DNA from: Cytophagaceae bacterium
Lineage (GTDB): Bacteria > Bacteroidota > Bacteroidia > Cytophagales > Spirosomataceae
Direction: 5' to 3'
Length of the DNA: 61,564 bases
NCBI GenBank assembly: GCA_947494535.1
Contig: CANLVU010000003.1
Coordinates: forward strand, 1-61,564
The notes beneath the pieces are model-generated. The model was not told where the DNA came from. It saw only the letters and a program-made list of their open reading frames with translations, and did not search any database. The translations under genes were made by a program, and so were the position numbers. Within the stretch, counting starts at the first letter, position 1. Every line of letters begins with the position of its first letter. Positions 1 to 61,564 of the stretch are shown here, one piece after another.

Positions 1-1
1 A

Positions 2-124
2 ATTTCTAAATTAGAAAGTAGTACAAATAGCGCTACAATAGATACCATCTTGAAGGTTTTCTCCGCCATGAAGGCAGAGATAAACTTCAATGTAAGACTG
101 GAGGATAATTTTGTGAAATTGTAA
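2..124 (+). CDS. C-terminal fragment of a probable XRE/HTH DNA-binding protein (antitoxin-like), truncated by window start
   Basis: Open frame from base 2 to TAA at 122-124: ISKLESSTNSATIDTILKVFSAMKAEINFNVRLEDNFVKL*. This resembles the recognition-helix end of XRE-type HTH proteins (SKLEsG..sa.idTl.kvf.am). Not in the ORF track because it is partial. Confidence 0.45.
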   Translation: MSKLESSTNSATIDTILKVFSAMKAEINFNVRLEDNFVKL

Positions 125-137
125 TTAAGGCTATATC

Positions 138-1973
138 TTATTCCACGGTCACACTTTTAGCGAGGTTCCTTGGCTTATCCACATCCAGCCCCCTCATGAC
201 CCCAATGTAGTAAGAAAGAATCTGAGTCGGAATCACCGAAACAAGAGGAGCTAATAATTCATCTATAGCTGGAACCACCATCACGTGATCTGCCATGTCG
301 CGGATTTGGGTGTCTCCTTCAGAAATAACCGCAATCACCATGCCTTTACGGGCTTTGATCTCTTGGATGTTTGAGACGATTTTCTCGTAGTAAGCGTCTT
401 TCGTTGCGATGAATAAAACCGGTAGGTTTTCATCTACTAGGGCGATAGGGCCGTGCTTCATCTCTGCCGCTGGGTAACCTTCCGCATGGATGTAGGAAAT
501 CTCTTTTAATTTCAAGGCACCTTCTAGGGCCACAGGGAAGTTGTATCCGCGACCTAAGAACAAGAAGTCACGTGCATCAGCATAATGCTTCGCTACTTCT
601 TTGATAGATTCGTGTGTTTCTAAAACGGCTTTTACTTTTTCTGGTATTAAAGCTAATTCTGCTAGGTAGCGATTGTATTCTGCTTCGGTAACGGTCTTCT
701 TCTCGCGGCCAATTTTGATGGCCATCATGGCTAGAACCGTTAATTGTGCTGTAAAGGCTTTTGTACTTGCGACACCGATTTCTGGTCCAGCGTGTGTGTA
801 CGCGCCGGAGTGAGATAAGCGGGCTATGGATGATCCAACCGCGTTGACAACCCCAAAAATAAAGGCACCTGCTTCTTTCGCTTTTTCAATAGCAACCAGG
901 GTGTCGGCAGTTTCGCCACTTTGGGAAATGGCAATTAATACATCGCCTGCGCCCACGACTGGATTTCTGTAACGGAATTCTGAGGCGTATTCTACCTCTA
1001 CAGGGATGCGGCAAAGGGTTTCGATCATGTATTCTGCGACTAAACCCGCGTGCCAGCTTGTTCCACAAGCGACAATAATGATGCGTTTTGCTTGAGAGAA
1101 AACGGACATGTGTTCTTCCACGCCGGCTAACGTTAAAGTCAGGTTTTCCATGTCCAAACGGCCACGTAAACAATCCGTTAAACTGCCCGGTTGGTCAAAA
1201 ATTTCTTTCAACATGAAATGGTCGAAACCGCCCTTTTCGATTTGGGCTAATTCCATGTCTAATTGTTGGATATACGGCGTAATAGGCTCATTTCCTAAGT
1301 TCTTCAAGATGATTTCATCTGGAGAAATGATGGCTAATTCGTAGTCGTTTACGTAAATAACTTTCTTCGTGTATTCGATAATAGGGGAGGCATCAGAGGC
1401 CAAAAAATGCTCGCCATCGCCTACACCGATTACTAAAGGAGATCCTTTACGAGCTGCGATTAACCGATTAGGGAAGCCTTCTTCCATCACAATGATCACG
1501 TATGCGCCCACTACGCGTTTTAATGCTATGCGCATGGCTTCTTCAAGGGAGGAATTGTTGTTGATTTGGATGTCTTCTATGAAGTTCACCAAAACCTCTG
1601 TATCCGTCTCACTCTTGAAACTGTAGCCTTTTTGAACTAACTCCTGCTTTAAAGAACCATAGTTCTCGATAATCCCATTGTGTACTAGAGTTAAGCGTCC
1701 GCTGTTTGAAGTGTGTGGATGTGCATTTGCGTCAGATGGCTCTCCATGGGTTGCCCAACGCGTGTGACCGATACCTACTGTCGCTTCAGAAATAATTTCC
1801 TCGTCCCAAGCTTCCAGTTCCGCTACACGGCCTTTTTTCTTGAATGTGTTCACCATATCACCGAATAATGCAATACCTGAGCTGTCATATCCGCGGTATT
1901 CCAAGCGCTTTAGGCCTTTTAAAATAATGGGAAATGCTGGCTGTTTTCCGATGTACGCTACGATTCCACACAT
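138..1973 (-). CDS. glmS: Glutamine--fructose-6-phosphate aminotransferase (isomerizing)
   Basis: Starts MCGIVAYIGKQ (N-terminal Cys nucleophile), GYDSSGIA, SIS domain motifs SQSGETADTL, C-terminal LAKSVTVE. Confidence 0.97.
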   Translation of the reverse strand: MCGIVAYIGKQPAFPIILKGLKRLEYRGYDSSGIALFGDMVNTFKKKGRVAELEAWDEEIISEATVGIGHTRWATHGEPSDANAHPHTSNSGRLTLVHNGIIENYGSLKQELVQKGYSFKSETDTEVLVNFIEDIQINNNSSLEEAMRIALKRVVGAYVIIVMEEGFPNRLIAARKGSPLVIGVGDGEHFLASDASPIIEYTKKVIYVNDYELAIISPDEIILKNLGNEPITPYIQQLDMELAQIEKGGFDHFMLKEIFDQPGSLTDCLRGRLDMENLTLTLAGVEEHMSVFSQAKRIIIVACGTSWHAGLVAEYMIETLCRIPVEVEYASEFRYRNPVVGAGDVLIAISQSGETADTLVAIEKAKEAGAFIFGVVNAVGSSIARLSHSGAYTHAGPEIGVASTKAFTAQLTVLAMMAIKIGREKKTVTEAEYNRYLAELALIPEKVKAVLETHESIKEVAKHYADARDFLFLGRGYNFPVALEGALKLKEISYIHAEGYPAAEMKHGPIALVDENLPVLFIATKDAYYEKIVSNIQEIKARKGMVIAVISEGDTQIRDMADHVMVVPAIDELLAPLVSVIPTQILSYYIGVMRGLDVDKPRNLAKSVTVE

Positions 1974-2212
1974 AAAAGAGGTAATTTATATTTGTATTAT
2001 TTGAATAATTAGTCGTTTGGGCTGCTGAGGCTCATTTTCCTAGCAAATATCTCATATTTGAATAATAATACCAAATTTATCGGGCATATTTTACTTATCG
2101 GTGCATCTGTTTTATAGGATTCTTCCGTGAATGCTCCTCCATTCCGCTATTTTTGCCTATTTTCGTAAAAGGTAATACAAAACCATTCACACATTCATTA
2201 TTAAATTATTTT

Positions 2213-4075
2213 ATGAAAAAAGTCCTTTTTTTAGGCCTCCTTTTTTGTGCCTCATTCTCCCTTATTTCTCAAGATTTACGTGTCGAACCATTGAACTGGT
2301 GGGTGGGAATGAAGAACCCGAATTTACAGTTATTGATCAAAGGAAAAGACCTAAGTGGTGGCGTGGTAACGTCATCGAAGAAAGGTTTGACCGTGAAAAA
2401 AGTAACGAATGGCGATAGCCCGAATTACTTATTTGTGGACTTGATTGTAGAGGCTGGAGCGCAGGCAGGAACGTATCCACTAGTAATTAAGAAGAATGGA
2501 GCTATTATTCATACAGTCAATTATTCCTTAGAGTCACGTGCGAAAGGTTCAGCGAATCGTCCTTCGTATTCCACGAAAGATGTGATCTATTTAATCACCC
2601 CAGATCGCTTTGCGAATGGCAATCCCGCGAATGATAAAGTCGCTGGAATGCGGGAGATGTCTCTGAATAGGGCTGCCTTGTATGATCGTCATGGGGGAGA
2701 TTTACGCGGGATTTTGGATCATTTGGACTACATAAAAAATATGGGATTTACCGCTATCTGGAATATGCCTGAAGTGGAAAATGACCAAACCATGGAAAGC
2801 TATCACGGATACGGGATTACAGATCACTATAAGATTGATCGCCGTTTTGGGACGAATGAAGACTACCGCGAACTGGGGATGAAGACCCAGGCGAATGGGA
2901 TGTATTTGATCAAAGATATTATTTTGAATCACTGTGGAAATGGCCACTGGTGGATGGAAGATAAGCCGTTTAAGGATTGGATTAATTTTGGCGGAAAATT
3001 CACGTCAACGACGCACCGTCGCGAGACGGTTCAAGATCCACACGTGTCGAAATACGATGCGAAATTGCAATCGGAAGGCTGGTTCGTGCCAGCGATGCCG
3101 GATTTGAATCAGAAGAACCCGTTTATGCAGCAATACATTATCCAAAACACCATTTGGTGGATTGAATACGCGCATTTAGGCGGTCTACGCATCGATACCT
3201 ACCCGTATTCAACGAAGGAATTTGCGACTATGTGGTCAGATGCCGTTTTAGCTGAATATCCGAACTTAAATATGGTAGGAGAAGAGTGGTCATCGAATCC
3301 GATTATCACCTCTTACTGGCAGCGCGGAAAAGTGAACCGCGATGGCTACAAATCGTCCTTACCCGCTTTGATGGATTTTCCTTTGCAAAACGCGATCTCA
3401 GAGGCGATGAATGAAAATGATAAAGAATGGGGTAAGGGATTGAATAAAATCTATAGTGCTATTTCGAATGATCTAGTCTATGCGGATCCAGATAATTTAG
3501 TGGTGTTCATGGATAACCACGATATGTCACGCGTTTACACGCAGGTGAAACACGATCAGGCTTTATTGAAGATGGCAATGACGTATATTTTCACCACACG
3601 CGGGATTCCGCAGGTATTTTACGGAACGGAAATTTTGATGTCTAATCCGAAATCAAACGAACATGGCGAGATTCGCGGCGACTTCCCAGGTGGCTGGGCT
3701 GGTGATACGAAGAATGCCTTTACGGGTGCGAATATGACGGCAGATGAGAAATCGACACAAGATTTCTTTAAGAAGATGTTGAACTGGAGAAAAGGCTCTG
3801 AGGCGATCCATAAGGGTAAATTATTACATTTTGGACCAGAGAATTCAGGCGAAGGAAACGGCGTTTACGTCTATTTCCGATATACAGATAAGGCCAAATT
3901 GATGGTGGTTCTGAATAAGAACGCAGATGCACGTGCCATCGACTTAAGTCATTACGAAGAAATTTTGCCAGCTGGAGCAAAGGCGCATAATGTGATGGAA
4001 TCAACGGATGTCGTTTTCTCTAAAACGCTGAGCGTTCCGGGTAAATCAGCTCAGATTTTTGAAATAAAGGAATAA
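2213..4075 (+). CDS. GH13 alpha-amylase family protein with N-terminal cyclomaltodextrinase-like domain, secreted
   Basis: ORF 2153-4075. The in-frame ATG at 2213 gives signal peptide MKKVLFLGLLFCASFSLISQ. GH13 motifs: GLRIDTYPYS, GEEW, FMDNHDMSR. Confidence 0.88.
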   Translation: MKKVLFLGLLFCASFSLISQDLRVEPLNWWVGMKNPNLQLLIKGKDLSGGVVTSSKKGLTVKKVTNGDSPNYLFVDLIVEAGAQAGTYPLVIKKNGAIIHTVNYSLESRAKGSANRPSYSTKDVIYLITPDRFANGNPANDKVAGMREMSLNRAALYDRHGGDLRGILDHLDYIKNMGFTAIWNMPEVENDQTMESYHGYGITDHYKIDRRFGTNEDYRELGMKTQANGMYLIKDIILNHCGNGHWWMEDKPFKDWINFGGKFTSTTHRRETVQDPHVSKYDAKLQSEGWFVPAMPDLNQKNPFMQQYIIQNTIWWIEYAHLGGLRIDTYPYSTKEFATMWSDAVLAEYPNLNMVGEEWSSNPIITSYWQRGKVNRDGYKSSLPALMDFPLQNAISEAMNENDKEWGKGLNKIYSAISNDLVYADPDNLVVFMDNHDMSRVYTQVKHDQALLKMAMTYIFTTRGIPQVFYGTEILMSNPKSNEHGEIRGDFPGGWAGDTKNAFTGANMTADEKSTQDFFKKMLNWRKGSEAIHKGKLLHFGPENSGEGNGVYVYFRYTDKAKLMVVLNKNADARAIDLSHYEEILPAGAKAHNVMESTDVVFSKTLSVPGKSAQIFEIKE

Positions 4076-5721
4076 TGAAAAAACTCGCCTTGTTTCTACT
4101 TTTCGCCAGCCCAGTATTTGCTCAAACAAAAGCTGATCTGTCTGGAGCGGCTAACCTGTTTGATTTAACTTTTACGACGCAGGAATTAGATACGCTGTAT
4201 TCAGATGTGGTGGATAATCTGGCGAATTACAAGGCGATGCACGCGCTTTCATTGAACAATAGTGTGCCTCTGAGTCTTTGGCAAAATCCGAAATTGCCGG
4301 GAATGAAATTTGATCAAACCCAGCGCCCGGTAGCGTGGCCAGCGGTGAAAGCCACGCTGCCGAAAAATCGCAATGATTTAGCTTTTTATTCCATCGATCA
4401 GCTTGCTCATCTAATCAAGACGAAACAAATCACATCGGTCGAATTAACCTCTTTTTTTATAGAGCGAATCAAGAAACACGGAGAAACCTTGCAATGTGTA
4501 ATTAGCATTCAGGAGGATTTGGCACTAGCTCAGGCGCGTCAGGCTGATAAGGAGATAGAGAGTGGTAAATACCGAGGCTTATTACATGGGATTCCCTACG
4601 GTTTGAAGGATTTGTTTGCAGTTAAAGGAACAAAAACAACCTGGGGCGCCGCTCCATACAAGGATCAGGTGATCGATGAAGATGCCTACGTTTATTCAAA
4701 ATTGAAAGAATCAGGGGCTGTTTTAGTGGCCAAATTCACCTTAGGTGCCCTAGCGATGGGGGATTACTGGTACGGTGGAAGAACAAAAAATCCCTGGAAC
4801 TTAAGCTTTGGATCATCCGGTTCTTCCGGATCTTCGGCAGGATCAGCCTCAGCAACGGTGGCAGGTTTAGTCCCTTTCGCCATCGGAACAGAAACCTGGG
4901 GTAGTATTGTTTCTCCAGCGACCACTTGTGGAGCTACGGGATTGCGGCCTACCTTTGGGAGTATTAGTCGCTCAGGCGCGATGGCTTTAAGTTACAGCCT
5001 AGATAAGGTGGGGCCTATCTGTCGTTCCGCAAATGACGCCGCGATTGTTTTTCATTATTTGCACGGGACAGATGGAAAGGATTTGGCAGCCGTAAACATG
5101 CCCTTTAATTATCAGGCAAATCGCCCAGTGAAAGGAATGAAGATTGCCTATGCGAAAAATTATTTTGACAAAATTAAAGACACAACCCGCAGTGAATGGA
5201 AAGTCTTGGCTGATCTTCGAAAACAAGGTGTTCAATTAATTCCGGTCGATTTTCCAGATGAAAATGTCTACAAAGTAAACATCATGGATGTGGTGATAGG
5301 GGCAGAGTGTGCGGCGCAATTCGATGAGATGACGCGTAAAAATATCGACGATCAACTGACTCGCCAAACCAAAAACGACTGGCCTAATCAATTCAGAACC
5401 GCTCGTTTTGTTCCCGCAGTCGAATACATCAACGCCCAACGTCACCGGTACTTGTTAATGCAAGAAGTGAATAAAGTCGTTTCTCAATACGATGCAATTA
5501 TTTGTCCATCACGTGGAGGCGGTAATCAATCTGCCATCACGAATTTAACGGGTCATCCGGTGGTCTGCGTTCCTACCGGTATTGATGCGAAAAACAGTTT
5601 GCCTACAGGTATTTCTTTTGTTGGTAAATTATATGATGAGGGCACATTATTACGCATTGCTCAATTTTATCAGGATCATACTCGTTACGAGGAGGCACAT
5701 CCAGAAAAATTCTTGAATTGA
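4075..5721 (+). CDS. Secreted amidase (amidase signature family, GatA-like)
   Basis: Signal peptide MKKLALFLLFASPVFAQ; amidase signature GSSGSSAGSASATVAGLVPFAIGTETWGSIVSPATTCGATGLRPT; start overlaps previous stop (TAATG). Confidence 0.88.
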   Translation: MKKLALFLLFASPVFAQTKADLSGAANLFDLTFTTQELDTLYSDVVDNLANYKAMHALSLNNSVPLSLWQNPKLPGMKFDQTQRPVAWPAVKATLPKNRNDLAFYSIDQLAHLIKTKQITSVELTSFFIERIKKHGETLQCVISIQEDLALAQARQADKEIESGKYRGLLHGIPYGLKDLFAVKGTKTTWGAAPYKDQVIDEDAYVYSKLKESGAVLVAKFTLGALAMGDYWYGGRTKNPWNLSFGSSGSSGSSAGSASATVAGLVPFAIGTETWGSIVSPATTCGATGLRPTFGSISRSGAMALSYSLDKVGPICRSANDAAIVFHYLHGTDGKDLAAVNMPFNYQANRPVKGMKIAYAKNYFDKIKDTTRSEWKVLADLRKQGVQLIPVDFPDENVYKVNIMDVVIGAECAAQFDEMTRKNIDDQLTRQTKNDWPNQFRTARFVPAVEYINAQRHRYLLMQEVNKVVSQYDAIICPSRGGGNQSAITNLTGHPVVCVPTGIDAKNSLPTGISFVGKLYDEGTLLRIAQFYQDHTRYEEAHPEKFLN

Positions 5722-5792
5722 TTGACGGATAGTAGTTTATACATTTTTTATTTTTAATATTGAGACAAATAAACCTATAAAACTATTGAATC

Positions 5793-7226
5793 ATGAGCAT
5801 CTCCAGACGTAGCTTTTTAGAAAAAAGCGCCTTAGCATCTAGTTTTTATATAGTTCCTCGCCATGTTTTGGGAGGAAAAGGATTTTTAGCACCCAGCGAT
5901 AAATTAATCGTAGCGGGTATTGGAGTAGGTGGTAAAGGAAAATCGGATTTGAAAAAATTCTATGAAAGTGGGAAAGCAGAAATTGCTTTTTTATGTGACG
6001 TAGATGATCGTCAAGCAAAGGATTCCGTTGCTGCCTATCCGAAAGCAAAATATTACAAAGATTGGCGTAAACTAATGGAGGTGGAATCGAAAAATTTCGA
6101 TGCGGTTTCTGTTTCGACGCCTGATCATAACCACGCGGTTCAAGCGATGGCAGCCATGCAACTGGGCAAGCACGTGTACGTTCAAAAGCCGATGACACAC
6201 GATATTTATGAGGCGCGCATGTTAACGGCGGCCGCTGATAAATACAAAGTTGTGACGCAAATGGGTAACCAGGGTTCTTCTGGGGATGGTGTTCGTCAAT
6301 TAGTGGAATGGTTTGATGCAGGAATTATCGGGGATGTGCATACGGTCCAAATTTGGACAAATCGTCCTATCTGGCCACAAGGGATTCCTTGGTCTACCGC
6401 GAAGCCACCAGTTCCAGCGGGTTTAGATTGGGATTTATGGTTAGGAACGGCACCCTATAAAGATTATGTGGATAATTTAATTCCAGGCTCATGGAGAGGT
6501 TGGTGGGATTACGGAACAGGTGCTCTAGGTGATTTAGGTTGCCATTTAATGGAAGCTCCTTTCCGCGTTTTAGGACTTAAATATGCGTCTGATGTGCAGG
6601 CAAGTGTGGGTAGTGTCTTTACGGCTTTTGGCCAAAGAGGTGTATTCCCTGACAGCTGCCCTCCATCGAGTCACGCCACATTAACGTTCCCGAAGACATC
6701 TAAAACGAAAGGACCGGTAACCATGCATTGGATGGATGGTGGTATCAAACCAGAGCGCCCAGAAGAATTAGGTCCGGACGAAATGTTTGGTGACGGAAAC
6801 TCTGGTATTCTATTTATCGGTACGAAAGGAAAAATGATGGCCAGCGAATACGCGGCTAATCCACGTTTATTACCTCTTTCTAGAAATCAAGAAGTGAAGG
6901 TGAAGCAAAAATTAGAACGCGTACCAGGCAGTGCAGAAGGTCATTATGCGCAGTGGGTAGAAGGTGCGATTGCTGGTTACGGAAACAAGCAAATGAGTTC
7001 TTCATTTGAAATGGCTGGACCATTAACGGAAGCTATTTTGATGGCGAACCTAGCGATTCGTGTAGCAGATATGCCTTTCCCTCGCACGACTGGTAGGGGA
7101 AATCATTATCCTGGATCGAACACGAAATTGCTGTGGGATAATGAAAACATGCGCGTGACGAATTTCGATGCAGCAAATCAATTTGTTAAACGCACGTATC
7201 GAGAGGGCTGGAGTTTAGGCGTTTAG
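5793..7226 (+). CDS. Gfo/Idh/MocA family oxidoreductase with Tat-like signal
   Basis: N-term SISRRSFLEKSALASS (Tat-like), Rossmann GIGVGGKG, VSTPDHNHAVQAMAAMQLGKHVYVQKPMTHD. Confidence 0.9.
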   Translation: MSISRRSFLEKSALASSFYIVPRHVLGGKGFLAPSDKLIVAGIGVGGKGKSDLKKFYESGKAEIAFLCDVDDRQAKDSVAAYPKAKYYKDWRKLMEVESKNFDAVSVSTPDHNHAVQAMAAMQLGKHVYVQKPMTHDIYEARMLTAAADKYKVVTQMGNQGSSGDGVRQLVEWFDAGIIGDVHTVQIWTNRPIWPQGIPWSTAKPPVPAGLDWDLWLGTAPYKDYVDNLIPGSWRGWWDYGTGALGDLGCHLMEAPFRVLGLKYASDVQASVGSVFTAFGQRGVFPDSCPPSSHATLTFPKTSKTKGPVTMHWMDGGIKPERPEELGPDEMFGDGNSGILFIGTKGKMMASEYAANPRLLPLSRNQEVKVKQKLERVPGSAEGHYAQWVEGAIAGYGNKQMSSSFEMAGPLTEAILMANLAIRVADMPFPRTTGRGNHYPGSNTKLLWDNENMRVTNFDAANQFVKRTYREGWSLGV

Positions 7227-7258
7227 GCTAACCTAGTTTATCTGCGTATAAAATGACT

Positions 7259-7293
7259 AAAATGCCGCATGCGTACATGCGGCATTTTATTTT
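7259..7293 (+). terminator. Rho-independent terminator after the oxidoreductase gene
   Basis: AAAATGCCGCATG-CGTA-CATGCGGCATTTT, perfect 13-bp stem followed by ATTTTT. Confidence 0.85.
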
Positions 7294-7333
7294 TCCTCTC
7301 TTTTTCAGTTTTCGCTCAGGAACCTGATTTTCA

Positions 7334-7615
7334 CTATAAAGCCTTTTCCATCAAAGTGGACTCTGTCACCTCAGGTGTGGAGGTGCGGAAAATACAAGCA
7401 GTCTTAGCGCTGGAAAAGGATCTTGAACCTATCTTGCCCGGACTCTCTGCAATGACGAGTACATGTCCAAACGTTTTTTTATGACCCTTTACTAGGCGGT
7501 GTTTAGTATGGGCAGCGACCCAGTTATTGTCGATTTGATTCATAGCCCCAAGCTATTCATTTTCGACTAATAAACCATCTTCCATCTGATAGTATAAGTT
7601 GTTCTTGCTATTTCC
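7334..7615 (-). pseudogene. Decayed fragment resembling NAD(P)H-hydrate dehydratase (YjeF/Nnr C-terminal domain)
   Basis: Minus-strand frame reads NSKNNLYYQMEDGLLVENE*LGAMNQIDNNWVAAHTKHRLVKGHKKTFGHVLVIAESPGKIGSRSFSSAKTACIFRT. The core resembles the family pattern sHKGTFGHvLvIAGS.GKMGAAvLaAkAclRsG, with an in-frame stop and early truncation. Confidence 0.5.
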
Positions 7616-7910
7616 TTATAAAGTAGGTAACGATTTTGCTACAAAGCGACGTTAATTAGTAGCCAATGGATGCTTTTTGATCAATTTTGAAAAGACAGTA
7701 TAGCATACTTATTACTTATAAAAATGCCAAAAAAATGTATATAATTTTAGAAAATAACAATTTTGTTATATATTTGGTCACAATTTGGTAACAAATAGTA
7801 CTAACAAATAATCGTATGTTTCATTTTTTAAACTTAAGAAAGGAGGGCACTTAGAATTATTTAATTAAAAGATTAACCATTTTTCACATTTTCTAACAAA
7901 AAACAATTTT

Positions 7911-10900
7911 ATGAAAAACAAATTACTAACTCAACTACTGGGTGTATTTGCTGTATTGGTTCTGTTTCTTGGGAGTCATGCTGCATCCGCTCAAGGTAAC
8001 AAGATCACGGGTAAAGTCGTTGCTGCAAAAGATGGCGATGGCATACCGGGCGCTTCGGTTATCGTTAAAGGCTCTAAATCTGGTGTTGCATCAGATGCCA
8101 ATGGTAACTTTACTATTTCTGCTGAAAGCAACAGTATTTTAACTGTTTCTTCAGTAGGTTTCTCTTCACAAGACGTTAAATTAGGTTCTCAAACCTCAAT
8201 TACAGTTCGTTTAGCTGAAGAAAGTTCTACTTTAAATGAAGTTGTTGTAACAGGTTACGGTTCTCAGTCTAAAAGAGCTATTACTGGTGCAGTAACGACA
8301 GTAGACGCAAAAGATTTACAAGCTGTACCTGCCACTACTTTCGCTCAACAATTACAAGGTCGTGCTTCTGGTGTGACTATCGTAAATGATGCAACTCCAG
8401 GTGGTAATGCAACAGTTCGTATTCGTGGTTTTGGTACTATTGGTAACAATGATCCTTTATATGTTATTGACGGTACTCCTACGGAGAACCAAGGTAACTT
8501 AAACCCGAATGACATTGAGACTATCCAGATCTTGAAAGATGCTTCTGCTTCTTCTATTTATGGTTCTCGTGCAGCGAATGGTGTTGTTATCATCACAACT
8601 AAAAAAGGAAAAACAGGTGCACCTAAAATTACTTTCAGTTCTTACTATGGAACTCAAAACGTTGCGAACGATGTTCAATCATTAAACGCAAAGGAATTAG
8701 GTCAATATTTATACTTAGCTGATAAGTATGCAGGAAAAACACCATCTCACGGTCAATATACTTTTGGATCTAATGGTGAAGTTTCTATCCCTGATTACGT
8801 TTTCCCAAGTGCTGGAAAAAATGGTTCTGCAGGTGTAGATCCTAAATTGTATTCATTGACTCCAGACAATATCTATGCAATTACTAAAGCTGCAGATACG
8901 TATTGGTGGGGTGCTATGACACAGTCAGCTCCTATCATGAACTACCAATTAAGTGCTAGCGGTGCTACAGAAAATAGCAAGTATGCCTTATCATTAGGTA
9001 TGTTTAGTCAAGAAGGTGTGGTTAAATTCATTGGTTATGATCGTTATACTTTACGTTCTAACACGGAATTTTCTGCTATTAACAAAAGATTACGTGTAGG
9101 TGAAAACTTTACAGTAGCTATTGATAACCGTAGAGGTGGTTTCGGTAATAACGAAGAGCAAAATGCTGTTTCTGGTTCTTACAAGCACCATCCTTTATTG
9201 CCAATTTTTGATATTGCAGGTAATTTTGCTGGTAGCCGTGGTGCTAACTTAGGTAACAACTCTAACCCATACGCTACTTTAGCGCGTGAGGCTGATAACA
9301 GACGTTACGGCATGAGAGCATTCGGTAACGTTTATGCTGAATTCGATATCGTTGAAGGAATTACTGCTAAAACAAGTTTTGGTATTGATGCTACAACTAG
9401 CAATGGTAAATACTTAGGACGTGCTAATCCAGAATACGTAGAAGGAAGTTTCAATAACGGTTCTACTTCTAATACAAGCTATGATTACCAATGGGTATGG
9501 CAAAATACTGTTTCATACACTAAGACATTCAATGATGTTCACAAAATTGATGCTTATGTTGGTTTAGAGTCAATCAAAGCGTTTGGAGAATATTTTGGAG
9601 CAGGTCGTAATGGGTATGCTTTCGAAATCCCTTCTATTATGGGTTATTTAGATCTAGGAGATCCTACAAGAGTTTCTAACTACGGTAGCGTAGGTAATGA
9701 TTATACATTATCTTCTCAATTCGGTAAATTTAACTATGCTTACGGAGACAAATATTTATTCCAAGCAATCGTTAGAAATGATGCTTCATCTAGATTCTTG
9801 TCAGCTTCACGTAATGCACTTTTCCCTGCATTCTCTTTAGGATGGCGTTTATCAGAAGAAAGTTTCATGAAAGATCAACTTACTTTTGTTAATGACTTGA
9901 AATTACGTTTCGGTTGGGGTAAGACAGGTAACCAAAAAATTGGTAACTACAATGCTTACACTACTTACCGTTCAAACATTTTCAATGCAGGTTATCCAAT
10001 CGATGGTTCTCAAACTACTCCAGCAATTGGTTATGATGCTAATGCATTTGGTAACCCTAACGCTAAATGGGAAACTACAACTTCAACTAACTTCGGTTTA
10101 GATGCAGCGTTGTTAGACAACCATTTAACAGTTGAATTGGATGTTTGGAATCGTGTAACATCTGATATGTTATTCACAACACCTATTACGTTCACCGCAG
10201 GTGATGCTAGAGCTCCGGCTTTCAACGTAGGTCAAATGACTAACAAAGGAGTTGATTTAGGAATTAGCTACAAAAATTCAGTAGGTGATTTACGTTACGC
10301 TATTTCAGGTAACTTATCTACATACACAAACAATGTAGACAAATTAGATGCATCTCCTAACACTCGTTTCTTCGGATATGGTTCTCGTGTTCCTGCTGTT
10401 ACATTAACTCAAGCTGGATTACCACTTTCTTCTTTCTTTGGATACCAAGTATTGGGTATCTTCCAATCAGACGAGGAAGCTAAGGCTTGGGCTCCATATG
10501 AAAATTACAACAAAGCGGGTAAATTCAAGTATGCTGATATCAACGGTGATAAGAAAATCACTGATGCTGACCGTACAATCATCGGTTCACCTCACCCAGA
10601 TTTCACATATGGTTTGAACTTGAACTTAGGTTATAAAGCATTTGAATTAACAGTATTTGCTAACGGATCTCAAGGTAACTCGATCTTTAACTATACTCGT
10701 TTCTTCTCTGATTTCAACTCATTCCAAGGAAACCGTTCTAAGCGTGCATTATATGAGGCTTGGCAACCAACTAACAAAGGTGGTACTGTGCCTATCATGG
10801 ATGCTAACGACCAAGTATCTAGCCGTCCTTCAAGCTATTTCTTAGAAGATGGTTCATACTTACGTATCAAGAATGTTCAATTAACGTATAATTTACCTCG

Positions 10901-11090
10901 TTCTCTTGGTAAGAAACTTGGTTTAGACAATGCTCAAATTTATTTACAAGCACAAAATTTAGCAACGTTTACTAAGTATTCAGGACTTAACCCTGAAATC
11001 CAAACTGGAGCTGATAATACAATTGGTTTTGATGGTGGTTATATGCCAGTATCAAAAACTTTTATTTTAGGTCTTAACCTTGGATTTTAA
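7911..11090 (+). CDS. SusC/RagA family TonB-linked outer membrane protein
   Basis: Signal peptide, carboxypeptidase-like domain (ITGKVVAAKDGDGIPGASVIVKG), plug motif NEVVVTGYGSQ, SASSIYGSRAANGVVIITTKKG, C-terminal beta-barrel ending in F. Confidence 0.97.
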   Translation: MKNKLLTQLLGVFAVLVLFLGSHAASAQGNKITGKVVAAKDGDGIPGASVIVKGSKSGVASDANGNFTISAESNSILTVSSVGFSSQDVKLGSQTSITVRLAEESSTLNEVVVTGYGSQSKRAITGAVTTVDAKDLQAVPATTFAQQLQGRASGVTIVNDATPGGNATVRIRGFGTIGNNDPLYVIDGTPTENQGNLNPNDIETIQILKDASASSIYGSRAANGVVIITTKKGKTGAPKITFSSYYGTQNVANDVQSLNAKELGQYLYLADKYAGKTPSHGQYTFGSNGEVSIPDYVFPSAGKNGSAGVDPKLYSLTPDNIYAITKAADTYWWGAMTQSAPIMNYQLSASGATENSKYALSLGMFSQEGVVKFIGYDRYTLRSNTEFSAINKRLRVGENFTVAIDNRRGGFGNNEEQNAVSGSYKHHPLLPIFDIAGNFAGSRGANLGNNSNPYATLAREADNRRYGMRAFGNVYAEFDIVEGITAKTSFGIDATTSNGKYLGRANPEYVEGSFNNGSTSNTSYDYQWVWQNTVSYTKTFNDVHKIDAYVGLESIKAFGEYFGAGRNGYAFEIPSIMGYLDLGDPTRVSNYGSVGNDYTLSSQFGKFNYAYGDKYLFQAIVRNDASSRFLSASRNALFPAFSLGWRLSEESFMKDQLTFVNDLKLRFGWGKTGNQKIGNYNAYTTYRSNIFNAGYPIDGSQTTPAIGYDANAFGNPNAKWETTTSTNFGLDAALLDNHLTVELDVWNRVTSDMLFTTPITFTAGDARAPAFNVGQMTNKGVDLGISYKNSVGDLRYAISGNLSTYTNNVDKLDASPNTRFFGYGSRVPAVTLTQAGLPLSSFFGYQVLGIFQSDEEAKAWAPYENYNKAGKFKYADINGDKKITDADRTIIGSPHPDFTYGLNLNLGYKAFELTVFANGSQGNSIFNYTRFFSDFNSFQGNRSKRALYEAWQPTNKGGTVPIMDANDQVSSRPSSYFLEDGSYLRIKNVQLTYNLPRSLGKKLGLDNAQIYLQAQNLATFTKYSGLNPEIQTGADNTIGFDGGYMPVSKTFILGLNLGF

Positions 11091-11160
11091 TTAGTAATTC
11101 ACTGTAATACAGTTTATTATAAAGTTTGAACATTGTTAAATTTTTAATAAAAACAAAAAT

Positions 11161-12954
11161 ATGAAACGCAATAATATTTTAAAAATGTTCTTGTCAGCTG
11201 GTATCGTGTTAGGAATTGCTACTGCATGTAGCGATGAATTCTTAACTCTTCAGCCGCAAGCTCAATACAGCCCAGCAGCCTTGCAAACGGCTAAGGGTGT
11301 TGAAGGAGTACTTATCGGTGCTTATTCTATGCTTGATGGTCAAGGTTTAGATGGCCAAGCTCCTTGGGAGAATGATATCCAAAGCTGGGTATTTGGTGGT
11401 TTAACTTCGGATGATGCGTACAAAGGAACAGATGCGGGTGATCAACCGGAGCAATCTTTCCTTGAGACTTGGGATTTCCAAGCAACGAACGGTCACATTA
11501 AGAACAAATACAGAGGTTTGTTCAAAGGTGCTGCTCGTGCAAACGATGCGATCAATACATTGAAAAATGTAAAGGATATCACTCCTGAACGTGCTGCTCA
11601 AGTAAAAGCTGAAGCTCAATTTTTGAGAGCCTTGTTTCATTTCGAAGCTAAGAAAATGTTTAAAAACATTCCTTACATTGATGATGCAATTTTTAATTTG
11701 AATGATCTTCAGTCAACTAAAGTTCCAGTTGATCCACAAGCGTGGACTAAAATTGAGAACGATTTAAAGGCTGCTGCTGCTGTATTACCTGATAAGCAGT
11801 CGCAAGTGGGTCGTCCTACTAAGTGGGCTGCTAAAGCTTTATTAGCTAAGGCATACATGTTCCAAGGTTGGAATATTGCTACTGGTGCTGCTAATGCAGC
11901 TAAGTTAGGAGAAGCTAAAACAGTTTTAGAGGAAATCGTTAACAGTGGTAGATTCAAATTGGTAGATCTTTACAGAGATAACCATGATGCTAGCACTCGT
12001 AACAATGCTGAATCAATTTTCGAAATTCAGTATGCTTCTTCTTCAGCTAATGCTGATGCTGCTAACGCAGGTGTGGGTCTTGCTCACCCTTACGCTTCAC
12101 CTTGGGGATGTTGTGGTTTTTACCAACCGTCTCAAAACTTGGTAAATGCACACAAAACTGAGAATGGATTACCAATGTTCGATACATTCAATAACAGTGA
12201 TGTAACGAATGATCAAGGTTTAAAATTAGAGGATCCTTTTACTCCATATACTGGTGAATTAGATCCACGTTTAGATCATAATGTTGGTCGTAGAGGTATC
12301 TTATTCCTTGATTACAAAATTCACAATTTTGACTTTATCCGTGATCAAACTTATGCGGGTCCATACTCACCTAAGAAGCACATTCCATCGAAAGCATTTA
12401 CTGGAATCAATGGTTGGGGTAACTTAACTTCTAACAACTATAGAATCTTGCGTTACAGCATGATCTTATTATGGTTAGCTGAGGTTGAGGTTGAAATCGG
12501 TAGTTTAGAGAAAGCACGTGCATTGGTTAATCAAATCAGAACTCGTGCGGCTAATCCAGCTGGTTTTGTTCAAAAAGCTACTCAAGGAGCAACTCGTGAT
12601 GCATACAAATTAGAGTTCACTGCAAGTGGTGCTCCAGTTCCTGCTGCAAATTATGTAATCAAAAATTACACTGCTGCATGGAGTGATAAAGATGTTGCTC
12701 GTAAAGCAGTTCGTTTTGAGACACGTCTTGAATTTGCTATGGAGGGACACCGTTTCTTTGACTTACAAAGATGGGGAGTTGCTGCAGAGGTATTGAACGC
12801 TTACAACGCTGTTGAGGCAACTAAGCGTGTATACAAGAAAGGTGCTACTTTCGTAAAAGGTAAGCACGAATTCTTCCCTCTTCCTCAAGAAGCAATTGAC
12901 CAATCTGAGAAAGATGGAAAACCAACTTTAGTACAAGATCCTTCTTACAAATAG
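11161..12954 (+). CDS. SusD/RagB family nutrient-binding outer membrane lipoprotein
   Basis: Lipobox-like GIATACSDEFL; RALFHFEAKKMFKNIPYID; C-terminal RFETRLEFAMEGHRFFDLQRWG; directly downstream of SusC. Confidence 0.96.
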   Translation: MKRNNILKMFLSAGIVLGIATACSDEFLTLQPQAQYSPAALQTAKGVEGVLIGAYSMLDGQGLDGQAPWENDIQSWVFGGLTSDDAYKGTDAGDQPEQSFLETWDFQATNGHIKNKYRGLFKGAARANDAINTLKNVKDITPERAAQVKAEAQFLRALFHFEAKKMFKNIPYIDDAIFNLNDLQSTKVPVDPQAWTKIENDLKAAAAVLPDKQSQVGRPTKWAAKALLAKAYMFQGWNIATGAANAAKLGEAKTVLEEIVNSGRFKLVDLYRDNHDASTRNNAESIFEIQYASSSANADAANAGVGLAHPYASPWGCCGFYQPSQNLVNAHKTENGLPMFDTFNNSDVTNDQGLKLEDPFTPYTGELDPRLDHNVGRRGILFLDYKIHNFDFIRDQTYAGPYSPKKHIPSKAFTGINGWGNLTSNNYRILRYSMILLWLAEVEVEIGSLEKARALVNQIRTRAANPAGFVQKATQGATRDAYKLEFTASGAPVPAANYVIKNYTAAWSDKDVARKAVRFETRLEFAMEGHRFFDLQRWGVAAEVLNAYNAVEATKRVYKKGATFVKGKHEFFPLPQEAIDQSEKDGKPTLVQDPSYK

Positions 12955-12980
12955 TATTTAAGGAAATTTGCTAATTTTTA

Positions 12981-13021
12981 AAGAACAGAGATGGCGTTTG
13001 CTGTCTCTGTTCTTTTTTTTT
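12981..13021 (+). terminator. Rho-independent terminator after susD-like gene
   Basis: AAGAACAGAGA-N12-TCTCTGTTCTT followed by T8. Confidence 0.85.
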
Positions 13022-13051
13022 GCTATTTTTAGTAAATAATTTAGTCCATTT

Positions 13052-16000
13052 ATGAAATTCAATTCCTCTTACCTCAGCCTTTATTTTATTTTGTTTTGTA
13101 GTTTGTTACAAAGCTGTCAAAGTCAAGAAGATAGTTTATTTACTGAGCTCTCAGTTGATGAAACAGGTATTCAGTTTTCGAATAGAATTACTGAAAATGA
13201 CACAATGAACATTCTCACATTTGAATATGTGTACAATGGTGGTGGTGTGGCTTTAGGTGACTTTAATAATGATCAAAAAGTAGATATTTACTTTACCGGG
13301 AATCAGGTCGCTAATCGCTTGTACTTGAATGAGGGTGTCGATAAAAATAATCAACTGAAGTTCAAGGATGTTACTAAACAGGCAAATGTGGCTGGTGAAG
13401 GAAAATGGAATTCTGGGGTAGCTTTGGTAGACATTAATAATGATCATTTGCTTGATATTTATGTCTGTGCTACCGTTAAGAAAGTAGGCAAAGAAAGGGC
13501 AAATATTCTCTATGTTAACCAAGGATTGGATAAACAAGGTGTTCCTAGTTTTAAGAATATGGCAGAGGAATATGGCATCGCTGATACAACACATACGACC
13601 AATGCGAATTTCTTTGATTACGATAATGATGGTGATTTAGATCTTTATGTGGTAGTCGATGAAATGGCAGACATTAATTATCCTAACATGTATCATCCTA
13701 AGGTAAAAGATGGCTCATCTAGATTAACCGACAGATTATACCGAAATGATTACGACCCTAAAACGCGACATGCTCATTTTACAGATGTCTCTAAAGAAGA
13801 AGGGATTTTGATTGAAGGTTTTGGCCTAGGAATTAATATTACAGATATTAATCAAGATGGTTGGAAAGATATCTACGTGACGAATGATTACCTCAGTAAT
13901 GATTTAATGTACATAAATCAACACAAAAATGGTAAGCATACTGGTTTTATCGACCAAGCCGATCTCTATTTTAAGCATACTTCTCATTCTGCAATGGGAA
14001 ATGATGTCAATGATATCAATAATGATGGTTTAGTGGATATTATGGCTGTTGATATGATGGCTGCGGATAACTACCGTAAAAAAATGCTCACCATGGCCAA
14101 TAATTATCAAACATATCAAAATAACGATAAGTTTGGTTACGCTTTTCAGTTTCCCCGAAATACGCTACAGTTAAATCGCGGAAAAGACCCTAAAACAGGT
14201 ATTCCGGCCTTTAGTGAAATTGGTCTGTTTGCAGGTGTTGCTGAAACAGATTGGAGTTGGACGCCCATGGTAACTGATTTTGATAATGATGGACTTCGGG
14301 ATATGATTATAACGAATGGTTTTCCAAAAGATATTACAGATCAAGATTTCATGGTCTATCGTGCTGAAAGCGGAAATGTCGCCGAGCCAAAATACCTTTT
14401 AGAGATGATTTCTTCTGTGAAAATCCCGAATTATGCATTTAGAAATACGGGTAATTTAGGTTTTGAAGATGTTTCTCAAAAATGGGGAATCAAAAATCCC
14501 AGTTATTCTAATGGAGCAGCTTATGCTGATTTAGACAATGATGGTGATTTAGATTATGTGGTTAATAATATCAATGATTCAGCCTCTGTTTACCGTAATA
14601 ATGCCATGCAACTTGCACCGGAAAAAAGCCATTTTCTTCGTGTTCAACTGAAGGGTTCGGATCAAAATATTCACGGAATTGGGGCAAGCATACAAATTAA
14701 ATACAATAAAAATCAACTACAATTTTATGAATGTACGCCCTACAGGGGGTATTTATCTACTATTGAATCTATTGCGCATTTTGGTTTAGGTGAAAGCAAA
14801 GAGATAGATGAATTGAAAATTAGTTGGCCAAATGGGAAGCAACAAATTTTAAGGCATCTGAAAGCTAATCAGGTGATCACTTTGGAAGAAAAAAATGCGC
14901 AACCCTATTTACCTAATTCGGTGAAGTCACCTACTTTATTCACAGAAGTGAGCGATCAACTGAACCTACTGTATAAGCACATTGAAGACGATGCCATTGA
15001 TTTCAATAATCAAAAATTGCTGCCCCACAAATTCTCTCAACAAGGCCCCTGTCTTGCTGTAGGAGATGTTAATGGGGATTTAATCGAAGACGTGTTTATA
15101 GGCGGGTCTAGTAAGCATAAAGGCAATTTTTTGATTCAAGATAAGAATGGAAACTTCAAGTCTATGGATCTACTTTCTGGTAAAGAAGGTTTTACTAAAA
15201 GTCAAGAGGACATGGGTGCATTGCTTTTTGATGTGGATAATGATCGAGATTTAGATTTATACTTAGTAAGTGGGAGTAATGAATTACCCTTACTGGATCC
15301 AGGTTACCAAGATCGAATATTCATCAATGATGGCAAAGGGCATTTTACCGAGAATAATTCCATCTTGCCCGCATTTGCTAAAAGTGGTTCCTGTGTGAAG
15401 GCAGTCGATTTCGACCACGATGGTGATCTAGATCTGTTTGTTGGAAATAGAGTTGAACCTGGTTTTTACCCGAGACCTGTGAGTAGTTATCTATTGAGGA
15501 ATGAATTTCCAAAATTGAAATTTACGGATGTGACGAATCAGATCGCACCTGAATTAAATAAAATCGGGTTGATCTCTGACGCTTTATGGTCAGATACGGA
15601 TAATGATGGCTGGCAAGATTTGATTTTGGCAGGTGAATGGATGCCAATTAAAATCTTAAAAAATGAGAAAGGCAAATTCAAATCGATTCAATCGACGGGA
15701 ATTGAACACAAATCGGGTTGGTGGAATAGTTTAGCTGCTGGAGATTTTGACAATGACGGCGATATGGATTATGTGGCTGGGAATTTAGGCCAAAACACCT
15801 TGCACCGAGCAAGTGATGACACACCAGCCAAAATATACGCCGCAGATTTCAATGGAGATGGTACTTTTGATGCCATTCCAACGGTGTATTTTAAAGACCC
15901 AAAAGGAAAGAAAAAAGAATTTCCGTTCAATACGAGAGACGATTTGGCTAAACAATTTATACAGATTAGAAAAAGATTTGATAACTATGCCAAATTTTCC

Positions 16001-16642
16001 GTCGCAGGTATAAATGATGTGTTAACCAAGGAGGAATTGGGTAAAGCCTTGGTTTTAGAAGCTAATTGGATGAACTCTAGTTATATAGAAAATCTAGGTA
16101 AAGGGAAATTCAGAATTTTCGCCTTACCTCGATTAGCCCAAGTTTCACCTGTATTAGCGATCCAGGTTCAGGATTTTGATGAAGATGGCAACTTGGACAT
16201 GGTATTAAGTGGAAATGATTACGGCAACGAAATAAGTACAGGTCGATTAGATGCATCTAAAGGTTTGTTTTTGAAGGGAAATGGTCAAGGGAAATTTAGA
16301 GAGATTCAGTTAGGGCAAAGTGGTTTGAATTTTGATGGAGATAGTAAAGCTTTGGTCAAAATCAAGTCGAGTAAAGGAAATTTGCTTTTAATGAATTCGC
16401 AAAATCTTGGACCACTAAAAACTTACGCTTTGAATAAACCAGCGAAAGATTTTTTAGTAGATAAAGAGGAGTTTTCGGCCATTTTAACGTTAAAGAATGG
16501 CAAGAAAAGAAGAGAGGAATTTCCTTTAGGGAATACACACATGTCGCAAAATAGCCAAAGGATATGGCTGAATGGCAGTATTCTCCAAGCGGAAATGTTC
16601 AATCAAAAGCTAAAGCGGACCAGAAGCGTTTCTAATTTGTAA
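13052..16642 (+). CDS. VCBS/FG-GAP repeat protein, CRTAC1-like, with ASPIC/UnbV-like segment (lipoprotein)
   Basis: 1196 aa; lipobox-like LLQSCQS; many DxDxDGxxD repeats (DYDNDGDLDLYV, DFDNDGDMDYVAGN); ASPIC/UnbV-like GLGESKEIDELKISWPNGKQQ. Confidence 0.88.
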   Translation: MKFNSSYLSLYFILFCSLLQSCQSQEDSLFTELSVDETGIQFSNRITENDTMNILTFEYVYNGGGVALGDFNNDQKVDIYFTGNQVANRLYLNEGVDKNNQLKFKDVTKQANVAGEGKWNSGVALVDINNDHLLDIYVCATVKKVGKERANILYVNQGLDKQGVPSFKNMAEEYGIADTTHTTNANFFDYDNDGDLDLYVVVDEMADINYPNMYHPKVKDGSSRLTDRLYRNDYDPKTRHAHFTDVSKEEGILIEGFGLGINITDINQDGWKDIYVTNDYLSNDLMYINQHKNGKHTGFIDQADLYFKHTSHSAMGNDVNDINNDGLVDIMAVDMMAADNYRKKMLTMANNYQTYQNNDKFGYAFQFPRNTLQLNRGKDPKTGIPAFSEIGLFAGVAETDWSWTPMVTDFDNDGLRDMIITNGFPKDITDQDFMVYRAESGNVAEPKYLLEMISSVKIPNYAFRNTGNLGFEDVSQKWGIKNPSYSNGAAYADLDNDGDLDYVVNNINDSASVYRNNAMQLAPEKSHFLRVQLKGSDQNIHGIGASIQIKYNKNQLQFYECTPYRGYLSTIESIAHFGLGESKEIDELKISWPNGKQQILRHLKANQVITLEEKNAQPYLPNSVKSPTLFTEVSDQLNLLYKHIEDDAIDFNNQKLLPHKFSQQGPCLAVGDVNGDLIEDVFIGGSSKHKGNFLIQDKNGNFKSMDLLSGKEGFTKSQEDMGALLFDVDNDRDLDLYLVSGSNELPLLDPGYQDRIFINDGKGHFTENNSILPAFAKSGSCVKAVDFDHDGDLDLFVGNRVEPGFYPRPVSSYLLRNEFPKLKFTDVTNQIAPELNKIGLISDALWSDTDNDGWQDLILAGEWMPIKILKNEKGKFKSIQSTGIEHKSGWWNSLAAGDFDNDGDMDYVAGNLGQNTLHRASDDTPAKIYAADFNGDGTFDAIPTVYFKDPKGKKKEFPFNTRDDLAKQFIQIRKRFDNYAKFSVAGINDVLTKEELGKALVLEANWMNSSYIENLGKGKFRIFALPRLAQVSPVLAIQVQDFDEDGNLDMVLSGNDYGNEISTGRLDASKGLFLKGNGQGKFREIQLGQSGLNFDGDSKALVKIKSSKGNLLLMNSQNLGPLKTYALNKPAKDFLVDKEEFSAILTLKNGKKRREEFPLGNTHMSQNSQRIWLNGSILQAEMFNQKLKRTRSVSNL

Positions 16643-16679
16643 TGAAATCTATTTGGTTTACTGTTATCTTTTTCAGGCT

Positions 16680-17414
16680 TTAAGTTCTAAATTGATAAAT
16701 AACGGAATAGCTGGAGTTCTTTCCATCCGAAGACTTAACTCTGAAATAGTAAATTTTCCCAGTTGTAACGGGCACATCTACGCTGCTAGCAGTGATATTT
16801 GTGAATTGTGCGGTAGGTGTTTGTTTCCCATCCACTAAGTCAACAAAAAGGGTATAAGTTAGGGGATCAGATTCAGGATCGCTTCCTTTCCAGCTGACCG
16901 TTACTTTTCCATTAGTAATCGTTGCGTAAATAGATGCCGTTGGGGCTGTGATTTCAGCTGGGTAAGGCGCATAATTAACAATGGAAGCACCAGCGAGGTA
17001 AAAATTCCAAGATTCGCTGGAAGCTGTTGCTGTCGTTTTAGTGGATTTTGAAATTACCTTCCAAGAGTAAGGCGTTGCTTTATTTAAAGTAACTTTTTGG
17101 CTTGCAGCCGCTATGTTCGAAATGGTTTGTACCGCATTCGTATTCAAATCCGTCACGAGTAAATCATAACTCTCTGTATTTGTACCAGCTGCCCAAGCGA
17201 AGTTGATTTCTGCTTGATTGGTAGAAATGGATACCCCAGACTCACAGATTTTATTTTTTTCTGGTAACGACAAGCTAGCCGCCGTGGGTGGATTTACGGT
17301 AGGGGTAGGGGGTGGATTAGGGGTAGGTGCAGGGGCAGGATCCCCTCCACCGCCTCCACAGGCTGCTAATCCCCATACTAATACCAAAGCAATGAATCGA
17401 TTGAAGTTTGACAT
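16680..17414 (-). CDS. Lipoprotein with Gly/Pro-rich linker and fibronectin type III-like domains
   Basis: MSNFNRFIALVLVWGLAACGGGGGDPAPAPTPNPPPTPTVNPP (lipobox LAAC), then FN3-like repeats (TPYSWKVISKS, KIYYFRVKSSDGKNSSYS). Starts 4 bp after the RCC1 gene stop. Confidence 0.72.
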   Translation of the reverse strand: MSNFNRFIALVLVWGLAACGGGGGDPAPAPTPNPPPTPTVNPPTAASLSLPEKNKICESGVSISTNQAEINFAWAAGTNTESYDLLVTDLNTNAVQTISNIAAASQKVTLNKATPYSWKVISKSTKTTATASSESWNFYLAGASIVNYAPYPAEITAPTASIYATITNGKVTVSWKGSDPESDPLTYTLFVDLVDGKQTPTAQFTNITASSVDVPVTTGKIYYFRVKSSDGKNSSYSVIYQFRT

Positions 17415-17418
17415 AATT

Positions 17419-20400
17419 TTATTGCTTACTAATTTTTAACGTCTTGTTTACATGCGATCCTGATACCTGAATAACATAAGTTCCAGCATCCATTTTAGAT
17501 AAATCATAGGTGACTATTCTCGAATGATCGAGATCGCGCGACTCATCCAGGATTGTTTTTTCTAAGGAATAAATCAAAATTCGAACGGATGGATCTGAAC
17601 CTGGAACATAGATCGAGACCTTACCTGAAGTCGGATTCGGGTATGCGTGTGCTTGCTCGGAGATGAAGATCTCTTGGTCGAACGTGCCTTGGCATCCTAA
17701 ATCAGTAGAAACACTAATTTTATTCAATCCAGTTGAAAGTACTTTCGAATAAGTAGCCCCATTTACTTTTTCTGTAACCCCGTTAACTGAAATAGAATAG
17801 GATTCAGAACCCGATAAATTCAATACCAAGGTATTCGAATTCGGATTGAATGTGCTATTAGTTTTCAGTGCCGCTGGTTCGGTGATGATGACATCAAAGC
17901 ATTGTTCGTAGCCTTCTTTACCTAACACTTGAATGCAAACAGAATAGGTATCTTTTGCTAAACCAGAGATGTTTAAGGCTGCCGTTTCGGTCGTATTGTA
18001 AGTAAATTGTTTTGAGTAGCCAGAAGCAGAACCTACCGCTTTAATTAAGTAGTTGTAGTTTTTATTCGCGAAGGCAATTTGGATAGATCCATTATTTGAA
18101 CCCACGCAGGTAGCTGATCCCATTCCAATCGTGTAATTCTTCGCAGGTAGATTAAAGATTTCGCAACCATTCGCATCAATAATCGCACCAAGGGTGGTAT
18201 TGTTACATTTGTCTGCGTTATCCTTAATTCCATCCCCATCTGTATCAGCTAGTTCGTATTTCACGACTAAAGCAGATGAATTAGCGATACACCCGAACGG
18301 ACTCGTCACACTCACCGTATAGGTTCCATCGTTCTGAGGAATGTATTCAGCTGCAGTAGCTCCTGTAATGACAGCCCCATCCTTAGACCATTGGTATTTC
18401 GCCCCCGTCACCACTGGTACCTTCAAGGCATATGTTTTAGTGTCAGTTAAATTAAAGACGAAAGTAGATCCCGTAGTTGAAATGGTCGCATCAGGCAACG
18501 GATTAACGGTAACGGCTGTCGACTCAGAAGTGGACACATCGCCTATTGGGTAGGTAACCGTCACAAAGTAATTGCCCGTAGTGTTTGCCGTGATAGATCG
18601 AGTCTTCGCCCCCGTTGACCACGTATAAGACAGTCCACCATCAGAGGCAGTTAACACTACACTTCCACCTGGGCAGAAGGTTTTTTTGCCAGTATTTACA
18701 ATCTCTACAATCGGTTTTGCCAAAGTAGGGTTGTAATAAAAGGCTTTCCCATCGCCTAATTCTCCGTATAAATTAAGGCCCCATGACCAGAGTGATCCAT
18801 CTGATTTCAATGCTAAAGTATGGTAGCCTCCTGTCGAAATATCTTTCCAATCGCTTTCAGGGCCAATTTTAGTAGGTGTATATTTGTCACTGATACTTTC
18901 ATCGCCAAGTTGACCATAGTAATTACTTCCCCAGCCCCATATACTACCATCCGTTTTTAGAAGCATTTTGTGGTAGGATGAAAATGAGAATGACAATTTG
19001 TTTATGTTATTTATATTGATAAGGGTAGGAGTGTTTTTGTTTATGGTAGTACCATCTCCTAACTCACCGTTAACATTATAGCCCCATGCCCATAAAGTGC
19101 CATCTTTCTTTATTGCATAGGATTGGTTATAGCCTGATTCTATGGCTGACCAATCGGAAGCAGTACCTATTTGAATTGGAGTATTAGAATTTGTATTGTT
19201 TCCATTACCCAACTGTCCATATAAGTTATACCCCCATCCCCATAGTGTTCCGTTGGATTTTAATCCAACAGCAAAACCTGACCCAGCAGATATTGAAACC
19301 CAATCAGAACTATTACCGATTTGAATTGGGGGGGTAGTGGAATTAGTGGTAGTTCCGTTTCCTAATTGTCCATTCAGATTATTTCCCCAGGCCCATAATG
19401 TACCATTTTTCTTAATGGCATAGGAAGACTGGTACCCTGAATAAACAGATGCCCAGTCAGTTGCGGTTCCTATTTGTGTAGGAATGTACTTTGGGGAAGT
19501 GGTGCCATCTCCTAATTGTCCAATTTGATTAGCTCCCCAAGCCCATAGCGTGCCATCCTTTCTTAATGCAAGAGTATTAGCAGCACCAATTGATACTGAT
19601 TGCCAATTTGTATTAGTGCCTATTTGAACAGGAACATCTAAATTTCTGTCCTCCCCATTTCCTGCCTGGCCTGAAGTATTCAATCCCCAAGACCATAGTG
19701 TGCCATCTTTTTTAATAGCGGCAGAACGGTATAAAGTTGTATATATTTTCTCCCAGGTCAGATCAGTGCCTACTTGTCTCATATTGGTTTTATAGGAAAA
19801 ATTACCTTTCCCTAGTTGACCTGAACTATTAAAGCCCCATGAAAATAGATTATTTTGTTTATCAAGTGCCAATACGTGGCTAGAACCAACGGCTGCTGAT
19901 CTCCAATTAGTAGCATTTCCAATTTGTGTCAAACCATTGTAATTGCTTGAATTACCTTGGCCTAGCTGACCAAAAGAATTGGAGCCAACCCCCCAAAGTG
20001 TTCCATTCGATTTGATAGCTAAACTTGTGGATCCTGAAGGTGGAACGTATAAATTAGCCCAATTCGAATCAGTACCTACTTGAGTTGGATTCAAGACAAT
20101 ACTCAATGAAGAATTAACAAATCTATTGTATGTATTAACTCCCCAGCCCCAAATTGTTCCATCCGTTTTCAAAGCGAATGCATAATTATTTCCACTTTCG
20201 ATTAATCCCCAGTCTGTTGAATTACCTATTTGAGTTGGTATATTTCTATCGACAGTTGATCCATCTCCTAATTGGTTTAAGCTATTTTGACCCCAGGCAA
20301 AAAGTTGTCCATTGGATTTGATTGCATAAGAACTATTTCCACCGGTTGAAATAGAGACCCAATCAGTATCTGTACCAATTTGTGTAGGAGATAGTAATGT

Positions 20401-23400
20401 CGAAGAATTTCCAATACCTAATTGTCCATTTAAATTATATCCCCATGCCCAAATTGTTCCATTCGTTTTGAGCGCAAGACTGTGGTTAAACCCTACAGAA
20501 ATGGATTCCCAATCAGTAGCTACCCCAATTCTAATCGGAACTAATGATTCAGTTATAGCAGCATCTCCAAGCCCTAAGTATCCATTGGATCCATTTTGTC
20601 CCCAACCCCATAAGCTACCATCTTTTTTAATAGCGATGGTGAAACTACTCGTTGTAGCCACCATTTTCCAATCATTTGCTGTCCCTACTTGAACAGCAAT
20701 GCTTTGGTTGATTTTATTGCCTATTCCCAGTTGACCTAAGCTATTATTTCCCCAAGCCCATAAAGTACCATTTGGTTTAATCAGGAAGCTGCTATTAGAT
20801 CCAGCGAAAACTTTAGCTGGCGTGAGCGTATCAGACAAAGCATAGGTAACAGTTTGCGAAACAGATGAAGAAACGCAGCCAAACGTATTCGTGACATTTA
20901 CCGCATAGGTGCCATTCTTTTTAGGCACGTAATTATTCGAGATAGCTCCAGGAATAGCAACCCCATTGTTAAGCCATTGATACGAAACTCCCGTCGTAGA
21001 AGGCACCGTTAGCTTATAAGTTTTTAGATCCTCTAAACGATTCACAGTCATCGAACCAGTGGTGCTAATCGTCGTACTAGGTATGGCTGGAATAACATAA
21101 GGATCAGAAGTGCTGACATCACCTATTGGATAAGTGACTGTGACACTATAAGAACCACCCGTAGTAACGGTGATGGATCTTGTGGTGGCGCCGGTAGACC
21201 AAGTGTACGAAAGTCCACCCTCTGAGGCTGTTAATACACCACCACTGCTTCCTGCACAGAATGTTTTTCTTTCTGAGGCAGTGATATCCACGATTGGTTT
21301 TGCCAAAGTAGGGGTGTAGAAAATTGATTTGCCATCCCCAAGTTGCGCATAGTATTTACCACCCCAAGCCCATAGACTTCCATCAGATTTGATTGCAAGC
21401 GAATGATATCTACCCGCAGCTATATCTGTCCAATCAACATCGGTTCCTAATCTTTGGGGAATATTTTTATTAATTACAGAACCATCTCCTAATTGACCAT
21501 CTGCATTATTTCCCCATGTCCACAGGCTACCATCTGACTTCAAGGTCATTGTGTGATCTGATAGCATTGAGGCCGGCCATTTATTAGTATTAGTAATGGC
21601 TAATTGAGTGGGCACATTTTTGTTAATATTTGTCCCGTCACCAAGTCCCCCTTCTATATTATTACCCCAAAGCCAAACAGTCCCGTTCTTTTTAATGGCC
21701 AATGAGCTATTATAACCAGCTTGAATATGTGCCCAGTCGCTTGCATTCCCCACTTGCGTAGGTGCAACCATATTAGTTGTATTTCCTAATCCCAGTTGAC
21801 TAAAATTATTTAATCCCCAGGCCCAAATGGTTCCATTCGATTTTAAGGCCAAAATATGGCCTGAACCGGCAGAAATGGCTGTCCAATCAGAGGCTGATCC
21901 TATTTGAATTGGAGTGGAAGAAGTGATCGAGAAAGTGCCTGAGACTATATTTCCCCAAAACCAGATTGTTCCATTTGTTTTCACACCAACAGAATGAGTA
22001 AGTGCGGTTGATATCGTTTTCCAATCGGTAGCAGTACCGATTTGAATAGGAGTAGTCCGTTGGATAATTGTACCATCACCTAGTTGACCCTCGATATTCC
22101 TTCCCCAACCCCATAGACTTCCATTGGCTTTTATGGCAAGAGTATGGTAAGCACCTAAAGATACATATTTCCAATCTTTTCCTGTTTCCACCTGTATTGG
22201 AATATCAACATTAGTAGTTGATAAACCATCTCCTAATTGCCCATATCTATTTCTTCCCCACATCCACAAGCTTCCATCTTTTTTGATTGCAGCGGAATGA
22301 ACACTTCCAGCAAATACTTTTTCCCAGCTAAAATCATTACCAACTTGTCTAGGAGCGGCAATGTAATTATTTCCTTTTCCTAGTTGTCCACTCACATTAT
22401 CACCCCAAGAATAAAGGTTATTGAGATTGTCGAGTGCTAAAGAATAGGAAGCCCCTTGTGCTAAAGATCTCCAAGAGTTACTGGTTCCTATTTGCGTGAA
22501 TGAAGTAGCGTTATTAGTATTTCCTTGTCCAAGTTGACCTGAAAAGTTGTTTCCAGTAGACCAAATGGTACCATTTGCTTTTAGGGCAAAGCCATGATTG
22601 TTTGATAAACTAACGTTGGTCCAGCTTTGATCTGTACCTATTTGTATAGGTTCTGAAACATTTTCTAAGGTCCCATTCCCTAATTGGCCATCGGAATTTA
22701 ATCCCCAAGCCCATAAACTTCCATTTGTTTTAAGTGCAAGAACACTAAAATTACTGCCTTTAATCATCCCCCAATCAGTTGAATTACCAATTAAAGTAGG
22801 GATGTTTTTTGAAACAGTAGTTCCATCCCCTAGCTGCCTCGATGAATTTTGCCCCCAAGCGTACAGACTTCCATTATTTTTAATGGCATAGGAACTATTT
22901 CCACCTGTTGTGATGGAACCCCAATCGGTATCTGTACCAATTTGTGTAGGACTTATCAAGGTTGTGGTATTTCCATTACCTAGTTGTCCGTTAAAATTAT
23001 ATCCCCACGACCAAATGGTTCCATTGGTTTTGAGCGCAATTATATGGTTAAACCCTACAGTAATAGATTCCCAATCAGAAGCTACTCCAATTCTAATGGG
23101 AACTATTGACTCTGCAATAGTGCCATCACCCAGTCCTAGGTACCCAGTCGATCCATTGATACCCCAACCCCATAAACTTCCATCATTTTTAATAGCGATA
23201 GTAAAAAGACTTGAGGAAGATACCATTTTCCAATCGCTCGCGGTTCCCACCTGCACAGCGATACTTTGGTTGATTTTATTACCTATTCCCAGTTGTCCAT
23301 TGCTATTATTTCCCCAGGCCCAGAGTGTCCCATTTGGTTTAATCAAGAAGCTACTAGTAGATCCAGCAAAAACAGTAGAAGGCGTGAATGTTTCTGATAA

Positions 23401-26400
23401 GGTGTAGGTGACGGTTTTCGAAATAGATGAAGAAACGCAGCCAAATGTATTCGAGAGCGTTACTGAATACAAACCATTCTTTAGAGGTACAAAAGAATTT
23501 TTTGTTGCACCTGGAATGGCTACACTATTATTATACCATTGATATGTAGTTGCTGTCGCTGAAGGTACCGTTAGCTTATAGGTTTTTAGATCCTCTAAGC
23601 GATTAACAGTCATGGAACCTGTTGTGCTTAAAGTTGTGTTTGGCCGTGGAGGAATAACTACTGGCTCTAAATTTGCAAAATCTCCCATCGGATAGTACAC
23701 CCTACCATCATAGGTTCCTGATGTATTTACCGTAATTGAACGTGTTGTTGCGGCCGTAGACCAGAGATAGCTTAAACCTTCGGAGGCGGTTAAAACTAAG
23801 CTACCATTTGCACAATAATTGGATCTGTCTGAAATGTAGATTCTTGCAATAGGTTTTGCTTCTGATGGAGAGAAGTTAAAATCCGTTCCTTGGCCTAATT
23901 GACCAAATAAATCATTTCCCCATGACCAAAGAGATCCATTGTTTTTAATCGCCATGGAGTGGTATCCACCTGAGGCAACATCTCGCCAATCGACCTCTGT
24001 CCCCATTTGACCAGGAACATTTTTATCGACAGTCGTCCCATCTCCTAATTGTCCGTAATAATTGTATCCCCATGACCAAAGCGTGCCATCATTTTTTAGA
24101 ACGAAGTTGTGACCTGAGTTCATGGTGATGGGCCATTTAGCTACATTAGTAAGCGTAATTCTTGTAGGAATGTTTTTATCCACATTCGTTCCATCGCCTA
24201 GCTGACCTTCAACGTTATATCCCCAAGTCCAAACCGACCCATCTCTTTTCATTGCGGTGGATTGGTCAAGCCCTACTTGAACAGACGCCCAATCGGTATC
24301 CGTCCCTATTTGTATCGGAATATTCGAATCAGTGTAATTTCCATTACCTAATTGACCTAAATCATTTGAACCCCATGCCCATAGAGTGCCATTTGCTTTT
24401 AAACCAAGAACATGGACGTCTCCCACTGAAATAGCCACCCAGTCAGTAGCGGTGCCCATTTGTCTAGGAATTAAGGATGTGGCGGTATTTCCACTACCCA
24501 GTTGTCCATAACTATTCCATCCCCAAGACCACAGCGTTCCATTTTGTTTAATCGCATAGGAAGAGTTATAGCCTGTTTTAATCATTTTCCAATCAGCTTC
24601 TGCACCTATTTGGACTGGGACAGAAGAATTAGTCGTGGTGCCATCTCCTAATTGACCAGAAGAGTTACTACCCCAGCCCCAGATTGTTCCATTTGATTTT
24701 AAACCCAATGAGTGAAAACGCGCCAGAGAAATTGCTTTCCAATCGGTACCATTCCCTACAATTGTAGGCAATGGGTTATTTAAGGTTGTTCCATTACCTA
24801 ATTGACCTGTATTATTTCTTCCCCAAGTCCATAGTGTACCATCTTTTTTTATTCCACCAGAATGGTAGAAACCTGCGTACACTTTATCCCAATCTTGACC
24901 AGTCCCAATTTGGCGTATATTGGTATTGAATGAAAATTCACCTTTATTTAAGGACCCATAAAGGATAGAACCCCACGAGTAAAGTTTGTTTTGATTATCC
25001 AGTGCTAATGTGGCAAATTTACCAGATGCGACTGAGCTCCAATTAGCGTTATTCCCTATTTGTGTAAATATTCCTAGGTTTATATTGGTACCGTTTCCTA
25101 ATTGACCATAGGTGTTTACTCCAGTACCCCAAAGCGTCCCATTTGTTTTTAAGGCTAAAGTAGAAGTTCCATCAGCTGTGATTGAAAAATCACTCCAGTT
25201 TATATCCGTACCAATTTGTGTAGGCGTTAAGGTTAAGGGTGTAAAGTTATTTCCTAAGCTTCCATCGCTACCATATCCCCAGCCCCACAAGCTACCATTC
25301 GTTTTTAAGGCAATAGCAAAACCTCCACTACCACCACCATTCACTTTTTTCCAATCTGTAAATACACCTATTTGAGTAGGAACACTTTTATTAGTTCTAG
25401 TACCATCACCCAATTGTCCATTCCCATTAAGTCCCCAGGCCCACATGCTACCATTGGATTTAATGGCGTAGCTAGAAAAGTTTGTTGAAGCAATTGATTC
25501 CCAATCTGTAGAAGTACCTACTTGGGTAGGTAAATTTTTAGGGGTAGAGGTTCCATCGCCTAAGCTGCCATATAAATTATAACCCCATGCCCACAGTGTT
25601 CCATTTGATTTAAGGGCTAAAGTATGGTTAGTTCCAGCAGACACCGATTTCCAATCATTGGCGGTTCCTATTCTAACCGGAACTAGAGACTCAGTTATAC
25701 CTGTATTTCCAATGCCTAGATATCCATTGCTTCCGTTATATCCCCATGCCCATAGGCTACCATCTTTTTTTAATCCAATGGTAAAACTGATCGAGTGAGA
25801 AACCATCTCCCAGTCAGAATCTGTGCCTACTCTTATGGCATAATTTCGATTAATCTTGTCGCCTAAACCTAATTGCCCGTAGTTATTAAGACCCCACGCC
25901 CATAAAGTGCCATCTGCCTTAATTTGAAAACTTGAATTCGAGCTAGCAAAAATCTTAGGTTTCGCGTTAGTGGTTGCGGCAAATAATTGAGTAGGGGTGG
26001 GTGTGTATCCAAATTCACCGATACCTAATTGACCATTTAGGTTGTTTCCCCATGCCCAAAGGCTGCCGTCTGTTTTTATGGCAAAGGTACTAGATGAGGG
26101 GCCTACGTAAACTTTATCCCAATTAGTATCAGTACCTACTCTGGTCCCTGTTAAATTATTAATATTCGTGTTGTTACCTAAATTTCCGTACTCATTTTTT
26201 CCCCACATATAAAGTGAACCATCATTTTTAATCGCAGCGGAATGATTAAGGCCTGATGAAATGTATCTAATAGTGTTTATTATTGATATCTGGGTAGGGG
26301 AATTAATTTGTAAAGTTGCAGAGGGGTCAAATCCAAGATTACCATAATTGTTTCGACCCCATGAGAAGATATTTCCGCTTGAATTTAAGGCGATTGTACC

Positions 26401-28161
26401 TTCGTAATTGGTTGAGACTGCTGTCCAATTTGTCTGAGTACCAATTCTTTGTGGACTGGAATAATTTATTGTCGAATTCAAACCTAAGTAACCTGAACTA
26501 TTTTCACCCCAACCCCAGAGAGTACCATCTGTTTTTAACCCAATACTAAAGTTGTAGTTTGGCCCTATACTTTTCCAGTTTCCATCAGTTCCTATTTGAG
26601 TGGGAATTAATATCGAATTATTTGATGAATTTAAACTTTTGCTATAATTACTTCCCCATCCCCAAAGGGTGCCATTTGATTTAATTGCATAAACATTAGA
26701 TCCAAGTCCATAAATTTTGTCCCAATTATTATCTGTTCCAACTTGAGCTATTGTATAGTTGTCGTTTGCAAGTGTTCCATCAGCGGTACCATTTCCTAAA
26801 GTCCCCATCCAATTAGACCCCCAGGTCCAAAGAGTTCCGTCTGTTTTTATTGCTGCTACACTATACCACAATGTTACAACAGATTTCCAATTAGTCGCTG
26901 TACCTATTTGTACTGGGATATTTGAACTTATGCTATTGTTTCCATAAATTCCATTATTATTTTGTCCCCAAGCCCACAATGTGCCATCTAACTTAATTCC
27001 AAATGTAGTACTTCCACCTTGGGAAATCTCCTTCCATACCAAACTACTAGTGACCTGAACGGGTATTTTTTTAAATGCGTCTTGATTTAGGCCCAATAAA
27101 CCATTTTGATTAGATCCCCAAACCCAAATACTTTTATCTGATTTTACTCCTAAAGAAGCATTAGCTCCAGCAAAAATATCCATCCAGTTTAATCCATTTC
27201 CTATTTGGGTAGGCTGGTTAGTTCGACTTCCAACTATCTGAGCACTTCTTCCATAGCTGTTACTACCCCAAGCCCATAAAGAGCCATTGGATTTTAAAGC
27301 AAATGAAATATCTGAGCTGGCAGAAATCTTTGTCCAATTATTGTCACTACCAATTCGTACAGGTAAAAGTTGTGTACTAAACGTACTAGATCCAATACCC
27401 ACTTGACCACTAGTGTCTCTACCCCATGACCATAAACTCCCATCCTGTTTGATTGCTAAAGCATGGTATGCACCTAAGTCTACCATTTTCCAGTCTGTAT
27501 CTGAATTGATTTGAATGGGCACATTAGAATTTACATTGCTGCTATTAACAAAAAATTGGCTCTCTCCATTATACCCCCATGCCCAAAGAGTGCCATTCTG
27601 TTTTAAGGCTATAGTCGTAGAATTGTTTAAAGTTACACTTGACCAGTTTGTATCTGTACCTAATTGTGTAGGAACTGCTTTTGTAACATTTGTACCATCT
27701 CCTAGCTGTCCATTATTGTTATAACCCCAGTTCCAAATAGTGCCATTTGATTTTACTCCCACAACAATAGCACCATTCGTTGCAATTGATTTCCAATTGG
27801 TGTCTGTTCCTACTTGACCAGGTATTAACCTTTGCGTTTCTGCCGAGTTATTATTTCCAAAAAGATTTACATTATTCCTTCCCCAAACCCATAAAGAGCC
27901 ATCTTTTTTAATGCCAAATGATATATCGTACCCTGTAGCTACCGCAATCCATTTTGTTTCCGGTAAAATATTTACGGGTGCATTTCGATTCGTTGTTGTC
28001 CCATCTCCTAATTGCCCCGATGAATTAAGGCCCCAAGCCCACAGGCTGCCATCTTCTTTAATAAGTAGAGTATGGCTTCCTTCGGAAGAAACTATTTGGC
28101 CACTAGAAATATGGCTGAAGAATAAAATAATAGTTATTAAAAGGAAGTAAATTCTTTTCAT
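17419..28161 (-). CDS. Giant secreted RCC1-repeat protein (3580 aa) with Ig-like linkers, TSP3-like repeat and T9SS C-terminal sorting domain
   Basis: Signal peptide MKRIYFLLITIILFFSHISSG; about 56 repeats of form LWAWGxNxxGQLGdGt...P.qIGtdtdWxxisaG..hslAlKsnGt; DTDGDGIKDNADKC; C-terminal AYPNPTSGKVSIYV...DLSKMDAGTYVIQVSGSHVNKTLKISKQ. Confidence 0.93.
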   Translation of the reverse strand: MKRIYFLLITIILFFSHISSGQIVSSEGSHTLLIKEDGSLWAWGLNSSGQLGDGTTTNRNAPVNILPETKWIAVATGYDISFGIKKDGSLWVWGRNNVNLFGNNNSAETQRLIPGQVGTDTNWKSIATNGAIVVGVKSNGTIWNWGYNNNGQLGDGTNVTKAVPTQLGTDTNWSSVTLNNSTTIALKQNGTLWAWGYNGESQFFVNSSNVNSNVPIQINSDTDWKMVDLGAYHALAIKQDGSLWSWGRDTSGQVGIGSSTFSTQLLPVRIGSDNNWTKISASSDISFALKSNGSLWAWGSNSYGRSAQIVGSRTNQPTQIGNGLNWMDIFAGANASLGVKSDKSIWVWGSNQNGLLGLNQDAFKKIPVQVTSSLVWKEISQGGSTTFGIKLDGTLWAWGQNNNGIYGNNSISSNIPVQIGTATNWKSVVTLWYSVAAIKTDGTLWTWGSNWMGTLGNGTADGTLANDNYTIAQVGTDNNWDKIYGLGSNVYAIKSNGTLWGWGSNYSKSLNSSNNSILIPTQIGTDGNWKSIGPNYNFSIGLKTDGTLWGWGENSSGYLGLNSTINYSSPQRIGTQTNWTAVSTNYEGTIALNSSGNIFSWGRNNYGNLGFDPSATLQINSPTQISIINTIRYISSGLNHSAAIKNDGSLYMWGKNEYGNLGNNTNINNLTGTRVGTDTNWDKVYVGPSSSTFAIKTDGSLWAWGNNLNGQLGIGEFGYTPTPTQLFAATTNAKPKIFASSNSSFQIKADGTLWAWGLNNYGQLGLGDKINRNYAIRVGTDSDWEMVSHSISFTIGLKKDGSLWAWGYNGSNGYLGIGNTGITESLVPVRIGTANDWKSVSAGTNHTLALKSNGTLWAWGYNLYGSLGDGTSTPKNLPTQVGTSTDWESIASTNFSSYAIKSNGSMWAWGLNGNGQLGDGTRTNKSVPTQIGVFTDWKKVNGGGSGGFAIALKTNGSLWGWGYGSDGSLGNNFTPLTLTPTQIGTDINWSDFSITADGTSTLALKTNGTLWGTGVNTYGQLGNGTNINLGIFTQIGNNANWSSVASGKFATLALDNQNKLYSWGSILYGSLNKGEFSFNTNIRQIGTGQDWDKVYAGFYHSGGIKKDGTLWTWGRNNTGQLGNGTTLNNPLPTIVGNGTDWKAISLARFHSLGLKSNGTIWGWGSNSSGQLGDGTTTNSSVPVQIGAEADWKMIKTGYNSSYAIKQNGTLWSWGWNSYGQLGSGNTATSLIPRQMGTATDWVAISVGDVHVLGLKANGTLWAWGSNDLGQLGNGNYTDSNIPIQIGTDTDWASVQVGLDQSTAMKRDGSVWTWGYNVEGQLGDGTNVDKNIPTRITLTNVAKWPITMNSGHNFVLKNDGTLWSWGYNYYGQLGDGTTVDKNVPGQMGTEVDWRDVASGGYHSMAIKNNGSLWSWGNDLFGQLGQGTDFNFSPSEAKPIARIYISDRSNYCANGSLVLTASEGLSYLWSTAATTRSITVNTSGTYDGRVYYPMGDFANLEPVVIPPRPNTTLSTTGSMTVNRLEDLKTYKLTVPSATATTYQWYNNSVAIPGATKNSFVPLKNGLYSVTLSNTFGCVSSSISKTVTYTLSETFTPSTVFAGSTSSFLIKPNGTLWAWGNNSNGQLGIGNKINQSIAVQVGTASDWKMVSSSSLFTIAIKNDGSLWGWGINGSTGYLGLGDGTIAESIVPIRIGVASDWESITVGFNHIIALKTNGTIWSWGYNFNGQLGNGNTTTLISPTQIGTDTDWGSITTGGNSSYAIKNNGSLYAWGQNSSRQLGDGTTVSKNIPTLIGNSTDWGMIKGSNFSVLALKTNGSLWAWGLNSDGQLGNGTLENVSEPIQIGTDQSWTNVSLSNNHGFALKANGTIWSTGNNFSGQLGQGNTNNATSFTQIGTSNSWRSLAQGASYSLALDNLNNLYSWGDNVSGQLGKGNNYIAAPRQVGNDFSWEKVFAGSVHSAAIKKDGSLWMWGRNRYGQLGDGLSTTNVDIPIQVETGKDWKYVSLGAYHTLAIKANGSLWGWGRNIEGQLGDGTIIQRTTPIQIGTATDWKTISTALTHSVGVKTNGTIWFWGNIVSGTFSITSSTPIQIGSASDWTAISAGSGHILALKSNGTIWAWGLNNFSQLGLGNTTNMVAPTQVGNASDWAHIQAGYNSSLAIKKNGTVWLWGNNIEGGLGDGTNINKNVPTQLAITNTNKWPASMLSDHTMTLKSDGSLWTWGNNADGQLGDGSVINKNIPQRLGTDVDWTDIAAGRYHSLAIKSDGSLWAWGGKYYAQLGDGKSIFYTPTLAKPIVDITASERKTFCAGSSGGVLTASEGGLSYTWSTGATTRSITVTTGGSYSVTVTYPIGDVSTSDPYVIPAIPSTTISTTGSMTVNRLEDLKTYKLTVPSTTGVSYQWLNNGVAIPGAISNNYVPKKNGTYAVNVTNTFGCVSSSVSQTVTYALSDTLTPAKVFAGSNSSFLIKPNGTLWAWGNNSLGQLGIGNKINQSIAVQVGTANDWKMVATTSSFTIAIKKDGSLWGWGQNGSNGYLGLGDAAITESLVPIRIGVATDWESISVGFNHSLALKTNGTIWAWGYNLNGQLGIGNSSTLLSPTQIGTDTDWVSISTGGNSSYAIKSNGQLFAWGQNSLNQLGDGSTVDRNIPTQIGNSTDWGLIESGNNYAFALKTDGTIWGWGVNTYNRFVNSSLSIVLNPTQVGTDSNWANLYVPPSGSTSLAIKSNGTLWGVGSNSFGQLGQGNSSNYNGLTQIGNATNWRSAAVGSSHVLALDKQNNLFSWGFNSSGQLGKGNFSYKTNMRQVGTDLTWEKIYTTLYRSAAIKKDGTLWSWGLNTSGQAGNGEDRNLDVPVQIGTNTNWQSVSIGAANTLALRKDGTLWAWGANQIGQLGDGTTSPKYIPTQIGTATDWASVYSGYQSSYAIKKNGTLWAWGNNLNGQLGNGTTTNSTTPPIQIGNSSDWVSISAGSGFAVGLKSNGTLWGWGYNLYGQLGNGNNTNSNTPIQIGTASDWSAIESGYNQSYAIKKDGTLWAWGYNVNGELGDGTTINKNTPTLININNINKLSFSFSSYHKMLLKTDGSIWGWGSNYYGQLGDESISDKYTPTKIGPESDWKDISTGGYHTLALKSDGSLWSWGLNLYGELGDGKAFYYNPTLAKPIVEIVNTGKKTFCPGGSVVLTASDGGLSYTWSTGAKTRSITANTTGNYFVTVTYPIGDVSTSESTAVTVNPLPDATISTTGSTFVFNLTDTKTYALKVPVVTGAKYQWSKDGAVITGATAAEYIPQNDGTYTVSVTSPFGCIANSSALVVKYELADTDGDGIKDNADKCNNTTLGAIIDANGCEIFNLPAKNYTIGMGSATCVGSNNGSIQIAFANKNYNYLIKAVGSASGYSKQFTYNTTETAALNISGLAKDTYSVCIQVLGKEGYEQCFDVIITEPAALKTNSTFNPNSNTLVLNLSGSESYSISVNGVTEKVNGATYSKVLSTGLNKISVSTDLGCQGTFDQEIFISEQAHAYPNPTSGKVSIYVPGSDPSVRILIYSLEKTILDESRDLDHSRIVTYDLSKMDAGTYVIQVSGSHVNKTLKISKQ
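18740..25910 (-). repeat. Three tandem intragenic superunits of 14 RCC1 repeats each (about 2.0 kb) separated by about 0.5-kb Ig-like linkers
   Basis: Superunits approx 23870-25910, 21330-23335 and 18740-20780. Units align one to one, e.g. unit 1 GQLGIGNKINQSIAVQVGTA(S/N)DWKMV in two copies and GQLGLGDKINRNYAIRVGTDSDWEMV in the third. Confidence 0.85.
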
Positions 28162-28321
28162 AGTTTTGCAAACAGATTTGGATTATAAAAATAAAAAATT
28201 GAATTTAATTAATGAAGGGATATTTATTTAACGGTCAAATTGTTAGCCTCTGAAATTCTGATGATTAGGAGCTGGGTAGAAATACAGTAGACTTGTGTAC
28301 TTTTGGTTAAAATTATATTTT

Positions 28322-29149
28322 ATGAAAAATAAATTATCCTTAATCGCTCTAATTTTTCTTGCCCATTTTACTGGGTTTGCACAAAATTCATCTACAGACT
28401 TTTTGAATAATTATTTTTTCAAACAAGTTCCATTGATTAATAACACTTTCAAATTTGAATTAGCTAAAGTGGTAATGGGTAATACTACATTTACCACTTA
28501 TGATAATTATGATGAAAATAATAGGCGTAGTGGGATAGCTAGTTTACCTGAAATTTTAGATGTTGAAGATTTTACTTTTTATGGAGTGAAGCCTAATATT
28601 AAAATTCAAGATACTACTCGGTTTAATCGATTAGTTACCGCAAATACGAAGGAGTGGTTTAATGCCAAAATGCCTAAAGTGGAGGTTTTAAAAAATAAAT
28701 TGGTGACAATTTCATACCCAGATTCTACAGAGGAGTCTTTTTTATTAAATGTAAAACAGCCTTCCATTGAGGATGACAATAACAATAAAAGGAAAATTTT
28801 GCAAATGGAATTAGCCAATGAAGAAGTAAAGGCTGATGGTTCAAATAATACTGCTAGGGATATTGTTTGGCGGTTTTTCGTTATTTATAATGACTGTTAT
28901 TTGGCATTAAGTAAGAAGCAATTAGAAAGGCTTAAGGTTCGTATATTTTCTTCAACTGAAGGAGTCTTACTTTTAACAAATGATGGGGAGGAGGAGTTAA
29001 TATCCCAGCAGAATTTTAATTACCATGAGGAAAGTAAAACTTCTGGCAATGGGTTATATATTGGCAGAGATAAAGATCCATTTATGGACTCAGGTTATTA
29101 CATTGACCCTGAAAATATGATCTTTTTATTCAAAATTAAACAAAACTAA
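28322..29149 (+). CDS. Secreted hypothetical protein
   Basis: ORF 28295-29149. The internal ATG at 28322 gives signal peptide MKNKLSLIALIFLAHFTGFAQ. No family recognised. Confidence 0.6.
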   Translation: MKNKLSLIALIFLAHFTGFAQNSSTDFLNNYFFKQVPLINNTFKFELAKVVMGNTTFTTYDNYDENNRRSGIASLPEILDVEDFTFYGVKPNIKIQDTTRFNRLVTANTKEWFNAKMPKVEVLKNKLVTISYPDSTEESFLLNVKQPSIEDDNNNKRKILQMELANEEVKADGSNNTARDIVWRFFVIYNDCYLALSKKQLERLKVRIFSSTEGVLLLTNDGEEELISQQNFNYHEESKTSGNGLYIGRDKDPFMDSGYYIDPENMIFLFKIKQN

Positions 29150-29157
29150 TATAATAC

Positions 29158-29186
29158 AAAGGCTTCCTATCACTAGGAAGCCTTTG
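29158..29186. terminator. Hairpin terminator (copy 1), bidirectional-looking
   Basis: AAAGGCTTCCTA-TCAC-TAGGAAGCCTTT. Confidence 0.7.
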
Positions 29187-29189
29187 TTA

Positions 29190-29265
29190 TACCGGAGTGG
29201 CCCCGGAAGGAATCGAGTCGGACGCGACCCCGGCTTCATCTTAGTTATCGGAGACCTACATTTAA
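29190..29265 (-). pseudogene. Degraded 3' portion of a tRNA-Arg(CCG) gene copy
   Basis: ATACCGGAGTGGCCCCGGAAGGAATCGA is identical to the 3' region of the intact tRNA at 30000-30071. It is then interrupted by about 17 nt (GTCGGACGCGACCCCGG) and continues CTTCATCTTAGTTATCGGAGACCTACATTT with substitutions; no 5' acceptor arm. Confidence 0.75.
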
Positions 29266-29435
29266 AGGATCATATTTTAAAATACAAAATCAAACTATTC
29301 TGAATATTTAGTGAGTGAAAACTTTACATCAAAAGTTGTTTTATTCTCTAATTTATAAACCGTTAAATAAATTTTTATTTGATATTTATTTTAATTTTTA
29401 AATTTTTGATTGTTTAACCTTTAAAAATTATAAAT

Positions 29436-29930
29436 ATGAAAAATTTACTAACAATTGCATTTTTATTTTTGCTGTTAACTAGCTCAGGACTTATGGCCCA
29501 AGAAAAGCAAATCAAATTTTCAGCTTCACCAAGTCTTGTTTTGCCAACAGGGGTATTTTCTGAGATTTTGAGTGCAGGTGGTAGTGTGGAATTTAAGGGG
29601 GCTTATTCTCTAGCAGAAAATGTAAGCCTGTCAGGTTCATTGGGATACGGCTTTATGTCCTCTAATTTAAAAGATGGAGGTTCCACAACATTTGTTCCGG
29701 TTATGGCTGATTTAAGCTATCAACTTGATAAATTGAACTTTGGCTTTGGGGTAGGTTATATAAGTTACAGTTTTGATGAAAGTGTTAAAAGTACGGGAGG
29801 ATTCACTATTAGACCACAAGTGGGCTTTGATGTATCTGATAAAATTCAATTGAATTTGAATTATACTACAACTTCTGTTGAGGGGATTAATATCAACTAC
29901 ATTGGAATCTCCCCAGTATTTAGATTCTAA
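29436..29930 (+). CDS. Small outer membrane beta-barrel protein
   Basis: 164 aa; signal peptide MKNLLTIAFLFLLLTSSGLMAQ; alternating strands, C-terminal ISPVFRF. Confidence 0.65.
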   Translation: MKNLLTIAFLFLLLTSSGLMAQEKQIKFSASPSLVLPTGVFSEILSAGGSVEFKGAYSLAENVSLSGSLGYGFMSSNLKDGGSTTFVPVMADLSYQLDKLNFGFGVGYISYSFDESVKSTGGFTIRPQVGFDVSDKIQLNLNYTTTSVEGININYIGISPVFRF

Positions 29931-29958
29931 ATAAATTTTTTTTATCTATTGAAAATAA

Positions 29959-29988
29959 CAAAGGCTTCCTATCAATAGGAAGCCTTTG
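29959..29988. terminator. Hairpin terminator (copy 2), shared by convergent units
   Basis: CAAAGGCTTCCTAT-CA-ATAGGAAGCCTTTG. Confidence 0.75.
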
Positions 29989-29999
29989 TTATACCGGAG

Positions 30000-30071
30000 T
30001 GGCCCCGGAAGGAATCGAACCTTCATCTTAGGTACCGGAAACCTACATTCTATCCATTGAACTACGGAGCC
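30000..30071 (-). tRNA. tRNA-Arg (anticodon CCG)
   Basis: Reverse complement GGCTCCGTAGTTCAATGGATAGAATGTAGGTTTCCGGTACCTAAGATGAAGGTTCGATTCCTTCCGGGGCCA folds as a cloverleaf: acceptor GGCTCCG/CGGGGCC, anticodon stem TAGGT/ACCTA with loop TTCCGGT, T-arm GAAGG-TTCGATT-CCTTC. Confidence 0.95.
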
Positions 30072-30083
30072 AGGGTTGCAAAA

Positions 30084-30800
30084 TTACGAATACTTCTCTA
30101 AAGTCTTGACCAGCACATTGAAATCTTTTGGATAGGGTGCTTCGACCGTGATGGGGTCGCCGTTCATTAAGTTGAAGGATAAACTGTGTGCATGCAACGC
30201 AACGCGGCGCATGACAGGTAGTTCTTCTGTATCTTTTTTCAAATGGAAATTGCGTTTCAAATCAGAAAGGTAGATCTCGGGCCCGCCGTACATCGCATCT
30301 GAAACGATGGGTGCTTTTAGGCAGGTGAGGTGGATGCGGATTTGGTGCATACGTCCAGTGATGGGCATACATTCTACCAAAGTATATCCGCGGAAAACTT
30401 TCAAAGTTCGGAACCAGGTTTCGGCGTGTTTTCCTTTGGCCCTATCTATCACCACTTTTCCATCTTTTAAGGGTAATATGGGTAAGTTGACCAAAAAGCC
30501 ATCCCAGTCCTGCATGCCCTCCACGACTGCGTGGTAGCGTTTCGCCGTTTCGCGGTGCTCGAATTGCATGGAGATATGGCGGTAGGCCTCCGGATTTTTG
30601 GCGATCACTAAGGCCCCGGATGTTTCTTTGTCCAAACGGTGTCCCACCTGCGCATCCGAAGAATATTCTTTCGCTAAACGCAAGATGGCCGGCGCTAAAT
30701 CATCCTTCCGCTCATCCAGCGTCGAGATGCCAGAGGGCTTGTTAATCACAATAAAATCTGAATCCTCGAAAAGGATGGAATCGGTAAATTTGTATTTCAT
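30084..30800 (-). CDS. RluA-family pseudouridine synthase
   Basis: VGHRLDKETSGALVIAKN, YHAVVEG, GRMHQIRIHL. Confidence 0.92.
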   Translation of the reverse strand: MKYKFTDSILFEDSDFIVINKPSGISTLDERKDDLAPAILRLAKEYSSDAQVGHRLDKETSGALVIAKNPEAYRHISMQFEHRETAKRYHAVVEGMQDWDGFLVNLPILPLKDGKVVIDRAKGKHAETWFRTLKVFRGYTLVECMPITGRMHQIRIHLTCLKAPIVSDAMYGGPEIYLSDLKRNFHLKKDTEELPVMRRVALHAHSLSFNLMNGDPITVEAPYPKDFNVLVKTLEKYS

Positions 30801-30819
30801 ATGTTTCGCCGCATGGCGG

Positions 30820-30960
30820 CGTAGTCAATAGTCTCTAGTCGATAGTCGACAGTCCGGAGGACAATATCTCTACTCTTTGCTCTATAATCTCTACTTTATT
30901 TTTATTCTTTATGCTCTATGCTTTAAATCTACACTCTCTTCTCTCTTATCTCTACTCTAA
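30820..30960. repeat. Copy of dispersed CTCTA repeat between rluA-like gene and anmK
   Basis: GTAGTCAATAGTCTCTAGTCGATAGTCGACAGTCC...ATCTCTACTCTTTGCTCTATAATCTCTACTTTATTTTTATTCTTTATGCTCTATGCTTTAAATCTACACTCTCTTCTCTCTTATCTCTACTC. Shares TGCTCTATAATCTCTACT with the 45.5-kb copy. Confidence 0.65.
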
Positions 30961-31004
30961 AATTTTGGAAAAATAACGTCATAACGATATTTTTCCAAAA
31001 TTTT
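30959..31004. terminator. Perfect 17-bp inverted repeat overlapping the 3' end of anmK
   Basis: AAAATTTTGGAAAAATA-N12-TATTTTTCCAAAATTTT. Confidence 0.75.
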
Positions 31005-32130
31005 CCCAAGGCGAATCCCCCAGCCTCTCCGCACCAGGCGAATCTGCTAACGTCTCATTCGCTAACAAAGCAAATAAAACGGCTTCTTTCGCTGCAGATG
31101 GCATGCCTAGCTCATCACTTTCACAAACGCGGAAAGGAAGAAGCTCGGCTAAACGCGCCATAATCATGGGATTTTTGCTGCCACCACCACTGACGTAAAC
31201 TGTACCATCAATGCCAGATGGAATGTAGGTTTTCATGGCGAGGGCGATGCTTTGGGCGGTGAATTCTGTTAAGGTCGCGACTAAATCCGCTGGGCTGATG
31301 GAGGCGTGAATAATGTCTAAATTAAAGTATTCGGGGCCGGTGCTTTTAGGGAAGTGATCCTTGAAAAAGCTCAAGCTCATCAGCTCTGCTAAAATTCCTG
31401 CGTCGACTTTTCCGGAGAGGGCAATGGTGCCATCTTCATCAAACGCTTTATTGAAATAGCGGCGAACCGCTGCATCGATCAAGGTATTTCCGGGACCAGT
31501 ATCAGTCACTAAAATACCAGCAGGGTCGCCAGAAGCAGGTAAATAGGTGAAGTTTCCGATGCCGCCGATGTTTAATAAAATTCGATTTTCTCCTTTCTTG
31601 GAGAACAAGAAATAATCGCCAAACATGGCTAAAGGAGCTCCTTCGCCACCGGCTGCTACGTGTTTTTGACGGAAGTCGGAAAGCGTGATTATACCCGTTA
31701 ACTGGGCGATGTGATCGCCGTCGCCTATTTGCAAGGTGGAATGTGGAAATTTTCCCGTTCTGTCTGGACGGTGCATCACGGTTTGACCATGGGAGGCAAT
31801 CGCGTCTACCTCGGTAGGTCGAACACCCCAAGAGGCTAATACTTCTAAAATCAGTGAAGCGTGCAAACGTCCAATTTGCGCGTTAAGCGTCGAAAGGGTG
31901 GGGAAATGAATGTTTTCTTTGGCAAAAACCGAACGAATCGATTCCTTGAAATCTGCCGGATAGGGGCGGGTATCGTAGTGTAAAATTTCATACGACGTGT
32001 CCAGCCCAAAACCCGTGAAACGAACCAATGCCAAGTCCAATCCGTCCAATGATGTACCCGACATCAGACCTAAAATGGTACGCGTCGGGGCTTTGGCAAT
32101 CTGATACAAACGTTCTATCCGGGGATTCAT
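30979..32130 (-). CDS. anmK: Anhydro-N-acetylmuramic acid kinase
   Basis: ILGLMSGTSLDGLDLAL, ASHGQTVMHRP, ILLNIGGIGNFTYLP, DTGPGNTLIDA, VYVSGGGSKNP. Confidence 0.95.
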   Translation of the reverse strand: MNPRIERLYQIAKAPTRTILGLMSGTSLDGLDLALVRFTGFGLDTSYEILHYDTRPYPADFKESIRSVFAKENIHFPTLSTLNAQIGRLHASLILEVLASWGVRPTEVDAIASHGQTVMHRPDRTGKFPHSTLQIGDGDHIAQLTGIITLSDFRQKHVAAGGEGAPLAMFGDYFLFSKKGENRILLNIGGIGNFTYLPASGDPAGILVTDTGPGNTLIDAAVRRYFNKAFDEDGTIALSGKVDAGILAELMSLSFFKDHFPKSTGPEYFNLDIIHASISPADLVATLTEFTAQSIALAMKTYIPSGIDGTVYVSGGGSKNPMIMARLAELLPFRVCESDELGMPSAAKEAVLFALLANETLADSPGAERLGDSPWENFGKISL

Positions 32131-32198
32131 TCCTCAAAGCTACGAATAATTCTTTTTACCACCGTTTAGCCCTATATTTGTTGTTCAAATTTCATTTT

Positions 32199-33398
32199 AT
32201 GGCATTAGACGTAATCATCGTAGGCGGCGGCATCGTGGGCCTCGCAACGGCGCATCGCTTATTAGAGGCACGCCCAGATCTTCACATCGCTTTGTTTGAA
32301 AAGGAAAGCATGGTTTCTATGCACCAAACAGGTAATAATTCCGGTGTCATTCACTCGGGATTATACTACAAACCAGGTTCATTAAAGGCGAAAAATTGCA
32401 TTGAAGGATACCATCAATTAATTGAATATTGTACAAAAGAAAACATTCCATTTGAACTGACAGGGAAAATAGTGGTCGCTTCTACGAATGAGCAACGTCC
32501 GCAATTGGAAACCTTGTACCAGCGTGGCCAAGAGAATGGATTAGCCGGAATTCGGAAATTGAATTTGGCAGAAATGCGCGAATACGAGCCGCACGTGACA
32601 GGGGTAGAGGGGATGTTTGTTCCGCAAACGGGGATCGTTGATTACCGCGCCATGGCGGCAAAATTAGCGGTTGGAGCCCAAATCAAGGGTTGCGAAATGC
32701 ACCTGAGCGAACAAGTAATTGATATCAAGAAAGGTTTGACGTTCTCGATTGTGGAAACGACGAAGTCGGTATATGAAACAAAATTAGTGATCAACTGTGC
32801 GGGACTTTACTCGGATAAAGTAGCCCAAATGACCCAAAGAGATCCCTTAGACGTGCGCATCATACCATTCCGCGGCGAATACTTCAAGCTCAGAAAAGAC
32901 AAAGAATACTTAGTCAAGAACCTCATTTACCCGGTGCCAGATCCGAATTTCCCCTTCTTAGGCGTTCACTTCACCCGAATGATGAAAGGTGGCGTGGAGG
33001 CGGGACCTAATGCGGTTTTGGCCTTTAAAAAAGAGGGCTATAAGAAATTAGGGATTGATGCGAAGGAGCTTTGGGAGACATTAACGTGGCCCGGATTTCA
33101 AAAAGTAGCCTTAAAATACTGGGAAACAGGACTGGGCGAAATGTACCGTAGCTTCTCGAAAGAGGCCTTTACAAAAGCCTTGCAAGTATTAATTCCAGAG
33201 ATTCAAATCAATGACTTAGTCGAAGGTGGTGCGGGTGTAAGAGCCCAAGCCTGCGATAGAGAAGGTGGATTATTAGATGATTTTTCGATCGTAGAAGACG
33301 CGAAAGTAATCAATGTGTTGAATGCGCCAAGTCCGGCGGCGACGTCCTCTTTAGCGATTGGAAAAACGATTGCGGAGATGGCTCTGTCACGATTTTAA
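32199..33398 (+). CDS. lhgO: L-2-hydroxyglutarate oxidase
   Basis: ORF 32028-33398. Likely start ATG 32199 (MALDVIIVGGGIVGLATAHRLLE); HQTGNNSGVIHSGLYYKPGSLKAKNC; GGAGVRAQA. Confidence 0.9.
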   Translation: MALDVIIVGGGIVGLATAHRLLEARPDLHIALFEKESMVSMHQTGNNSGVIHSGLYYKPGSLKAKNCIEGYHQLIEYCTKENIPFELTGKIVVASTNEQRPQLETLYQRGQENGLAGIRKLNLAEMREYEPHVTGVEGMFVPQTGIVDYRAMAAKLAVGAQIKGCEMHLSEQVIDIKKGLTFSIVETTKSVYETKLVINCAGLYSDKVAQMTQRDPLDVRIIPFRGEYFKLRKDKEYLVKNLIYPVPDPNFPFLGVHFTRMMKGGVEAGPNAVLAFKKEGYKKLGIDAKELWETLTWPGFQKVALKYWETGLGEMYRSFSKEAFTKALQVLIPEIQINDLVEGGAGVRAQACDREGGLLDDFSIVEDAKVINVLNAPSPAATSSLAIGKTIAEMALSRF

Positions 33399-33407
33399 AA
33401 AAATTAG

Positions 33408-35156
33408 ATGAAATTATTACTGAATTATTTAAAAGTATACCGCTGGCGCGTGGTGGGGGCATTAGCCCTGGCAGCCACGAATCAGATCTTCTCCTTGATG
33501 GATCCCTATATTTTCAGGAAGATTATCGATGATGTGGCGGCGGTGTATCGCTCGGATACCCACACGATGGACCAGTTCGTGGCGGCGATTTGGCCTTTAG
33601 CCTTAGCGTCCGTGGGCGTGGCGTTCGTGAGCCGGGTAGCAAAAAACTTTCAGGATTATTTCATTAATACGGTTACCCAAAAAGTAGGCGCAAACCTCTA
33701 TTCAGACGGCATCCGTCACTCCTTGGAATTGCCTTACGAGACCTTTGAGGATCAAAGATCAGGCGAGACCCTAGGTAAACTCCAAAAAGTCCGCACCGAT
33801 GTCGAAAAACTGATCACATTAGGAATCAACATTTTATTCCAATCGGTCATTGCCTTGATTTTCATCTCGGTCTATGCCTTTTCGGTGCATTGGATGGTGA
33901 TGCCGCTTTTCTTAATCACGGGTCCACTCATCGGTTATGTATCATCCGTATTGAGTAAGAAGATCAAAGTGATTCAGATCGAAATCGTTAAAGAATCCAC
34001 AGGTCTGGCAGGATCTACGACAGAATCGTTGCGCAATATCGAGTTAGTGAAATCTTTAGGTTTAGCGGAACAAGAAATTGCCCACTTAAATGCGACGACA
34101 GAGAAAATCTTGAAATTAGAATTAAAGAAAGTGCGTTACGTGCGTTCGATGGCCTTTGTTCAAGGAACCTGCGTGAACTTGTTGCGTATGTTGATGGTGG
34201 TCGTTTTGATTTATTTGATCTACGAGGGAAAGATTACCATCGGTCAATTCTATTCATTAAACATCTATTCGTTCTTTTTATTTAATCCATTGCAAGAGAT
34301 TGGTAATGTGGTGAATACCTACCGTGAGGCAGAAGTTTCGCTACAGAATTTTGAGCAGGTTTTAAGTATTCCATCGGAGAAGAAACCAGCAAATCCGAAA
34401 GCTATCTCTTCTATTCAGGAATTGAAGTTCGATCACGTTTCCTTTAAACACCAGTCGGCGACGACCGAGGCTTTGGATGGAATCACGTTCTCTGTAAAAG
34501 GCGGCGAGACGATTGCTTTTGTGGGGCCATCTGGTGCTGGAAAATCGACTTTAGTAAAATTATTAGTGGGTCTTTATCGTCCAAAAAAGGGTCAAGTCTA
34601 TTATAACGGCGAACCGAGTGATGCGATTGATTTCGATCAATTACGCAAAAAGATTGGATTTGTGACCCAGGACACACAATTGTTCTCCGGTTCGATTCGC
34701 GAGAACTTGTTGTTCGTGAATCCGAACGCGACAGATGCCCAGTGTATGGAGGTATTAGAGAAGGCAGCCTGCCAAAGCTTACTAGCCAGAGCCGACAAAG
34801 GATTAGATTCCTTGATTGGAGAGGGTGGAGTAAAGGTTTCTGGTGGAGAGAAGCAGCGCTTGAGTATTGCGCGCGCCTTGTTGCGTGATCCAAACTTATT
34901 GGTTTTTGATGAGGCGACGTCAGCCTTGGATTCTTTGACCGAAGAAGAAATATCGGAGACTATCCGTTCTTTATCTGTTGACACGGAGCACCTTACGATT
35001 TTGATCGCCCACCGTTTATCGACGGTGATGCATGCGACTCGGATCTATGTGTTAGAGAAAGGAAAGATTGTAGAACAGGGCTCGCATGACGATTTAGTCG
35101 CGAGCAAGGGATTGTATTTTGCGATGTGGAGACAGCAGGTAGGAGAAAACAAATAA
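33408..35156 (+). CDS. ABC transporter ATP-binding/permease fusion protein
   Basis: N-terminal TM region; Walker A GPSGAGKST, signature VSGGEKQRLSIARAL, Walker B LLVFDEATSALD, H-loop IAHRLST. Confidence 0.95.
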   Translation: MKLLLNYLKVYRWRVVGALALAATNQIFSLMDPYIFRKIIDDVAAVYRSDTHTMDQFVAAIWPLALASVGVAFVSRVAKNFQDYFINTVTQKVGANLYSDGIRHSLELPYETFEDQRSGETLGKLQKVRTDVEKLITLGINILFQSVIALIFISVYAFSVHWMVMPLFLITGPLIGYVSSVLSKKIKVIQIEIVKESTGLAGSTTESLRNIELVKSLGLAEQEIAHLNATTEKILKLELKKVRYVRSMAFVQGTCVNLLRMLMVVVLIYLIYEGKITIGQFYSLNIYSFFLFNPLQEIGNVVNTYREAEVSLQNFEQVLSIPSEKKPANPKAISSIQELKFDHVSFKHQSATTEALDGITFSVKGGETIAFVGPSGAGKSTLVKLLVGLYRPKKGQVYYNGEPSDAIDFDQLRKKIGFVTQDTQLFSGSIRENLLFVNPNATDAQCMEVLEKAACQSLLARADKGLDSLIGEGGVKVSGGEKQRLSIARALLRDPNLLVFDEATSALDSLTEEEISETIRSLSVDTEHLTILIAHRLSTVMHATRIYVLEKGKIVEQGSHDDLVASKGLYFAMWRQQVGENK

Positions 35157-35260
35157 ATAATTTTGCTTTTTCTATAATTACCAAAGATTCTTTGGCATAA
35201 ACTATCACTCTACAAATCCAATTGCGTATATTTAACGTTTGAAAAAATTTATTAAACCCT

Positions 35261-36937
35261 ATGTCATTAAATAAGTATTCACGGACTTTAACTCAAGAGG
35301 TTTCGAATCCCGCTGCGAAAGCGATGCTTTACGGTATCGGTTTAACGCCAGAGGATATGAATAAAGCTCAAATCGGTATTGCTAGTACCGGTTACGAGGG
35401 AAATACTTGTAATATGCACTTGAATGGCTTGTCTGTTCACGTGAAAAAAGGAATCCAAGAGAATGGAATGGTCGGCTTGATCTTCCATACAATCGGGGTT
35501 TCAGATGGAATGACCAATGGAAATGACGGGATGAGCTATTCTTTGCCATCACGTGATATCATCGCAGATTCAATAGAAAACGTAGTGGCAGCCCAGTGGT
35601 ATGACGGCGTCATCGCGGTGGTAGGTTGTGATAAGAATATGCCAGGCGCGATGATGGCGATGGCTCGTTTGAACCGTCCAGGTATGCTCGTTTATGGTGG
35701 TACCATTCGCAGCGGTTCTTACAAAGGAGAAAAATTAGACATCGTTTCGGCTTTCGAAGCTTTGGGAAAAAAATATGCAGGAACCATCTCTGACGAGGAT
35801 TATGAAGGCGTGATACGCAATTCGATCCCAGGAGCAGGGGCTTGCGGCGGTATGTACACAGCGAATACCATGGCTTCTTCGATGGAAGCGATGGGCTTAG
35901 TACTACCTAATTCATCGACCTATCCAGCGACGCACGAAGGCAAGAAAGAGGAGTGTTTGGCGATTGGTGCAGCGATGAAAATCTTATTAGAAAAAAACAT
36001 TTGTACGCGGGACATCATGACCCGCCACGCCTTCGAAAATGCGATGACCGTAGTAATGGCATTAGGTGGAAGTACGAATGCCGTATTGCACTATTTAGCG
36101 ATCGGTCATGCGGCAGGGATTTCATTTACCTTGAAAGATGTACAGGACATTTCGGATCGTACGCCTTTAATTGCAGACCTAAAGCCAAGTGGTAAATACT
36201 ACATGGAAGATGTGTTAGCCATCGGTGGGATGCCAGCGATTTTGAAATATTTACATAGCGTAGGCTTATTGCATGGAGAATGTATGACGGTGACTGGCAA
36301 GACGATGGCGGAGAATCTAGCGGAGGCTCCGGACCTGAATTTTGAGACGCAAAAAATTATTTTCCCTATCACGCAACCGTTAAAACCATCAGGTCACTTG
36401 CAGATTCTATATGGTAATTTAGCTCCAGGCGGTGCCGTGGCTAAGATTACAGGAAAAGAAGGCGAGCGTTTTGAAGGATTGGCTAAGGTGTGTAACAGTG
36501 AGGAAGAAGTGATTGAATATATTTCCAAAGGCGATATTAAGCCGGGTCACGTCATTGTAATTCGCAACGAAGGCCCTAAAGGCGGACCGGGTATGCCAGA
36601 AATGTTAAAACCAACCTCTGCCGTAATTGGTGCTGGTTTAGGAAACTCCGTAGCGATGATTACGGATGGCCGTTTCTCTGGAGGTACACATGGATTTGTC
36701 GTGGGTCACGTGACGCCAGAAGCATTTGAAGGAGGTCCTATAGCCCTCGTAAAGGATGGCGATAAAATCACCATTGATGCCGTAAATAACACCTTAGTGT
36801 TGCACGTTTCCGATGAGGAATTAGTAGAACGTAAGAAAAACTGGACCCCTATTGAATCTCGATTCAAGCAAGGGGTGCTTCGTAAATATATTAAAAACGT
36901 ATCCTCTGCGAGTCAGGGATGCGTGACGGATTTATAA
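35261..36937 (+). CDS. ilvD: Dihydroxy-acid dehydratase
   Basis: [55 protein letters not shown]. Confidence 0.97.
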
Positions 36938-37019
36938 GAAAAATATTTTTTTATCTATCCAGAAGGCTTAAATTGAGCTTTCTAATACGCTGAGACAAAA
37001 TTTTTGAAAATTGTTTACC

Positions 37020-38762
37020 ATGGGACAAACCCAAACTCAAACCGAAGCAGCTAATCAACCTGGCCAAAAGAAATTTTTGTCAGGCGCCCAAGCTATCATG
37101 CAATCATTGGTAGAGCAGGGTGTGGATACGATTTTTGGTTACCCTGGTGGTGCCATAATGCCTACCTATGATGCACTTTACGATTACCAAGATCACCTAA
37201 AACATATTTTAGTACGTCACGAACAAGGGGCAGGCCATGCAGCGCAAGGCTATGCACGTATGTTAAATAAGGCGGGCGTTTGCCTGGTGACATCTGGTCC
37301 TGGTGCCACGAATTTGATTACACCTATCGCTGATGCGATGTTGGATTCAACCCCTATGGTGTGTATCGTAGGTCAAGTAAAAGCCAATTTATTAGGTACT
37401 GATGCGTTCCAAGAGTGTGATTTGATCGGTATTTCGATGCCTGTGACGAAGTGGAACTACCAAGTAGTGGATGCGGATGAGATCCCAGAGATCATGGCGA
37501 AGGCCTTCTACATCGCGGAAACAGGTCGTCCTGGCCCCGTTTTAATTGATATTACCCGCACGGCTCAAACGGATTTGATGACCAAGCCATTCGAATACAT
37601 TCCTTGCAAATCAATTATTTCCTACAAACCACGCGTAGAGCCTAAGGCTGAGCACGTGGAGGCAGCAGCGAAATTAATTAATGGGGCAAAACGTCCTTAT
37701 ATCTTAGCCGGTCACGGTATAATCATTGCTGGTGCGGAAAAAGAATTAAATGAATTCGTAGACAAAACAGGTATTCCAGTAGCGACCACCTTGTTAGGAA
37801 TGTCTTCTATGGACGCGGATCATCCGTTATATGTGGGTTGGCCCGGTATGCATGGTAATTATGGCGCTAATGTGCTAACGAATTCTTGCGACGTTTTAAT
37901 TGCCATTGGAATGCGTTTCGATGACCGGATTACGGGTGATTTAAGTACCTATGCGAAACAAGCGAAAGTGGTTCATATTGAAATCGACCCAAGTGAAGTA
38001 GATAAAAATGTGAAGGCGGACGCTCCTGTGGTGGGTGATGCGAAGGCAGCACTTCGGGCTCTTTTGCCTTTAGTGAACAAAGCGGATCACAGCGAATGGA
38101 GAGCGGAGTTTAAGAAATACGACGACGAAGAGTACGAAAAAATCACGAAGAAAGACTTATTCCATGAAGGGGATAAGATCAAGATGGGTGAGGCCGTTAA
38201 TCTTTTGTCAGTTAAAACCAAAGGCGAAGCTGTCGTTGTGACTGATGTAGGTCAGCACCAAATGATTACTAATCGCTATTATCGTTTTAAAAAACGCAAT
38301 TCAATTGTTACTTCCGGTGGCGCTGGAACGATGGGCTTTGCCCTACCTGCCGCTTTTGGAGCAAAGGTAGCAGTCCCAGAACGCGAAGTAGTGGCGGTCA
38401 TCGGTGATGGTGGTTTCCAAATGACTTTGCAAGAACTAGGCACCATCGCGCAAAGCGGTTTGCCAGTGAAAATAATCATCTTGAATAATAACTTCTTAGG
38501 AATGGTTCGCCAATGGCAACAGCTCTTCTTTCAGAACCGTTATTCATTCGTTGAATTACAGAATCCTGATTTTATCACCATCGCTAAAGGTTTTGGCATT
38601 GCAGGCCATACGGTATCCGATCGGGCAGACTTAAGTAATTCTATCGATACTTTATTGAATTCAGATAAGCCTTATCTGTTAGAAATTATTTGCGAAAAAG
38701 AGGAAAATGTATTCCCCATGGTACCTGCAGGTGGCTGTGTAACAAGTATTAGGCTGGAATAA
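37020..38762 (+). CDS. ilvB: Acetolactate synthase large subunit
   Basis: FGYPGGAIMPTYDAL, GPGATNLITPIADAMLDSTP, ThDP motif GDGGFQMTLQELGTIAQ...NN; ORF from 37011, in-frame ATG at 37020 also possible. Confidence 0.96.
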   Translation: MGQTQTQTEAANQPGQKKFLSGAQAIMQSLVEQGVDTIFGYPGGAIMPTYDALYDYQDHLKHILVRHEQGAGHAAQGYARMLNKAGVCLVTSGPGATNLITPIADAMLDSTPMVCIVGQVKANLLGTDAFQECDLIGISMPVTKWNYQVVDADEIPEIMAKAFYIAETGRPGPVLIDITRTAQTDLMTKPFEYIPCKSIISYKPRVEPKAEHVEAAAKLINGAKRPYILAGHGIIIAGAEKELNEFVDKTGIPVATTLLGMSSMDADHPLYVGWPGMHGNYGANVLTNSCDVLIAIGMRFDDRITGDLSTYAKQAKVVHIEIDPSEVDKNVKADAPVVGDAKAALRALLPLVNKADHSEWRAEFKKYDDEEYEKITKKDLFHEGDKIKMGEAVNLLSVKTKGEAVVVTDVGQHQMITNRYYRFKKRNSIVTSGGAGTMGFALPAAFGAKVAVPEREVVAVIGDGGFQMTLQELGTIAQSGLPVKIIILNNNFLGMVRQWQQLFFQNRYSFVELQNPDFITIAKGFGIAGHTVSDRADLSNSIDTLLNSDKPYLLEIICEKEENVFPMVPAGGCVTSIRLE

Positions 38763-38764
38763 TT

Positions 38765-39301
38765 ATGTTAACGAATTACACTATTTCTATTTTTACGACG
38801 AATACGGTCGGTCTATTGAATCGCATCACGATTATTTTCACGCGCCGTCGGGTAAATATCGAGAGTTTGACTGTTTCAGAGACAGAGCGTAGAGGCGTAT
38901 CGCGTTTTACAATTGTGCTTAAGCATGAAAATCGCGAATTCGTAGAAAAATTAGTTCGCCAAATCCGTAAAGTAACCGACGTTCTCGCGGTGTTTGGTTA
39001 CCTAGATGACGAAATCGTGTTCAACGAAATTGCCTTATTTAAAATCGCAACTCCATTAGGAGGGACGCCAGTAGATGTTAAATCGATTAATTTAGATTGG
39101 AATGCGAAGATTGTGCATTTTGGACTAGATTATGTGGTGGTGGAAAAGAACGGGTCAGAAGAAGAAATTCAAGAGTTTTATACCTATTTGAAGAAATGGG
39201 AAATTTTAGAGTACGTTAAGTCGGGTCGTGTGGCCGTAGGTAAAACAGAGAAAGGCTTAGTGGAGTTTTTGCCGGAAGAAGGCAATTGGGAAATCGTATA
39301 A
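38765..39301 (+). CDS. ilvN: Acetolactate synthase small subunit
   Basis: ACT domain NTVGLLNRITIIFTRRRVNIESLTVSETE; directly follows ilvB. Confidence 0.94.
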   Translation: MLTNYTISIFTTNTVGLLNRITIIFTRRRVNIESLTVSETERRGVSRFTIVLKHENREFVEKLVRQIRKVTDVLAVFGYLDDEIVFNEIALFKIATPLGGTPVDVKSINLDWNAKIVHFGLDYVVVEKNGSEEEIQEFYTYLKKWEILEYVKSGRVAVGKTEKGLVEFLPEEGNWEIV

Positions 39302-39334
39302 TCGAACAAAGAATATAAATTAAATAACAAAAAA

Positions 39335-40378
39335 ATGGCAAAGATTAATTTCGGTGGAGTTGTTGAAGACATCGTAACAAGAGAAGAGTTTCCATTAGAG
39401 AAAGCTAGACAAGTATTAGCAGACCAAACGATCGCCGTGATTGGATATGGAGTTCAAGGTCCAGGGCAAGCGTTAAACATGAAAGACAATGGTCTGAATG
39501 TAATCGTAGGTCAACGTAAAGGTAAAACGTATGACAAAGCTGTCGCTGACGGTTGGGTTCCAGGTGTGACTTTATTTGAAATCGAAGAAGCTTTGGAAAA
39601 AGGAACCATCATCTGTTACTTACTTTCGGATGCCGCTCAAATCGAGTTATGGCCTACAGTGAAGAAATATTTAACAGCTGGGAAGTCACTTTATTTCTCA
39701 CATGGATTCGGTATTACCTACAAAGAGAAGACAGGAATTATTCCTCCAGCAGATGTAGACGTATTCTTAGCTGCACCTAAAGGTTCAGGTACTTCTTTAC
39801 GTCGTTTATTCGTAGCAGGTAAAGGTTTGAACTCTTCGTTCGCTGTTTACCAAGATGCGACTGGAAAAGCACGTGAGAAATGTATCGCTATGGCAATTGG
39901 TGTAGGTTCTGGTTATTTATTCGAAACTGATTTCTATAAAGAAGTAACGTCTGACTTAACAGGTGAGCGTGGTACTTTAATGGGTGCTATCCAAGGTATC
40001 TTCGCTGCGCAGTATGAAGTATTACGCGCGAATGGTCACTCGCCATCAGAAGCATTCAACGAAACGGTGGAGGAGTTAACGCAATCGTTAATGCCATTAG
40101 TTGCTGAGAACGGAATGGATTGGATGTACGCAAACTGCTCTACTACAGCACAACGTGGGGCATTGGATTGGTGGAAGCCGTTCCGCGATGCTACCAAGCC
40201 GGTATTCGAGAAATTATATAATTCAGTTAAAACTCAAGCAGAAGCTGAGCGTTCCATTACGTTGAACTCTCAGCCGGATTACCGCGTGAAATTAGAAGCT
40301 GAATTAAAAGAAATGCGTGATTCAGAAATGTGGAGAGCAGGTGCTGCAGTACGTAGCTTGCGTCCAGAGAATAACTAA
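39335..40378 (+). CDS. ilvC: Ketol-acid reductoisomerase
   Basis: VIGYGVQGPGQALNMKDNG, APKGSGTSLRRLF, DLTGERGTLMGAIQGIFAAQYEVLRANGHSPSEAFNETVEE. Confidence 0.97.
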   Translation: MAKINFGGVVEDIVTREEFPLEKARQVLADQTIAVIGYGVQGPGQALNMKDNGLNVIVGQRKGKTYDKAVADGWVPGVTLFEIEEALEKGTIICYLLSDAAQIELWPTVKKYLTAGKSLYFSHGFGITYKEKTGIIPPADVDVFLAAPKGSGTSLRRLFVAGKGLNSSFAVYQDATGKAREKCIAMAIGVGSGYLFETDFYKEVTSDLTGERGTLMGAIQGIFAAQYEVLRANGHSPSEAFNETVEELTQSLMPLVAENGMDWMYANCSTTAQRGALDWWKPFRDATKPVFEKLYNSVKTQAEAERSITLNSQPDYRVKLEAELKEMRDSEMWRAGAAVRSLRPENN

Positions 40379-40402
40379 ATTTCCCTTTTGGGACTTGAAG
40401 GA

Positions 40403-40433
40403 GGGTAGATGCTTTAAGTGTCTGCCCTTTTTT
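40403..40433 (+). terminator. Rho-independent terminator after ilvC
   Basis: GGGTAGA-N11-TCTGCCC (one G-U pair) followed by T6. Confidence 0.8.
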
Positions 40434-40589
40434 ATTTCAAGCTTTGTCTGTTAATAGTGGTGTGCCTCTTAAAAAAAATGCAAAATTTTATATTCTGCCC
40501 GCGTTTCGTATACTAGATTAAGTATCTTATTTATTGTATTTTTTTAGATTATTATTAGTTTTTTAATCTAAATTAAATACAAATGAAGA

Positions 40590-40635
40590 TTATTAATCTA
40601 TATCCTCTGCTCTGTACTCTCTCATCTCCTTGTTT
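40590..40635. repeat. Copy of dispersed CTCTA pyrimidine-rich intergenic repeat (upstream of leuA)
   Basis: AATCTATATCCTCTGCTCTGTACTCTCTCATCTCC. Confidence 0.5.
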
Positions 40636-40686
40636 CCAACTAGGAATTCTTGTAATTTCACATCGAAATAAAACACCTAAAATCAG

Positions 40687-41826
40687 ATGAGTAACCGAAT
40701 TCAAATTTTTGATACGACCTTACGTGACGGCGAACAAGTTCCCGGCTGCCAATTAAACAGAGAAGAAAAAGTAGAAGTTGCTTTACAACTCGAGTTGCTA
40801 GGGGTGGATATCATTGAAGCAGGTTTTCCCATCTCATCGCCAGGTGATTTCGCTTCGGTTCAAGCCATTTGTGATGCGGTTAAAGAGCCCACCATTTGCG
40901 CCTTAACGCGTGCCAAAAAAGAAGATATCGACGCCGCAGTGGCTGCTCTTAAATCAGCACGAAAGCCACGTATTCATACAGGCATCGGTTCATCAGATGT
41001 TCACATCAAGCATAAATTCAATTCAACACGCGAAGAAATAATCGAACGCGGGGTCTGGGCTGTGAAGTATGCCAAATCCTTCGTAGAAGATGTCGAGTTC
41101 TTCGCTGAAGATGCGGGTCGTGCTGATTTGGCTTTTTTAGCCCAATTGACACGCGAGGTCATCAAAGCTGGAGCTACTGTCGTTAACTTACCAGACACAA
41201 CAGGTTATTTATTGCCTCATGTCATGCATGATCGCATCAAGTATTTGTACGAAAATGTAGATAACATCCACCAGGCTACCATCTCCATGCATAATCACAA
41301 TGACTTAGGTTTAGCCACAGCGAACACGATCGCCGGAATTCAGGCCGGTGCTCGCCAAGTCGAAGTAACGATTAATGGAATTGGAGAGCGCGCTGGAAAT
41401 ACTTCTTTGGAAGAAATTGCTATGATTTTAAACGTACATAAGGATTTAGGATTCACTACGGGCATTAAGCCAAAATATCTGTACCCAACCAGTACGCTCG
41501 TTTCCAATTTAATGGGAATGAACGTCCAGCCAAACAAGGCAGTCGTAGGAGCAAATGCTTTTGCGCATTCGTCAGGTATTCATCAAGATGGCTTCTTGAA
41601 GCACGCGCAAAACTATGAAATTATGAACCCAGAAGATGTGGGTGTTTCATCGTCAGCCATTTTATTAACCTCCCGTTCAGGTCGCGCCGCACTGCGTCAC
41701 CGTTTAACGTTATTAGGTTATGATTTTGAGAAGCCTGAATTAGATAAGATTTATACGCGCTTCTTGTTGATGGCGGATGATCGGAAGATGATTCATGATG
41801 CGGATCTTCGCGAGTTGATTGGATAA
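40687..41826 (+). CDS. leuA: 2-isopropylmalate synthase, short form (catalytic region only)
   Basis: IFDTTLRDGEQVPGCQLNREEKVEVA, MHNHNDLGLATANTIAGIQAGARQVEVTINGIGERAGNTSLEE, SGIHQDGFLKH; 379 aa. The C-terminal regulatory domain appears absent. Confidence 0.88.
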   Translation: MSNRIQIFDTTLRDGEQVPGCQLNREEKVEVALQLELLGVDIIEAGFPISSPGDFASVQAICDAVKEPTICALTRAKKEDIDAAVAALKSARKPRIHTGIGSSDVHIKHKFNSTREEIIERGVWAVKYAKSFVEDVEFFAEDAGRADLAFLAQLTREVIKAGATVVNLPDTTGYLLPHVMHDRIKYLYENVDNIHQATISMHNHNDLGLATANTIAGIQAGARQVEVTINGIGERAGNTSLEEIAMILNVHKDLGFTTGIKPKYLYPTSTLVSNLMGMNVQPNKAVVGANAFAHSSGIHQDGFLKHAQNYEIMNPEDVGVSSSAILLTSRSGRAALRHRLTLLGYDFEKPELDKIYTRFLLMADDRKMIHDADLRELIG

Positions 41827-41873
41827 AACAAAATTCTAAATCGTGCTACGCAATGATTTGTGAATTTTATTTT

Positions 41874-41910
41874 CCCCAATCTCCTCTCTACAATCTCTTA
41901 TCTACTTTGC
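41874..41910. repeat. Copy of dispersed CTCTA repeat
   Basis: CCCCAATCTCCTCTCTACAATCTCTTATCTACTTTG. Confidence 0.55.
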
Positions 41911-41915
41911 ATATG

Positions 41916-41951
41916 CATTAAAAAAGGGAACAGAGGTTCCCTTTTTTAATG
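41916..41951. terminator. Bidirectional hairpin terminator between leuA and mscS-like gene
   Basis: CATTAAAAAAGGGAAC-AGAG-GTTCCCTTTTTTAATG, perfect 16-bp stem. Confidence 0.85.
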
Positions 41952-42043
41952 CCATCTTTATGCTTTATGCTCTATTCTTTATGCTTTAATCTATACTCTA
42001 TACTCTCCTCTCTCTACTCTCTCTAGCGGCCTGCGGCCGCTAG
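41952..42043. repeat. Copy of dispersed CTCTA repeat ending in a 9-bp GC-rich inverted repeat overlapping the mscS-like stop codon
   Basis: CTTTATGCTTTATGCTCTATTCTTTATGCTTTAATCTATACTCTATACTCTCCTCTCTCTACTCTCT then CTAGCGGCC-TGC-GGCCGCTAG. Confidence 0.65.
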
Positions 42044-43107
42044 CTCCTCGCCATCACAATCTTTTCCTTCTCCAACACCTTCAGTATCCCTAGATTGACA
42101 GCCTGTTTTGTCGCTTGGAACTTTGCAAAGTCTTTGGTCTGAACAAAATAAGTCACTGAAATATCAATAGAATAGGCACTAAAACCCTCAAAAATCACTT
42201 TAGGGGCCTTTTTCTTGCACAAAGGCTCTTCTAGAATAAGAGCTTCAATGCTTGCAATGGCTGATTCAATTTGAGAAGGCTTGGTGTTTAACTCACAAAG
42301 AAGTGTGTATTTAGCTCGTCTAAAATCACGCTCACTCATATTTTCGAGAGATTGTGAGGTGAGCAGACGATTAGGAACTAGGATTAGATTGCCATCTGCA
42401 CCTCTGATGCGAGTGCTTCTAAATCCAATTTTTTCGATATCTCCACTGATGGACCCTATTTGAATATTATCACCTACTACAAAGGGTAAATCCAAGAAGA
42501 TGGTGAATGAAGCAAATAAATTTTCTAGGGTTTCACGGGCTGCTAAAGCTAAGGCCAAACCTCCGATTCCTAAACCAGTGATCAATGCCACCACATCCAC
42601 TTCAAAAACGCGACCAAGGAAAACAAATCCAGCAGCCGTGATAATAAATACCATCGATAGGTCGTTCAGGAAGGGAATGAATTGTTGTTTGGATTTTTGG
42701 TCAGCTCCGTTCCACTTTTCTTGGGCTACTAAAATAACCACCTTCATTAAGCGAACTACTACCCAAGTAATGGTGAAAATAACCGCTGATTCGAAGGCTT
42801 TTTCAAGGAGGTAAAGTAGGCCAAATTTTTCCATCGGCTGGATATTCCAGGCGGATGGTACGTGTAAATTTTGGACTGCAAAATACAAAAAGATCCAAAA
42901 TATGAGTAATTCGAAGGGTTTGCGAATAAGTTGAACACAATCTTGAATGGAGATTGATTCGTCTGGGATAAAGCGGTAAACAATTTTTGAAAATGAATTA
43001 GAGAAAAAACGTCTTAATATAAAACTGATTAACATAATTCCTCCAAAAAGGATCATATCCCATGCTGAATTATCTAAATAGATCCCATTTTTTAAATCTT
43101 CAATCAT
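42040..43107 (-). CDS. MscS-family small mechanosensitive ion channel
   Basis: ORF 42040-43236, likely start ATG 43107 (MIEDLKNGIYLDN). MscS motif GLGIGGLALALAARETLENLFASFTIFLDLPFVVGDNIQIGSISGDIEKIGFRSTRIRG. Confidence 0.92.
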   Translation of the reverse strand: MIEDLKNGIYLDNSAWDMILFGGIMLISFILRRFFSNSFSKIVYRFIPDESISIQDCVQLIRKPFELLIFWIFLYFAVQNLHVPSAWNIQPMEKFGLLYLLEKAFESAVIFTITWVVVRLMKVVILVAQEKWNGADQKSKQQFIPFLNDLSMVFIITAAGFVFLGRVFEVDVVALITGLGIGGLALALAARETLENLFASFTIFLDLPFVVGDNIQIGSISGDIEKIGFRSTRIRGADGNLILVPNRLLTSQSLENMSERDFRRAKYTLLCELNTKPSQIESAIASIEALILEEPLCKKKAPKVIFEGFSAYSIDISVTYFVQTKDFAKFQATKQAVNLGILKVLEKEKIVMARS

Positions 43108-43213
43108 TCTGTCAATTATTTTGAATTCAAATATAGCTAATAACTTAGTCGATTGTGAAATAAAATTACGACCTTTGCACACTATTATTCCCGAAAGGGA
43201 GGATTTTAATTCT

Positions 43214-44521
43214 ATGATTTTTATTTCTTTGGACAAGCCTACAACCTTTATAAAAACGCTTCGTTATCTGCTAATCGTTTTGTTTCTACTTGTGTCTCCA
43301 GTTGCTTGGGCACAGACCATCTTGAATTCCCCGTATTCTTATTTAGGTATGGGTGAGATTCAGAGCGGCGATAATGCTACTCAAATGATGATGGGTGGAA
43401 TTGGTGTATCGAACTCGAATGGTATTTATAGTAATACGGTAAATCCCGCTTTGTTAGCCAGAAACCGGTACACAAATTTAGAGGTAGGAATAAATACGGA
43501 ATACAAAACATTACAAGATTATCGTCAACAGCAAAAGATTTTAGGAGGCAATTTTCAGTCGTTAAATTTGACCTTACCTCTTACTTCACGCTGGACAATG
43601 TCAGTAGCTATTCGTCCTCATTCGGCGGTGGAATATGAGACAAAATCATATCGCCGTCTAAATTTACTAGGTGTGGATAGTTTAATTTATTCATATAAAG
43701 GAAGTGGAGGGGTAAATAAAGTTTCGATTTCAAATGGTTTTCGACTTGGTAAAGAGTTTTATGTTGGCTTACAAATGGATTATTTATTTGGCCAAGTAAA
43801 TCGAAATGTAGCAACACAGAATTTGTCTGATGGTCAATACTATAAAGTTCAATTAGAAGATTTGACGTCTTATTCTGATTTCCAATTTAAGGCAGGATTC
43901 GCATACCGACATAAGTTGAAGCCGGATTTATTTTTGAATTTGGGGGCTACTCTTGATCTAAAATCAACGGTTAACGCAAATCAAGTGAAGCGTTTCGCGA
44001 CGTTTGATATTTCTGGTTTGAGTATTATTAATGCAGATACTTTAGATAATTTGGCTGTTTCTGTACAGCAAATTCCGGTAACTAAGCGATTTGGTGTCAG
44101 TGTAGAAAAATTGGCAAATTGGATGTTCGGTATTGATTATACGCATACAGATTGGAGTAAAGTTTCCAATAATTTAGGTCGTTCTACTTCTTTGCCTTCT
44201 TCTCATAAAGTTTCTGTTGGAGGGGAATACACCCCTGATTATGAGTCAATTTCGAATTACTTCAAACGGACTACGTACAGAATAGGGGCTTCCATTGAGA
44301 AAACCCCTTATGATTTCTTAGGTAATGGTAGTTATGCCATTGATAAAAATGTAAGTTTTGGATTTGCCTTACCGCTTCGCAATCTATCCCTCCTTAATAT
44401 CGCATATCAAGTGGGTCGCCGTGGTTTGATCACTGAAAATGGGATGGAGGAGCAATATCACAGGATAACTTTGGGATTAACTTTTAGTGACCTTTGGTTC
44501 CAAAAACAGAAAATCAACTAA
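43214..44521 (+). CDS. Outer membrane porin-like beta-barrel protein
   Basis: Signal peptide ...YLLIVLFLLVSPVAWAQ, then SPYSYLGMGEIQSGDNATQMMMGGIGVSNSNGIYSNTVNPALLA (typical Bacteroidota OMP opening). Confidence 0.75.
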   Translation: MIFISLDKPTTFIKTLRYLLIVLFLLVSPVAWAQTILNSPYSYLGMGEIQSGDNATQMMMGGIGVSNSNGIYSNTVNPALLARNRYTNLEVGINTEYKTLQDYRQQQKILGGNFQSLNLTLPLTSRWTMSVAIRPHSAVEYETKSYRRLNLLGVDSLIYSYKGSGGVNKVSISNGFRLGKEFYVGLQMDYLFGQVNRNVATQNLSDGQYYKVQLEDLTSYSDFQFKAGFAYRHKLKPDLFLNLGATLDLKSTVNANQVKRFATFDISGLSIINADTLDNLAVSVQQIPVTKRFGVSVEKLANWMFGIDYTHTDWSKVSNNLGRSTSLPSSHKVSVGGEYTPDYESISNYFKRTTYRIGASIEKTPYDFLGNGSYAIDKNVSFGFALPLRNLSLLNIAYQVGRRGLITENGMEEQYHRITLGLTFSDLWFQKQKIN

Positions 44522-44530
44522 TTTGCTCTC

Positions 44531-45073
44531 ATGCGCAATTCGAGCCTACTCTTTTTGCTCTTGATCACCTGCACATTTTTTTCCTGTCGCGAGAAGGTCG
44601 ATGATTCTAAGGCTTTCTATTCGGGTCCGAAATCTGAATTATTTGGCATCGACATGGTTTATTCTGATTCCGCTAGAAAAGTAATTAGAATGGTGACGGA
44701 TGTACAATGGACTTTGTCTACTGAAGATCGGGTATATCCTAAAGAAGTAAAACTTTGGTTTTTTGATAAAAAAGGAAGGATTACTTCCGAAGTTCGAGGT
44801 GATTCAGCCCATTATTATCGGGTAAAAAATACGTACAAGCTTATTGGTCATGTTGTTATTCATAACATTGAAAAAGAAGAAACCCTGAAGACGGATGAGT
44901 TCAATTGGGTAGTTACAGAAAAACGTATTTTTACTGACAAGGCGGTTCAATTAAGAACCCGAACTGAATTAGTCAATGGAGTGGGTCTGGATGCCGCCCA
45001 AGATTTTTCTACTTACTCTTTAAGACAAGTACGTAATTCGGTGGTGGCAGTCGAAGGAATGCCTACGAATTAG
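44531..45073 (+). CDS. lptC: LPS export ABC transporter periplasmic protein LptC
   Basis: Lipoprotein signal LLLITCTFFSCRE; KLWFFDKKGRITSEVRGDSAHYYRVKNTYKLIGHVVIHN...ETLKTDEFNWVVTEKRIFTDKAVQLRT. Confidence 0.85.
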   Translation: MRNSSLLFLLLITCTFFSCREKVDDSKAFYSGPKSELFGIDMVYSDSARKVIRMVTDVQWTLSTEDRVYPKEVKLWFFDKKGRITSEVRGDSAHYYRVKNTYKLIGHVVIHNIEKEETLKTDEFNWVVTEKRIFTDKAVQLRTRTELVNGVGLDAAQDFSTYSLRQVRNSVVAVEGMPTN

Positions 45074-45438
45074 CGACAGTTTTTGAGTGCTAGTTTCACA
45101 CTGTCTACAGGATAAATCTGTTTTTTACCACCCCATTTTTCACGCATATACGTAATTAATTCTGCGATGTCTAATGCTTGAATTTTAGCATTAGCAGGCA
45201 TAAATCCATTTCCCTTCTTTCCATTTTTTAGTAAGCAGGCCAAAGCCTCCGGGCTTAATTTTGTTTTCTGAATAGACGGATACAAATCGCGTAATCCTGA
45301 TCCATCTGCCTGGTGGCAATTCTCACAATGTGTTTGATACAAGGCCATACCCTCTACGGAATATTGCTGCTGGGTGATTTCTTCCTTGCTCTGGCAAGAG
45401 AAAAAAAACGGGGTTAATAAAAGAAGTAAGTATTTCAT
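45070..45438 (-). CDS. c-type cytochrome, lipoprotein
   Basis: Lipobox FFFSCQS; heme motif CENCHQADGSGLRDLYP; downstream methionine GNGFMPA. Confidence 0.9.
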   Translation of the reverse strand: MKYLLLLLTPFFFSCQSKEEITQQQYSVEGMALYQTHCENCHQADGSGLRDLYPSIQKTKLSPEALACLLKNGKKGNGFMPANAKIQALDIAELITYMREKWGGKKQIYPVDSVKLALKNCR

Positions 45439-45449
45439 GTTTTTTTTTC

Positions 45450-45543
45450 TAAGATTAGAGAGAGGAGAGTATAGATAAGAGAGTATAGATAAGAGATAAG
45501 AGATTGGCTTACTCTTTACTCTATGCTCTATAATCTCTACTCT
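45450..45543. repeat. Copy of dispersed CTCTA repeat, present in both orientations
   Basis: TAGAGAGAGGAGAGTATAGATAAGAGAGTATAGATAAGAGATAAGAGATTGG...TTACTCTATGCTCTATAATCTCTACTCT. Confidence 0.65.
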
Positions 45544-45596
45544 CTTTTAAATGAAAGGTAAAATTCCCCTCGGGAATTTTACCTTTCATTTAAAAG
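45544..45596. terminator. Perfect 25-bp inverted repeat with 3-nt loop overlapping the 3' end of the SCO1 gene
   Basis: CTTTTAAATGAAAGGTAAAATTCCC-CTC-GGGAATTTTACCTTTCATTTAAAAG. Confidence 0.8.
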
Positions 45597-46193
45597 TATT
45601 TCCATATCCTCCAACAAATGATTAACCTCCGTTTCCACGGTGCCATCATAGATGCCTCGGACATGCCTGTTTTTATCTACTAAAATGAAGGCTCCGCTGT
45701 GGACAAATCCACCTGCCTCATTCGGATCTTCCTGGGCAGAAACCATATAGCTTTTTTGGCCTAATTTATAAATAGCAGCCTTGTCACCCGTCAATAAATT
45801 CCATTTTGGAGCCTTTACCTGTAAGCGCGTGGCATAATCTTTTAGAACGGAGGTATTATCGAAATCAGGGTCAATGCTGTGTGAAATGATGCGTACTTCA
45901 TCGTGATCTTTGTATCGCTCATAAATGCGCAACATCTGCGTTTTCATTTTAGGACAAATGGTAGGGCAAGTGGTGAAGAAGAAATCGGCCACATACACTT
46001 TGCCTTTCACGTCTTTCTCTGTAACGATAAGGGAATCTTGGTTTAGAAACTGAAATGCTGGAATCTGGTGGTATACCGTGTCGCCTTTCGCATTCACCGA
46101 TTTGGGTCCCAAGAAGGGTAATTTCTTCTCTTGAGAACAGGAGAATAGAATCACAGAAAGCAGTAAACTAAGGACGGTATTTTTGTGCTGCAT
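45579..46193 (-). CDS. SCO1/SenC family copper chaperone/thioredoxin-like protein
   Basis: VYVADFFFTTCPTICPKMKTQMLRIYERY (CxxxC), ISHSIDPDFDN, GFVHSGAFILVDKNRHVRGIYDGT. Confidence 0.93.
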   Translation of the reverse strand: MQHKNTVLSLLLSVILFSCSQEKKLPFLGPKSVNAKGDTVYHQIPAFQFLNQDSLIVTEKDVKGKVYVADFFFTTCPTICPKMKTQMLRIYERYKDHDEVRIISHSIDPDFDNTSVLKDYATRLQVKAPKWNLLTGDKAAIYKLGQKSYMVSAQEDPNEAGGFVHSGAFILVDKNRHVRGIYDGTVETEVNHLLEDMEILLNER

Positions 46194-46548
46194 GGAGGGT
46201 AGAATCTGTCAGTTTTTGAAGATCAGTTAATTGTGTGTATTGGTTCTTGAGGTAAATCACCTTAGTGCTTACGTCCATTTTCCCCAAACTATCGATGGAG
46301 AACTGATGCATCCAATCCATCATTGATTTGTCTGCTTTGTCCAATGAGCTAATCAGTTGGCGAACGTGTGTTGAATCAGCACCAGTCGAAAGACTGTCTA
46401 ATTTCGATTTTAAAGAAACGATTTGTTCTGTTTTAGGCATTAATACATCATGCAACTCGAGTACTTTTGTTTGTAATTCTTCACTGAGTTTTTCTTCTGC
46501 CTGTGCGCATCCGACTAGCAAAAGGCATACAGCCACTAATTTTTTCAT
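46168..46548 (-). CDS. Small hypothetical lipoprotein
   Basis: MKKLVAVCLLLVGCAQAEEKL (lipobox LVGC), helical; overlaps recN stop by 4 nt and SCO1 start by 26 nt. Confidence 0.7.
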   Translation of the reverse strand: MKKLVAVCLLLVGCAQAEEKLSEELQTKVLELHDVLMPKTEQIVSLKSKLDSLSTGADSTHVRQLISSLDKADKSMMDWMHQFSIDSLGKMDVSTKVIYLKNQYTQLTDLQKLTDSTLHAAQKYRP

Positions 46549-48206
46549 TCGTGTGATTGGATTAAATTTCGAACATTAACTAATAGATCCTTGTAGCCTT
46601 GCTGGCCCCCGATCATTTTAGCGATTTCTTCTACGCGTTCTTCTTTAATTAACTCCCGAAGGTTCGAAACAGTTTTGGAACCCGCGTGATCTTTGTAAAC
46701 AAACCAATGCTTGGATCCAGCTGCTGCGATTTGAGGGAGGTGCGTGATGGCGATGATTTGGTGCCCTTGCCCCATTTGGCTCAGCATTTGACCCATTTTG
46801 ATGGCGATTTCACCCGAAACACCGGTATCGATTTCATCCAAAATAAGGGATGGTAAAGCTCTTTTCTTCGCTAATAAATGTTTTATCGAAAGCATCAAAC
46901 GGCTCATTTCACCTCCTGAGGCGATTTGCTTGAATGGTTTAGGGGCTAAACCTTTGTTTGCAGAAAAAAGTAGTAGGATTTTATCCGAGCCGTTCGCCGC
47001 TAATTCTTTGGCCGTCATCTCCCAAGCCAAATTCGCATTCGGAATACCTAAGGATTGTAAGGATAAGACGAGTGCATGGGATATCGCATCTAAAACCGCA
47101 GATCGAGAGGATGACAAAGCTGAAGCCGCTGAAGAAGCGAGCTTGAAATCGGTTTCTACCCGATTACGCGAATCTGCTAACAGCGTATCCATCGATGAAA
47201 ATTGAGATAGTCGCAAATCAAGGGAATCGACTAATTCGATTAATTCTGAAACTGTAGACGTTTGGTATTTTTGCAATAAACGATTGAGCAGGTCTAATCG
47301 CTTTTGTTTTTGTTCTAATTCTAAAGGATCGTAAATGAAATCCTCCGCTTCGCCTTCGACTTCGGCACCTAAATCTTTCAATTCAATCCAGATGGATTCA
47401 ATGCGTGTTTTCCAGTCTGCAAAATTCTCGCCCCACTTACTAAGTGAAGTGGCTTGTTGTAAAGCGATGCGACTTTGCTGCAATGCAGAAACCTCTGATA
47501 TACTTAGGGCTTGTGCTAAAACAGCTAGTTTTTCCTTGATTTGTTCGGCATTTTGCAATTTTTGGACTGCTGTATCTAAGGCTTCGTATTCACCCTCTCT
47601 TAACTGAGCCTTGCTTAATTCGTCGAATTGAAATTGGATGAAATCTAATTCTTGTGTCCCTTTAGTGGATTCTTGTTCTAAGGAGCGCAAAGCGGAAACA
47701 CTGGACGACCAGGCTGCAAATGCCGAAATATAGGCCCTTTTCAATGATTCATTCTGCGCGTAGGCGTCCACCATATCCAGCGTAAAATCTGGATGGGACA
47801 TCCACCAAGTATCTTGCTGGGAGTGAATATCGACTAATTCGTTTCCGATTCGCTTTAAGGTTTCGAGCGTGACGGGTGTGTCATTTACGAAACTGCGTGA
47901 CTTCCCTTGCGGATTGATTTCTCTTCGAATGAGGCAGGGCTCTTCAAAGTCGATTTCTTCTTCCTCAAATACGGTTTGTAAGTGAGGGAAAGAGCTGAGT
48001 GAGAATTGACCTTCGATGATGCATTTTTTGGTAGCATCGAAGAGGCTTTTGCTGTCTGCTCTTTGGCCTAATAATAAGGAGATAGCCCCTAATAAGATGG
48101 ATTTTCCGGCACCTGTTTCCCCTGTAATTACGGTCAATCCACCTGTCAAATGCAGGTCGAGCTGTTCGATCAACGAGTAGTTTTGGATGTGAAGGTGCTT
48201 CAACAT
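46545..48206 (-). CDS. recN: DNA repair protein RecN
   Basis: Likely start ATG 48206 (MLKHLHIQNYSLIEQLDL). GLTVITGETGAGKSILLGAI, GGEMSRLMLSIKHLLA, LILDEIDTGVSGEIAIKMG. Confidence 0.95.
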   Translation of the reverse strand: MLKHLHIQNYSLIEQLDLHLTGGLTVITGETGAGKSILLGAISLLLGQRADSKSLFDATKKCIIEGQFSLSSFPHLQTVFEEEEIDFEEPCLIRREINPQGKSRSFVNDTPVTLETLKRIGNELVDIHSQQDTWWMSHPDFTLDMVDAYAQNESLKRAYISAFAAWSSSVSALRSLEQESTKGTQELDFIQFQFDELSKAQLREGEYEALDTAVQKLQNAEQIKEKLAVLAQALSISEVSALQQSRIALQQATSLSKWGENFADWKTRIESIWIELKDLGAEVEGEAEDFIYDPLELEQKQKRLDLLNRLLQKYQTSTVSELIELVDSLDLRLSQFSSMDTLLADSRNRVETDFKLASSAASALSSSRSAVLDAISHALVLSLQSLGIPNANLAWEMTAKELAANGSDKILLLFSANKGLAPKPFKQIASGGEMSRLMLSIKHLLAKKRALPSLILDEIDTGVSGEIAIKMGQMLSQMGQGHQIIAITHLPQIAAAGSKHWFVYKDHAGSKTVSNLRELIKEERVEEIAKMIGGQQGYKDLLVNVRNLIQSHE

Positions 48207-48276
48207 AGGAAAGGCATCAAAGTTCGAATTTACGCAAAAAAAATTGTTCCCATTTTTATTTCGTTCATCAATCAGC

Positions 48277-48311
48277 TTTTTGATAATTTTTATCAATATT
48301 TTGTACCTTTG
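48277..48311 (+). promoter_or_regulatory. Candidate Bacteroidota-type promoter for sucD
   Basis: TTTTTG at 48277-48282 and TACCTTTG (TAnnTTTG) at 48304-48311, spacing 21 bp, 39 bp before ATG. Confidence 0.5.
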
Positions 48312-48349
48312 GAAAAATTTTTCGCCTACGTTTTTATAACCCCTAGCAA

Positions 48350-49237
48350 ATGAGTGTTTTAGTAAATAAGAATTCAAAAATTATTGTTCAAGGTTTCACA
48401 GGTACAGAGGGAACTTTTCACGCGGAGCAAATGATCGCGTATGGAACCCAAGTGGTAGGGGGAGTTACCCCAGGTAAAGGTGGCGCTAAGCACTTAGATC
48501 GCCCTATTTTTAATACAGTAGCGGATGCAGTTGCTTCTACAGGAGCGGACACATCGATCATTTTCGTTCCACCCGCATTTGCGGCGGATGCGATTATGGA
48601 AGCTGCACATGCAGGAATTAAAGTCATTATTTGTATCACGGAGGGCATTCCTACGAAAGATATGATCGTGGCGAAAGAATATATCTCTAACTACGATACC
48701 CGTTTAATCGGTCCAAACTGCCCAGGCGTTATGACCGCTGACGAATGTAAAGTAGGTATCATGCCAGGCTTTATCTTCCAAAAAGGTCGCGTAGGTATCG
48801 TTTCTAAATCAGGAACGTTAACATACGAAGCGGTAGATCAATTAACAAAAGCAGGTTTAGGCCAAACAACAGCCATCGGTATCGGTGGTGACCCGATCAT
48901 CGGAACAACTACGAAAGAAGCGGTTGAATTATTAATGAACGACCCAGAAACAGAAGGTATCGTGATGATCGGTGAGATCGGTGGAGGTATGGAAGCGGAA
49001 GCGGCTCGTTGGATTAAAGCAGATGGTAATCGCAAGCCAGTCGTAGGATTTATCGCTGGCCAAACAGCTCCGAAAGGACGTCGTATGGGTCACGCAGGTG
49101 CCATCATCGGTGGTGCTGACGACACAGCAGAAGCGAAGATGAAAATTATGCAAGAGTGTGGAATCCACGTGGTTTACTCTCCAGCTGATATTGGTGATAC
49201 GATGGTTAAAGCCTTATCAGCTAAAAATTTGAATTAA
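48350..49237 (+). CDS. sucD: Succinyl-CoA synthetase alpha subunit
   Basis: [59 protein letters not shown]. Confidence 0.96.
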
Positions 49238-49246
49238 TTTCAAGGA

Positions 49247-50419
49247 ATGATTCCTTTCCTATTTAAATCTGCTCATTTAATTCCCTGGAGGAAAACGATG
49301 AGCAGATTTTTTTTATGGGCTTTACTATTGCTATCGGGTACCAGCCAGGCTGCTTGGAAAAAGGTTTATTCCTTTGAACGCGATTGGTTAGTATACCAGG
49401 AGGCTTGGAAAAGTTTCTTGCCTTACGTCTCTTCGAAGCATTATAATTACCATTCGAAGTCCTTGGAATTGCATCCAGAGGATTTCCCCAAAGCTTATTT
49501 GGCCATTACCCCTAAAGAAAATTACCATCTCTTTTTACAAGGAGCCTTGTTTAAGGACTTGAAGAAAGGGGAGACCTTTCGGATACCACTGGATAGTTTA
49601 AAGCATAAGGTTATTTTAACCGTTTATTCTGAAGATCTGGAAGGCTTACCCGGGGAATTCTCTTTAGAACGTAACGAAAAGGTAGTTGCGGCAGAAAAAG
49701 CTGATTTCTTTTCGCTTCAAACACGGTCGGGAGCTCCCTTCTCAAATTTCTTTTTATTAAGCATACTCTCAGTAATGGCCTGTTTGGGTTTATTATTCTC
49801 TGCCTACCCGCGTGTATTTACCTCCTTCTATCGCTATGCAGATTGGATCAGGTGGGAGGTAAAGGATGAGGTGTGGATGAGACGCCCATTTGCCTTACCT
49901 AATCTGTTGGTATTATTCACTTTGAGTTTAATCACCGCTTGTTTAGCCTATTTAACGGGTTTTAAAACTGCACTAAAAGATGAGTTTTTCAGCAATGCAG
50001 ATAATTTTGTAACTATCTGGCCGAGTGTATTCTTTATTTTCTCTAAACTGGGCCTCTCTTTTTTACTGTTCATTTCTCGTTACTTCGTTTATTATTTATT
50101 TACAGATCTATTTAAATTGAAGGGCTTAGCCAATGTTCATTATTTTAAATCTCTTCAAACAAATTTGCAATTTTTCACAGTTCTGTTTGCGATTCTTTGC
50201 TTTTATGCGGTTTACGTGGGCCCTGCCACATCGATTGATTTTAATCCCTTTTTATACATCGTGGATTTCTATTTTCTTTTTCGATTTATTTATTTTTTCC
50301 AAAGTTTTCAGCGAAGTTTCTCCTTCCCGCGGTTTTTTCTCTTTATCTATCTTTTAATCATCGAAGGTCAGATTATCTTGTTTGGTATCAGGGAATTAAT
50401 TTTTCCTTCTTACATCTAA
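49247..50419 (+). CDS. Integral membrane protein, DUF4271-like
   Basis: Multiple TM segments, position upstream of hemD; start may be 49298 (MSRFFLWALLLLSGTSQA). Confidence 0.65.
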   Translation: MIPFLFKSAHLIPWRKTMSRFFLWALLLLSGTSQAAWKKVYSFERDWLVYQEAWKSFLPYVSSKHYNYHSKSLELHPEDFPKAYLAITPKENYHLFLQGALFKDLKKGETFRIPLDSLKHKVILTVYSEDLEGLPGEFSLERNEKVVAAEKADFFSLQTRSGAPFSNFFLLSILSVMACLGLLFSAYPRVFTSFYRYADWIRWEVKDEVWMRRPFALPNLLVLFTLSLITACLAYLTGFKTALKDEFFSNADNFVTIWPSVFFIFSKLGLSFLLFISRYFVYYLFTDLFKLKGLANVHYFKSLQTNLQFFTVLFAILCFYAVYVGPATSIDFNPFLYIVDFYFLFRFIYFFQSFQRSFSFPRFFLFIYLLIIEGQIILFGIRELIFPSYI

Positions 50420-50505
50420 ACCAAGATAAAATTCTGTAAAAAATTGTCGTATATTTGCACTCTGAATTTTAAAGCGGGTACTTAACCTGCCAAAATTGAC
50501 CGATT

Positions 50506-51285
50506 ATGAGTAAAACTGCAACAGAAGAAACGAGTCGTTTAAAGAAAGTAAAGAGTATTCTTGTTACTCAATCTGCACCTGCAGATGCGAAATCTCCTTA
50601 CTTTGAAATAGAAAAAAAGTACAATATAAAGGTGGATTTTAGACCTTTCATCGAAGTGCAAGGGATTGCTTATAAAGATTTCAGAAAGCAAAAAATTGAA
50701 ATACTTCAGCATACAGCCATCATATTTACGAGCCGTCATGCGATCGATCATTTCTTCCGTATGTGTAAAGAAGCAAAGCAGGAAGTTCCTACAGATATGA
50801 AGTATTTCTGCATTACGGAACAGACAGCGAATTATTTGCAAAAATATATTGTGATTCGTAAGCGTAAGGTATTTACAGGTACGAAGACAGCCTTAGATTT
50901 ATTGGAAATTATTAAGAAGCATAAGGGAGAGAAATTTTTGTTCCCTTGCTCTAATAAGCGCCAAAAAGATCTTCCAGATTATATGGGCACAAACGACTTC
51001 CAAATTACGGAAGCTGTTATGTATGAAACCGTTTCGGCAGATCTATCCGATTTAGAGAATGTATTTTATGATGTAATTGCTTTCTTTAGCCCTTCAGGAA
51101 TTACTTCTTTATTTCAAAATTTTCCGGATTTCAAGCAAAATAATACCCGTTTGGCTGCTTTTGGCCCCACAACAGCCCAAGCTGTCGTAGATGCAGGATT
51201 AATGGTAGATATTCAAGCACCTATGCCGAATGCTCCTTCTATGACAGGAGCTCTAGAACATTACATTAAGCAAGTAAATAAATAA
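50506..51285 (+). CDS. hemD: Uroporphyrinogen-III synthase
   Basis: VKSILVTQSAPADAKSPYFEIEKKYNIKVDFRPFIEVQGI, TAIIFTSRHAIDHFF, VIAFFSPSGITSLFQNF, LAAFGPTTAQAVVDAG. Confidence 0.88.
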   Translation: MSKTATEETSRLKKVKSILVTQSAPADAKSPYFEIEKKYNIKVDFRPFIEVQGIAYKDFRKQKIEILQHTAIIFTSRHAIDHFFRMCKEAKQEVPTDMKYFCITEQTANYLQKYIVIRKRKVFTGTKTALDLLEIIKKHKGEKFLFPCSNKRQKDLPDYMGTNDFQITEAVMYETVSADLSDLENVFYDVIAFFSPSGITSLFQNFPDFKQNNTRLAAFGPTTAQAVVDAGLMVDIQAPMPNAPSMTGALEHYIKQVNK

Positions 51286-51317
51286 TAAAAAAGCCTCTTC
51301 AATGAGGCTTTTTTATT
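51284..51317 (+). terminator. Rho-independent terminator after hemD
   Basis: AATAAAAAAGCCTC-TTCAAT-GAGGCTTTTTTATT. Confidence 0.85.
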
Positions 51318-52339
51318 ATTTTAGCCTACCTATTTTCATCCAACGAATGAAGCGCAGCTTGAGTATCTTAATAAAGTCATGCCGTTCCCTCTTATTTGTG
51401 GGCACTTTATTTGTTTGTTTTTCTCCCCTATTTGCACAGCAAAGTCCACAATTCAGTATTTTCTCTGCTAATTCTACGTTGATAAATCCGGCGTTTTCAG
51501 GATGGAAATCGGCTAATTACGTAGCAGTGCAATTCCGAGATCAATGGTCTGGTTATTCGACTACAAATGATGGTGCAGGGAATTTAGGAACTACTTGGGT
51601 ATCTAGTTCTTTTGGAGTGACACCCAAGCTAGGAGTAGGGATTCTATTTTATTCTGACAAGACGCCATCTGGAGTATCTCAGCAGTCCTTTAAAGCATTA
51701 GGGGCCTATCATTTATCGAAAGATGAAGGCACGTGGTCCTTTGGATTTTCTGCTGGAACTCAAATTAAAACATTCGATGGGCGCTCATTTCGCGTTAGAG
51801 ATCCCAATGATCCCGTCACCTCTTTATTTTCAGGTTCTACCGCAAGTCAAGCAATTCTTGATTTTGGTGTAGGGATTCTCTATTCAAAATCGAATTGGCA
51901 AGTAGGTATTTCGGTTGATCATATAAATTCACCCAATTTCTCCTTTAAAGGGTATTCTGTTTTAATGCCTCTAGAACAAGTCTATTCCTTAAATGGTAGC
52001 GCCGAGATTCCATTGAATGATTACTTTGATGTGTCTCCATATGCCTTATTGAGAGCTTATTCTGGAAATTTAGTTCCAGAAGCGGGTGCTAGAATTTATT
52101 ATAATAAACTTTTTTATGTTGGAACTGGTTATAGGCATGGAGATGCTGCCATGGGATTATTGGGAGTTTCTATTTTAGAAAACAAATTAGATATTGGTTA
52201 TTCTTTGGATTTAGCAGTATCTAATTCGTTGGCTAAGAGGCCATTATCTCATGAGATTGCCATTAGGTATCAAATACCCGAACGAATTAAGAAGGGTAAA
52301 GTGGCTCCTATTCGCACTCCACGGTTTAGGATTTTATAG
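51302..52339 (+). CDS. PorP/SprF family type IX secretion system membrane protein
   Basis: QQSPQFSIFSANSTLINPAFSGWKSANYVAVQFRDQWSGYSTT; immediately upstream of gldKLMN. Start may be ATG 51344 (MKRSLSIL...). Confidence 0.92.
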   Translation: MRLFYYFSLPIFIQRMKRSLSILIKSCRSLLFVGTLFVCFSPLFAQQSPQFSIFSANSTLINPAFSGWKSANYVAVQFRDQWSGYSTTNDGAGNLGTTWVSSSFGVTPKLGVGILFYSDKTPSGVSQQSFKALGAYHLSKDEGTWSFGFSAGTQIKTFDGRSFRVRDPNDPVTSLFSGSTASQAILDFGVGILYSKSNWQVGISVDHINSPNFSFKGYSVLMPLEQVYSLNGSAEIPLNDYFDVSPYALLRAYSGNLVPEAGARIYYNKLFYVGTGYRHGDAAMGLLGVSILENKLDIGYSLDLAVSNSLAKRPLSHEIAIRYQIPERIKKGKVAPIRTPRFRIL

Positions 52340-52488
52340 TTTACGGAAAATTCTATGGGCTAAGTTTTTTGATTAATACTTATAAATTCATTAAAAACTT
52401 TTAAATTTGGAGGATTGTGTGAGTTGAGAATGATGAAGACAATTTTTTTACATTATTTTCGTTCACCTAATTACTATAATAATCGAAT

Positions 52489-53619
52489 ATGAATTTTCGA
52501 ATTTTTGAGATTAAGTTTTTATCGGTAATTCTTTTGTTAGCTGTTCTTTTTACAATACCTAGTTGTTCTAAGAAAGCACCTAGCAATGGTAAATCACTTT
52601 CAAGTGAGAAAGGGAAAGAGAAAAAAGGCCCTTTAGGCGGTTTCTTCAGCTTTCTATCTAAAAAAGGCCCTAAAGACGATCCTGGTTTAATGTCTGGTGA
52701 GATCATCGCCACGACAAGAAAGGGTTGGAGTCAGCCTACTCCATTTGGTATGGTTTTGGTGCCTGGAGGTAGTTTTATCATGGGTCAAGCAGATGAAGAT
52801 ATCACGTCATCTGTCGCTAATTTCAACCGCAGGGTTACAGTAGTGCCCTTTTTTATGGATGATACTGAAATTACAAATAACGAGTACCGTCAATTTACTA
52901 ATTCACTATTAAGAGATTCTGTTTCTGTCTTAGGAGAGGAGCGTATCATGTCAGATTACTATCCAGATACGACGGTTTGGAAAAAAGATTTCTCCTATCA
53001 CAACGGAGACCCTTTAACAGAGAATTATTTCGCTAGTCCGGCATTTGATATGTATCCTGTGGTGGGTGTAAGCTGGAAAGCTGCTAAGTATTTTGCGCTT
53101 TGGCGTACAAAAATCTTAAATGATTATCGTTCAAAAGAAGGTAAATACGCGATGCCTTCTATTCAATTACCTACAGAATCGGAATGGGAGTGGGCTGCTA
53201 AAGGAGGAAAGGCTGCGGCTAAATACCCTTGGGGTAATCCCTATTTAACGAACTCTAAAGGCTGTTTATTAGCTAATTTTAAGCCAAGACGTGGTAATTT
53301 TGATGCAGACGGCTATGCCTATACTGCACCGGCTAATGCGTATACACCTAATGACTACGGCTTGTATAATATGGCGGGGAATGTCGCTGAGTGGGTGCAA
53401 GATTCGTATGCTGAAAATTCAACGGTACTAAACTGGGATTCTAACCCCGTTAATTTAGACGCTAAAGAACCGCGAAAAGTTGTTAAAGGTGGATCCTGGA
53501 AGGATATTGCTTATTATTTAGAGACAGGTTCTCGCGTTCATGAAATTGAAAGTCAAAAAAGATCATATATAGGTTTCCGTTGCTCTATGAGATATTTAGG
53601 GAAGGCGCCTACTAAATAA
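52489..53619 (+). CDS. gldK: Gliding motility/T9SS lipoprotein GldK (FGE-sulfatase fold)
   Basis: Lipobox IPSCSK; GMVLVPGGSFIMGQADED, VVGVSWKAAKYFALWRT, QLPTESEWEWAAKGG, VVKGGSWKD, YIGFRCSMRYLG. Confidence 0.95.
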   Translation: MNFRIFEIKFLSVILLLAVLFTIPSCSKKAPSNGKSLSSEKGKEKKGPLGGFFSFLSKKGPKDDPGLMSGEIIATTRKGWSQPTPFGMVLVPGGSFIMGQADEDITSSVANFNRRVTVVPFFMDDTEITNNEYRQFTNSLLRDSVSVLGEERIMSDYYPDTTVWKKDFSYHNGDPLTENYFASPAFDMYPVVGVSWKAAKYFALWRTKILNDYRSKEGKYAMPSIQLPTESEWEWAAKGGKAAAKYPWGNPYLTNSKGCLLANFKPRRGNFDADGYAYTAPANAYTPNDYGLYNMAGNVAEWVQDSYAENSTVLNWDSNPVNLDAKEPRKVVKGGSWKDIAYYLETGSRVHEIESQKRSYIGFRCSMRYLGKAPTK

Positions 53620-53644
53620 TTTAAAAGAAAAACAATTTACTAAC

Positions 53645-54382
53645 ATGGAAAAATCGATTAATGTTATTGCCAGTTTTGGTGCAGCTATTGTAATTGTAGG
53701 TGCCTTATTTAAGATTTTACACTGGACAGGTGCAAATGAGATGTTGATGGTAGGGATGTTTACCGAGGCCGCCATTTTTATTCTATTTGGAGTTCTTTAT
53801 TTAAAGTCTAAAGAGGAAAAACAGTACGATTGGGAAAAAGTATATCCTGAATTAGCTGGAGGTGAGGCTCGTCCTGCTGCTGCGCGTCACACTGGTGATG
53901 TTCCAGGTTTAGACCCTGAAGCAGTTGCACATTTAACTAAGAGCTTGAAATCATTGACTGATACAGCTAATAGCTTATCAGATATTTCTAAGGCAACGGG
54001 TGCAACTCAAGATTTTGTGAAGTCATTAAATTCTTCTGCAGAGTCTCTAGGTGGTTTGAATAAATCTGTATCTGATGCATCTCAGTCTTTATCAGCTATT
54101 TCAGCTTCCTCTACGGAAGCAGCCAAGTATACGCAAAATTATGCTAAAGCTGGTGCTTCTTTAGAGAAGTTGAACTCCGTTTATGAAGCAGAGATTCAAG
54201 AGGCTAGCAAGCATATGAAGGCGATAAATGGCTTCTATAGTAATGTAAATACGAGTGTAGAACATATTGCAGCTACTCAAAAAGATGCTGAATTATTTAA
54301 GGCGGAATTAGCGAAATTGAATGCTAATATTCAATCCTTGAATCAAGTGTATGGTAGTATGTTAACAGCTATGAAAGGCTAA
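53645..54382 (+). CDS. gldL: Gliding motility/T9SS inner-membrane motor protein GldL
   Basis: Two TM helices (VIASFGAAIVIVGALFKILHWTGANEMLMVGMFTEAAIFILFGVLYL) plus coiled-coil; between gldK and gldM. Confidence 0.95.
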   Translation: MEKSINVIASFGAAIVIVGALFKILHWTGANEMLMVGMFTEAAIFILFGVLYLKSKEEKQYDWEKVYPELAGGEARPAAARHTGDVPGLDPEAVAHLTKSLKSLTDTANSLSDISKATGATQDFVKSLNSSAESLGGLNKSVSDASQSLSAISASSTEAAKYTQNYAKAGASLEKLNSVYEAEIQEASKHMKAINGFYSNVNTSVEHIAATQKDAELFKAELAKLNANIQSLNQVYGSMLTAMKG

Positions 54383-54384
54383 TT

Positions 54385-55974
54385 ATGGCAAGTTTAAAGG
54401 AAACCCCCCGGCAGAAAATGATCGGGATGATGTATTTGGTATTAACAGCCTTGCTAGCTTTGCAGGTGAGTGATGCCCTATTGCAGAAATTTGCCCTTTT
54501 GAATAATAGTTTGGAAGTGGCTAATGAATCATCCTTGAAAAAAAGTAAAGGCATGGTGCAAGGAATTGAGGAGCGTATTAAAGACCTACCTAATCCTGCG
54601 GCCTATGTCGATGTATTGAGAAAAGCAAATGAAGTTAGAAAAATCACGGATGCTTTAGTAGCTCATATCGAGAATGTAAAAGGTAAGGTACTAGAAGCTG
54701 GTGGTGGAATTGATCCTCAAACAGGGAATATCAAAAATCCGAAGGAAGAGGAGAAGATTTACGAAATAATGGTAGGTGGCTCTAAACAAGGAGAGGCTTA
54801 TAAGTTGATTCCACTTTTTGATAAATATGTAAAAGATTTATCTTTAGCGGCGGATCCAGGCACTAAATTCCCCTCCTTATCTCCTGATGGTAAAGATGAC
54901 CCTTTAACAAGTAAAGATCCTAATAATGCGAATAAGGATTTTGCGGAATTAAATTTTCAAACTACTCCGGTAGCTGCAGCCTTAGCAACTTTATCTCAAA
55001 AGCAATCGGAGATTCGTCGCTACGAGGCGGAGGTGCTAAATCAATTAGCTGGAAAGGTAGGAGCAAAAGAAATTAAATTTGATAAAGTTTTCGCTCAAGT
55101 TTCGGCAAATGCAAATACGGTAGTAGCTGGGATGGAATACCAGGCTGAAGTATTTATTGGAGCTACTTCCAGTGGTTTTACGCCTCGCATGAGTTTAAAT
55201 GGCGCTTCATTACAAGTACTGGATGGCCGTGGTCAAATTAAGTTTAAAACCTCTGGAGGTGGATACGATGCCAATGGACTTTCGAAGAAGACTTACACGG
55301 CTTCTGTGTCTTACATGAGTCCTGACGGTCCTAAAACGGAGACTATTACGAAGGAATATTTTGTATTGAAACCCACTTACAACATTGAAACAGGTACATT
55401 GCCAGCCTTGTATTTAGGTTGTGCAAACCGCCTAAGTGTAGCAAGTTCTGGCCTAGGAGCACTTTGGAATCCTACTTTTACAGCTGATGGTGGAGAAGCA
55501 ATTGCAGGGGCTAATAAAGGTAAGGTAACAGTAGTGCCTTCTTCGGCAACGGTTACTCTAAATGTAAATAACGGGGGAACACTATTAGGTAAAGAAACAT
55601 TTCGTGTTCGTCGTGTACCAAGACCAGATGTGAAAGTGTTTGGTAATGGCTCAGAATTAGACGAAAAGCGAGGTGCTGTTGCGACAGGACTTCGTTCCAT
55701 TGATGCTAGAGCTATTGCGGAGGAGTCTTTTAAAACAACTAATCCGGAAGATGCTAATTTTAGAGTAACTCAAGTATATATAGCGCTAGCCAGAGGCCAA
55801 AGAAAAGTTGATGATATGACTTTACCGGGTTCTGGATCTATTACTAAGCTTGCACAACAAGCTCAAGCGGGTGATCGTTACTATATAGAAATAAAGGAGG
55901 TTCAAAGAAAGAACTTTAAGGGGGCTGTTGAGACTATTCCTTTCAATATGGTTAAAAATATTCCTTTAAATTAA
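54385..55974 (+). CDS. gldM: Gliding motility/T9SS protein GldM
   Basis: MASLKETPRQKMIGMMYLVLTALLALQVSDALLQKFALLNNSLE; periplasmic domains; 529 aa. Confidence 0.96.
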   Translation: MASLKETPRQKMIGMMYLVLTALLALQVSDALLQKFALLNNSLEVANESSLKKSKGMVQGIEERIKDLPNPAAYVDVLRKANEVRKITDALVAHIENVKGKVLEAGGGIDPQTGNIKNPKEEEKIYEIMVGGSKQGEAYKLIPLFDKYVKDLSLAADPGTKFPSLSPDGKDDPLTSKDPNNANKDFAELNFQTTPVAAALATLSQKQSEIRRYEAEVLNQLAGKVGAKEIKFDKVFAQVSANANTVVAGMEYQAEVFIGATSSGFTPRMSLNGASLQVLDGRGQIKFKTSGGGYDANGLSKKTYTASVSYMSPDGPKTETITKEYFVLKPTYNIETGTLPALYLGCANRLSVASSGLGALWNPTFTADGGEAIAGANKGKVTVVPSSATVTLNVNNGGTLLGKETFRVRRVPRPDVKVFGNGSELDEKRGAVATGLRSIDARAIAEESFKTTNPEDANFRVTQVYIALARGQRKVDDMTLPGSGSITKLAQQAQAGDRYYIEIKEVQRKNFKGAVETIPFNMVKNIPLN

Positions 55975-55978
55975 TCGA

Positions 55979-56911
55979 ATGAAGATGAATTGGGTGAATA
56001 AACTTTTCTTGTGTTTTCTATTGGCAGCTAACCTGACGGTTTTTGGCCAAGAAAAGCCTTCTAATGCAAATTCTGCTCATCCTATTGAGGAGCAAGATAT
56101 TCATTATCGTTTACGTTTATGGAGAAGAATGGATTTGAATGAGAAAGTCAACAAGCCATTTTTTTCTATTAATCACCAGATATCTAAATTTTTAGTTGAT
56201 TGGGTGCGTGCAGGAATTTTAACTCCCTACAAGAGTGATTCATTAAACGTTAAATTAACGTTAGAGCAGTTTAACGATAATTTAAAAATAGAGGAGTCAT
56301 TAGGTGGGGGAGGACTTTCAGAAGCTGAAAGATCCGCAGGTTTTGGGGATGAAAATGCGGCCACACCTGCAGCTAAGTCAGCTGCGCCAGCCGGTGGAGG
56401 AGATGATGGATGGGGCTCTGCGGCCCCAGCTAAAAAGGAGGATGCTGCTGCGCCAGCAAAGGATGCTTTTGCTGAAAAGCCCGCTTCAAGTCAAGCAGAT
56501 TACTATTTTGCCAAGGATTTGACTATTATTGAAATTAGAGAAGATGCGATAATTGATCGTTTGAGATCTCGCCTTTATTTTGATATTCAATCGATATCTT
56601 TAATCATTCCTGCTTCTAAAACGATCGCTGGATTTGATAAGCCAATTGCGAGTTTTAAGTATAAGGATTTATACGATTTATTTAAAAATAATCCGGATTG
56701 TATTTGGTACAATGCACAGAATGATCTTCAGCATAAAAACATGGCTTATGCTTTTGATTTGCGATTATTCAGTGCACGTATTGTGAAGACAGGTAATATC
56801 GAAGACAAGTTTTTGTCTGATCTATTCGGAGGTGAGAGACAAAGTTTATTGCAGTCTCAAATGATCGAAAATAAACTACTTGAAATAGAGAGTAGTCTTT
56901 GGGAATACTAA
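55979..56911 (+). CDS. gldN: Gliding motility/T9SS protein GldN
   Basis: Position after gldM; IEEQDIHYRLRLWRRMDLNEKVNKPFF, IIEIREDAIIDRLRSRLYFDIQSISLI, ARIVKTGNIEDKFLSDLF. Confidence 0.93.
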   Translation: MKMNWVNKLFLCFLLAANLTVFGQEKPSNANSAHPIEEQDIHYRLRLWRRMDLNEKVNKPFFSINHQISKFLVDWVRAGILTPYKSDSLNVKLTLEQFNDNLKIEESLGGGGLSEAERSAGFGDENAATPAAKSAAPAGGGDDGWGSAAPAKKEDAAAPAKDAFAEKPASSQADYYFAKDLTIIEIREDAIIDRLRSRLYFDIQSISLIIPASKTIAGFDKPIASFKYKDLYDLFKNNPDCIWYNAQNDLQHKNMAYAFDLRLFSARIVKTGNIEDKFLSDLFGGERQSLLQSQMIENKLLEIESSLWEY

Positions 56912-56938
56912 GCTGTATTTCTCTTGTTATATCAATTT

Positions 56939-56963
56939 AAACCACCATTAGGTGGTTTTTTTT
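56939..56963 (+). terminator. Rho-independent terminator after gldN
   Basis: AAACCACC-ATTA-GGTGGTTTTTTTT. Confidence 0.85.
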
Positions 56964-57009
56964 GTGTAATAGATGTAACTTGCAGCGTCATTAGAATCTT
57001 ATCCAAATT

Positions 57010-58485
57010 ATGTCGTATCAACGCAAGACAAAAATTGTAGCCACAGTAGGTCCCACATCAGAATCAAGAGAATCATTAATTCAATTAGCTCAAGCGGGTG
57101 TTAACGTTTTCCGCTTAAATTTTTCTCATGGAACGCATGAGGATCATTTAGAGCGTTTAAAGACGATTCGTTCTATCTCAGAGGAGATGGGTTTGAATCT
57201 AACAATCCTTCAAGATTTACAAGGTCCTAAAATTCGTACACAATTAGTGGAGAATAATGGGGTACCATTAGTAGCAGGCCAACAATTGATTTTTGCGATG
57301 GATGAAAATCTATTAGGTACATCCGAAAAAGTAGGTACCACCTATACCTCGATGTATTTAGATGTGAATCCAGGTGAGCGCATCTTAATGGATGATGGTA
57401 ACTTAGAAGTAAAAGTGCTTTCAGTAGATAAAGTAAAGAAAGAGGTAGTAACCGAGGTGATCTACGGAGGTATTTTGAAATCAAAAAAAGGAATTAATCT
57501 TCCAGGTACTAAGGTGTCATTGCCTTGTTTAACACCTAAAGATGAAGCTGATTTGTATTTTGGTCTTGATCACGGTGTGGATTGGGTAGCGCTTTCTTTT
57601 GTTCGTAAGGCGAGCGATATTTGGGATATTAAAGAGAAGATTAAGGCTTACGGTAAGAATACGCGTGTGATCGCGAAAATTGAAAAGCCGGAAGCGATTG
57701 ATAATTTAGATGAGATTATTGCAGCGACGGATGCCATCATGGTAGCTCGTGGTGATCTAGGTGTGGAGATGGATGGTGCTGTGGTACCTTACTTACAAAA
57801 AGTAATGGTGGAGAAGTGTACAGCAGCAGGTAAGCCTGTTATTGTAGCGACACAGATGTTAGAGTCTATGATCACAAATCCAGTACCTACGCGTGCGGAA
57901 ACGTCTGACGTTGCGAATGCGGTATTACAAGGAGCTTCAGCAACCATGTTAAGTGGTGAATCTGCTTCAGGTGCTTATCCAGTGAAAGCGGTTGAGACAA
58001 TGGCTCATATTCACGAGGTGGTGGAACAACAGCAAAATGAAATTGAAATTGTACAAGGTAATGAGGCGGCGATTTACTTTAAGAATCACTCTTTAAGTGC
58101 ATCTGCCTCTGAAAATGTCCCTTCACAAGATCGTTTAATTGCAGGAGCTTGTCGTTTAGCGCGTGATGCAAAAGCGAAAGCGATTTTATGTATTACAAAC
58201 TCAGGTTATACAGCCTTCCGTTTATCAGCTCACCGTCCTAAGGCAGATTTATTCGTTTTTACATCGAATAAAGAATTGATGTCTACGATGGGTTTATTGT
58301 GGGGAGCACGTGTGTTCTTCTACGATCCAGGAACGGGTAACGCAGAGAAAACAGTTGCTGCGATGGTAGATAAATTAAAGCAAGATAACTTGTTGTCTAA
58401 AGGAGATATCTTCGTGACGACTTTATCTGTTCCTGCTAATAAAGATAAGAAGACAAACACCGTTCAATTAGGAATAGTAGAGTAA
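57010..58485 (+). CDS. pyk: Pyruvate kinase
   Basis: RKTKIVATVGPTSESRE, VFRLNFSHGTHEDH, IAKIEKPEAIDNLDEI, MVARGDLGVEM, ATQMLESMITNPVPTRAETSDVANAV. Confidence 0.97.
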   Translation: MSYQRKTKIVATVGPTSESRESLIQLAQAGVNVFRLNFSHGTHEDHLERLKTIRSISEEMGLNLTILQDLQGPKIRTQLVENNGVPLVAGQQLIFAMDENLLGTSEKVGTTYTSMYLDVNPGERILMDDGNLEVKVLSVDKVKKEVVTEVIYGGILKSKKGINLPGTKVSLPCLTPKDEADLYFGLDHGVDWVALSFVRKASDIWDIKEKIKAYGKNTRVIAKIEKPEAIDNLDEIIAATDAIMVARGDLGVEMDGAVVPYLQKVMVEKCTAAGKPVIVATQMLESMITNPVPTRAETSDVANAVLQGASATMLSGESASGAYPVKAVETMAHIHEVVEQQQNEIEIVQGNEAAIYFKNHSLSASASENVPSQDRLIAGACRLARDAKAKAILCITNSGYTAFRLSAHRPKADLFVFTSNKELMSTMGLLWGARVFFYDPGTGNAEKTVAAMVDKLKQDNLLSKGDIFVTTLSVPANKDKKTNTVQLGIVE

Positions 58486-58514
58486 ATCCTAGTTTTAGGG
58501 CGCTCGTTTAGATT

Positions 58515-59276
58515 ATGAAAAACAAAAATTCTTTGCTTTCATCTTTTTTAAAGGGGCTATACACTTTCTGGGCAGGATTCGTATTCGTACTGATCTTTTT
58601 GTTATTATATCCATTGATCTTTGTCTTTTTACAAAGACGATCCTGGAAAAGAGTTGCTCATAGGCTTGTCCGACTGTGGGGGCAACTCTTTTTTCTTTTT
58701 GCGGGGATTCGTATCAAAGTGACACATCATTTTAAGCCAGATCCGAAGCAAACCTACGTGTTCTGTTCGAATCACTTTTCTTACGTAGATATTGCGGTGG
58801 TGGTGGTGATTATTCATCAGTTTTTCTCCTTTGTGGGAAAGAATGCGATGAAGAAAATCCCGCTTTTTGGCTATTTATACGCTAGCTTGAATATTTTGGT
58901 AGACCGAAATGATAAGAATAGCCGGGCAAGTTCCTTGAGTCGCTCGTTACGTGCTTTACAATCAGGGCGGAGTATTGTCATTTTTCCTGAAGGAGGAATT
59001 GTTTTCAAGCAATTGCCTTATATGGCGAATCCTTTGAAAGATGGGGCCTTCATTATGGCGATTCAACAACAAGTGCCCATTGTTCCGATGAGTTTTCATA
59101 ATAATCACCAAATCATGGATGAAGACACCTTACTGATGCGTCCAGGTGTTTTGCATGTAGAAATTCATCCACCTATAGAGACCCAAGGTTTAACGATGGA
59201 AGATTTGCCTGTTTTACGGGAAAAAGTGTTTGAATCCATACAAAATCCTATCTTAGCGTATTACGGTTTAAAATAA
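58515..59276 (+). CDS. 1-acyl-sn-glycerol-3-phosphate acyltransferase (PlsC-like)
   Basis: VFCSNHFSYVDIAVV (NHxxxxD), FPEGGIVFK, VPIVPMSF. Confidence 0.9.
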   Translation: MKNKNSLLSSFLKGLYTFWAGFVFVLIFLLLYPLIFVFLQRRSWKRVAHRLVRLWGQLFFLFAGIRIKVTHHFKPDPKQTYVFCSNHFSYVDIAVVVVIIHQFFSFVGKNAMKKIPLFGYLYASLNILVDRNDKNSRASSLSRSLRALQSGRSIVIFPEGGIVFKQLPYMANPLKDGAFIMAIQQQVPIVPMSFHNNHQIMDEDTLLMRPGVLHVEIHPPIETQGLTMEDLPVLREKVFESIQNPILAYYGLK

Positions 59277-59282
59277 GCGAAT

Positions 59283-59867
59283 ATGCGTCTTTTGCTTTTT
59301 GGTTTTTTGATGACCTTGTTTTCTTGTGGAACCGCCTCAGAGGAAGAAAACACGTCCTTACCACGACCTAAAGGATATCCTTTAATAGCCATTCCTACTC
59401 ATCAATACAGGTCTCTTGAGCCAGGCCATCCCTTTAGTTTTGAGGTTTCGCAATGGGCAGAGGTAAAAAAGGATACCACCTATTTCGCCGAGCCACATTG
59501 GATCTATATTTACTATCCTCGTTGGGACGCCTTCATACAATTAACTTATAAACCCGTTCTTAATGATCCTAAAAGGCTCCAAAAGATGATTCGGGATTCT
59601 TATATTCTGGCAGCGAAGCACCAAATGAAAGCTACTCGGATAGACGAAGGATATATTACAACACTAAGTGGTCGCAAAGCGGCGGTTATCGAATTAGAAG
59701 GAGAAGTAGCGACTTCCTTTCAGTTTATTGTTACGGATAGCACTAAACATTTTTTACGTGGTGCTGTCTATTTTAATACGGCGACGAAAAATGATTCATT
59801 GGCCCCGGTTATTCGGTATCTAAAAAAAGATGCGATTCACCTTATTCAGACTTTACAATGGAAATAG
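59283..59867 (+). CDS. gldD: Gliding motility lipoprotein GldD
   Basis: Lipobox LFSCGT; PRPKGYPLIAIPTHQYRS, WIYIYYPRWDAFIQLTYKP, GRKAAVIELEGEVATSFQFIVTDSTKHFLRGAVYF. Confidence 0.88.
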   Translation: MRLLLFGFLMTLFSCGTASEEENTSLPRPKGYPLIAIPTHQYRSLEPGHPFSFEVSQWAEVKKDTTYFAEPHWIYIYYPRWDAFIQLTYKPVLNDPKRLQKMIRDSYILAAKHQMKATRIDEGYITTLSGRKAAVIELEGEVATSFQFIVTDSTKHFLRGAVYFNTATKNDSLAPVIRYLKKDAIHLIQTLQWK

Positions 59868-61564
59868 GGGAGGAAAAAACGGTTTTTGGGGATGTCCTTC
59901 TTCCGCTTCCCATCCCTCGTTATTTTACGTACCGGGTGCCACGGGAATGGGCTGAATTTGTGCAGTCGGGATTGCGGGTGGTGGTGCCTTTTGGGACAAA
60001 GAAAGTCTTGACGGGAGTGATTGTAACAATTCACCATAACCCGCCTAAGGAGTATCAGGCGAAATACTTGTTGGAGATTTTAGACGATGCTCCACTAGTC
60101 ACATCCTCTCAAATCGCCCTTTTTCAATGGGTGGCGGACTATTATATGTGTTATCCGGGCGAGGTGTTTCAGGTCGCTTTACCAGCTGGTTTGAAGATTT
60201 CAAGTCAATCGAAGGTTCAGCTGAATCCAGAATTTTCGAGCCCTGAAACGTTGTCAGAAAAAGAGTTAGCTATTTATGTCGAGATACGCGATAAAGGCGC
60301 CTTGACCTATGATGAGCTTGCCAAATTTGCCGAAGTCAAAAGCCCCTACCACCTCATTAAGGCCTTAGTGGGCAAGGATGCGGTGATTATTTTTGATGAA
60401 CTAAAAGATCGCTACACCCCTAAAGTGCAGCGAAAAGTCCGTTTAACGGCTTCTTTTGAGGATAAATTAGTACTCACAGATTTGATTCAATCGCTGGAGG
60501 AGAAACAAAAGCAGATGGCGATTCTCTTGCATTACCTGCAATATATCCCAGTGCTAAGAAGCCCGGAAACGAATCAAAAAGGTCTGGCTAAAAACAGTTT
60601 TAGTCAAGCTGGATTGTCGGAAAGTTCGTTGCAGACTTTGGTTAAGAACCAGGTCTTTGAAATTTTTGATGTGGTTGTTTCGCGCTTTGATGAAGCGGAT
60701 GAAAATTTTGTTCCTTCTACGTTTACGTTAAATGCCCCACAGGAAAAGGCCTACCAATCTATTTTGAATCAGTTTCAAGAGAAGGATGTCGTGCTACTCC
60801 ATGGAATCACGGGTTCTGGTAAAACAGAAATATATATCAAGCTAATTCAGGAAGCCTTAGCGAATGGAGACCAAGTTTTGTATTTGCTTCCGGAAATTGC
60901 TTTGACAACGCAAATCGTCGTTCGATTGAAGCGAATTTTTGGGGAGCAAGTAGGGATTTACCATTCTAAATTCTCGGATAATGAGCGGGTGGAAGTGTGG
61001 AAGTCGATTGTCGAAGGTAAATATCCTTTCGTAGTGGGCGTTCGTTCCTCCGTGTTTTTGCCGTTCAAGAATTTAGGATTGATTATTATCGATGAGGAAC
61101 ACGAGACTTCTTTCAAGCAGGCAGATCCTGCGCCGCGTTATCATGCGCGGGATGTGGCCATTGTCTTAGCGCACCAGCAGAAGGCGAAAGTTCTACTCGG
61201 TTCCGCGACGCCTTCGATGGAGACCTATTACCAGGCTAAACAAGATAAGTATGGCCTTGTAGTGCTAAAAGAGCGTTTTGGAGCGGCACAATTGCCAGCG
61301 ATGCATTTGATTGATACGAAATATGCGAACCGGATGAAGCAGATGAAGGGCGGATTTTCGGTGGAGTTGATTGAGGTTTTGGCAGATAATTTGAAGCAAA
61401 GCAAGCAGAGTTTATTGTTCCAAAACCGCCGCGGCTATTCCCCTTACCTTCAGTGCCAAGATTGCGATTGGATAGCTACATGTCATCAGTGTGACGTGTC
61501 GTTGACTTACCATGCTCGGGAGCAAGAGTTACGCTGCCATTATTGCGGACACCACGAGTCATTA
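59858..61564 (+). CDS. priA: Primosomal protein N' (replication restart helicase PriA), 3' end beyond window
   Basis: Open frame from ATG 59858 to window end, overlapping gldD by 10 nt: MEIGEEKTVFGDVLLPLPIPRYFTYRVPREW; LLHGITGSGKTEIYIKLI; IIIDEEHETSFKQ; zinc-binding QCQDCDWIATCHQCDVSLTYH...CHYCGHH. Confidence 0.93.
   Translation, partial: MEIGEEKTVFGDVLLPLPIPRYFTYRVPREWAEFVQSGLRVVVPFGTKKVLTGVIVTIHHNPPKEYQAKYLLEILDDAPLVTSSQIALFQWVADYYMCYPGEVFQVALPAGLKISSQSKVQLNPEFSSPETLSEKELAIYVEIRDKGALTYDELAKFAEVKSPYHLIKALVGKDAVIIFDELKDRYTPKVQRKVRLTASFEDKLVLTDLIQSLEEKQKQMAILLHYLQYIPVLRSPETNQKGLAKNSFSQAGLSESSLQTLVKNQVFEIFDVVVSRFDEADENFVPSTFTLNAPQEKAYQSILNQFQEKDVVLLHGITGSGKTEIYIKLIQEALANGDQVLYLLPEIALTTQIVVRLKRIFGEQVGIYHSKFSDNERVEVWKSIVEGKYPFVVGVRSSVFLPFKNLGLIIIDEEHETSFKQADPAPRYHARDVAIVLAHQQKAKVLLGSATPSMETYYQAKQDKYGLVVLKERFGAAQLPAMHLIDTKYANRMKQMKGGFSVELIEVLADNLKQSKQSLLFQNRRGYSPYLQCQDCDWIATCHQCDVSLTYHAREQELRCHYCGHHESL

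Follow-up and report, generated by a model that had tools for sequence, protein, structure and literature searches.

A giant RCC1-repeat protein with a conserved C-terminal module and an adjoining lipoprotein gene: a candidate arrangement for tethering type A cargoes of the T9SS

Outside Porphyromonas, the surface retention of a type A T9SS cargo, as opposed to its release, is a question that one locus in the 61,564-nucleotide stretch of DNA analysed here (the window, from a Cytophagaceae bacterium) bears upon. The gene in question, P0001, encodes a giant T9SS cargo of 3580 aa at positions 17419-28161. The first-pass annotation of this DNA had described a single uninterrupted ORF of 10.7 kb, and its coordinates proved to be exact; the gene lies on the minus strand, where there is no internal stop, and the plus strand of the same interval has many. 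The features of the giant, of the gene that follows it and of the T9SS genes in the window are as follows, in order of position.

16680-17414, minus strand: cognate lipoprotein gene P0003, 244 aa, its start 4 bp downstream of the stop codon of the cargo gene
17422-17643, minus strand: T9SS type A sorting domain (TIGR04183), aa 3507-3580
17650-18138, minus strand: conserved C-terminal module of two FN3/Ig-like beta-domains, aa ~3342-3504, with Cys3352 and Cys3490 invariant
18139-18252, minus strand: TSP3-like segment of Ca-binding type, DTDGDGIKDNADKC...NGC, aa ~3304-3341, its D/C pattern conserved in alignments of relatives
18253-18723, minus strand: Ig-like region after RCC1 block 3, aa ~3147-3303, its likeness to linkers 1 and 2 judged by inspection
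18724-20823, minus strand: RCC1 block 3, 14 units, aa ~2447-3146
20824-21291, minus strand: Ig-like linker 2, aa ~2291-2446, which resembles linker 1
21292-23385, minus strand: RCC1 block 2, 14 units, aa ~1593-2290
23386-23874, minus strand: Ig-like linker 1, aa ~1430-1592, with no RCC1 unit, which resembles linker 2; Ig call by inspection
23875-28092, minus strand: RCC1 block 1, 28 units without a linker (u1-14 and u15-28), aa ~24-1429
28099-28161, minus strand: putative signal peptide MKRIYFLLITIILFFSHISSGQ, about aa 1-21, of classic pattern (translation inspected by eye)
51302-52339, plus strand: PorP/SprF-family protein (TIGR03519, 194.6 bits)
52489-56911, plus strand: gldK, gldL, gldM and gldN, the T9SS ring and motor of the exporter core (TIGR03525, TIGR03513, TIGR03517 and TIGR03523, all above cut-off)

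The RCC1/T9SS architecture of the giant ORF is far beyond chance. A search of the 3580-aa ORF with RCC1 (Pfam PF00415) gave E=0 and 1282 bits over 52 stretches, above the curated cut-off, and the RCC1 part is also matched by RCC1_2 (55 stretches) and by WD40_RLD (2190 bits). About 56 units had been estimated at first pass, and the LWxWG-motif anchors, after the removal of two false anchors and the inclusion of one missed unit, number exactly 56 with a spacing of 46-55 aa. These are divided into 28 units (aa ~24-1430), 14 units (aa ~1596-2285) and 14 units (aa ~2450-3143), and the same 28/14/14 division was reproduced independently by HMM segmentation of the units. The Ig-like linkers that had been described are present between the RCC1 blocks at about 155 aa each, with the Ig assignment made by inspection, while the TSP3-like segment holds as a likeness but falls below the cut-off of Pfam TSP_3 (11.4 bits against 25).

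The proposal that this protein is a T9SS substrate is supported both by its sorting domain and by the presence of T9SS core genes in the window, and the type can be given as A. In particular, TIGR04183 matches aa 3507-3580 with 23.2 bits against a cut-off of 23, a narrow pass, and is the sole NCBIfam sorting-domain match; the corresponding Pfam sorting domain, PF18962, remains under its cut-off (22.9 bits against 27). No type B sorting domain (TIGR04131) was found in the giant, nor is there a PorP/SprF-family gene directly downstream of it, this position being taken by an FN3-like lipoprotein gene without an NCBIfam match. A type B cargo with a PorP/SprF partner was rejected on these two grounds. 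The porP/sprF-like gene and gldKLMN, which had been reported from the same window, are indeed found there (51302-56911, all above the NCBI cut-offs); because they belong to a separate gene block at a distance of more than 20 kb, they say little beyond the fact that the genome has a T9SS. From these signals, the predicted export of the giant by the T9SS is well supported. The block beside the giant at 2153-16642, which contains a GH13-like amylase, SusC-like and SusD-like genes and an FG-GAP/ASPIC-UnbV protein of 1196 aa, has the appearance of a locus for the utilisation of starch or glycans, and a divergently oriented ORF of 284 aa that adjoins the giant at 28295-29149 has no match in Pfam or NCBIfam.

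More than anything else at the locus, it is the module in front of the sorting domain and the lipoprotein gene downstream that are informative, and the first-pass annotation had missed both. The module, a conserved segment of about 165 residues, is part of a longer tail of about 280 C-terminal residues, composed of the TSP3-like segment, the module with its two beta-domains and the sorting domain, which is common to the window protein and to NHL and DUF1501 cargoes at 39% identity. An AlphaFold model of the 300-residue tail has a pLDDT of 89.6 (about 90-97 over the module), and the best PDB fold matches of the predicted module are FN3 tandems. The protein encoded by P0003 has a lipobox (...GLAAC19), a GGGGGDPAP tether, two FN3-like domains and one thiol, Cys57; from the lipobox and the G/S/D-rich stretch after the cysteine, a candidate export signal, we infer a position at the outer surface. 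Homologues of this lipoprotein are found in 27 of 38 genomes of the genus, a few of the matches being to the signal peptide alone. All 21 full-length homologues with upstream sequence lie directly behind a gene with a type A-like sorting tail, and the junction between cargo and lipoprotein genes in the genus is usually a 4-base ATGA overlap.

The association of module and lipoprotein extends across Bacteroidota and holds in both directions. Used alone as the query against 396 Bacteroidota genomes, the module gave 26 matches of at least 26.9 bits, mostly from one family of the same class, and a lipoprotein gene adjoins every one of them. When the same 396 genomes were searched with the lipoprotein alignment, 29 matches of at least 100 bits were obtained, well apart from ordinary FN3 domains; 28 of the 29 are preceded by a module gene and the last is a decayed remnant, counts that must be read with the understanding that related genomes are not independent and that most of the phylum-wide pairs come from one family. 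(For two lipoproteins beyond the 26 module matches, a module gene was seen in front of each on inspection.) This two-way linkage rules out a chance adjacency of the lipoprotein. When a pair is defined as a module before a type A sorting domain, with a lipoprotein gene within a few bases on the 3' side, the window and 49 other pairs are obtained.

The cargoes that carry the module are diverse. Across Bacteroidota, they include alpha-amylase, pectate lyase/pectinesterase, reprolysin-type peptidase, NHL, beta-helix, sortilin-type propeller, LRR, GSDH/Rax2 propeller, ricin and laminin lectins, and a GH42-like enzyme. DUF1501 proteins of about 700 aa predominate among the cargoes of the genus pairs, the exceptions being one giant with NHL, FG-GAP and cadherin domains and one RCC1 giant (L030). 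At L096:1740-11321, a cargo of more than 3193 aa combines NHL and FG-GAP propellers with cadherin domains, and its tail and partner are of the same kind as those of the giant in the window; at L101:2607-10692, the whole pair of DUF1501 cargo and lipoprotein is duplicated in tandem. RCC1 repeats themselves do not bring the lipoprotein with them. Among 60 RCC1-bearing ORFs in relatives, 27 have a T9SS-like tail and L030 alone has the module and the lipoprotein; the other RCC1 loci of the window's family, checked for both, have neither. Since RCC1 genes without the module have no such neighbour, the lipoprotein was rejected as a partner of RCC1 arrays generally. The genome from which the window comes, a draft of 143 contigs that is ~81% complete, has 11 sorting-domain matches but one module and one lipoprotein.

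Two further candidates were set aside. The tandem genes pep25/lbp26 of F. collinsii are not the same pair, the identifiable gene being polysaccharide-export-like. A 260-aa ORF at L197:3703-4485, in which a partial module is joined directly to a partial, truncated lipoprotein, was considered as a natural fusion of the two; it is probably what remained of a pair after a deletion, and for this reason it is not counted as evidence of contact.

The lipoprotein has diverged together with the module. Across 32 pairs, module and lipoprotein distances are correlated with r=0.87, and the partial correlation is 0.75 when sorting-domain distances are removed; in contrast, the partial correlation between sorting domain and lipoprotein is just 0.32 when module distances are removed. 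It is the contrast between these correlations, rather than their values, that counts, because shared ancestry feeds all of them. Adjacency and correlated distances could also arise from co-inheritance within an operon.

Taken together, the gene pairing, the swapping of cargoes and the co-divergence point to tethering: the pair probably consists of a T9SS type A cargo, here a multi-propeller binding protein, and its own lipoprotein anchor, which would hold it on the surface. The pair thus points to a mode of attachment of secreted proteins to the cell that is as yet undescribed. In such a mechanism, the giant cargo would enter the periplasm through Sec and would then be exported by the T9SS via its C-terminal domain. 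Its 56 RCC1 units would form eight 7-bladed propellers in groups of 4, 2 and 2; the groups, set apart by Ig-like spacers, would make up a long multivalent binding stalk. The module just ahead of the sorting domain would be the docking segment, to be recognised by the FN3-type lipoprotein from the next gene; the lipoprotein, lipid-anchored in the outer membrane, would retain the cargo on the cell against diffusion away. The propeller part would then be one of many exchangeable cargoes.

A different role for the lipoprotein would be that of a dedicated secretion helper, a shuttle or chaperone that takes a sub-class of type A cargoes from the translocon as SprF does for type B, and that is not a permanent anchor. 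The order of the genes matches that of type B systems, in which the gene of the PorP/SprF-like shuttle comes after that of the cargo (PMC12618676), and the correlated divergence of lipoprotein and module is in keeping with a helper as well as with an anchor. However, type A sorting domains are served by PorV, the general shuttle, and their secretion involves no cognate partner (PMC12618676), the partner found here is a small FN3-type protein with no barrel, and it co-varies more with the module than with the sorting domain, so that we regard this role as unlikely. It is also rather improbable that the giant is simply released, as an adhesin or binding protein of the usual T9SS kind, with an independent lipoprotein that sits in the operon for regulation only. 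Many type A cargoes do go into the medium, and the CTD of AmyB released its cargo in F. johnsoniae (PMC12618676), but such an arrangement is at odds with the near-perfect two-way linkage over unrelated cargoes in several families and with the absence of the lipoprotein beside RCC1 or sorting-domain genes that lack the module.

If the lipoprotein is indeed a surface anchor, the pattern of invariant cysteines offers a candidate for the link itself. All 50 modules have two invariant cysteines, equivalent to aa 3352 and 3490 of the giant; a further cysteine pair in the module is, strictly, either present as a whole or absent as a whole. Each of the 50 lipoproteins has the lipid cysteine and one further invariant cysteine, and in 48 of them the mature protein contains no cysteine beyond these two. 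In exported proteins, a single invariant thiol is classically taken to indicate a bond to a second protein, and on this basis the lone invariant cysteine of the exported lipoprotein suggests an inter-protein disulfide. There is a precedent for such bonds within the T9SS machinery of Flavobacterium, where inter-protein disulfides join SprF to GldK and PorG to GldK (PMC12635249). It is possible, and we propose it only tentatively, that cargo and lipoprotein are covalently linked by a disulfide at the surface, in which case the two cysteines of the module could be the donor disulfide, as has been proposed for SprF-GldK (PMC12635249). Such a disulfide, if real, would be a general covalent tether for many kinds of T9SS type A cargoes.

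An all-against-all comparison of the RCC1 units of the giant identifies u15-28, u29-42 and u43-56 as copies, three in all, of a single 14-unit block, with 54-62% identity in register and about 42% in every other register, whereas u1-14 has no clear register with the other three stretches; no residual 7-unit periodicity was found inside the 14-unit blocks by unit-against-unit comparison. In relatives, with genes drawn from many phyla, RCC1 arrays of 7 units occur 73 times, of 14 units 6 times and of 28 units once, arrays of other sizes being mostly short or divergent fragments, and the window's own family has four further loci with uninterrupted 14-unit arrays together with many arrays of 7. 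It is the overwhelming share of 7s and 14s among the uninterrupted arrays of relatives that gives the unit count its meaning. RCC1 domains of known structure are 7-bladed, and 7-bladed RCC1 domains are also the closest relatives of known structure to the giant, by sequence and by fold. A model of aa 1440-2480, made by AlphaFold with five aligned 14-unit modules, is poor (pLDDT 51.6, pTM 0.39), and a fold search with this low-confidence model places RCC1 domains at the top but with a high rmsd. Known propellers have between 4 and 12 blades (PMC3797127, PMC6805158). With this range and the seven blades of RCC1 domains, 14 units therefore most likely make two rings, and eight 7-bladed propellers are the best reading of the 56 units; the division of each block into two rings rests on the relatives and on the known blade limits, because the block keeps no 7-unit periodicity of its own. 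The estimate of about eight propellers made at first pass is thus sound in its arithmetic (28+14+14 = 8 x 7, with relatives mostly at 7 or 14), the closed rings being a predicted form. That the arrays form no 7-bladed rings, and make instead one 14-bladed ring per 14-unit block, for example, or open superhelices, would suit a duplicated unit of 14 in which no 7-unit repeat is left, but it is highly improbable given the isolated 7-unit arrays of most relatives, the seven blades of known RCC1 structures and the blade range just cited. As RCC1 propellers are typically protein-binding scaffolds, the predicted ligand of the giant is, as a first guess, a protein or glycoprotein.

The description of this multi-propeller design as unusual was an overstatement, since RCC1 proteins with more than one propeller and a T9SS-type tail are also found in Chryseobacterium, and arrays of 14 units occur commonly within the family of the window. 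The genome from which the window comes encodes a second RCC1 giant, L009 (G000:C16:1-8424, minus strand), which is cut by the contig end and has one 14-unit RCC1 array along with beta-helix, Ig-like and C-type lectin domains. A relative of L009 with 3822 aa is found in another genome of the genus (L030:2278-13746), where the lipoprotein follows with an ATGA overlap; the layout of these two proteins also includes an Lcl_C domain. Elsewhere, clusters of adjacent multi-propeller RCC1 genes with a 7-Ig-7-Ig-7 arrangement and T9SS-like tails are present in Chryseobacterium (L050, L051 and L052), two open frames of the same genus as the window, L044 (G013:C3) and L045 (G007:C1), encode 7330 and 6786 aa with weak matches to RCC1-like domains, and a Ruminococcaceae contig (L083) has a 9114-aa open frame in which many divergent RCC1-like units occur in short runs.

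As a sequence signature, the module and the lipoprotein together would predict tethered cargoes, among them amylases, pectinases, peptidases, lectins and giant propeller proteins, and would also point to candidate residues; a likely role is thereby assigned to an unnamed lipoprotein family. The window protein is the extreme cargo, with eight predicted RCC1 propellers in one chain. A literature search, with most subscription papers outside its reach, revealed no account of the paired module and lipoprotein, nor of any RCC1 protein of the T9SS that has a partner of this kind, and the pair is likely, not certain, to be new.

Comparison with known systems shows which parts of this arrangement are shared. 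The giant belongs to the same repeat family as the RCC1-like propellers of UVR8, HERC2, RPGR, RCC1 and the bacterial BLIP-II, as indicated by Pfam RCC1/WD40_RLD and by the best PDB matches, but it differs from these in having 56 units within one secreted polypeptide, linkerless blocks (14 or 28 units each), Ig spacers and a tail of T9SS type. The Chryseobacterium RCC1 proteins (L050-L056) resemble it in their repeated RCC1 arrays with linkers (~100 aa in that case) and in a T9SS-like tail of PNP type; however, they are built as 7-Ig-7(-Ig-7), from 7-unit rather than 14- or 28-unit blocks, and have neither the module nor a cognate lipoprotein gene. In type B systems, such as SprB-SprF and Fjoh_3952-Fjoh_3951, a large surface cargo likewise has its partner, a PorP/SprF-like shuttle, encoded immediately downstream, and these cognate pairs multiply as paralogues (PMC12618676, PMC9143113). 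In contrast, the giant has a type A sorting domain, its partner is a lipoprotein of two FN3 domains rather than an outer-membrane barrel, and many of the cargoes are enzymes. The type A cargo of P. gingivalis has the same type of sorting domain and is also held at the surface, where it is linked to A-LPS by the PorU sortase (PMC9143113), whereas the window cargo is accompanied by a dedicated lipoprotein gene. Finally, the SprF-GldK and PorG-GldK disulfides are links to a periplasmic track, whereas the putative bond considered here would join a surface lipoprotein to an exported cargo.
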